Shown piece by piece: positions 1-40,953 of a DNA stretch of 40,953 nt (within the stretch, counting starts at the first letter, position 1; every line of letters begins with the position of its first letter). Location of the stretch: assembly GCA_003649235.1 (NCBI GenBank), contig QMRG01000003.1, forward strand, positions 1 to 40,953, in the 5' to 3' direction. The notes beneath the pieces are model-generated. The model had not been told where the DNA came from. It saw only the letters and a list, made by a program, of their open reading frames with translations, and made no database searches. The translations under genes and the position numbers were made by a program. The stretch comes from Thermoprotei archaeon (lineage in GTDB: Archaea; Thermoproteota; Thermoprotei; Thermofilales; B69-G16).

Positions 1-471
1 AGAAGAAAAATCATTGTTTTAGATACTATTAGCATTTCACTTTTAATTATTATAGCAGCGGGTATTAGTTATGCAATATCTCCTCTAATCATTTCAGGAG
101 CTATGAGCTATTTTACAGATGTTGACTCTGCAAAAATAATCACTAAGGCGGCAACGTGGAAGGTGAAGAGTTCAATAACATGTTCAATTAGTCCTAGTTC
201 GCCGATCAGCTTAGGACACAATGTTACAGTGTTCGGTCGAATCGAACCGGCTCGTAGCGGTATTTTAATAACCTTAAAGTATGAAATTAATGGAAGTGTT
301 ATAACGCGGACTGTCATGACTGATAATGATGGTACATATAGGGATGTATTTAAAACAAATAGCGCGGGTATATGGACAGTTCAGGCTAGTTGGAGAGGTA
401 ATCATTGGTACTATAGTGCAACTTCCCCAAAGATAACTTTTGAAGTTATAGAAGAGGTAGCAAACGAATGA
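1..471 (+). CDS. 5'-truncated exported protein: SipW/camelysin-type signal region followed by an Ig-like beta domain
   Basis: Frame 1 is open from base 1: RRKIIVLDTISISLLIIIAAGISYAISPLIISGAMSYFTDVDSAKIITKAATWK. The hydrophobic segment followed by 'SYFTDVDS' resembles SipW-dependent signal peptides (AYFSDTE-like). The tail resembles Ig-like repeats. The tracked ATG at 103 is probably internal. Confidence 0.6.
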   Translation, partial: RRKIIVLDTISISLLIIIAAGISYAISPLIISGAMSYFTDVDSAKIITKAATWKVKSSITCSISPSSPISLGHNVTVFGRIEPARSGILITLKYEINGSVITRTVMTDNDGTYRDVFKTNSAGIWTVQASWRGNHWYYSATSPKITFEVIEEVANE

Positions 472-1472
472 GCTTGAAATGGAGAACTATAATCTTAGTT
501 TTTCTTTCAATTACTCTAATTTTATCAATTTATGCTACACATCATTTTCATTCACTACCCGACAAAGAAGTCAACTTCATGCAAGAATTTGAGTACGTAC
601 ATGAGGCCGAGTATAGATATAACATAACGCTTTGGCCGAGTATTCTTTACGATAATAGAACGGTGCTGATGCCTAACGAAGTTCCTTTTATACCACTAGT
701 TCACTTACTAAACGTATCTTTTACATACTATTTCATGAGTAAACCAATTGTAAACGGTGATATAACCTATCAAGTCACTTGTTTCTTAGAGTCGCCTGCT
801 GGTTGGAGAAAAATCATTGTCTTAGTACCACCTACTTTAATACACTTCAATTCCACGCCAGTAAGATTCTCTAAACTCTATATTTTTAACATTACTGAGA
901 TAGTGGAGTTGATTAATGCAATAGAGGATGAAACCAGAACTTATGCTCCGATCTATTATCTAAGAATTCAACCTTGCATTAATATTACTGCGTCTACGGG
1001 ATCAAGAATTGTTAATGAAAGTTTTAAGCCTCAAATGGTAGTCAAGCTTATGTTCGGCGAAAACAATCATCTTGTTTTTGAGGGATTAAAGCATAAAAAG
1101 GAAAATGTCCTCGGAAAATATGTAACAACAGAAGTTACATGGATTAAACAAGCAAGATATGCTATGTACACTTTCACTGGTATCATTTTAATATCTATAG
1201 TTTATGTTGCTCAACAGATTTGGAAGGAGAGAAAAAGCATTTCTCCCATTGAGAAAGCTATGAAAAAGTATCGTGATATAATAGTAGATGCAGTTGGGCT
1301 AAGCGGGGAACGAGGAGATAAAAGTGTAGTAATGGTCAGGTCATTAGATGATCTAGCTAAAGTTTCAGATGAAGTTGTTAAGCCAATAATACACGTAAAG
1401 AAACCTGGTCTTCATGTTTTTTATGTATTAGATGACGATATACGATATGAATTCATCATCAAAGAAGGATAA
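468..1472 (+). CDS. DUF5305-like membrane protein
   Basis: N-terminal TM, extracellular beta-rich region (EYRYNITLWPSILYDNRTVLMPNEVPFIPLVHLLNVSFTYYF), C-terminal TM, cytoplasmic tail. Overlaps the upstream stop by 4 nt (ATGA). Confidence 0.55.
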   Translation: MSLKWRTIILVFLSITLILSIYATHHFHSLPDKEVNFMQEFEYVHEAEYRYNITLWPSILYDNRTVLMPNEVPFIPLVHLLNVSFTYYFMSKPIVNGDITYQVTCFLESPAGWRKIIVLVPPTLIHFNSTPVRFSKLYIFNITEIVELINAIEDETRTYAPIYYLRIQPCINITASTGSRIVNESFKPQMVVKLMFGENNHLVFEGLKHKKENVLGKYVTTEVTWIKQARYAMYTFTGIILISIVYVAQQIWKERKSISPIEKAMKKYRDIIVDAVGLSGERGDKSVVMVRSLDDLAKVSDEVVKPIIHVKKPGLHVFYVLDDDIRYEFIIKEG

Positions 1473-1498
1473 GCTTCTTAATTCATTATTATAAAAAA

Positions 1499-2338
1499 TT
1501 ATTTTGTAATTAGACTTCTAACACCAGCGCTCGCTAAAACCCAAAGCTCAAGTACTTTGTAGGCTTCAACTATATCTCTAGCTTTATAAGCTACTGTTAC
1601 ACCGTCCAGGCGTTTAGAACCTGGAAGTAAAGAGGCAATATCGGCATAACCTGAAAGTGTAAAGGCAACTTCCATTTCAATAGGACTATCTAGCTTAAGA
1701 GGTTTAGCTTCTCCTCTCCTATATTTGGCAATAGCTTTTCTTACAGCTTCTCTTATCCTGTTTTTTAAAGTCTTCAAACTCGGACTTTTAGCCGAATACC
1801 TTGAATAAGACTTTTTAAACTCTACTCTTTCGGCCCAAGGAGTATATTTAGCCACATCTTCTAGAAGTTTAGAATCTCCAGCCACTAAAATTACTGGAAC
1901 ATTAAAATGTCCAGCATAGTATGTGTTTAAAAGATATTCGCTAACCTCTATGTCGTTAATCTTAAAATAACGTATAGCAGCTCCACTATAAGTATGATCA
2001 AAAACCGCTTCGGCCGTATTAGCTCTAGCATGATATCCTAGAAACATAGCCACATCTGCCTCTTTCACGTCAACAACCATGCTAGTTGGACGCGGAAATC
2101 CTCTAATTATTTCAACATACTCGGGTAAATCCTCCACCTTGATGTTTACCATAGGGCCATGACTATCAGCTACTATAACTTTCTCGAATCCTTCTTCTTT
2201 TAGAATTTCAGATACTACTAAAACAAGTTCAGTAGCTATTTTTCTAGCTTCCTCGTACAACGGTTTACCCACGCTGAGGTGATCTACACTTACTATAAAG
2301 GGCATGCCCTCTAGATCTACAGAGATATAGGCCCGCAT
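1499..2338 (-). CDS. M55-family D-aminopeptidase (DppA-like)
   Basis: MRAYISVDLEG, DSHG, GYHA, DHTYSG and VPVILVAGD motifs typical of DppA/M55. The ORF-track start at 2428 is extended; the conserved N-terminus begins at the ATG ending at 2338. Confidence 0.85.
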   Translation of the reverse strand: MRAYISVDLEGMPFIVSVDHLSVGKPLYEEARKIATELVLVVSEILKEEGFEKVIVADSHGPMVNIKVEDLPEYVEIIRGFPRPTSMVVDVKEADVAMFLGYHARANTAEAVFDHTYSGAAIRYFKINDIEVSEYLLNTYYAGHFNVPVILVAGDSKLLEDVAKYTPWAERVEFKKSYSRYSAKSPSLKTLKNRIREAVRKAIAKYRRGEAKPLKLDSPIEMEVAFTLSGYADIASLLPGSKRLDGVTVAYKARDIVEAYKVLELWVLASAGVRSLITK

Positions 2339-2384
2339 TAAGTAAAAATATATAACGACATACTTACGTTTTCCGCCGATTACA

Positions 2385-3537
2385 ATGAGCTCGTGGAGCA
2401 AACTGCCTAAAGCAGCGCGGAGATACATACTTTATCACTGCATGATAACTCCTACTCTCTTCTGGTGGTACGTCGTACCATATTTAATGCTTAACAAAGG
2501 ACTCAGCGTAGAAGAAACCGGGCTCTTTTATACAACCGGGATGTTAACGAGTTCAATAATCAATTTTCTAGTGGGGAAATTCTTAGATAAAGGCTCGCCT
2601 AATATCTTAATGGCTATCATTTCGCTAATAGAATTCTTCTCTTATATTCTATATTTTATCGCTTTTGCCTCAGATCAACATATCCTCATTCTAGTAGCCA
2701 TAGCTATAGAATATTTAAGTCGTGGTTTCTATCCGGCTTATCCCGCGTATGAATACGAAGTATATCCGGAAGAGTTAAGGAGTAAAGCCTTCATATATCA
2801 TTATATCCTGCCGTATCTAACTCAAGCAGTAACATACCCACTGATAGGTTACTTATTATCATTTTACCGAGAAAATCTAGAGTTAAGCATATTGGCTATA
2901 GCAATATTCTCCCTCTTCTATGCATATATACCTATAAGCTGGCTACCTAAAAGTCGAGAGGAAAGTAGAGCTTCGTAAAGATAGAAAGCGAAAAAGGAGT
3001 GTTCCGAAAGAGCTTATACCTCTAGCTCTAATTCTGATACTCCTCTCCGTAGCCTATAATCTAGCTCCCACATTCGTCTTGGTAAATTTGTTAATAGAAA
3101 AATTTGGAGGAGGATTATTCCATATAGGAATTTATGAATCTATAGTAGGCTTTACAATGGCTCTTTTCATGCTTCCTCTACTAAAGGTTGATAAGAGTAA
3201 GGGAAAACTGCTAGCTCTTCTCGGAATATCTCTGATATCTATCGCATATGGCATTTTGGGATTATCCACGGAAATCTTTCATGTTTTTATCTCCGCGTTT
3301 GTATTATCGCTTGGAGAATCTATAATGACTCCATTTTACCTTGATGCGCTATTTTCTCGAATACCTGAGGAGATTAAAGGATCTGTATTAGGAGCGCTAG
3401 CTGGGATAAGAAAAATAATCAACCTAGCAGCTCCCTTAGTAGCTGGTTTTCTAGCAGCAGTTTCTCCTTCATTACCTTATATAGCGTCAAGTTTTACAAT
3501 TATAATAGTAGCTATACTATTCGCAATTTACGGTTGA
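2385..3537 (+). pseudogene. MFS-type transporter interrupted by an apparent frameshift (N half 2385-2978, C half in another frame to 3537)
   Basis: Frame 0 encodes about 6 TM helices ending WLPKSREESRAS*. Frame 1 is open from 2938 and reads GYLKVERKVELRKDRKRKRSVPKELIPLALILILLSVAYNLAPTFVLVNLLIEKFGGG..., i.e. the cytoplasmic loop and the C-terminal TM half. Confidence 0.75.
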
Positions 3538-4202
3538 CGAGCATGGCGCTAGAACTAAAAGACGTATATAAATGTAAAATCTGTGGAGCCTACACGGAGA
3601 ATGAAGTTCACTGCGGCGTTAAAGCAATGTTACTTATGAATTCTAAGCAGAGAGTTAAGCTTAGTAAACTAATTTCCGGCATACTTAGACATTTTCCCGA
3701 AAGCTTCGATCTCCATCTAGATCGAGAAGGATTTGTCAGAATAAGAGAGCTAGTTAAGGCTATAAAGAGATATCGGAGAAGCTATTCTTGGCTTGCAAAC
3801 GAGCATATAGTAGCATTAGCGTATTTAGATCCTAAAGGACGTTTCGAAATTGTTAACAATAAAATTAGGGCTAGATATGGACACAGTATTAACGCTGAAG
3901 TAAACTACGAAGAAGATAAAAGCGTAAAAATTCTCTATCATGGGACTACGGAGGAAAGAGCTAGAATTATTTTGAAAAACGGGATAAAGCCTATGAAGAG
4001 AAAAAGAGTCCATTTAACATCTAGCTTGGAAGAAGCTTGGCAAAATGCTAAAAGGTGGAGAGGAAAACCCGTTATACTAGTAGTAAATGCCGATGCTCTT
4101 AGGCAAAGAGGGATAAAAGTTTTAAAAGCTGGAAAATATGTCTACGTTGTCAAGCAGGTACCTCCCCAATGTATAATAAACGTGATTTGGAATGAAATAT
4201 AG
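3534..4202 (+). CDS. kptA: RNA 2'-phosphotransferase (Tpt1/KptA) with N-terminal zinc-ribbon-like segment
   Basis: LSKLISGILRHFPESFDLHLDREGFVRIRELV, YHGTTEERARIILKNGIKPMKRKRVHLTSS, and N-terminal CKICG...HCG. Confidence 0.9.
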   Translation: MTSMALELKDVYKCKICGAYTENEVHCGVKAMLLMNSKQRVKLSKLISGILRHFPESFDLHLDREGFVRIRELVKAIKRYRRSYSWLANEHIVALAYLDPKGRFEIVNNKIRARYGHSINAEVNYEEDKSVKILYHGTTEERARIILKNGIKPMKRKRVHLTSSLEEAWQNAKRWRGKPVILVVNADALRQRGIKVLKAGKYVYVVKQVPPQCIINVIWNEI

Positions 4203-4446
4203 AAAAAAGCCTTATCCTAAAAATAGCGATATTGCCAAGGCTATACTCCAGCTTTTCTCGCTAAATCCTCTGGTAAAACCAGAGGATTTCGTGGATTCTG
4301 TCAAGTCTGTATTAGAAATGAATGGTTTCTACGTTAAGCTTGTAACTCCTAAACGAATCTGGAGGACGTATGAAAACATGGTGAAGAAGGGACAGATATA
4401 CGATTATCTACTAGTAGTTAAAGAGAAGGAAAATACTTTTACCTGA
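4192..4446 (+). CDS. small conserved-looking protein of unknown function
   Basis: 84-aa ORF overlapping the kptA 3' end by 11 nt in the same direction; helical, basic composition. Confidence 0.5.
   Translation: MKYRKKPYPKNSDIAKAILQLFSLNPLVKPEDFVDSVKSVLEMNGFYVKLVTPKRIWRTYENMVKKGQIYDYLLVVKEKENTFT
4263..4289. repeat. perfect 12-bp inverted repeat, 3-nt loop (hairpin)
   Basis: AAATCCTCTGGT-AAA-ACCAGAGGATTT; arms are exact reverse complements. Confidence 0.95.
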
Positions 4447-4474
4447 GTTCTGTCTATTAAGCGAGGTGGTATCA

Positions 4475-4735
4475 ATGATACATGAGACATTTATCATAAT
4501 TTCAGTAGTAGCTGGAATCTCGGCTATCGCTTCTTCCTACTACCTCAAACTACATCGAGAAGAGAAGTTCAAAAACATGTTCTTCCTATCGCTTCTAACA
4601 TCTATAATACTTATACCATCAATCATATCAGTGCTCTCCAGATCTGTTTTCGGAGATAGAGGCTTAGCCGTAGTGCCGGGAATTATTTCAGTAATTTTAG
4701 GACTCGTGGCTTTACTTATCTACGTAAGGGAGTAA
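4475..4735 (+). CDS. small membrane protein, about 3 TM helices
   Basis: Preceded by GCGAGGTGGTATCA (Shine-Dalgarno-like), ATG start, strongly hydrophobic. Confidence 0.55.
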   Translation: MIHETFIIISVVAGISAIASSYYLKLHREEKFKNMFFLSLLTSIILIPSIISVLSRSVFGDRGLAVVPGIISVILGLVALLIYVRE

Positions 4736-4787
4736 CTCTCTAAATCTCCTACATAAAATGTAAAGTTTTCAAATTTCCTGGCTAACA

Positions 4788-4795
4788 TTTATAAA
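4788..4795 (+). promoter_or_regulatory. archaeal TATA box candidate for the gene at 4819
   Basis: TTTATAAA about 24-31 nt upstream of the GTG start. Confidence 0.45.
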
Positions 4796-4818
4796 CGAGT
4801 TACGGGGTTAGTATTTAG

Positions 4819-5190
4819 GTGCTAAAGTTAATGATTTTTAAGAGAACTGCTGAAAAGCTAAGAAAGCTTGGTTATATCGTTAAAATCGATGAGGAAATAA
4901 TCGGAGTATCGGGGGTAAGTCATAAAATACCGTTTCTTATCGAAAATCCACAAAATGGAAGTAAAATATGTATCCATCTTGACGATGGAAGTAGTGAAAT
5001 AATACTTCTTAAGCTTTTCAGCATATATGTAGACACGGGTATTCGGCAAATACTATTATCTGATAAGAAGAACATGTTTAAAGGAGTTGAAGTAATAAAC
5101 ATTAAAAGTGTTCCAGAGTTGTTAGATGTTATTGTTGATAGATTAGAGACCTCCAATAAACAGAAAAATATTTTAACCAAAACCTATTAG
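4819..5190 (+). CDS. restriction-endonuclease-like (Mrr/PD-(D/E)XK-like, possibly degenerate) protein
   Basis: FKRTAEKLRKLGYIVKIDEEIIGVSGVSHKIPFLIE resembles the helix plus G-x-SG-x-x-H core of archaeal Mrr-like nucleases. Could alternatively start at ATG 4831. Confidence 0.35.
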   Translation: MLKLMIFKRTAEKLRKLGYIVKIDEEIIGVSGVSHKIPFLIENPQNGSKICIHLDDGSSEIILLKLFSIYVDTGIRQILLSDKKNMFKGVEVINIKSVPELLDVIVDRLETSNKQKNILTKTY

Positions 5191-5198
5191 CCACTCAG

Positions 5199-5807
5199 TT
5201 GAATATGGGTAAGATAAAGAATATTATTTTTGATTTAGATGAGACATTAATAAAACTTCCCGTAGACTGGCCGGTGGCATACGAAGAAGTAAGGAAATAT
5301 ATAAGGAGAAACTTTACAAACCTATTAAATCTATTAGCAGAATTATGGAATACGGAGGATTATCATATAGTATCGCGAATTATAGAAAAATTCGAGCTTG
5401 AAGCTCTCGACTATATTCAGATTCTGGATAATTCTCAAGAATTAATATTAGACTTATCTAAGCATTATAGACTGAGCCTGGTCACTCTTCAAGGACGAAA
5501 AATAGCTGAAGAAGCATTACGCAAACTTGGCATCCGGAAAACCTTTGAAATTGTGATTACTCGAGACGATGCTCCAACACGGCTTAAACAATTACAAATG
5601 GTTCTTGAGAAAACAAGTTTTAAACCTAAAGAAACAATTGTAGTTGGCGACAAGTTAAACGATGTAGAATCAGCTTTAAAACTTAAATGCTGGGCAGTAC
5701 TAGTCGATCGTAGAAATGAAGCTGAGCTGTTAAACGGATATGAAAGAAGAATATTTGTGATTAAAAATTTAAGTGAACTTGAAAGTTTATTAAATTCTCT
5801 TCAGTAA
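5199..5807 (+). CDS. HAD-superfamily hydrolase
   Basis: IIFDLDETLIKLP (motif I), VTLQGRK, VVGDKLNDVESAL (motif IV). Confidence 0.85.
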   Translation: MNMGKIKNIIFDLDETLIKLPVDWPVAYEEVRKYIRRNFTNLLNLLAELWNTEDYHIVSRIIEKFELEALDYIQILDNSQELILDLSKHYRLSLVTLQGRKIAEEALRKLGIRKTFEIVITRDDAPTRLKQLQMVLEKTSFKPKETIVVGDKLNDVESALKLKCWAVLVDRRNEAELLNGYERRIFVIKNLSELESLLNSLQ

Positions 5808-6953
5808 GAGAGTGCCTTGTCTAACCAAAAGTTTAAGTAAAAACGGAATTCCAACCTTTAAAAAATAAGCATAGCCTATCTCGTTTTTCAATAAAAGTTT
5901 TAAGTACTTTTCAATTAAACTTTTATATTCCTTTGTAAATTTAACGTCATAATACTGGAAACTATAATAAATTTTACTGAATAAATTCCCCACTTTTAAA
6001 TTACGAAGAATGAATTTATCTATAATCTCCATATAGCTCAGTTTCTTCCTATTCAAAATTGCAGAAGCCGTTAAAGCTCCAATCCACCCGCTTAATAAAG
6101 CTTGATAAATCCCTTCCCCACTCCAAGGATCTCCTAGACCAGCTGCGTCTCCAACCAATAGTACACGTTTTCCTTCAAGTATACGTCTAGAGGAACCTAC
6201 CACTGGTATACAACTATATTTCAGCATTTTATCCGCTTTTACTTTAAATTTTTTCTTAATATATTTCAAAAATCTCTTTACTGAAGCTCTAAATTCTTTA
6301 CAACTAGACAGTCTACATCCTATACCTATATTGATGTATTCTTTTTTAGGAAATACCCAACCATAGCCATTTCTCAGATATCCTAAGGATAACTCGATAA
6401 AGTCGAGGTTATGTTTATAAGGTATTTCTGCCACGGCCGCAAGCATGAGTTCATTTTTCGACGATCTATGCTCCAACCCGGTCATTGCCGCAGTTTTTCC
6501 TTCTACACCATCGGCTCCGATTACAAAATCGGCTTTAAACACTTTGCTCTTAGTCTTTAACTCAAAAAATCCATTTTTTCTCTTTAATTCTATTAGAGGC
6601 TCATTTTCTAAGAAAAGAGCACCTGTATCTACCGCCTTCAATGCCAAAAATTGATCAAAAAACTTACGGCGCACAGTCTCTATAGCATTTTGAACTTCAA
6701 GGGTAGCTTCTAAACCTCTAACATGAGTAAGTTTTATCACATCAATCTTTTTCTCAATATAGCCTTTGTCATAGAGTCCAAATTTTTTCAAGAAATCTAC
6801 AGTCTTTACTGTTAAACCGCCGCCGCAAGGCTTATCTCTAGGAAAAACTTCTTTATCTACTAAGATGATATCGAAGTTTTTCTGCGCCAAGAAATAAGCA
6901 GCTGTTGAGCCTGCTGGTCCGGCTCCAATTACAGCTATCTCGTATTTCTCCAT
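5790..6953 (-). CDS. geranylgeranyl reductase family protein
   Basis: AVIGAGPAGSTAAYFLA Rossmann motif, DKPCGGGLT, GYGWVFPKKEYINIGIG, VGDAAGLGDPWSGEGIYQAL. Confidence 0.85.
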   Translation of the reverse strand: MEKYEIAVIGAGPAGSTAAYFLAQKNFDIILVDKEVFPRDKPCGGGLTVKTVDFLKKFGLYDKGYIEKKIDVIKLTHVRGLEATLEVQNAIETVRRKFFDQFLALKAVDTGALFLENEPLIELKRKNGFFELKTKSKVFKADFVIGADGVEGKTAAMTGLEHRSSKNELMLAAVAEIPYKHNLDFIELSLGYLRNGYGWVFPKKEYINIGIGCRLSSCKEFRASVKRFLKYIKKKFKVKADKMLKYSCIPVVGSSRRILEGKRVLLVGDAAGLGDPWSGEGIYQALLSGWIGALTASAILNRKKLSYMEIIDKFILRNLKVGNLFSKIYYSFQYYDVKFTKEYKSLIEKYLKLLLKNEIGYAYFLKVGIPFLLKLLVRQGTLLLKRI

Positions 6954-6969
6954 AGCAATACACGATAAT

Positions 6970-7911
6970 CTATAAACTGTCTAAATCAATTTTACCTTCT
7001 AAAACTCCGCTCTCAAGTATAGCATTTATAACTTTTTCTATATCTCCGCCCGCCTCTTTAGCTATATTTTTTACGATTGTTGTTGGAACTTCCTTAAGAA
7101 GTCCTAAATCTTTACTCGTGAATTGCTGAAGAGAATCTACAGCTATAATTGCTTGTTCTATATATGTTGCAGTGAGCTTAAGCCCGATCTTCCAGATATC
7201 TCCTTTAACTTCAAGAGCTTTAGCGCTTCCACTCCTTTCCTTACCTAGCAATAATCCAATTATATCATCTATAACTTGATATGCGCAACCTATATTATAT
7301 CCATAAACTCCAGCTATACGTGCTGCTTCGATGCCGACCGTGGCACCGGCGCCTATAAAACATGCGGCTTCGAATAGTGAACCTGTTTTTAAGCCTATAA
7401 TCTCGTCGTAGGTAATTTCACGCTCTATATTTTCACGGTTATACAGGATATCGAGTAGCTTTCCTAAAGAAGCTTTTCTCCAAGCATCCACAGCTAACTT
7501 GGCAAGCCAGTCTCCTTTCCTAGCTATAGTTAATACACTGGTTGACACCATTGTATGAGGTAAAATTGATGCTATGTCTAAGCCGTATTTAACCCATACG
7601 GCGTCTTTACCTCTTCTCTTTTTAGAACCATTTATAATATCGTCGTAAACTAGACTAGCCGTATGGATAATCTCTATAGCACATGCCAAATCTATCAATT
7701 CGCGTCTCTCTCCATTGAGAATTTCTCCTATAAGTATCAGTAATGCGCCTCTAAACTTTCCCTCTTCAGAGGCAGCATATCTTACAATACTAGCTAGTTC
7801 CTTGCTGAAGTTCTTCTCTATAAAAAACGTTAGATGTTCTTCTAGTTCTGAGGTAATTTTTTCCAGATATTCTCTGGCTTTACGTTCAGCTTCTCTGTTT
7901 ACTATATCCAT
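6970..7911 (-). CDS. polyprenyl synthetase family protein (divergent Asp-rich motifs)
   Basis: IIHTASLVYDDIINGSKKRRGKDAVWVKYG, LKTGSLFEAACFIGA, YQVIDDIIG: prenyl synthase fold signatures. Confidence 0.8.
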   Translation of the reverse strand: MDIVNREAERKAREYLEKITSELEEHLTFFIEKNFSKELASIVRYAASEEGKFRGALLILIGEILNGERRELIDLACAIEIIHTASLVYDDIINGSKKRRGKDAVWVKYGLDIASILPHTMVSTSVLTIARKGDWLAKLAVDAWRKASLGKLLDILYNRENIEREITYDEIIGLKTGSLFEAACFIGAGATVGIEAARIAGVYGYNIGCAYQVIDDIIGLLLGKERSGSAKALEVKGDIWKIGLKLTATYIEQAIIAVDSLQQFTSKDLGLLKEVPTTIVKNIAKEAGGDIEKVINAILESGVLEGKIDLDSL

Positions 7912-7967
7912 AATCTTCGCTATCTAGAATCATAATAAATAGATAAATTTTTCATATATTGAATTTA

Positions 7968-8315
7968 TTAACATGTTAAATGGAATGCAGCTACAACATT
8001 CACTTTTTTACTAATTAATGTATTATATTCCTTCCATACGTCTCCTGTAAGTCCTTCAATCAATTTTATACCTCTGGACCTAAGATATTCTCTAACCTCC
8101 GCCGTCACCTCCATATACCCATAGTAGCCCTTGCCGACTATCAGCACCTTCGGTTTTTCTCTCTCCAGAACTTCAATGATATCTTCTAAGTGAAGCCTAT
8201 GCCCCTCTTTCCTCCACCAATTAGGATAGATATTTTCTCGTGTCAATACCAAATCTTTAGTGTAGATTTTCCCATCTATCACCATTCTTCCAAAACTATA
8301 AGCTTGAATCTTCAT
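7968..8315 (-). CDS. Mth938-like domain (DUF498) protein
   Basis: SFGRMVIDGKIYTKDLVLTRENIYPNWWRKEGHRLHLEDI ... PKVLIVGKGYYGYMEV typical of the family. Confidence 0.8.
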   Translation of the reverse strand: MKIQAYSFGRMVIDGKIYTKDLVLTRENIYPNWWRKEGHRLHLEDIIEVLEREKPKVLIVGKGYYGYMEVTAEVREYLRSRGIKLIEGLTGDVWKEYNTLISKKVNVVAAFHLTC

Positions 8316-8338
8316 ACAGAAAATAGTAATTAAAAAAC

Positions 8339-9715
8339 CTATTTATTTGTTGAAAGCCAAGGATAAAGCTTATAAAGTTTTTTAATAGACTCCCTAACTT
8401 TCTCTTCAGGATATTCATATGCTGGAAGCTTACCCGCCAAGTATTCATCGTAAGCTTTCAAATCTAAGAGGCCGTGACCGCTAAAATTAAACAGTATCAC
8501 CTTCTCCTTCCCCTCCTTTCTAGCTTTAATAGCCTCATCTATAGCTGCTTTTACTGCATGAGCTGTTTCCGGAGCTGGTACATGTCCTTCAACTCTAGCG
8601 AAAAACCTCGCCGCGTCAAAGACTTCGACTTGGTTATAAGCTATACTCTTGAATAAGCCATGTTTTACAAGCAAGCTTAACGTGGGTGCAGCGCCGTGAT
8701 ACCTTAAACCGCCAGCGTGTATAGGAGGTGGTATAAAATCGTGGCCAAGAGTATACATCTTCAATAGAGGCGTGAGCCTAGCCGTATCTCCGTGGTCATA
8801 TGTGTAAAATCCCTTCGTCATCGAGGGACTAGCCGTTGGTTCTACAGCTATAAACTGAGTATCTTTAGGAGCTTTTCCAGCAACTTTCATGTAGTAGAAG
8901 GGATAAGATATACCGGAAAAATTGCTTCCACCGCCGACACATCCTATAATTACATCAGGATAATCTCCCACTTTTTCTAATTGTTTTAACGTTTCAAGGC
9001 CTATTACAGTCTGGTGTAAGAGGACATGATTTAAAACGCTTCCGAGAGAGTATTTAGTATCTTCATGAGTAGCAGCATCTTCTACCGCTTCACTGATCGC
9101 TATGCCTAAGCTGCCCGGATTATCCGGATCTCTCTCAAGTACGCTTTTTCCAGCTCTAGTACGAGGACTTGGACTTGGAATAACTTCAGCTCCCCATAAC
9201 TCCATTAAAACTCTACGATAGGGTTTCTGGAAATAGCTTACTTTAACCATATATATGGTAATTTTCAAGTCGAAGAGATTTGTTGCAAAAGCTAAAGCCG
9301 AACCCCACTGTCCAGCGCCAGTTTCCGTTGTTAAACGTTCTACGCCTTCTTTAACATTATAATAAGCTTGTGCAACCGCTGTATTAGGTTTATGGCTCCC
9401 AGGAGGGCTAAACTCAAATTTATAATATATCCTAGCGGGAGTCTTCAATGCTTTTTCCAATCTAATGGCACGGATAAGTGGAGTCGGCCGCCATAAAGTA
9501 TACACGTCTCGTACCTCGCTCGGTATATTTATCCATCTGTCCATGCTCATCTCTTGTCTTATTAGTTCCATTGGAAAAATAATGCTCAGGTCTTCAGCTG
9601 TCAATGGCTCACCGTTAGGCTTTAGAGGTGGAGGTAGAGGCTCTGGAAGGTCTGGGAGTATGTTATACCAGTATTTTGGGATTTCATTTTCATCTAGATA
9701 GATTTTTGTTTGCAT
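8339..9715 (-). CDS. trpB2: TrpB-like pyridoxal-phosphate-dependent enzyme (TrpB2)
   Basis: [11 protein letters not shown] (PLP lysine), [40 protein letters not shown] at 9715 preferred over the tracked GTG at 9724. Confidence 0.9.
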
Positions 9716-10021
9716 TGAAATCACTTGAAAATCTTCACTAATGTAAATATTTAAGCGTTATTGTACAAAAATGTCATAATAGTTTTTCTTTTATACGGAA
9801 TATTTATTCTAAAAATTAGAGTCTGAAATCAATGAAAGCTTTATATGTTCCTCGTAAGCTCTACTTTTTAGAATTTTCATTCAAATTTTCTTATTTGTCT
9901 TGTTTTTCGAGTATTTTAACGCCGTTATTTTGAATATTTTACCTTAAGAACTGTTTAATGTCAAAATCAATATTTTAACGCTATTTTTAAAAATCTCAAA
10001 TGATGTATTGGTTCGAGGCTT

Positions 10022-10549
10022 ATGTCAAGTCCGCGTTTATGGGATTTAATAAATCTGAAATTTGGTCGAGCTGAGAAAAAGCTGAGAGTAATAAAAGCTT
10101 TTTTAAAATATGGATTTAAATTGAAAAGAGAAAAGGGTAAAGTATTCATATATTTAGACAAAGTTAAGATTTCATATTCTGCTTTAGCGAATGCTTTAGG
10201 AGTTGATAGAAGAGTAGTTGTAGAAACTGTTAAAAATCTTATTGAAGATGAATTCTTAAGAAACTTTTTTGAAAATCTAGAACCGGCAGGTGCTAGTCTT
10301 AGAGGAGTTTCACGTCTTCTAGGATATCGATGCTTAATAGTCGAAACCTATGAGGATAAGCCTGGAATTTTAGCTTCAGTTGCAGCAGCCCTTGCTAAGA
10401 GGAACATTAATATTTTACAAGTCATAGCCGATGATCCGAATATAATAGAGAATCCAAAACTTTACGTTATAGTATCCGGTGACGTTCCTGGTGATGTTGT
10501 AAACGAAATTTTAGAAAACAAAATTATAAAAAACATTACAATATCATAG
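10022..10549 (+). CDS. HTH plus ACT-domain regulator-like protein
   Basis: ISYSALANALGVDRRVVVETVKNL (HTH) followed by LIVETYEDKPGILASVAAALAKRNINILQVIADD (ACT). Confidence 0.75.
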   Translation: MSSPRLWDLINLKFGRAEKKLRVIKAFLKYGFKLKREKGKVFIYLDKVKISYSALANALGVDRRVVVETVKNLIEDEFLRNFFENLEPAGASLRGVSRLLGYRCLIVETYEDKPGILASVAAALAKRNINILQVIADDPNIIENPKLYVIVSGDVPGDVVNEILENKIIKNITIS

Positions 10550-10559
10550 GGTTACGGCC

Positions 10560-11099
10560 TTGTTCGAATACGAAGTGAAGGTAAAGGTCGAAGATCTGGA
10601 TAAGATAAGGAATCGCCTTAAAATTTTAGGTGCTAAAAAACTCTGCATAAAAAGAGAAGTAGATATATATTTTCAACACCCATGTAGAGATTTTAAAAAA
10701 ACCGATGAAGCATTAAGATTAAGATTTGAAAAAGAAAAGTCCATTTTTACTTATAAAGGACCTAAAATCAGCAAAGAGATTAAAGCACGGGAAGAAATAA
10801 ACATACGAGTAGGAAAGAAGAACTCGGAAAAACTCATTTCTATCCTTGAAAAACTCGGTTTTTATAAAGTAGCAGAAGTGAAGAAAACCCGAGAAACATA
10901 TAGGCTTAGAGAATACGAGATCAATCTAGACCATGTAGAAAACCTTGGAGATTTTATTGAAATAGAACTCAAAACGCCAAGTGAAAGTCTAGAATCCGCT
11001 ACTGAAAAACTTAAGCTTTGTCTCGTAAAACTAGGCATTAGAGCCACTCCTATTCTAAAATCTTATTTAGAACTTCTCCTAGAAAAACAGAAACGATAA
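10560..11099 (+). CDS. CYTH-domain protein (CyaB/ThTPase-like)
   Basis: N-terminal EYEVK (ExExK), LRLRFE, FTYKGPK, IELDHVENLGDFIEIE-like segment. TTG start. Confidence 0.85.
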   Translation: MFEYEVKVKVEDLDKIRNRLKILGAKKLCIKREVDIYFQHPCRDFKKTDEALRLRFEKEKSIFTYKGPKISKEIKAREEINIRVGKKNSEKLISILEKLGFYKVAEVKKTRETYRLREYEINLDHVENLGDFIEIELKTPSESLESATEKLKLCLVKLGIRATPILKSYLELLLEKQKR

Positions 11100-11109
11100 C
11101 GGTGATCTA

Positions 11110-12363
11110 ATGAGTGAAGCAGATACCATCATGAGCTATTTAACGCTCCTAGCTTACCTAATGGGGCTTACTCTAATTCTCTCTATAATATACTCTATAG
11201 CCGAATGGTTTTCAAAAGATAGAGTAGTTAAAATCTTCGAGGGCAAAAAAGTCTTAGTATTAATAGGTGGGGAAGTATACTGTGGAAAGCTCTACATACC
11301 TCCACGCAGCGGAGGAGGCTTCGAAGTCTTCTTTGAAAGCGATAAAATAGAAAATCCACTATCTCTACTCGCTTTTCTCATTGAAAATTACAAGGAAACT
11401 GGCGATGAGAAGTTTAGAGAAGAAGCTGAAAAGCTATTAGCAGAGCTTAAGAGAAAAGGTGTAATCTCTCAAGACATTGATCTCAATGATATAGAGCTTA
11501 ATCCATGGTCTTCTCCCTCTCTAGTATCTCGAAAAGTCTATTCAAGCGAGCTTAAAGATCTTTACGCTATCATCAGGTTTAGAGACATGCTAAGCGAGAA
11601 TGAGCGGAAAAAGATATGGAAAGAATTACGCAAACTCTATCATCCACCGTTTTTCTCTAGGTTGAAGAGGAAAATATACAATGCTTTAGCATATATCAAA
11701 GATAGATTAACAACCATTTTATCGCCAGCATCCCTACCTATGGTATCAACAGTTCCCGAAGTTAAAAAGGCGATAGAAGATCTTCAGAAAAAGGCTATAG
11801 CCGAACTCGGGACACTCTACGATCCACTCTTGGAAAACAGTATAGGACGATTAATAACTGTTAAGGTAAAAGATATCGACAATGAAGAGAAAATCTATCA
11901 AGGAATACTACGAGAGTATTCTAACAACTATGTAGCCGTATATGATGTAGACTACAGACTTCAAGTAAAGGCTAAATATAAAGGAACAACTATGCTAAAA
12001 AATTATCCTACTCTAATCCATAAAATTCACGGAATAGCATTCAAATATAGCGAGAAAATAACTATAAAATCTATAACCTGTTCTAAAGGTAAGACTAGTA
12101 TTGTTCTAGAAAATTCTAGTAAGAGAATTATACGCGTAGAGAAGGTTAGAGTAGAAGATAAAGAATTGTCATTAGAGAAGGTTTTAAAGCCAGATGATAC
12201 ACTCACAGTAATCGTTGAGGGAGAATACGAAGATCCAAGTATCGAAATAGAATATGAAGTCTCTAGAGAAGCCGATATAATATGGCCTAAATCCAAAGTA
12301 AAGGTTATAGGTCTTGGAGATTATCCTCCAACGATGCTTGAAATGATATTGTCTACAGTATAG
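11110..12363 (+). CDS. membrane-anchored protein of unknown function with SH3/Sm-like beta-barrel-like segments
   Basis: N-terminal TM. Segments KKVLVLIGGEVYCGKLYI and GRLITVKVKDIDNEEKIYQGILREYSNNYVAVYDV. GGTGAT Shine-Dalgarno before the ATG. Confidence 0.65.
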   Translation: MSEADTIMSYLTLLAYLMGLTLILSIIYSIAEWFSKDRVVKIFEGKKVLVLIGGEVYCGKLYIPPRSGGGFEVFFESDKIENPLSLLAFLIENYKETGDEKFREEAEKLLAELKRKGVISQDIDLNDIELNPWSSPSLVSRKVYSSELKDLYAIIRFRDMLSENERKKIWKELRKLYHPPFFSRLKRKIYNALAYIKDRLTTILSPASLPMVSTVPEVKKAIEDLQKKAIAELGTLYDPLLENSIGRLITVKVKDIDNEEKIYQGILREYSNNYVAVYDVDYRLQVKAKYKGTTMLKNYPTLIHKIHGIAFKYSEKITIKSITCSKGKTSIVLENSSKRIIRVEKVRVEDKELSLEKVLKPDDTLTVIVEGEYEDPSIEIEYEVSREADIIWPKSKVKVIGLGDYPPTMLEMILSTV

Positions 12364-12377
12364 CAAAGGTAGAAACA

Positions 12378-13523
12378 ATGAAAATAATTTTACTGCTCAT
12401 AATCTCTTTTGTAAACTCGGTAGCTTATGGAATGCTTTGGCCTTTTATAACTATCAATATTTACATGCTGGGAGGATCCATACCTTCTATTGTATTTGTT
12501 CAAACAATACCATACTCAGCGTATATCTTGTCGCGGCTATGGGGGTCTCTCTCAGATTATTTCGGCAAGAGAAAGATTTTTATTATAACAGGACAAGTTC
12601 TTTCTCTAATTCCTCTCTTCATGGTTAGCTTGACTCAAAGACTAGATCTATTAATACTGCTCATTTTTCTATCTAACTTCTTTAGCTCTATCTCCTCGCC
12701 TTCTTTCTTAGCAGCACTCGGAGAGACGGGCGGTGGATCAGCGTATGGGTATTCACAATTAATCGGAAATATAGGATGGACTTTCGGGGCTCTAATAATA
12801 GGTTTTCTCCACGTTATGTATGGGCAGATGGGAGTTTATCTAGTAGCAGCAATAGTGCTCTCTATCTCCTTAATGATTTTCAGTCTATTCTATAGAGAGG
12901 AAAGTAAACCGAACAAAAGTAAACCCTTAAAGTTTAAAATCAAAGAATCCTTTAGCTTAAAACTAAAAGCCAAACCCGGATTCAAGATGTTTCTACTAGC
13001 TATGTTCCTAGCCTGGACAGGGGCTTACTGGAACTCAGAGCTATTAAAAATCAAACTCTTCACATTGCTTGGAGAATCCGTCGAAAAATACAGCGAAGTT
13101 TTCGGATATGGAGTAGGCTTACTCGCTATATTCGCGTCATATATCGCTACAAAAGTTATAGATAAATTTGGAGCTGAAAAACCCCTTACTTTAAGCACAT
13201 GTATTTATACAATTTTCTCTATTCTACTTGGTATATTAAATGATCCAGCGTTATACGTGAGCTTATATATAGTCCCTATTTGGCCTATATTCTGGGCAAG
13301 TCAAGCAGCAGCTACTTATCAATTCTCTGAAAAAGGTTTTGAGGCAGAAAATATGGGAGCTTTTATAGTAGCTACGAGTATCGCTGTCTTGCCAGCTGTC
13401 ATGAGCGGTTTTATAGCAGAAATATTTGACTTAAATATATCTATAGCACTATCAGCATTATTCTTCTTGGCGACTTCTATAGTATTATTCCTAACATTCT
13501 ACATGAATAAGGTAGAAGTGTAA
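12378..13523 (+). CDS. MFS transporter
   Basis: 12-TM-like hydrophobicity; GSLSDYFGKRKIFIITGQ signature between TM2 and TM3. Confidence 0.8.
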   Translation: MKIILLLIISFVNSVAYGMLWPFITINIYMLGGSIPSIVFVQTIPYSAYILSRLWGSLSDYFGKRKIFIITGQVLSLIPLFMVSLTQRLDLLILLIFLSNFFSSISSPSFLAALGETGGGSAYGYSQLIGNIGWTFGALIIGFLHVMYGQMGVYLVAAIVLSISLMIFSLFYREESKPNKSKPLKFKIKESFSLKLKAKPGFKMFLLAMFLAWTGAYWNSELLKIKLFTLLGESVEKYSEVFGYGVGLLAIFASYIATKVIDKFGAEKPLTLSTCIYTIFSILLGILNDPALYVSLYIVPIWPIFWASQAAATYQFSEKGFEAENMGAFIVATSIAVLPAVMSGFIAEIFDLNISIALSALFFLATSIVLFLTFYMNKVEV

Positions 13524-13551
13524 CTTAAGGTAATTCAGAATGTCCGAAAAA

Positions 13552-13560
13552 TTTATAAAA
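13552..13560 (+). promoter_or_regulatory. TATA box of the metal-regulator/znu operon
   Basis: TTTATAAAA 32 nt upstream of the TTG start at 13592. Confidence 0.5.
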
Positions 13561-13579
13561 TTAGCCTTTATCTAATTTT
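13557..13579. promoter_or_regulatory. candidate DtxR-family operator (palindrome overlapping the TATA box)
   Basis: AAAATTAG-CCTTTAT-CTAATTTT: perfect 8-bp arms, 7-nt spacer, located between TATA box and start codon of a DtxR-like gene. Confidence 0.6.
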
Positions 13580-13591
13580 ACTGGGATTATA

Positions 13592-14014
13592 TTGCGTCTA
13601 ACTAAGAGGTATCTAGAATATCTAGTTGCCGTCCATGCCGAGGAATACGAAGGTATAGCTAGATTATATAGAATAGCTGAACGTTTAGGAGTAAAACTGC
13701 CCTCGGCTCGTAAAACATTAAAAGAACTTGAAACGCTTGGTCTAGTACTTAGATTCCCTGGAAGAGGCTATAAGCTGACTAGAGCAGGGAAGGAAGTCTA
13801 TCGAAAATTCATATGGAAGCATAGAATCCTCGAGACCTATCTCTGTCGGTTCCTAAACTTTAGTCCCGAAGAGGCTTGTGAATGCGCTTCTCACTTTGAC
13901 GCCTATATACCAGAAGAAGTTATAGGTAGAATGTGCGAGCTCATGGGACATCCTCCTTCCTGTCCCCACGGATACGAAATACCTCACGTAGACCATGGAG
14001 GTGAAGAAGAATGA
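13592..14014 (+). CDS. DtxR/MntR-family metal-dependent transcriptional regulator
   Basis: wHTH ARLYRIAERLGVKLPSARKTLKELETLGLVLRFPGRGYKLTRAG plus HRILETYLCRFLNFSPEEACECASHFDAYIPEEVIGRM and a Cys/His-rich tail. Confidence 0.85.
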   Translation: MRLTKRYLEYLVAVHAEEYEGIARLYRIAERLGVKLPSARKTLKELETLGLVLRFPGRGYKLTRAGKEVYRKFIWKHRILETYLCRFLNFSPEEACECASHFDAYIPEEVIGRMCELMGHPPSCPHGYEIPHVDHGGEEE

Positions 14015-15000
14015 AAAAGCTACTAGCCGTAGTAATATTCATCATATTAACTTCGATGGCGAACGCCGTGTATGCCCCAGCTGAAAATGTAGTTGTGGTT
14101 GCGACAATATCTCCTCTCGCAGCTATAGCTAGAGAAATAGGCGGAGATAGGGTAATAGTCCACTACTTAGTTCCTCCTGGAAGCGATCCTCATCAATATG
14201 CTCTAAAACCAGAAGACTTTAACCTTGTTAGAAACTGCGACATATTCATATCAATCGGTAAAGAAGCCTTCTTAGGCAGTCTTCCAGAGAATCCTGGCAA
14301 GATTAGACTTTCCTGGAACGATTGGCTAGAGGCAGGAATTTACATCAAAAATGGCAATCCTCACTACCTCTGGTTATATCCGGAGAACGCTATAAAAGTT
14401 GCCGAGAAAATCTATGAAGCATTAATCAGCATAGACCCCGCCTGGAGACTCTACTATACTGAAAGACTTGAGAAGTTTAAAGCAGATATAGAAAATCTAG
14501 TAAGGTGGATAGATGAGTATACCACGATCGCCAACGTTAAAGGTGAAAAGGTAGTTCTGGCAGGAGCTCATTTCGTACCTCTTGCCGAAGCTATGGGTTT
14601 GAAGGTAGTCGGAGTATTGATAAGAGGAGAAGGAAAAACTCCTTCTCCGCTAGAAATAGCAGAGATAGAGAAGCGAATTAAGGAAGAAAACGTTAAAGTA
14701 GTGATAGTATTGGCTACACAGAAAATAGGAGATGAAGGCAGAATAGCATCAATATTATCCAGGGAAACCGGAGTAGCACTGGTATATTTATATGGCTCTA
14801 TGTTCAGCGGAAACGATAGTTATATAGAATACATCAAGTACACAGTAACATCTATAGTCTCTGCGATAGAAGCGGCTAAGAGCAAAAGTTCATCTGAAAC
14901 ACAATTCCTACAATTCTCTCAGACTACATTGCTAGCATCTGTAGTTATTCTCTTCCTATTATCAATTATTGAAACAGCTATCTTGGTGAAAGGTAGATGA
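14011..15000 (+). CDS. metal (zinc/manganese) ABC transporter substrate-binding protein
   Basis: ATISPLAAIAREIGGDRVIVHYLVPPGSDPHQYALKPED, NPHYLWLYPENA, AGAHFVPLAEAMG; N-terminal signal and C-terminal TM. Confidence 0.85.
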   Translation: MKKLLAVVIFIILTSMANAVYAPAENVVVVATISPLAAIAREIGGDRVIVHYLVPPGSDPHQYALKPEDFNLVRNCDIFISIGKEAFLGSLPENPGKIRLSWNDWLEAGIYIKNGNPHYLWLYPENAIKVAEKIYEALISIDPAWRLYYTERLEKFKADIENLVRWIDEYTTIANVKGEKVVLAGAHFVPLAEAMGLKVVGVLIRGEGKTPSPLEIAEIEKRIKEENVKVVIVLATQKIGDEGRIASILSRETGVALVYLYGSMFSGNDSYIEYIKYTVTSIVSAIEAAKSKSSSETQFLQFSQTTLLASVVILFLLSIIETAILVKGR

Positions 15001-15776
15001 AACCTATTGTCAATTTAGAGAACGTAACCGTAGTCTATGAAAATAGAATAGCTCTAGAAGATGTAACTTTTAAGCTTGAAGAGCCTGCATTTCTCACAAT
15101 CATAGGACCCAACGGCGCTGGGAAGACGACACTCTTAAAAACATTGCTCGGACTTATCAAGCCTATTAAAGGCAGAGTAACCGTACTTGGCTATAATGCT
15201 CTAAAAGATTGGCGTAAAGTAAGAAGATTAACAGGTTACGTTCCGCAAAGAGAGAGAATAGACTCTTCAATACCGATACTAGTTAAAGACGTCGTGCTTA
15301 TGGGCAGAATACCAAAGGTCAATCCTGGATTTAGACTTATGGAAGAAGATGTGAAAAAAGCTAAGGAGGCGCTAGAAAGAGTAAATATGGAAGAATACTG
15401 GGATAAGCCATTTTCTCATCTATCTGGAGGACAGCAGCAACGGGTTCTAATAGCGAGAGCTTTAGCCTCGGAGCCTAACCTATTATTATTAGATGAGCCT
15501 CTTTCCGGCGTCGACGCTACCTCTCAAGAAATAATATTAGAAACTCTTAAAGGAGTTGTTAAAAAGGGAGTAAGTGTCATTATGGTAACTCATGATGTAA
15601 ACCCTGTAATGGAGATAACTGATTATTTACTCCTACTTAATAGAAAAGTTATAGGCTTCGGCAAACCTCAAGAACAAATAAAACCCGACAAGCTACACAC
15701 ATTATATGGTCGTAAAGTAGAGATAATTAGAATGGGTGAAACCTGTTACGTAATAGGAGGCGATGCACACGCTTAA
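14997..15776 (+). CDS. metal ABC transporter ATP-binding protein
   Basis: Walker A GPNGAGKTT, signature LSGGQQQR, Walker B LLLLDEPLSGVD. Confidence 0.95.
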   Translation: MKPIVNLENVTVVYENRIALEDVTFKLEEPAFLTIIGPNGAGKTTLLKTLLGLIKPIKGRVTVLGYNALKDWRKVRRLTGYVPQRERIDSSIPILVKDVVLMGRIPKVNPGFRLMEEDVKKAKEALERVNMEEYWDKPFSHLSGGQQQRVLIARALASEPNLLLLDEPLSGVDATSQEIILETLKGVVKKGVSVIMVTHDVNPVMEITDYLLLLNRKVIGFGKPQEQIKPDKLHTLYGRKVEIIRMGETCYVIGGDAHA

Positions 15777-15784
15777 ATAAACAG

Positions 15785-16609
15785 GTGTATGAGATGTTGG
15801 ATATCTTCACCTACAGTTTTATGATAAAAGCTTTAACAGCTTCTATATTAGCTGCTGTTCTTTCAGCTGTTATAGGTTCCTTTACCGTATTAAGAAACCT
15901 ATCGACTATGGGAGCTGCTATAGCTCACGCAAGCCTTGCCGGAGCTCTTCTAGCCTTTTTCCTGGGTATTGAGCCTACTATTGGAGCCATAGTTCTCAGC
16001 ATACTTTTTGCATTGATAGCGGCTTATAGTGGCGAAAAAGGAGGAAAAAGTATGGACGTAGTTCTAGGAGTAACATTCGGTTTTTCAGCTGCAATAGCAG
16101 CACTTATGTTATCTCTGACTAGAGAATACACTGTGGCCGCGTATTCGTATTTAATAGGAGAAGTTCTTGGAGTTACTGACGATGAACTTTTATTATTAGG
16201 TGTTTTCGCTTTCTCTTCACTAACACTGGTAATTCTCTTCTATAAAGAATTTAAGTTTATAACTTTTGATAATGAAGCCGCCGAAGCTATGGGAGTGAAC
16301 ACTAGGCTTTTCCACTACTTGATGATAATGCTCATAGCCGTGACTACAGTAGTAGAGCTTAAAGTCGTAGGCTCTATTCTAGCAGTAGTGTTCCTAGTAG
16401 CTCCAGCAGCAGCTGCTCTAGAATTCTCCCATAGCTTAGAGAAAATGGTTCTACTATCTATACTATTTGCATCGCTGTCCGCAATCCTCGGAGTTATAAT
16501 TTCGATATTCTTTAATCTACCAACAAGCCCTACTATAGGAATTCTAGCAGCGGCGCTATACCTAGTATCTCTGATATTATCGCCTAAGAAAAAATGTTGT
16601 AACTTTTAG
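15785..16609 (+). CDS. metal ABC transporter permease (ABC-3 family)
   Basis: GSFTVLRNLSTMGAAIAHASLAGALLAF, VVELKVVGSILAVVFLVAPAAAA, LPTSPTIGI. Confidence 0.9.
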   Translation: MYEMLDIFTYSFMIKALTASILAAVLSAVIGSFTVLRNLSTMGAAIAHASLAGALLAFFLGIEPTIGAIVLSILFALIAAYSGEKGGKSMDVVLGVTFGFSAAIAALMLSLTREYTVAAYSYLIGEVLGVTDDELLLLGVFAFSSLTLVILFYKEFKFITFDNEAAEAMGVNTRLFHYLMIMLIAVTTVVELKVVGSILAVVFLVAPAAAALEFSHSLEKMVLLSILFASLSAILGVIISIFFNLPTSPTIGILAAALYLVSLILSPKKKCCNF

Positions 16610-17283
16610 AGAATTTTCCTCCTAACTTCAAAAGAAAATTCAGGTTCTATAACTTTAAATAATTCAGGATATTTCTCTCTAGCTTTTTCTAACAACTCTT
16701 TCTGAACGCTCTCTTCTACACGTGGAAAATCTATTATCCAAAATTCGCATCTATCATCTCCGGCCGCCTTACACTTAACTTCTCTAACTATGGCAAATCT
16801 TTCAGTATCTAGTTTTTTAGCAGTATAGAGTATGACTTGACTGGTTTGATAAGCACCTTCATAAGCCCCAGCGGGATAAGTGCATATTGGCTTTCTAATC
16901 GGGAGTCTAACGCCTCTACACCATGGACAATCGTTATCCCAGAACTTAGCTATGAAGATCTTATGTCCATACCAAACCTCCCATCCCGACTCTGTTCCCG
17001 TCGGCATACGTCCGGCAAACGTATACCAAGCGACTTTAGCAATGAGCTCGGTTTCTTCGAAAGGTTTCAATTTTTCCACATCCTTTGTCAAAGCCAGCAT
17101 ATATTCATGTCCCATCGAAAACCCCCAAGTGAAGATACGCTTCATAGCCTCTTCGAATCCCACTAAGTCTATTAACTCAGTGAGAGCTGAAATATAGAGA
17201 GTTCGAATAGTGAAAATATTAGCCGTCTCGCTTCCCAGATGTTTTCTAGCTCTGGCCAATAATAGAGCTAGGAACTCTTTCAT
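16606..17283 (-). CDS. V4R (4-vinyl reductase, Bet3-like superfamily) domain protein
   Basis: PICTYPAGAYEGAYQTSQ ... AIVREVKCKAAGDDRCEFWIIDF: typical V4R CxYxxG and CxxxGDxxCxF signature. Confidence 0.8.
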   Translation of the reverse strand: MKEFLALLLARARKHLGSETANIFTIRTLYISALTELIDLVGFEEAMKRIFTWGFSMGHEYMLALTKDVEKLKPFEETELIAKVAWYTFAGRMPTGTESGWEVWYGHKIFIAKFWDNDCPWCRGVRLPIRKPICTYPAGAYEGAYQTSQVILYTAKKLDTERFAIVREVKCKAAGDDRCEFWIIDFPRVEESVQKELLEKAREKYPELFKVIEPEFSFEVRRKIL

Positions 17284-17290
17284 AGGAGGT

Positions 17291-18037
17291 CTACCTTATT
17301 ATTACTTGCAAATCTTTTATTTTACCTTTAGCATGTAATCTTTTAAGAAATATTAACAAAGTATACGGATCTAAATTAAGTTCTTTTGCTAACTCGCTAG
17401 CCCATTTAGACCCATTTACTAGTTCTAAAATTTTTACTTCTATATCTGAAAGTCCTTCTAGAGAAGGTTTAGAATCTAAAGGAATTGGCAGATAATCTAT
17501 ATGCATAGCTTTTTCTTCAACTCTCTTTGTAGCCTCTTTTTTGACTTCTTCTTTAACTTTTTTTGCCTCTTCTCTAACTTTTAGCTCTTCCATCAATTCT
17601 ATTAAACCATTGCCAGTTTTCGCTGAGACTATTAAAATTTTTGTATTTAAACTTCTAGAAAGGTCATTTAAATCTTCATCACTTATTCTCCTCTCTAGAT
17701 CGGATTTATTACCTATGAGTAAAATCTTTACACCAAAAGGTATGAGGGAATACCACTTATTCATATTAGAAATGGTATCAGGATTTGATAAATCAAAAAT
17801 TAAGAGAGCTTTTTCTATCTTCCACATCTTTATACCATGCACTAATACGTCTACAATGCTCGGATCTCCTCTAATTTCTCTAACATAAAGATCTTCTCTT
17901 ATTTTATAATCTCTAAAGAAGCGCGGTTCACTATAATCTACTTTTACCCCTGGGAAAAGCGTTTCAATAAGAGATGACTTTCCTACCCCCTTATCTCCAA
18001 CGAAAATAATGAATTTTCTTCTAGAAATTAAGCTCAA
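17291..18037 (-). CDS. Ras-like small GTPase with charged linker and C-terminal winged-helix domain
   Basis: G1 GDKGVGKSS, G4 GNKSD, G5 SAKTG; C-terminus LSDIEVKILELVNGSKWASELAKELNLDPYTLLIFLKRLHAKGKI. TTG start with GAGGTG Shine-Dalgarno. Confidence 0.85.
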   Translation of the reverse strand: MSLISRRKFIIFVGDKGVGKSSLIETLFPGVKVDYSEPRFFRDYKIREDLYVREIRGDPSIVDVLVHGIKMWKIEKALLIFDLSNPDTISNMNKWYSLIPFGVKILLIGNKSDLERRISDEDLNDLSRSLNTKILIVSAKTGNGLIELMEELKVREEAKKVKEEVKKEATKRVEEKAMHIDYLPIPLDSKPSLEGLSDIEVKILELVNGSKWASELAKELNLDPYTLLIFLKRLHAKGKIKDLQVIIR

Positions 18038-18039
18038 GA

Positions 18040-19299
18040 TTACACCTCATACTCTACTTTCATCGGAGCCTTTATAGATTTTAACGCTAAAGGCACTAGC
18101 TTCAATCCGCTAATTCGTTCATATAATCTCTTGGCAACAGTATTATCGTAATGAGATATGAGGTAGCCTAATCTTTTAGCACCTTCTTCGTCGGTCATTA
18201 GGACTCTAACTCCCATCTCCATCATAAACTCAGATTTATAGAGCATCGAGGCGATCTTCTTCCCGTAGTAGAACATATCCTCGCCGAACTCTCTCCACCA
18301 AATTTTTTTATATTCCTTTAATACCTCAGGTTCCCCTTTGTCCAAAGCCTTTTTTACGATTTCTGCAGCGATAGCCGCTCCATAAATAGCACCATACAAT
18401 CCTTCTCCAGTAACTGGATGTACAAAGCCAGCGGCGTCTCCTACAGCTAACAGACGATATTCTATTGAATATGTCTTCTTCCTCGGTACATCGCCGAAAG
18501 GTATCAACCATGCCCTATCATAATCAACTTTTAAATCTCCGGGTAAAACTCTGACTTTTTTAGCTTTCTCTATAAATTCTTGAAACATCTTCCCGTGATT
18601 CTTAAAGTATTTTAGATTAGTCCCTATACCGATGTTCAAATATCCTTTTTTTGGAAATACCCATCCGTAACCAGTAGGTGCAGCTCCAAAAAACAAGAAT
18701 ATAGGCCTAGACATTCTATCGCTCCAAAGCCTAAAAACTTTCTCCATATCATACGGACATTCGGTACCCCAACATGCTCCTAACTGTTCAACTCGTAGCG
18801 GAGGCAAGCCAACTTTCTCTCCCAATCTATCCTGAACTCCATTCGCCAATATGATATAGCTAGATTCGTACTTCTCGCTGTCCAGCGTTTCGACAAGAAC
18901 TCTTTCATCCACCTTTTTTACGTTAGTGACAGTCTTTTTCTCCTTTAATTCCGCTCCTTCAGACTCTGCAATTTCCATCAATTTTTTATCAAAAACTGAA
19001 CGTCTAACTAAACCGCCGTATTTTCTCAATTTTTCTCCATATCTTATTATCAATTCTCTGCCTTTAGGAGAAAACACTATAAAACCGTCTATTTTAAGCT
19101 CTATAGCCTCACTAACTTCCTTTGAAACATGTTCTACTAAAAACTTTTCCACACCATAAGTTACGCCACCGCCGCAGAACTTATCTCGTTCCTTTCTACT
19201 CTTCTCTAAAACTAAAGTTTTAAGACCTAGACGAGCAGCTATAGTAGCCGCTACGGAGCCTGAAGGACCAGCACCCACTATTATTAAATCATAAACCAC
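18040..19299 (-). CDS. geranylgeranyl reductase family protein (second paralogue)
   Basis: IIVGAGPSGSVAATIAARLG, DKFCGGGVTYG, GYGWVFPKKGYLNIGIGTN, VGDAAGFVHPVTGEGLYGA. GTG start with AGGTGAT Shine-Dalgarno. Confidence 0.88.
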   Translation of the reverse strand: MVYDLIIVGAGPSGSVAATIAARLGLKTLVLEKSRKERDKFCGGGVTYGVEKFLVEHVSKEVSEAIELKIDGFIVFSPKGRELIIRYGEKLRKYGGLVRRSVFDKKLMEIAESEGAELKEKKTVTNVKKVDERVLVETLDSEKYESSYIILANGVQDRLGEKVGLPPLRVEQLGACWGTECPYDMEKVFRLWSDRMSRPIFLFFGAAPTGYGWVFPKKGYLNIGIGTNLKYFKNHGKMFQEFIEKAKKVRVLPGDLKVDYDRAWLIPFGDVPRKKTYSIEYRLLAVGDAAGFVHPVTGEGLYGAIYGAAIAAEIVKKALDKGEPEVLKEYKKIWWREFGEDMFYYGKKIASMLYKSEFMMEMGVRVLMTDEEGAKRLGYLISHYDNTVAKRLYERISGLKLVPLALKSIKAPMKVEYEV

Positions 19300-19419
19300 A
19301 GTATCACCTAAGCTAGCAAATAATGGCTATTAATAGTTGTCTTATATTTCTTCTAATATTTCTATCTCTTTTAAATTTCCTAAATATAAGGACTGGTAAT
19401 GAATTATAAATTTTAAATG

Positions 19420-20484
19420 TTAAATACTGATATACTTTGTAATTTCTTTAAAACGTTTCAAACCAACAATTTTAACTAAAATATCTCGGTTAAGCCTAGC
19501 TCTATTTCTTAAAAATAAGATCTTTTTAGCAGTTCTAGGCCCTACTCCAGGTATTTTCAGCAATTCTTCATAAGAAGCGGAGTTTAGATCAACAGGATAG
19601 AGATTCTTATGCTCTCTTGCATATTCTTCTTTCAAATTCTTGAAATCTTTAAGCATATTGCTATCGTCTAACAATAATTCAAAATCCTTTAAAGTAAAGC
19701 CATAATCCCTTATAAGGTAAAAAGCCTGATAAAGTCGTCTAACCCGCTTAGATGAACATGGCAAAAGCTTTTCAAGAGGAGTATCAGGTATAGGCTCAAA
19801 TGGACTGTAAAAGACTCTAGCTAGTTTATGCTTCTTAACTAGAAACTCAGTCAGTTTTAATATTTCAAAATCAGTATTCCCTACTCCAACTATGAGCTGG
19901 GTTGCAACTCCGGCTTTTAAAAGTCCTTTCTCTCTACCTATCTTAGAGGCAATCTTTAAAATTCTAAGGATATCATATTTATAACTGCCTTTATCAGGTG
20001 CAATCTCGTAAAAAACATCAGGAGTTGCAGCTTCTACGTTAACTCCGACTCTATCAGCAACTCTACAAGCTTCCTCAATTAGATATCTTGGAGTTCCAGG
20101 CATAAGCCGCAAGTTTATATAACCTGTAAAACCTCTAGTTCTTAACATCTTAGCAACTTCGATCTCCTTCTCGACGACGTCTTCTGGATCTTTAAAAACG
20201 CTAGAAGAAAGGAAAAATCCGGAAATTCTACCTCTCTTCCATAATTCCAGTACTTTATCGACTAATTTTTCGATTTTCCAAAAAGATCTATAAACTCTCC
20301 TTCCCTTTCGAAATGCACAATATCTACATTCATTCACACAGTAAGAGGCAAGCAAAGTTTTAAAAAGTGGGACGCGGCGTCCCTTATACCATGACAGGTA
20401 AATTGGAGAATCCCAATCCCATCTAGACATAGCTACTAGAGCTTCTTCCTTGCCGAGCCATTTGCTCAGCGTTACTTCCATCAA
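19420..20484 (-). CDS. radical SAM protein with C-terminal helix-hairpin-helix (putative DNA modification/repair)
   Basis: CVNECRYCAFR (CxxxCxxC), VDLNSASYEELLKIPGVGPRTAKKIL (HhH). Confidence 0.85.
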   Translation of the reverse strand: MMEVTLSKWLGKEEALVAMSRWDWDSPIYLSWYKGRRVPLFKTLLASYCVNECRYCAFRKGRRVYRSFWKIEKLVDKVLELWKRGRISGFFLSSSVFKDPEDVVEKEIEVAKMLRTRGFTGYINLRLMPGTPRYLIEEACRVADRVGVNVEAATPDVFYEIAPDKGSYKYDILRILKIASKIGREKGLLKAGVATQLIVGVGNTDFEILKLTEFLVKKHKLARVFYSPFEPIPDTPLEKLLPCSSKRVRRLYQAFYLIRDYGFTLKDFELLLDDSNMLKDFKNLKEEYAREHKNLYPVDLNSASYEELLKIPGVGPRTAKKILFLRNRARLNRDILVKIVGLKRFKEITKYISI

Positions 20485-20549
20485 ATATATTCCTTAAAAT
20501 TATCTTTATTAAAATAATAGAGCTGATAGTGTGTGTAGAGTGAAAGTAT

Positions 20550-22601
20550 TTAGCTTTTCTTTTGAATACTACCTTTTCTCTTTAAATATGCTACTATTCC
20601 TATGGCAATGATTACTGCAATAACAGTAAGCACGTAAAAGGTATAATCTTTCTTCTCTTCTTCGACAACGTTCTCTTTTTCAAGTACTATAGTATAACTC
20701 TTTTCTTCTGAAGCCTCTATTTCTATCGTTCTGCCTTTATATCCTACCGCCTTAACACGCACAAGATACTTCCCGGGCAACAATTCCACACCATCTGTAC
20801 CATTATTTAAAGGAGAGTATACAGCTACAAGGTAACCGTTTTCATTCAAGAAATACGCAGTATAATTTTCTACTTCAACGCCTTCTTCGCCCTGCACTAT
20901 TAACTTTACCTTAACTTTCTTAATTACTTCAATAGGTAGCACAATAGTTATATTCGTGTTTCTTCGCACTTCAACTACTTGTTTAACAACAGCATCTTTC
21001 TTCACTACTAAGAGTTCATAATCTCCCTCTTTTACGCTAAACGAGCAAATTCCGTCGACGTCAGTAATATTCTCGGATAAAAATTCACCGCTATACTTGT
21101 ATAATACTACACTGGCATTAGCTACGTTAATCCCCATCAAATCTTCAACTTTAACGCTTAACTTGAATATCTTAGATCTCATTCTTATTCGAATGTGAGT
21201 GTCACTGGTTAAATTAATAATCTTCATGACGTCGAAGAAATCTTCCTTTGAAGTTATGATCGTGTAGACTCCCTCTGGTACTATTTGACTCCAACTTCCG
21301 TTCTGTAGTATTATACTGAGGCCTAGTTCTTTAATAGTTAAATTAACATTATCTAAAGAGTTATTATTATTATGATCTAAAACAGTTATACTCAAGGTGT
21401 GATATTTAATTTCTTCAGGCTTTTCCACCTTCTTTTTCATATACTGATACACTAGCATTGAAGTTCGAGAATACACTACGATTTTCCCAGCATCTTCCGA
21501 GAAGGCTATTTTCTTATTACGGTTGCTTACAGGTATTTGGTAGCTTAAACCTCCCTGTTTATAGACCACTATTTTGGCTAAAGGATCGCCATTTCTATAG
21601 TGATATACTAAAATGGTAAAGTTACTTGCTAAGAAAACTTTACGTAAATCGCTTTTACGCTTCGGGATTCTAATCCTCTTTGTGTAGACAATTTTTAATT
21701 CTGGATTCACTATTTTCACTATAGTTTGATCTTCACTCTCTTCTTCATAATAGAGATATTTTCCATCGGGGGAGAAGCCACGGAATACGCCTATTTCCGT
21801 AGTTGATAATTCCTTAATCTTCTCGAGTCTATGTTCAGCAAAATTCGCTTTGTACTTTACTATTTTATCTGTATAAACTACGCCTAATTCACTTAGATCA
21901 TCTGGCAGGAATATATCGAGGACATGTTTTTCTCTTTCAACTCTAAGCAGGAGTTTGCCGTCTGCAATGTTAAAATATTTAATGTATTTCTCTTTAGCCG
22001 AAAGACAAGAGTAGCAGAAAGTCTCAGTAGTTAATGAGATGAGCTTATTCTCATCAGTAATAAGTATCCTATGAACATCCTTAACCACTTTCGATATTTT
22101 TCTAATATCATTCTTCTCCAGATCTACTAGGTAAATATAGTTTTTAGGACTCCCTCTACTCTCTCTAACCCCGCCAAGAGCTACATACCGTTCATTTTTT
22201 GCAAATGCTACAACTCGTATCTTGCTTTCAACTTCAAATTCTTTAATATCCTCAGCAGTTAGGTTTATTATAACAAACTTACGTGGAGCTTCCTGTTCAA
22301 AGTATAACAGTTTTCCAGAGGGAGAAAAACCTGCTATCTGAATATCTCCGAAGGCATTATATCTGCCAATAATGGTATTATTCCTATATACCAGTAGACT
22401 ATTATTTCCAAGGAAGATTGCCATTAATGTACCATTCCTGGATAACGTTAAGTATCTTATTTCATAGTTAAATGTGTAATTATAGGTCAAAAAATAATCC
22501 CAATAGTATTCCTCGACTTCTTCTTCAGCTAATGATATCGGGAGGTAAATACTGGATATGGACGTAGTTAATATTAGGATTAGCAATAGTATTTTCTTCA
22601 T
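20550..22601 (-). CDS. secreted membrane-anchored protein: beta-propeller-like region plus several carboxypeptidase-regulatory-like/PEGA-type domains and C-terminal TM
   Basis: Signal peptide; repeated blade-like segments; LSITVLDHNNNNSLDNVNLTI..., NASVVLYKYSGEFLSENITDVDGICSFSVKEGDYELLV..., LLPGKYLVRVKAVGYKGRTIEIE; C-terminal TM plus KRKGS tail. Confidence 0.65.
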   Translation of the reverse strand: MKKILLLILILTTSISSIYLPISLAEEEVEEYYWDYFLTYNYTFNYEIRYLTLSRNGTLMAIFLGNNSLLVYRNNTIIGRYNAFGDIQIAGFSPSGKLLYFEQEAPRKFVIINLTAEDIKEFEVESKIRVVAFAKNERYVALGGVRESRGSPKNYIYLVDLEKNDIRKISKVVKDVHRILITDENKLISLTTETFCYSCLSAKEKYIKYFNIADGKLLLRVEREKHVLDIFLPDDLSELGVVYTDKIVKYKANFAEHRLEKIKELSTTEIGVFRGFSPDGKYLYYEEESEDQTIVKIVNPELKIVYTKRIRIPKRKSDLRKVFLASNFTILVYHYRNGDPLAKIVVYKQGGLSYQIPVSNRNKKIAFSEDAGKIVVYSRTSMLVYQYMKKKVEKPEEIKYHTLSITVLDHNNNNSLDNVNLTIKELGLSIILQNGSWSQIVPEGVYTIITSKEDFFDVMKIINLTSDTHIRIRMRSKIFKLSVKVEDLMGINVANASVVLYKYSGEFLSENITDVDGICSFSVKEGDYELLVVKKDAVVKQVVEVRRNTNITIVLPIEVIKKVKVKLIVQGEEGVEVENYTAYFLNENGYLVAVYSPLNNGTDGVELLPGKYLVRVKAVGYKGRTIEIEASEEKSYTIVLEKENVVEEEKKDYTFYVLTVIAVIIAIGIVAYLKRKGSIQKKS

Positions 22602-22644
22602 AATCTCTATTCTCCAAATAGTAAATGTAAATATAAATTTCCCG

Positions 22645-23568
22645 CTATTCCAATCTAGGATAAACTACAATACTCTGCCTGCCTCTCATTAACCCCACTC
22701 TTACAGTATCACCTCTTCTTTTTCTAGCTATAAACTCCTGTAAATCTTTAACATTAAACACAGGTTCTCCATCTATAGTTAAAATCACATCACCAACTCT
22801 AATACCGCTCCTTTCAGCAGGAGAACCTGGTTGGACATAAACCACCAGGGCTCCTCTCTCAACTGGCAGATTATAATGTCTCGCTAAATCGACGGTAACG
22901 TCGACGCAGCTAACGCCGAGAAAGGCTCTTCTAATTCTCCCATATTGAAGTAGCTGGTTTAGAGAATCCTTTATACCATTTATAGGTATGGCGAAGCCGA
23001 TGCCTTGAGCGAAAGGTACTATAGCCGTATTAATGCCTACTACTTCCCCTTGTAGATTCACTAAAGGTCCTCCACTATTCCCTGGATTTATAGCTGCATC
23101 GGTCTGTATCATGTTTTCTAAAACTACCGTAGGAGATTTTATCGTCCTGTTCAAAGCACTTATAACACCCATGGTAACAGTAGGAGGGCCTTTGAGACCT
23201 AAAGGATTCCCCATCGCTAAAACTATCTGACCGACTTTAAGCTTATCCGAATCACCTAGTTTTAGCGGTTTTAACCCCACGTCTCGGGCTAATTTTAATA
23301 AGGCAAAATCACGGCTAGGATCGCGACCTATTACTTGTGCATCTACTAAACTACCATCTCGTAAAACCACTTTTACTCTTTGAACATTTGCGACTACATG
23401 ATTTGAAGTAGCTATATAATTACCATCATATACTACGAATCCAGACCCTATCCCCTTAAGGGGAAGAGGGATCAAAAATAAGTCTATAATCTTTACCGTA
23501 GTTATCCCTACAACGCTAGGACTCACCTTCTCCACTACTTTAGTTATAACTTTTTCCAGTTCGAACAT
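22645..23568 (-). CDS. HtrA/DegP-like trypsin-fold serine protease with PDZ domain
   Basis: TSNHVV, SRDFALLKL, NPGNSGGPLVN triad motifs; PDZ GSPAERSGIRVGDVILTIDGEPV. No obvious signal peptide. Confidence 0.92.
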   Translation of the reverse strand: MFELEKVITKVVEKVSPSVVGITTVKIIDLFLIPLPLKGIGSGFVVYDGNYIATSNHVVANVQRVKVVLRDGSLVDAQVIGRDPSRDFALLKLARDVGLKPLKLGDSDKLKVGQIVLAMGNPLGLKGPPTVTMGVISALNRTIKSPTVVLENMIQTDAAINPGNSGGPLVNLQGEVVGINTAIVPFAQGIGFAIPINGIKDSLNQLLQYGRIRRAFLGVSCVDVTVDLARHYNLPVERGALVVYVQPGSPAERSGIRVGDVILTIDGEPVFNVKDLQEFIARKRRGDTVRVGLMRGRQSIVVYPRLE

Positions 23569-23605
23569 TTGATTCCCTTCGAATACTACAAATAATGTCT
23601 ATTAT

Positions 23606-24700
23606 TTAACTCTTGGTCTTGCTATTTTCTGCTTTTTTAGCCTTTATTCTACTGATACCGTACACAGGTATAACGCTTAACACTATGAAAAGCACAAATA
23701 GGAACGTTATAGTAAAAGGCTTTGATGCTATCAGAGAAGGAGGAGTCTCAGTTTTTTCCTCTACTAGGTCTATAGTTTTGAGGTCTAAAAGATAATCTTC
23801 GTACCAAACTTCAATTTTAATCTTCTTCTGTCCTTCTAAAGGAGCAGGAATGAAAACTGCTTTTTGTTCATTTTCTGCAAGATATATTTTCCTTGTAACA
23901 TCTAATTTTTCTCCAACAAGTCTAACGAAGAAGTAGCCTGGCTTTCCTAACTGTCTCACAATAACATTAACTCCTTCAATTTTAACCTCTGCATCGATTA
24001 TTTCAACTTTATACCCGGTTATTTTCTCAGGCAGTTTTAAATCAGGAATATACAAGTCTAAAATATAGACGTTGGGTGCTTCTGGTTCATTATAGTTTAT
24101 CCAGAGTATCCTAGTCTCCGAGGTTTCACTGGGCTCTTTCGCCGTTTTAGGCTCCCAGGTATAAGATATTAACTTAACCTGAGGATCTAATTTTATCTCG
24201 ATGACGTCTATCCAGCTTCTAGGATCGCTACTAGTAAAACTATCTCTTATCCTTATGCGGTAAGTACTATCTTCCAGTTTTTCAACATATTCTGTTGTAT
24301 TGAGATATATCAAAACCTCTATTACATATGCGCCTTTAAACTGAACCATTTGACGTGTTCCATAAACGTCACACATGACGTATTCTTCATCATCTTTATA
24401 CACATGCGATATTATCTCATACTTCACTCTCTTAGGATCAGAAGTAAACAATAGAAGAGCAAACATTACATAAAGATCTTCTCCCGTTTTAAGCTCCTCC
24501 TCTACTTCAGGCTTCCCAAACCAACTTTCTCCCTCTACCGTAAATGGGTGAAGTTTCTGCTTAACAATAACAGTACCATCGGCGTTAAAATATAATTCAA
24601 AATTTAAGGCATACCATAATTCCTGTCCTTCAACTCTAACTGTGAATATCGGAACGCATAACAGCAAAGATAAAATTAGGATAGATAAAAATCTCTTCAC
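23606..24700 (-). CDS. secreted, C-terminally membrane-anchored protein of unknown function
   Basis: N-terminal signal MKRFLSILILSLLLCVPIFTV, beta-rich ectodomain, C-terminal TM and basic tail. Overlaps the transglutaminase gene by 1 nt. Confidence 0.6.
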   Translation of the reverse strand: MKRFLSILILSLLLCVPIFTVRVEGQELWYALNFELYFNADGTVIVKQKLHPFTVEGESWFGKPEVEEELKTGEDLYVMFALLLFTSDPKRVKYEIISHVYKDDEEYVMCDVYGTRQMVQFKGAYVIEVLIYLNTTEYVEKLEDSTYRIRIRDSFTSSDPRSWIDVIEIKLDPQVKLISYTWEPKTAKEPSETSETRILWINYNEPEAPNVYILDLYIPDLKLPEKITGYKVEIIDAEVKIEGVNVIVRQLGKPGYFFVRLVGEKLDVTRKIYLAENEQKAVFIPAPLEGQKKIKIEVWYEDYLLDLKTIDLVEEKTETPPSLIASKPFTITFLFVLFIVLSVIPVYGISRIKAKKAENSKTKS

Positions 24701-25710
24701 TAATCACCCCTCCTAAAATCCAGCTCAATATATTCTAGTTCAAGATAGCTGGGAATTATAAACTCTAGGAGTCCGCTTCCATAGAATGTCCTGCCTTCAA
24801 CTCCAAATGGTACGTGAAGATTCGTAAAATCGCCTATTTTAGGTTGGTTTAAGTCTTCTAGCATTTCAACATCTATCCATCCCCAAGGAGGCACGTATAT
24901 CTGAACCCACATATGTCCTCCCCAGTGGGTAAGCAAATTCATACCCTCTTGTAGCGACGCGTTTAACCAATGTTTCTCTTCATATGTTGTTAATAAAAAT
25001 CCGAAAACCGTTCTAGCTGGCAGGCCTAAGATGCGAGCCATAGTTACGTAAGTATCTGCAACTTCTACGCAATCCCCGTGAACGGCTAAACCCAAGCCCT
25101 TTTTAACAATGGCGTGATCCGAGCCTCTTCTTCCTCCTGTAATTTCATATATCAAATGATCTTGAATCCATCTAGCTATCTTCTCGGCAGTCTCCAATGG
25201 ATTATCGCTATACGCCACATTATAGGCTAGATTCCTTAAGGTTTCATTATCAATATTCCAGTAAATACTGTCATCTGTATATATCCTAGCTATATCCAGC
25301 GGAGGCCATAAAGCCTCTTCTTTTTTTAAAAAAACTTTATACCCACTAACTTTTATAGTATATGTTAGATTTATCCACAACTTATCTCCAGGCTCTACCT
25401 CTACAAAAATTAGCGCAAAAACATTACCTTCCTCATCGCTTTCAAATCTTAAAGGTTTAGGTTCTATATTTAAAATTCTACAATAAACTCTACTCGTGTT
25501 TCGCGGTATTGATACATAGACATATTCTCTCACGACTCTGTCTAGTTTATTAACGAGAAGGGCTTTTTCATAAACCATATACGTGTAATTGTAATACTCT
25601 ATCCTAGTCTCAGCAAGAGCCTCTGTCGTTCTATCTTTATACACTATAGTGTTTGAGGGTAGCAGGAAAGCTAGTAAAAGAATGGTCGTGATGATATATC
25701 TTTTTTCCAT
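24700..25710 (-). CDS. secreted transglutaminase-like protein
   Basis: AVHGDCVEVADTYVTMARILGLPARTVFGF (Cys) and GGHMWVQIYVPPWGWIDVEML (His/Asp). Confidence 0.88.
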   Translation of the reverse strand: MEKRYIITTILLLAFLLPSNTIVYKDRTTEALAETRIEYYNYTYMVYEKALLVNKLDRVVREYVYVSIPRNTSRVYCRILNIEPKPLRFESDEEGNVFALIFVEVEPGDKLWINLTYTIKVSGYKVFLKKEEALWPPLDIARIYTDDSIYWNIDNETLRNLAYNVAYSDNPLETAEKIARWIQDHLIYEITGGRRGSDHAIVKKGLGLAVHGDCVEVADTYVTMARILGLPARTVFGFLLTTYEEKHWLNASLQEGMNLLTHWGGHMWVQIYVPPWGWIDVEMLEDLNQPKIGDFTNLHVPFGVEGRTFYGSGLLEFIIPSYLELEYIELDFRRGD

Positions 25711-25797
25711 ACATATGAAGACTTGATTTCAGCATATAAAAGTTTAAGCATGCCATATGGGAATAGTTAAATTGAACTAAATACATTAGAATTAATA

Positions 25798-26358
25798 ATG
25801 AGAATCCACAAATTGTCGACTATAGTCCTATTACTACTAATCTTATTTTCAATAGTGGTGATGGCAAATCCTTCTAAAGAAGAAAAATGTGTATCGCTAT
25901 CCTGTGTAGGAGAAGACCATTTAGAAGCTGAAGAGGCTAAAAGGAGAGCTGGCAATCCCTGCTGGGGTTGGTTAGCGACGCACACATATCCTCTTTCATA
26001 TAAGATGAGAGTTTCGAAAATAGATGTTAAAGTAACAATAGGCCCATTAGATATCCCTGGTAGAGAAGGAAGATTATTTATAGAAACGAGTTTAGACGGC
26101 GAGAACTGGAAAATTGTTAAATCATTTCGCGTAAGGTCTGGCGAAGAGTATGAATTCGAAGTAGAACTGGAAAATCCTAGAGATGCTGAATATATTAGGC
26201 TTAGAGTTGATCCACCACCTTATGTTGGTGAATGGCTTTCAGTAGACTTCTCATCGCTTACTATTTGTGAAACTATTGAGAAAACTGGTATATGCAACGT
26301 TACGTTATTTTCTGTAATCATAGCGGCTCTGACACTGTTATTAAAATTTAAGGTTTAA
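25798..26358 (+). CDS. secreted protein with discoidin/F5-8C-like beta sandwich, membrane-anchored
   Basis: Signal peptide, IDVKVTIGPLDIPGREGRLFIETSLDGENWKIVKSFRV...AEYIRLRVD, C-terminal TM. Confidence 0.45.
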   Translation: MRIHKLSTIVLLLLILFSIVVMANPSKEEKCVSLSCVGEDHLEAEEAKRRAGNPCWGWLATHTYPLSYKMRVSKIDVKVTIGPLDIPGREGRLFIETSLDGENWKIVKSFRVRSGEEYEFEVELENPRDAEYIRLRVDPPPYVGEWLSVDFSSLTICETIEKTGICNVTLFSVIIAALTLLLKFKV

Positions 26359-26493
26359 TATTTCACTTTTTAGTACAAAAATGTTAAAAATATTATGTCT
26401 ATATTTATCATTTTTCTACCTATTTTTTAGATAATTTCTTCTATTTTTACAAGAAGGAATATATTTATTAAGTAAAAGTTTCTCTATGTTCTC

Positions 26494-27648
26494 ATGGAAA
26501 TATTAATGGTACAGATGACTGGCAACTACCCTCTAGATATAGGGGGGCCGGCTACAGTAGCTTATTACATAGCGTATAACTTGGCTTTACGGAATGTGGA
26601 GGTCTCGATGCTTATCCGTATAAAAGAACAGAACGAGTTAAAGGAACTGAGAAAAACTAGCGAATTTCAGATCTTAGAAGAAAAGATTAACATTATACCT
26701 GTAACTATGAAATACGATTTTAAAAATATGGTGAATATACCAGCGGTCCTGTATAAGATATATAAGGTAACCCGAGACTTTAATCCGGAAAAATACGATA
26801 TAATACATTATAACTCTCCTCCGGTAGACATAACGTTATTATATCCTCTCAAATCTAAGGGAAAAACTAAACAGACTATAGCCATACATGGAGGATTGTT
26901 TTATGAAAGTGGAAATTTCATCGGCCGCTCCATTATGAGGAGATATTCGAATCTGTTTCAGAGAGTTATAGCTCTAAACGAATTTTCTAAAAAATTAGCG
27001 TTAAAAGCTGGTTTTGTAGAATCTATTATTGAGAAAATACCTAATGGGGTCGATATAGATTATTTTAATAAAGTAAATAAAATCTCTTTAGATGGCGATC
27101 CTTCTTTAGTATATGCTGGAAGATTGACTAAAGTTAAAGGTGTGGATATCCTCCTGGAGGCTTTTCATCTTTTCTTGAAAACTCATCCTAAAGCCCATCT
27201 TTATGTTATTGGAAATGGAAAAGAAAGAGCATATTTAGCTAAATTAGTAGAAAGATTGAATTTATCAGAAAATGTGACATTTACAGGCTTTATTCCATCA
27301 ATTAGAAAAGTTCATGAGTTTATAAAATCGGCCGATATCTTCGTTTTACCTTCATATATGGAAAATTTCAGCATCTCACTGCTAGAAGCTATGGCTTCTA
27401 AAACTCCTATAATAGCATCTGATGCAGAAGGCAACCTAGAAGTGCTTGTAGGGAAAACTGCGTTATTTTTCCGTCGAGGGGATAGTAGAGATTTAGCGGA
27501 AAAAATTAGAGTATTAGCTGAAGATGAAGAATATCGTAGCAAGCTCGCTGAAGAGGCTTATAATCTAGCAATTAAAGAGTATTCCTGGGATGTGGTTACA
27601 AATCGTTATCTTCAAGTTTTCCAAAATCTAGTAGGAGAAAGTCGATGA
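26494..27648 (+). CDS. GT4-family glycosyltransferase
   Basis: PNGVDIDYF, VYAGRLTKVKGVDILLEAF, ADIFVLPSYMENFSISLLEAMASKTPII. Confidence 0.9.
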   Translation: MEILMVQMTGNYPLDIGGPATVAYYIAYNLALRNVEVSMLIRIKEQNELKELRKTSEFQILEEKINIIPVTMKYDFKNMVNIPAVLYKIYKVTRDFNPEKYDIIHYNSPPVDITLLYPLKSKGKTKQTIAIHGGLFYESGNFIGRSIMRRYSNLFQRVIALNEFSKKLALKAGFVESIIEKIPNGVDIDYFNKVNKISLDGDPSLVYAGRLTKVKGVDILLEAFHLFLKTHPKAHLYVIGNGKERAYLAKLVERLNLSENVTFTGFIPSIRKVHEFIKSADIFVLPSYMENFSISLLEAMASKTPIIASDAEGNLEVLVGKTALFFRRGDSRDLAEKIRVLAEDEEYRSKLAEEAYNLAIKEYSWDVVTNRYLQVFQNLVGESR

Positions 27649-28637
27649 TAAGGTTAAAAATTCCTTTAAAAAATGCATCTAAGCCTTTATTGATACCAAC
27701 TTTTGAAGGTAGTGATCAAGCTGTTCATCCAGATATAGTCAAAGTAGGAAGAAAATATGTGCTTACGTTCACTCCTTATCCGTTTTCAAATGAACTTTAT
27801 GAAAATCCTTCAATAGTTGTCAGTAACGATGGAATATCATGGTATGAAGATGGTATTAAAAATCCAGTAGCGCGACCAAAAGCAGATGATGAACTTACAA
27901 GTGATCCAGATATCGTATATACAAATGGACGTTTCTACCTCTTCTATATAAACTGGAAATGGGGCGGAAAATTTTTCAAAAAAGCCAGGGCGTTAATGAA
28001 GCAGTATACCAAACAGTACTTTTCTGCGATAAATCTAATCGTCTCACGTGATTTAAAAAATTGGAGTCATCCTCTCCAAATAGTAAAAAGTGGAGGTTTT
28101 TCTAGTTTCTTCCCATTTACTAGGCTAATCGTAAGTCCCTCTGTAACTTGGGATAGAATATTTAGAATGTGGTACGTAAAAGTTTTTGGATGTACTAATA
28201 CGCAACCACGTATGTACTATCGGGAAAGTTTCGACGGGATCAAATGGAGTAGAGAGAAGAAAGTATTTATTGAAATGCCTAGAAACGAGGTTTTGTGGCA
28301 TATAGATGTCGAGAAGCTAAGTAACGGCAGCTATTTAATGATCATCGCCGCCTATCCACAATCGGCTAATTGTGGAAAAGTAAAGAGATTATACCTGGCG
28401 TTATCGGATGATGGTCTCAAATGGACTGTTTTTAAAGAACCGTTACTCACAACCAGTACTGGAGAATCTTGGGACAGCGATGGACTCTACAGGTCCACGT
28501 TTACCATCGAAGATGGTAAAATTCATCTTTGGTATACCGGCTTAAAAAATGAAGTATGGAGAATAGGATATACAGTATCTGAAACTCCTCTATTTAGTGA
28601 AAATGTTTACTCATTAAACGTGGTTGAGGCGAAATAA
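27645..28637 (+). CDS. glycosidase-like five-bladed beta-propeller protein (GH43/GH32 superfamily-like)
   Basis: HPDIVKVGRKYVLTFTPYPF, SNDGISWYEDG, SDPDIVYTNGRFYLFYINW, WDSDGLYRSTFTIEDGKIHLWYTG. Confidence 0.7.
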   Translation: MIRLKIPLKNASKPLLIPTFEGSDQAVHPDIVKVGRKYVLTFTPYPFSNELYENPSIVVSNDGISWYEDGIKNPVARPKADDELTSDPDIVYTNGRFYLFYINWKWGGKFFKKARALMKQYTKQYFSAINLIVSRDLKNWSHPLQIVKSGGFSSFFPFTRLIVSPSVTWDRIFRMWYVKVFGCTNTQPRMYYRESFDGIKWSREKKVFIEMPRNEVLWHIDVEKLSNGSYLMIIAAYPQSANCGKVKRLYLALSDDGLKWTVFKEPLLTTSTGESWDSDGLYRSTFTIEDGKIHLWYTGLKNEVWRIGYTVSETPLFSENVYSLNVVEAK

Positions 28638-29770
28638 TGAGGGTTCTTCTATATATAGACGATTTGAGTATAAAAGGAGGCGGAGAAAGAATTGCAATGT
28701 ATTTTCTTAAAGCATTGCTTAATAATGGAATAGATACCTATTTTTTAACACTAACAAATGTTAAAACATTTGAAGAGATTAATAAATATCACAGAGAGTA
28801 TCCGGAGAAATTTTTTAAAGCATGGCCGACTGCGAGATGGAGTTATGTGATTCCTAAAAAGACAAGGCTAATTAGTATAGCTTTAGACTTCATATTTTTC
28901 ATAACGATATATTTACAACTATTTTTGATAAATAGGAAGGTAAAACCCGATGCGTATATCGTTATCGTAAATACTACGTGTCAAAATGCACCTTTCCTGC
29001 TTCATGGAAAACCAGTTATATCTTGGGGTTTAACTCCGTTCAGAAAGAAGTGGCCGCTTGTGCTCCAGAACGTTACTCTAAGGAAGGGATTAATAACTAA
29101 AAGGCTAATCCTAGTAGTAGGGTCTAAACGTCAAAAACAGGTATCCGATGCAGAGTATAGACCATATATTAGAGTGATTACGGTAGGTTACGACGATAAG
29201 CTATTCAAGTATAGTGATGAAGAGAAAATCAAAGGAAGAATAGTCTATATAGCTAGAATTTCGCCAGAAAAAAGGGTTGATCTAGCAATAGAAACTGCTA
29301 GATTTCTTAAAGATAGATACAAAGATTTTGAGTTAATGATAGTAGGCTATCCACAGAGTATAAAATATTATAAAAAGCTCAGTAAAATGATAGCAAAATA
29401 TGATCTGCTAGAAAACGTAAAGATAATTCCACAAGAATCTCCAGAAGTTATTAAGAAAAACTTAGCAAAAGCAGAGATTTTTTGGAATTTCTCTGATGGA
29501 TATGGAGGAGTGGTGAATTATGAAGCTTTGGCCTGCGGATGTATACCAGTAGTTTTACGAAACTTCAAGGATCAGATAAACAAATACGGATATGTAGTAG
29601 ATGATATTGAGGAAGCCGTCAATGCAACAATAAAAATATTGAAAATGGAATATAGTGAAAAGAGAAAAATAGCATTAAAATGTTCAAAGTATGCAAAGAA
29701 ATTTTCTAGATCATTTTTTGAGAAAAAATTTATTAATCTTTTAATCACCAAGCTATCAAATCGAGGTTGA
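28637..29770 (+). CDS. GT4-family glycosyltransferase
   Basis: SIKGGGERIAMYFLKAL, VYIARISPEKRVDLAIETA, EIFWNFSDGYGGVVNYEALACGCIPVV. Confidence 0.85.
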   Translation: MRVLLYIDDLSIKGGGERIAMYFLKALLNNGIDTYFLTLTNVKTFEEINKYHREYPEKFFKAWPTARWSYVIPKKTRLISIALDFIFFITIYLQLFLINRKVKPDAYIVIVNTTCQNAPFLLHGKPVISWGLTPFRKKWPLVLQNVTLRKGLITKRLILVVGSKRQKQVSDAEYRPYIRVITVGYDDKLFKYSDEEKIKGRIVYIARISPEKRVDLAIETARFLKDRYKDFELMIVGYPQSIKYYKKLSKMIAKYDLLENVKIIPQESPEVIKKNLAKAEIFWNFSDGYGGVVNYEALACGCIPVVLRNFKDQINKYGYVVDDIEEAVNATIKILKMEYSEKRKIALKCSKYAKKFSRSFFEKKFINLLITKLSNRG

Positions 29771-30711
29771 TTAATATTAAAAAACACATAGTCTCTATAG
29801 TAATACCATCTTATAATTCACATTCTACAATAAAAGAGTGTATAAAAGCCTTGCTTAATCAAAATGTAGAGAGAGACTATGAAATAGTAGTAGTCGATAG
29901 TAGCGATGATAAAGGAGTTGTTGAGATGCTTAAAGAATTTCCAAAAGTGAAAGTTCATTATTTTGAAAAGCATGTAAATGCTGGTAAAGCGAGAAATTTA
30001 GGAGTAAAATTAAGCAGAGGAGAGATTATAGCCTTTATAGACTCGGATTGTATAGCACCTGAAAACTGGCTTAAAAAGATTCTGAAATATTTCGATGAAT
30101 ATCCGCAAATTTGTGGAGTTTTGGGAGTTTATACTGGAGGACGTAGCCTATTAGAGAAAATATGTGGAGGAGAATTCTTAGAGGAATTCAGTATAGGATT
30201 TTTTGACGGCTTTATAGAGGGAAACTGTGCTTTTAAAAGAGAAATTTTTGAAAAAGGATGTTTTTGGAGTGAAAGAAGCAGATCTGAATACGTAGATTTA
30301 GCTAAATGTATAAAATTTAAAATCAAAAAACCCGTACTATGGGATCCTGATTTAAAAGTTTTGCATCTAGGAAGAGTGACATGGGGGAAAATTATCAAAT
30401 CTGGTATATCAAAGTTTGAAGAAGATAAGAAGAATAAAGTTCTCTTAGCCAGATCGTCCTTATTAGCTTTTATGTTAATAGCAGGTTTTCTGCTATTTCC
30501 TTATTCGTTACTCACTATGAATTTTAAATATCTGCTTTTATCAATTTTGCCTAATATTCTTCTCGTATATTATGCTTTTAAAGACCGCATGCTTTCCTTT
30601 AAATATAGGATTTTATTTCTGCCTTACTCAATTTTAATAAAATGGGTTTTCTGGCTTGGATGGATCTACGCTCTCTCCAGGGAAGTTTTCAAAAGGGCAA
30701 AAATAATATAG
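29767..30711 (+). CDS. GT2-family glycosyltransferase with C-terminal TM segments
   Basis: SIVIPSYNSHSTIKECIKALLNQ, NAGKARNLGVKLSRGEIIAFIDSDC. TTG start overlapping the upstream stop. Confidence 0.9.
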   Translation: MINIKKHIVSIVIPSYNSHSTIKECIKALLNQNVERDYEIVVVDSSDDKGVVEMLKEFPKVKVHYFEKHVNAGKARNLGVKLSRGEIIAFIDSDCIAPENWLKKILKYFDEYPQICGVLGVYTGGRSLLEKICGGEFLEEFSIGFFDGFIEGNCAFKREIFEKGCFWSERSRSEYVDLAKCIKFKIKKPVLWDPDLKVLHLGRVTWGKIIKSGISKFEEDKKNKVLLARSSLLAFMLIAGFLLFPYSLLTMNFKYLLLSILPNILLVYYAFKDRMLSFKYRILFLPYSILIKWVFWLGWIYALSREVFKRAKII

Positions 30712-30787
30712 AAAAAATGTCTAAAAGCATAGAAAAGTATTCATAGAAGTATGATAACATTAGAATATCAAATCGGCGCTGGTAAAA

Positions 30788-31738
30788 ATGTATAGCGAAA
30801 ATGTAAGAGAAAAAATCTTAATCACCGGAGCTACTGGCTTTATAGGAAGTCATCTTTTGCCGAAGCTAGTAGAAATGGGATACGACGTCTATGCTTTTCA
30901 AAGATATATAACTGGCAGATACGTCTTAGGCTCGAATGTAAAAACTGTTTTTGCGGATTTAAGAAATGAAGTAGATGTTAGGAGAGCCATAAAACTCGTA
31001 CAACCTGATTATGTAATCCATTTAGCCGCTATAAGCCCGGTATCCTATAGCTACGACCATCCTCAAGAAGTTACAGAAGTTAACTATCTCGGAACTGTAA
31101 ACCTGGCAGAAGCTTGTCTCCGAGAAGTACCACGCTTTAAGCAATTCCTTTTCGCCTCCACCTCCGAAACATATGGAAATGGACCCGTGCCTAAAAAAGA
31201 AGATACTCCTCAAAACCCTAATAGCCCCTATGCGGTAAGCAAGCTTGCCGCTGAAAAATACCTATTATACCTGAGAGATGCCTACGATTTTCCAGTAACT
31301 ATACTTAGGAACTTTAACACTTATGGTAGGAAGAGAAATACTCATTTTTTCATAGAGAGGACTATTTGCCAAATGTTGACAAGCGATGAGGTAAGGCTCG
31401 GTGATCCAAACCCAATACGGGATTTTATGTATGTTGAAGATCACGTTAATGCTTACCTAACCTGTCTAGGTAATAGAAAGGCTATAGGCGAGATATTCAA
31501 TTTCTGTACAGGTCGTTACATGAGACTTGATGAAGTAACGAAGATAATTGAAAAATTAACAGAATTTAATGGAGTAATTAGATGGTATACTATTCCAGCT
31601 AGACCTCTCGATATAAAAGTCCTATACGGAGACTATTCTAAAGCAAAGAGACTTTTAAACTGGGAGCCTAAATACACGCTAGAAGAAGGACTAAAACTAA
31701 CTGTCGAGTATTGGCGGAAAGCCCTAAATAAATACTAA
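30788..31738 (+). CDS. NAD-dependent sugar epimerase/dehydratase (extended SDR)
   Basis: ITGATGFIGSHLLPKL, SPYAVSKLAAEKY (YxxxK), IRDFMYVEDHVNAYL. Confidence 0.9.
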   Translation: MYSENVREKILITGATGFIGSHLLPKLVEMGYDVYAFQRYITGRYVLGSNVKTVFADLRNEVDVRRAIKLVQPDYVIHLAAISPVSYSYDHPQEVTEVNYLGTVNLAEACLREVPRFKQFLFASTSETYGNGPVPKKEDTPQNPNSPYAVSKLAAEKYLLYLRDAYDFPVTILRNFNTYGRKRNTHFFIERTICQMLTSDEVRLGDPNPIRDFMYVEDHVNAYLTCLGNRKAIGEIFNFCTGRYMRLDEVTKIIEKLTEFNGVIRWYTIPARPLDIKVLYGDYSKAKRLLNWEPKYTLEEGLKLTVEYWRKALNKY

Positions 31739-32847
31739 TTTGCTAGTTTTTCTAAAACTTCTAATACTTTATCTTGTTCTTTACCTGTAATTTCTACGAA
31801 TAAAGGCAAAGATAGCACAGTATCGCTTGCTTTTTCGGTATTTGGAAGATATCCACGACTATATCCGAATAGTCTAATGTAGACGGGTTGGAGATGTATA
31901 GGTGGATCGAAAGCGCATCGAGTTTCTATACCTTCTCTTTCGTAAAGCTCAATGGCTTTATCTCTAAGTTCTCTAGACTTGAATTGAACCGTATAGAACA
32001 TGTATGTATGTCTTACATATGGAGCCTCATAAGGAGGACGTACAAACTCTAACTCTTCGATTCTTCGTGTATAATATCTAGCCTTTTCAATTTTTCTAGC
32101 TAAAACCCATTCTAATCGTTTAAGCTGAACGAGTCCAAGTGCAGCTTGAATATCTGTCATCCTATAGTTAAAGCCTATGTATTTATAGCGAAACTGTTCA
32201 TGTTGTCCATGTGATCTTAACATTCTAATTTTCTCAGCTAATTCTTCGTCATTAGTAGTGATCATACCTCCTTCTCCAGTAGTCATATTCTTATTAGGAT
32301 AAAAAGAAAAGCAAGCTGCATGCCCTAAACTTCCTACTATCTTACCCTTATATATGCTGCCATGAGCTTCAGCGGCATCCTCTATGAGGAAAAGGCCATT
32401 TTCCTCCGAAATCTCTTTTAGTTCATCCATTTCTGCCGGATGACCTGCATAATGGACGGCTATAATAGCCCTGGTTTTTTCAGAGAGTTTCTCTCTAACC
32501 GAGTTAGGGTCTATATTTAGTGTTAAAGGATCTATGTCTGCGAAAACGGGTTTCGCGCCCTGATATAAAACGACATTCGCTGTAGAAATAAATGAGAATG
32601 AAGGAACTATAACTTCATCTCCAGGTCCTATTTCCAGCGCGGCTAATACTAGATGTAAAGCTGCAGTTCCATTCGTAACGGCAACTCCTTCTTTAGCACC
32701 AACATACCTGGAAAATTCTTTTTCAAAACGTTCCACATAAACGCCTTGAGAAAGCCGTTTTTCAAGAACCACCTTATAAACAGCTTGAGCGTCTTCTTCT
32801 GTAATATATGGCATGGCGTAAGGGATTAAATATTTGTTTTTACGCAC
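31735..32847 (-). CDS. DegT/DnrJ/EryC1/StrS family aminotransferase
   Basis: VTNGTAALHLVLAAL, IEDAAEAHGSIYKG, CFSFYPNKNMTTGEGGM (PLP Lys). Confidence 0.93.
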   Translation of the reverse strand: MRKNKYLIPYAMPYITEEDAQAVYKVVLEKRLSQGVYVERFEKEFSRYVGAKEGVAVTNGTAALHLVLAALEIGPGDEVIVPSFSFISTANVVLYQGAKPVFADIDPLTLNIDPNSVREKLSEKTRAIIAVHYAGHPAEMDELKEISEENGLFLIEDAAEAHGSIYKGKIVGSLGHAACFSFYPNKNMTTGEGGMITTNDEELAEKIRMLRSHGQHEQFRYKYIGFNYRMTDIQAALGLVQLKRLEWVLARKIEKARYYTRRIEELEFVRPPYEAPYVRHTYMFYTVQFKSRELRDKAIELYEREGIETRCAFDPPIHLQPVYIRLFGYSRGYLPNTEKASDTVLSLPLFVEITGKEQDKVLEVLEKLAN

Positions 32848-33034
32848 TAATATTCACCAATCAAGTGAGGGATACATCTCTATTGAAGTATTTATACATT
32901 TCCTTTATTTCGGAAAAATTAACTTATTACTTTCATTTTAAACACTATTAACAAGTTATTTTACAAATTTGTTTTCATCATTATAATTGAAAAATAAAAG
33001 GTAGAATAGAAAAATAGAGGAATGATTAGAAGGA

Positions 33035-33042
33035 TTTATATA
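33035..33042 (+). promoter_or_regulatory. TATA box candidate for the epimerase at 33088
   Basis: TTTATATA in an AT-rich 240-nt divergent intergenic region. Confidence 0.4.
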
Positions 33043-33087
33043 ATACACTGTTAAAAAGTATAATAGCAAGATTTAAAGGAAAAATAT

Positions 33088-34038
33088 ATGAAAATATTGG
33101 TAACAGGATCTTCGGGTTTTATCGGAAGTCATATAGTTGATAAATTACTGGAAAAAGGCTATGAAACCGTTGGAATTGATCTCTGGTTTAACAAAGAAGA
33201 TCTATATTATCAATTAGAAAATCCTAATTTTGAATTTGTTAAAGGAAGCATCCTAAACGAAGATTTAATGAAGAAGTTAATTTCCGATTGTGATGTGATA
33301 ATACACTTAGCGGCAATACTAGGTACTTCAGAAACGATAGAAAAATACGATATAATAAAAGTAGTAGAGACTAATATTCTTGGAACAGCTAAAATTCTCA
33401 AATGGGCTTCACAAAAAGGTATTGAAAAGGTAATAATACCATCAGTACCCGACGTACCCTGGCTTAACCCTTATAAGATATCGAAGAGTACTATGGAGAA
33501 ATTCGCTCTCTTATACAATATATATTATAAACTTAAAACTGTAGTTCTTAAATTGGCAAACGTCTATGGACCTAGAGAAAGATGGCCTGAAGCTAGCCTC
33601 GGAGCTCCCTATAACTATCAAAAAGTTGTACCTACCTTTATTATAAACGCATTAAAGGGCAAACCTTTGTTTATCTATGGAGATGGAGAACAGAGAGCCG
33701 ACTATGTATATATAGGCGATGTGGTCGAAGCCTTTCTCAAAGCGCTTCACTCTGAAGAAGCTATAGGACGTGTAATACCGATAGGGAACGGTAGAACAAC
33801 TTCTGTAAATGAGCTAGCGGATATTATTATAAGGCTTACCGGTAGCGGGTCTTTTAAAAAATACAGCTCTATGAGGAAGGGAGAAATCCCGCTTAGCATA
33901 TACGTAGATACATCTTTGGCTAAAGAACTTCTGAAATTTGAGGCAAAGACTAGTTTGAGAGAAGGATTGGAGAAGACTATACCTTACTACAAAGAAAAAG
34001 TTCTTCTTGAAAGAGAGAAGAGAAAGGTCTTAGTATGA
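33088..34038 (+). CDS. NAD-dependent sugar epimerase/dehydratase
   Basis: VTGSSGFIGSHIVDKLLEKG, VIIHLAAILGTSE, NPYKISKSTMEKF, RADYVYIGDVVEAFL. Confidence 0.9.
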   Translation: MKILVTGSSGFIGSHIVDKLLEKGYETVGIDLWFNKEDLYYQLENPNFEFVKGSILNEDLMKKLISDCDVIIHLAAILGTSETIEKYDIIKVVETNILGTAKILKWASQKGIEKVIIPSVPDVPWLNPYKISKSTMEKFALLYNIYYKLKTVVLKLANVYGPRERWPEASLGAPYNYQKVVPTFIINALKGKPLFIYGDGEQRADYVYIGDVVEAFLKALHSEEAIGRVIPIGNGRTTSVNELADIIIRLTGSGSFKKYSSMRKGEIPLSIYVDTSLAKELLKFEAKTSLREGLEKTIPYYKEKVLLEREKRKVLV

Positions 34039-35141
34039 AGATACTATTCATAATGCCTTGGAAGCCCGGCTTAGGATGTATAAAAAAGTGGCTCGAAAAT
34101 TTGACTAAGGAAATGGAAGAGCTCGGGCATAAAACCTATATTTTATCACCTTATAGATTCCCAAAGCCATTGGATAAAATAGCAGTTTTTCTGATATACC
34201 CTCCTTTTATCTATGATAAACTCGGAATGTTGTGGGAATTTATAACAAAATCCTTAATCTATTTACCATTAGCTCTTCCTCTCGCAATATTATATGACTC
34301 CATGATAAGTTTTTATCCTCCAGATTCATTTATTCTCCAACTTTTCTTTAAATTACTAGGTAAAAAGAATTTTTCAGTAGTCCATCAGGCGAGAGATGAA
34401 AGAAATGTAGGTATTAGACTTTCACTATGGAAGATACACTATAAATTGGCCGATGGAGTTATAGCTATCAGTAAGAGTGCCAAAAAAGATGTAGAAGGAA
34501 TCTATGAGGTTAAGAGAGAAAAAATTACAACTATCTACAACGGCTTAAACTTAAACGAATTTAAAAACTTAAAAAATGAACTAGAGATAGAAGGGAAGCC
34601 AGCATTGCTATACGTGGGTAAACTGGAACGAGTCAAAGGACCGGATATACTCTTGGAAGCATTTGCTATAGTCAAGAAACATTGTAAAGAAGCCTTTCTC
34701 CACATTTTGGGAGATGGATCTATGCGAAGCGATCTCATTGAACAGGTTAAAAAGCTAGGTTTAGAGGATAGCGTTAAATTCTATGGTATTGTAGTACCGC
34801 CATATTCGTATATGAAAGCTGCAGATATTTTAGTAATACCTTCTCGTTATGATGCTTTACCCACAGTGGCTCTTGAAGGTATGGCATGCGGAGTTCCTAT
34901 AGTGGCTTCAAATGTAGGAGGATTGAGAGAGATAATACTGGATGGCGAGAATGGGCTAAAAGCCAAACCAGAGCCAGAAGACATTGCAGAGAAAATAATT
35001 TTCCTATGGAAGAACGATAAACTTAGGAAAGAAATAAGCAGTAGGCAACGAGAATTTATTAAAGATTTTACATGGAAAAGAGCTGCTATAGAATATCTCA
35101 ACTATATGGCAAATCTAAAAGAGGTGACTTCTCTTTCCTAA
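34035..35141 (+). CDS. GT4-family glycosyltransferase
   Basis: IYNGLNLNEF, LLYVGKLERVKGPDILLEAF, ADILVIPSRYDALPTVALEGMACGVPIVASNVGG. Confidence 0.92.
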   Translation: MKILFIMPWKPGLGCIKKWLENLTKEMEELGHKTYILSPYRFPKPLDKIAVFLIYPPFIYDKLGMLWEFITKSLIYLPLALPLAILYDSMISFYPPDSFILQLFFKLLGKKNFSVVHQARDERNVGIRLSLWKIHYKLADGVIAISKSAKKDVEGIYEVKREKITTIYNGLNLNEFKNLKNELEIEGKPALLYVGKLERVKGPDILLEAFAIVKKHCKEAFLHILGDGSMRSDLIEQVKKLGLEDSVKFYGIVVPPYSYMKAADILVIPSRYDALPTVALEGMACGVPIVASNVGGLREIILDGENGLKAKPEPEDIAEKIIFLWKNDKLRKEISSRQREFIKDFTWKRAAIEYLNYMANLKEVTSLS

Positions 35142-35928
35142 ATCTTCAATAAACTTATCAGTAGTAATCGTGACCTACGGAAGATGTAAAGATTGTAGAG
35201 AAGCTGTAGAAAGCGTGCTGAAGGGGAAAATTCTACCTAGAGAAGTGATAGTTGTCGATGATCATCCGTCAAAAATTTTTACGTATGACGATTCTCCCAT
35301 GGTAAAAGTCGTACACACTTTAAGAGAGATAGGTGTATCTGCTTGTAGAAATATAGCAATTAAGCTTTCGAAAGGGGATGTTATTGCTTTTCTGGATGAT
35401 GATGTCGTAGTAGATGAAAATTGGGCATGTGAAATACTAAACTGTTTTAAAGAAAAACCGGAGATAGGCGTGGTTTTTGGAAAAATTAAGCCTTTATACT
35501 TGGCTCCACTGCCGAAATGGTGGAATGAGAAGATATTTAGCTGGGTTATTTCCGTGAATATGGCGGCAGGTGCAAACTTCGCGGTAAGGAAAAATATTTT
35601 TGAAAATTTTGGATATTTTCGCGAAGAATTAGGAATAATAAAGGGGAAGAGGTTCAATTTAGAAGATTTAGAATTTAAAAAACGTGTAAAAAAAGTATCT
35701 AAAGTATTTTTCTGCGAGAAGGCAATAGTATATCATAAAGTACCTCCTCATAGACTTTCTAGAAGATACGTGCTGAAACGATGTTTCAGCGAGGGCAGAG
35801 GTAGGCGAATTTTAGGAACATACACGGTCAAAGACGCGATAAAAGGCATCTGTTATAGTCTTGTTAGACTTCCAAGATTTAATGCCTTATGCAATCTCGT
35901 ATTGTGGCTCGGCTATTTTCTAGGCTAA
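35131..35928 (+). CDS. GT2-family glycosyltransferase; start uncertain (non-canonical or disrupted)
   Basis: Open frame from just after the TGA at 35125: LFPKSSINLSVVIVTYGRCKDCREAVESVLKG ... FLDDDVVVDENW. The tracked GTG start at 35170 lies inside the first beta strand (VVIVTYGR). Confidence 0.7.
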   Translation, partial: LFPKSSINLSVVIVTYGRCKDCREAVESVLKGKILPREVIVVDDHPSKIFTYDDSPMVKVVHTLREIGVSACRNIAIKLSKGDVIAFLDDDVVVDENWACEILNCFKEKPEIGVVFGKIKPLYLAPLPKWWNEKIFSWVISVNMAAGANFAVRKNIFENFGYFREELGIIKGKRFNLEDLEFKKRVKKVSKVFFCEKAIVYHKVPPHRLSRRYVLKRCFSEGRGRRILGTYTVKDAIKGICYSLVRLPRFNALCNLVLWLGYFLG

Positions 35929-35970
35929 TTATGGGAATGTTCTTGAAGGTGTGTGTCATTTCGCTAACAT

Positions 35971-35978
35971 TTATATAC
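35971..35978 (+). promoter_or_regulatory. TATA box candidate for the gene at 36007/36013
   Basis: TTTATATA about 35-42 nt upstream of the ATG at 36013. Confidence 0.45.
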
Positions 35979-36006
35979 TGCCAAAATATGCTAAAATGTA
36001 AAGGTC

Positions 36007-37191
36007 GTGGTAATGTATAAAGTATACTTCCTATTTCCTACCAACTCTCCACTCGTTTTTAAGCCTAAATATGGAGGAGGTAGCGGGCTCTACTTGTACC
36101 AACTTTCGACAAATCTATCTAAAAGAGGCGTAGATACCCATGTTATAGCAAACCTGGCTACTAAAAATGATGCTTTAGTCAAGCTTCACCACGTAGATTT
36201 CTCTGGAAACCTCATATTGAGAAATATGAGATATCTATCAAAACTATACGAAGTTGTTGATAATGAGTCTATAGTTATAGTCTTTGATCAAGCATTTGGA
36301 GGTTTAATGCCGGTTATCTTGAAAAAATTAAAGAATGTTAAAATGCTGTTTCATACAATAAACCATTATCCATGGCTTGATGATAAGAAAGAAGTGAATC
36401 CTAGACTATACTGGCCAATATTAAAAACAGTCGTTAAGACAGTCGACCTAGTTGTTGTGGGAAATAATCTTCTAAAGGAAAGCATTGTTAAAAGAGGAGG
36501 AATAAGCGAAGATAAAGTAATCATAATACCTCCAATTCTAAGTTTAGAGGAGCCTGAGCGCGAGGCTAAAGTCGATATAAGAAGTAAGTATAAGATTAAA
36601 GATGATGAAAAAATAATCTTATTCGTTGGCAGGATAGTGCCTCATAAAGGTATAACGGATATTTTAAAAGCTGCTGCTCAATTAAAGCCGAAAAGCCGGA
36701 AATATAAGTTTTTCCTAGTAGGACCTAGAAATTCCAGCTTTTCACTCAATGGGAAGGATAAACCGACAAAATTTTACTGGGAAATGCTAGACTTGGCTAA
36801 AAGGTTAGGATTGGAAGATTCATTAATTTTCACGGGATCGGTTTCTAGAGAAGAGTTGCATAGTTTTTACAGAGAAGCCGACTTATTCATATTTCCTTCT
36901 TACAAAGAAGGATTTGGATTAGCAGTTCTAGAAGCTATGTCTTACGGCAAGCCGATTATCGTATATAATCATCCACCATTAAACTATATCATCACAAAAT
37001 CTACCGGAATATTAGTGCCTCCCGGCGATATAGAGGAACTGGCTAGAGCGATAGCATATTTACTAGATAATGTCGATATTGCCACAAAGCTAGGTTTAAA
37101 TGCATATGAGAGATTTAGAGAAAATTTCACAGTAGAAGCTGTCATCGACAAATGGATAGCTCTTTTTGAGAGTTTAACGGGAGGCTCTTAA
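36007..37191 (+). CDS. GT4-family glycosyltransferase (paralogue A)
   Basis: LFVGRIVPHKGITDILKAA, ADLFIFPSYKEGFGLAVLEAMSYGKPI. ATG 36013 also plausible. Confidence 0.9.
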   Translation: MVMYKVYFLFPTNSPLVFKPKYGGGSGLYLYQLSTNLSKRGVDTHVIANLATKNDALVKLHHVDFSGNLILRNMRYLSKLYEVVDNESIVIVFDQAFGGLMPVILKKLKNVKMLFHTINHYPWLDDKKEVNPRLYWPILKTVVKTVDLVVVGNNLLKESIVKRGGISEDKVIIIPPILSLEEPEREAKVDIRSKYKIKDDEKIILFVGRIVPHKGITDILKAAAQLKPKSRKYKFFLVGPRNSSFSLNGKDKPTKFYWEMLDLAKRLGLEDSLIFTGSVSREELHSFYREADLFIFPSYKEGFGLAVLEAMSYGKPIIVYNHPPLNYIITKSTGILVPPGDIEELARAIAYLLDNVDIATKLGLNAYERFRENFTVEAVIDKWIALFESLTGGS

Positions 37192-39008
37192 TGGAGTTTA
37201 TTACTGGAATTTGCGATTTTAAAAACGAACCTACTCTTCCTAATGCTGATTTTAAGGATAAATACGTTGCCTTAAAATTAAGTTCTATAACACCAATATC
37301 TAATATTGGAAGTAATGAAGAAGGTACTGTAACAGTAGCCTTATACGGTGAAATAAACAACTATAAACAATTACTTAGAAGTCTAGAATCTTCTCACGAT
37401 TTTAGATCTATAAACCTGGCAGAGGTCGTAGCTCATCTCTACGAGAAACACGGTATAAAAGCTCTAAATATGTTGAGAGGAGCTTTCTCGCTGGTTATTT
37501 GGGATTCTCAAAATAAAAAATTAATTTTATCGAAAGACGTTATGAGCGGAAAAACGCTTTTTTACACTATAGAGGACGGAAGAATTCTATTTTCATCTAG
37601 AATAATCGACGTCCTCAAATATTCTAATAAAAAACATAGAATTAACAGGGATACGTTAAATCTTTATCTCTCATTAACTTTCATTCCTTCATCTTTTACA
37701 ATGGTTACAGAAATTAAAAAGATACCAAGTGCTACTGCTCTAATTTTTCAAAAAGAAAGTATTTCCATGCTCGAATACTGGCAACCCAGCTTCAATTTCA
37801 TATATGCTGAAGAAAGTGAAGATCTGATAGATACTATCTACCATACATTAAGAGAAGCTATTCAGATAAGAATGTCTAATAGCAATAAAACAGTGGCAAC
37901 TTTTGTAAGTGGAGGTTTAGATTCAGGCCTAATAGCTGCCATCTTGAAAAGACTCTCACCTAATGATAAAGTGAAAGCTTTCACCGTAGGTTTTGAGTAC
38001 AAGAAATATAACGAGTTAGATGCGGCTAGGAGAGTAGCAGAGTATCTAGGCCTCGAACATCGTACTTCTATTCTTACTGGCGATGAGGTTTTAAATTTTC
38101 TGTCTGATTTATATAAAGTCTATAGCGAACCGATGTTTGATGATTCAGCTATAGCCACTTTTAAGGCATGTGAAATAGCTAAAAATCATACTATGAGTGT
38201 TTTTTCGGGCGAAGCTGCTGATACTGTTTTCTATGGACTCAGCGATGTAGAGAAAATTGTGAATAACTATAAGAGAATTCCCAAAACTTTAAGGTATAGA
38301 GTATTAGACCCTATTCTCCTAAACTTTACATTTGGTGAGTTTAGAAGGAAAATGGAGAAACTCATCTCTTTTTCGAGAGATCATTTTTCAATTATTCTTA
38401 ATGAAAAACTGATAATGCCCGAGGAAGAAATTCTAAGACTTTATAATTCAGATAGCTGTGAGATAAAAAGAACTGCAACTAAATTCATAACTGAAATTTA
38501 CGCTAGAGCTATGCAGAAATCGCCTAATTACAGTGATAGATCTCATTACATCACTTTTAAATCGGGAGAACTGGCGGATGCCATATTAAAGCTAGATGGA
38601 ATTTGCAACTATATGAATATGACTCTCAAGCTCCCATTTACTGATAGTAAAGTCTTAGAATTAGCCTTTAAGATAGATCCGAAATTAAAGTTGAAAAACA
38701 ATACTTCTAAATATCTTTTAAAGAAAGTAGCCTTAAAGTATAATCTGCTTCCTCGCAAGACTATATACCGTAAGAAGCATGGTTTTGGAACGCCTATAGA
38801 ATATTGGTTTCTAAAAGAGTTGAAAAATGAAGTATACAACGGGCTTGTAGAAAATCCAAGTATAGAAAAAATATTTGATAAAAAGAGAATAATTAAAGAA
38901 TTAGAAAAACTAGCAAGGGATAAGAGACATAAACGGGCATGCCTCCTATGGGGCATTTTTATATTTATTAAATGGTATGAACGCTATTCACAATATCTTA
39001 GCGAATAG
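37191..39008 (+). CDS. asparagine-synthase-like protein (AsnB family) with degenerate N-terminal glutaminase domain
   Basis: Synthetase PP-loop FVSGGLDSGLIAAIL; glutaminase-like fold retained (LYGEINNYKQL..., RGAFSLVIWD, LILSKDVMSGKTLFYT). The N-terminus is MEFITGICDF, not MCGI. Confidence 0.88.
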   Translation: MEFITGICDFKNEPTLPNADFKDKYVALKLSSITPISNIGSNEEGTVTVALYGEINNYKQLLRSLESSHDFRSINLAEVVAHLYEKHGIKALNMLRGAFSLVIWDSQNKKLILSKDVMSGKTLFYTIEDGRILFSSRIIDVLKYSNKKHRINRDTLNLYLSLTFIPSSFTMVTEIKKIPSATALIFQKESISMLEYWQPSFNFIYAEESEDLIDTIYHTLREAIQIRMSNSNKTVATFVSGGLDSGLIAAILKRLSPNDKVKAFTVGFEYKKYNELDAARRVAEYLGLEHRTSILTGDEVLNFLSDLYKVYSEPMFDDSAIATFKACEIAKNHTMSVFSGEAADTVFYGLSDVEKIVNNYKRIPKTLRYRVLDPILLNFTFGEFRRKMEKLISFSRDHFSIILNEKLIMPEEEILRLYNSDSCEIKRTATKFITEIYARAMQKSPNYSDRSHYITFKSGELADAILKLDGICNYMNMTLKLPFTDSKVLELAFKIDPKLKLKNNTSKYLLKKVALKYNLLPRKTIYRKKHGFGTPIEYWFLKELKNEVYNGLVENPSIEKIFDKKRIIKELEKLARDKRHKRACLLWGIFIFIKWYERYSQYLSE

Positions 39009-39016
39009 GCGGCACT

Positions 39017-40183
39017 ATGTCTAAATTGTTCTTCTTATTTCCGACGAGGAAAAAGATAAGCCTCAAGCCTAGATTTGGAGGAGGTTCCGAAGCTTATCTT
39101 TATGATCTCTCTACCGGCTTAGCTGAAAGAGGATTCGAAGTTCATATAGTGGCTAATTTTATGGATAAGAGTCAGAATTATATTAACTGTCATCAAGTAG
39201 ATTTTTCTAAAAATATTCTAAGTAGAAATTGGAAATATTTTAAAGTATTATATAGGCTACTAGACAGGGAATCTATAGTCATAATCTTCGATCAAGGATT
39301 CGGAGGTTATATACCGGTTTTCTTCAAATATGTCAGGAGATTTAAGCTTTTATTCCATACAAATAATCATTATCCTTGGCTTGAAACGGAAATAAATCCC
39401 CGTATGTACTGGCCGCTTATTAAAACAGTAGCCAGAAATGCGGATCTAGTAGTGGTCGGCAATAAGCTACTAGCCGAAAATGTAATTAAGAAAAGCAACT
39501 TAGATCCATCTAAGATAAGGATTATTCCTCAGTTAATGAGAGATGATGATCCGCTACGTGAAAAATACATAGATGTTAGGAGGAAGTACAGGATATACAA
39601 CTCGCCTCTCGTTCTCTTCGTCGGTAGAATAGTTCCCCACAAAGGCATCTCAGATATAATAAATGCAGCAAAAATAGTTTCTACACAAATTCCCAATGTT
39701 AAATTCTTCCTAGTAGGACCTAGAAGCGATGAATTCTCAATCAAAGGAGAAAATCAATTATCAAAATTCTATTTTGAGATGCTAGAGCTTAGAGACAAGC
39801 TAGGATTAGAGAAACATCTATTCTTTACAGGAGTAGTTCCGAGAGAAGAGGTTTACTCTTTCCTAAGGACTGCTGATGTGTTCATATTTCCATCCTATAA
39901 AGAAGGTTTTGGAACAGCAGTTTTGGAAGCAATGTCCTTCGGCAAGCCGATCGTAGCCTACGATATTCCTCCGATAAACGAAAACCTTTCTAATGCAGGA
40001 ATACTAGTTGATAGAGGTTTGTTCGAAAAACTTGCGGAAGCAGTTATAACTCTTATTAATGATCCTTCTAGAGCTAGAACTCTGGGTAGAGCGGCTTTAA
40101 AAAGGTTCAAATCAAACTTTTCTTTAAAAGCGGTAATAGATAAATGGATTAAACTCCTCGAAGAGCTCCAAAGAGAAGACTAG
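39017..40183 (+). CDS. GT4-family glycosyltransferase (paralogue B)
   Basis: Closely similar to the 36007 product along its length: FLFPTRKKISLKPRFGGGSEAYLYDLSTGLAERG..., LFVGRIVPHKGISDIINAAK, ADVFIFPSYKEGFGTAVLEAMSFGKPI. Confidence 0.92.
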   Translation: MSKLFFLFPTRKKISLKPRFGGGSEAYLYDLSTGLAERGFEVHIVANFMDKSQNYINCHQVDFSKNILSRNWKYFKVLYRLLDRESIVIIFDQGFGGYIPVFFKYVRRFKLLFHTNNHYPWLETEINPRMYWPLIKTVARNADLVVVGNKLLAENVIKKSNLDPSKIRIIPQLMRDDDPLREKYIDVRRKYRIYNSPLVLFVGRIVPHKGISDIINAAKIVSTQIPNVKFFLVGPRSDEFSIKGENQLSKFYFEMLELRDKLGLEKHLFFTGVVPREEVYSFLRTADVFIFPSYKEGFGTAVLEAMSFGKPIVAYDIPPINENLSNAGILVDRGLFEKLAEAVITLINDPSRARTLGRAALKRFKSNFSLKAVIDKWIKLLEELQRED

Positions 40184-40322
40184 AATTTTGCAAAATATGC
40201 ATTATAACAACATTAAAATACTTCTTCAACAACAACAATGTGCATAAAGGTTATATAAATGAAGAAGTCGGCAATAATAATCGCGTTTTTCATGTTTTAT
40301 TTCCCAAGTCTAGGTAATAGCT

Positions 40323-40953
40323 ATGGAATCGGTTAATGAATCATCCTCTGAAAATAATGTCTTTAAGGTTCACGGAATATCTTCAGTAATTTACGGTAGT
40401 CTATGGATAGTACTTGGTAGAATACTGTATTATGCAATAAGTTTCATAACAACTAGCTTAATAACACATGCATTAGAGCCTAAAGATTATGGCATAATAC
40501 TCCAATTCTCCTTCCTATTAGATATAGGGACTACGTTAAGTCTTCTCTCAGTAGACACGGCTTTAGTCAGACAGGTAGCTTTCTATAAAGGTAAAGGCGA
40601 TTTTCACAAAGTGCAAGTAGCATTAAGAAGTTCTCTACTTACAACGATTCCATTCTCTCTCGCGGTAGTGATGATCTATATACTTAACGCGAGAAATGCA
40701 GCATCTTTCTTTCTGAATAACGGAGACTTAGCTGATCTGGTAATACTCATCTCCACAGCTATTCCATTTAATGCAGTAACCTATATACTATTATCCTTCA
40801 TGTCCGGCTTTAAAGATTTCAAATCTATAACTTTAATTAATACAATATCAACATTAATGAATAGATCGCTATTAACCTACGCAATTCTTTTCAAATTTGG
40901 CTACTATAGCTGGGCTCTTACAGTAGTAATAGCTACACTAGCCTACATAGCCA
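40323..40953 (+). CDS. 3'-truncated polysaccharide flippase (Wzx/oligosaccharide flippase-like)
   Basis: My translation: MESVNESSSENNVFKVHGISSVIYGSLWIVLGRILYYAISFITTSLITHALEPKDYGIILQFSFLLDIGTTLSLLSVDTALVRQVAFYKGKG...; open to the window end. Confidence 0.8.
   Translation, partial: MESVNESSSENNVFKVHGISSVIYGSLWIVLGRILYYAISFITTSLITHALEPKDYGIILQFSFLLDIGTTLSLLSVDTALVRQVAFYKGKGDFHKVQVALRSSLLTTIPFSLAVVMIYILNARNAASFFLNNGDLADLVILISTAIPFNAVTYILLSFMSGFKDFKSITLINTISTLMNRSLLTYAILFKFGYYSWALTVVIATLAYIA

Follow-up and report, generated by a model that had tools for sequence, protein, structure and literature searches.

The operon and its expression signals

The window, that is, the whole analysed stretch of 40,953 nucleotides, comes from a 1.81-Mb MAG (G000) of the archaeal order Thermofilales that is 84% complete. 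It carries an operon of three minus-strand genes, encoding in order a geranylgeranyl reductase (GGR)-type enzyme, a Ras-like GTPase and a V4R/Bet3-like protein, with intergenic gaps of only 2 and 7 nt. The features assigned are as follows.

18040-19299, minus strand: geranylgeranyl-reductase superfamily FAD enzyme (subfamily GGR-A), operon gene 1; GTG start, 419 aa; assigned by TIGR02032 and tree
17291-18037, minus strand: Ras-like GTPase with a fused winged helix at its C-terminus; 248 aa, TTG start; assigned by Pfam Ras, AF2 model and Foldseek
17557-18037, minus strand: G domain of the GTPase, residues 1 to ~160; from sequence and alignment
17294-17500, minus strand: winged-helix domain of the GTPase gene, residues ~180-248, Lrp/AsnC-related; from profile search and AF2 model
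16606-17283, minus strand: V4R/Bet3(TRAPPC3)-like protein; ATG start, 225 aa; assigned by Pfam, AF2 model, Foldseek and profiles
18043-18048, minus strand: Shine-Dalgarno GAGGTG of the GTPase gene, next to the reductase stop codon
19303-19309, minus strand: Shine-Dalgarno AGGTGAT of the reductase gene; from sequence
19342-19349, minus strand: putative TATA-like box AAATATAA, located 43-50 nt before the start of the reductase gene; by inspection only

Both the tight three-gene layout and the position of GAGGTG within the 3′-terminal part of the reductase gene (18048-18043) agree with the original prediction. The sister MAG G002 carries the same three genes with identical 2-nt and 7-nt gaps, the same Shine-Dalgarno sequence and the same TTG start for the GTPase. 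Between the two MAGs, dN and dS were 0.069 and 1.30 for the V4R gene, 0.147 and 1.22 for the GTPase gene and 0.086 and 1.78 for the reductase gene. These values correspond to dN/dS of ~0.05-0.12, so purifying selection keeps each of the three genes as a protein. AT-rich inverted repeats lie upstream of the reductase; the corresponding region is cut off in G002, which leaves them without a comparison sequence.

A Bet3-like protein and a GTPase with a winged-helix tail

The V4R protein barely exceeds the Pfam V4R (PF02830) cut-off (31.4 against 31 bits), with only the final 20 residues of the domain matched. A spurious match was considered and rejected, given that the predicted fold and the profile searches agree with a V4R/Bet3 assignment. 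Its AF2 model (pTM 0.80) gave 46 PDB matches at E ≤ 0.001, to TRAPP or V4R/PoxR-type chains, with TRAPPC3/Bet3 as the top Foldseek match (human Bet3 1sz7, TM 0.76 on the target). Using sequence alone, a profile of the V4R-like family matched TRAPPC3 6aq3 at E 3.7e-7, mouse and human Bet3 at ~1e-5 and Thorarchaeal TRAPPC3 at 0.005, and no V4R structure was among its matches up to E 10. A control profile built from the canonical V4R paralogues of the same order matched MopR (1e-11), MJ1460 (2e-9), PoxR (1e-6) and also DmpR, with no TRAPPC3 among its matches. The predicted membership of this protein in the Bet3 superfamily is thus upheld, and the remaining V4R proteins of these genomes are more distant from TRAPPC3 in sequence.

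Within the family, the Cys-bearing subfamily, which includes the window protein, matches Thorarchaeal TRAPPC3 at 1.1e-4 and the canonical V4R profile at 6e-8. The Cys-less subfamily matches TRAPPC3 at 0.011 and the canonical V4R profile hardly at all, and the relatives tested fall below the Pfam V4R cut-off. A comparison of the profiles of the two subfamilies gives a match at 7.5e-18. The five cysteines of the window protein are kept within its subfamily, and its Cys-rich C-terminal motif resembles that of zinc-binding members of the V4R proteins (PF02830; MJ1460, PoxR, MopR, DmpR). Two glycine pairs, GFSMG (helix 43-64) and GAYEG (helix 135-156), are kept in most family members; GxxxG pairs in helices 2 and 5 are the link drawn between V4R and Bet3 by Podar et al. 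(PMC2253512). The likeness to TRAPPC3/Bet3 of eukaryotic TRAPP and to Thorarchaeal TRAPPC3 (7yh2, 7yh3) extends to predicted fold and glycine pairs, and the family profile adds a direct match to TRAPPC3 sequences. The family nevertheless misses the Pfam TRAPP threshold (one member at E 0.21). In a reverse search with two TRAPPC3 fragments against 1037 ORFs, V4R-like proteins were among the top matches (best E 0.04), with unrelated ORFs scoring equally. Because this reverse search was not significant, 'Bet3-like' should be read as a statement of likeness, not of ancestry.

With 44.4 bits, the GTPase clears the Pfam Ras threshold of 21.6. The fold of its AF2 model (pLDDT 83) is of Ras/Rab type, with Foldseek matches to KRAS (E 3.5e-11), Rab6A (TM 0.73 on the target) and Rab8. 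Motifs G1 (GDKGVGKSS), G4 (NKSD) and G5 (SAK) are present in the alignment. G3 departs from the Ras type, however, reading EIRG in place of DxxG with its catalytic Gln; across eight GTPase relatives, D is replaced by E in all eight and G is kept in six. Such a degenerate G3 would put GTP hydrolysis in doubt. No C-terminal cysteine for prenylation is found in the GTPase, which ends in a winged helix (...LQVIIR) that was missing from the original description. Profile searches relate this domain to Lrp/AsnC-type regulators (PH0140, E 6.3e-9), more weakly to PqqD (E 1.4e-5), and also to PF16221 HTH_47. Considering that PqqD-type peptide-binding domains resemble the winged helix, it may bind protein rather than DNA.

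Judged from sequence, the working parts of this GTPase are not Rab-like: G3 is ExxG or worse, the C-terminal cysteine is missing, and a winged helix of DNA-binding type is attached. Rab-like GTPases with the Ras fold have been reported from Thermofilum, in the same archaeal order (Surkont and Pereira-Leal 2016, PMC4915359). The window-type GTPase is probably not that protein, because it carries the fused winged helix and because its G009 relative scores poorly, with no Pfam Ras match.

Gene neighbourhoods across the phylum

Of the 81 genomes of the class, 8 encode the full-length GTPase/winged-helix fusion. All 8 are Thermofilales, the window's own order, and the count for 398 genomes of the phylum is likewise 8, again in this single order. 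The V4R-like family is present in 15 of the 398 genomes, all from one order, the copy in G015 being a remnant of ~56 residues. In all eight genomes that have the GTPase, the V4R-like gene lies beside it, in seven of them directly downstream. On the same strand, the spacing is 7 nt in G000 and G002 and 45 nt in G009, and the two genes overlap by 4 nt in G014, G016, G017 and G020 (in G016, one gene of the pair spans two contigs). G023 instead shows the arrangement V4R-reductase-GTPase. This adjacency is not due to chance. The neighbourhood survey that the original prediction had proposed as a check thus supports the pairing. Its idea of a primordial GTPase-regulator pair stands as regards the repeated adjacency, but not as regards 'primordial', both families being confined to one order among the sampled genomes.

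The GTPase is not the only partner found. Upstream of the V4R-like gene, and again overlapping it by 4 nt, G006 and G024 carry a gene for a zinc ribbon followed by the same winged helix; the G domain is missing. Since these two genomes swap the GTPase domain for a zinc ribbon, the winged helix, and not the GTPase, is the most constant V4R partner. In G011, G013 and G015, the zinc-ribbon/winged-helix protein is encoded elsewhere in the genome. V4R-like genes without a GTPase partner occur in G011 and G013, and also in G001 and G021, where the gene sits at a contig end.

The confinement of the pair to one order, and to only four genera (g1, g3, g10 and g13), would fit genes that are co-transcribed without a common function and stay together by descent and operon economy. 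However, in G009, G014, G016, G017, G020 and G023, no operon neighbours beyond these genes are shared with the window, so the pair has outlasted its surroundings. Moreover, gene order is permuted in G023, and the winged-helix gene changes its front domain while holding its position. Shared transcription as the whole explanation is therefore very unlikely. Mere local synteny was likewise rejected, as the flanks vary between genera.

TRAPPC3/Bet3 has a Ras-like GTPase as its partner, and the V4R protein may work with one too. If the two formed a TRAPP-type pair, the Bet3-like protein would contact the G domain and drive or block nucleotide exchange in a membrane role, with the winged helix serving only for docking. 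In favour of such a pair, TRAPPC3/Bet3 are the best structural neighbours of the V4R protein, and the family profile finds TRAPPC3, including the Thorarchaeal one, while that of the canonical paralogues finds V4R structures only. Further weight comes from TRAPP itself, in which the C-terminus of Bet3 opens Rab switch I (PMC10152722), and from a C-terminal helix that the V4R-like family conserves outside its V4R core. In TRAPP, however, the catalytic surface is mostly provided by longin subunits (PMC10152722), and the operon contains no recognisable longin or roadblock gene. The partner GTPase also differs from a Rab in its degenerate G3, its lack of a prenylation site and lipid anchor, its fused DNA-binding-type domain and the replaceability of its GTPase part, and the match to TRAPPC3 was not significant in the reverse direction. 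Taken together, we consider a TRAPP-type pair quite unlikely.

The reductase passes TIGR02032 (191.5 against 158.8 bits) and misses the equivalog cut-offs for archaeal phospholipid reductases (103.6 against 780 and 91.8 against 580 bits). In 8 of 14 genomes, a GGR-superfamily gene adjoins the V4R-like gene or lies one gene off within the operon; the two share a strand in G000, G002, G021, G023, G013 and G024 and are convergent in G009 and G006. The chance of such linkage is ~1% per locus, by simple arithmetic (~4 full-length members among ~1900 genes) and not by shuffling. In the reductase tree, the linked enzymes fall into three subfamilies: those of G000, G002, G021, G023 and G009, in a group with 99/99 support that also contains the unlinked G014 enzyme; those of G006 and G024, placed elsewhere; and that of G013, which stands alone. 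A single inherited event was rejected on this ground, and the link was made or kept more than once. This linkage to differing reductases argues for a functional tie with isoprenoid reduction, and the association with a reductase noted in the original prediction recurs well beyond the window.

The same association raises the possibility that the V4R-like protein serves the reductase as a carrier or an accessory subunit, handing it the polyprenyl chain, with the GTPase/winged-helix gene as a separate, co-travelling regulator. The 8 of 14 linkages, which include G013 and G021 with no visible GTPase, speak for such a role. The pairs of G014, G016, G017 and G020, which have no adjoining reductase, speak against it, making the GTPase/winged-helix partner at least as constant. 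A carrier role appears unlikely on balance. The window genome holds several GGR-superfamily members, another of which, at 5790-6953 in the window, has a prenyl-synthase-like gene as its neighbour.

A candidate split lipid-sensing switch

We favour a lipid-sensing transcriptional switch over a primordial GEF of vesicle traffic. Because the GTPase is not Rab-like and the winged helix is the most constant V4R partner, a vesicle-traffic or GEF role is less likely than signalling to DNA. The operon would then encode, in two proteins, a signalling switch composed of V4R sensor, GTPase and winged helix and coupled to isoprenoid reduction, a reading that we hold tentatively, with a probability of roughly 0.4. 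The V4R/Bet3-like protein would act as a dimeric sensor. Its hydrophobic ligand would most likely be an isoprenoid that the adjacent reductase uses or makes. V4R/Bet3 folds are known to bind hydrophobic ligands, such as palmitate in mouse TRAPPC3 and phenols in PoxR (PMC10933270). Once bearing its ligand, the sensor could contact the GTPase part of its partner in a nucleotide-dependent manner, and the winged-helix tail may in turn bind DNA and control transcription, probably of its own operon or of other lipid genes.

This model builds on gene order, domains, predicted folds, the coupling of V4R to the winged helix and the repeated reductase linkage, all of which were computed here, and a split regulator appears to be the most economical way of combining them. 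There is a known parallel in DmpR, a single chain whose V4R sensor governs both an ATPase and a DNA-binding domain, and in which the ligand switches the NTPase (PMC7264223). The operon would share with the DmpR-type regulators (DmpR, PoxR and MopR; V4R, AAA+ ATPase and HTH) the logic of a sensor acting through an NTPase on a domain of DNA-binding type. In contrast to their one-chain layout, V4R is here a separate gene, giving two proteins; a Ras-like GTPase takes the place of the sigma54-type AAA+ ATPase, and the winged helix is Lrp/AsnC-like. Counted against the switch are the reductase-free pairs (G014, G016, G017 and G020), the resemblance to PqqD, the degenerate G3 and the fact that comparison, with the region upstream of the reductase truncated in G002, revealed no operator.

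A bolder claim is that, outside Asgard archaea, a TRAPPC3-like protein acts directly on a dedicated, adjacent Ras-like GTPase to control its nucleotide state. Bet3-type control of Ras-like GTPases would then exist in TACK archaea, by ancestry or convergence, and be wired to DNA and membrane-isoprenoid chemistry instead of vesicles. We regard this claim as doubtful.

In the open-access literature, we found no description of a GTPase-V4R operon in Thermofilales and no paper treating V4R together with geranylgeranyl reductase, and a review of archaeal GGRs mentions neither V4R, GTPase nor Thermofilum. The component types are already known; their combination is new. It bears on the origin of the partnership between Bet3-type proteins and Rab GTPases. 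Asgard archaea possess both a Bet3-type protein and GTPases, and in MK-D1 the small GTPase genes generally lie outside operons with roadblock, longin or TRAPPC3 genes (Tran et al., PMC10933270), so that partners cannot be read from the genome, whereas here the genome itself names them. Should the two proteins turn out to form a transcription switch, this would represent a new use of a Ras-like GTPase and a split analogue of DmpR-type V4R regulators, one that may sense isoprenoid saturation. With a Bet3 relative repeatedly encoded behind a Ras-like GTPase, a possible regulator pairing of ancient style becomes directly testable, and the proteins of this pair, coming from hyperthermophiles that can be cultivated, are likely stable enough for biochemistry.

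The GTPase winged helix in other proteins

The winged helix of the type found at the C-terminal end of the operon's Ras-like GTPase is a mobile C-terminal module, since methyltransferases of about 225–255 aa, belonging to other families of the class, also end in it. They are located in genomes of the class (L-numbers denote loci):

L105:6768-7526, methyltransferase with C-terminal winged helix
L106:5995-6672, methyltransferase with C-terminal winged helix
L053:6806-7573, methyltransferase with C-terminal winged helix

The same winged helix as in the GTPase is combined with a CPxC zinc ribbon in four small proteins, which also share a conserved segment resembling PHxDHxVxVxxDxxGxVxxV that has no name in Pfam:

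L047:6069-6518, small zinc-ribbon/winged-helix protein
L102:3713-4144, small zinc-ribbon/winged-helix protein
L099:6091-6516, small zinc-ribbon/winged-helix protein
L101:6603-7025, small zinc-ribbon/winged-helix protein

Across the class, the N-terminal segment of these proteins is present too in proteins of ~260–315 aa and ~100 aa.

A V4R-like gene remnant

Genome G015 retains a remnant of the V4R-like gene (L103, about 7113-7268), in which ~56 residues still match. The gene is whole in its close relative G011; G015 appears to have lost it recently.

Surroundings of the operon in the window

The operon is flanked by the following genes:

19420-20484, operon's strand, upstream of it: radical SAM protein with C-terminal helix-hairpin-helix
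13592-16609, plus strand: genes for a DtxR-like metal regulator and for an ABC transporter of the zinc/manganese type

The radical SAM protein resembles TIGR03916 (putative DNA modification/repair), scoring 217.9 bits, below the cut-off of 343.5. The end of the plus-strand ABC transporter permease gene overlaps the V4R gene tail-to-tail by 4 nt.

Elsewhere in the window are:

2385-3537: transporter-like gene in two adjacent pieces (2385-2978 and 3079-3537), possibly a single gene split through a frameshift or a mistake in assembly
26494-40183: probable surface-glycan locus, where genes for glycosyltransferases, sugar epimerases and an aminotransferase cluster with one resembling asparagine synthase
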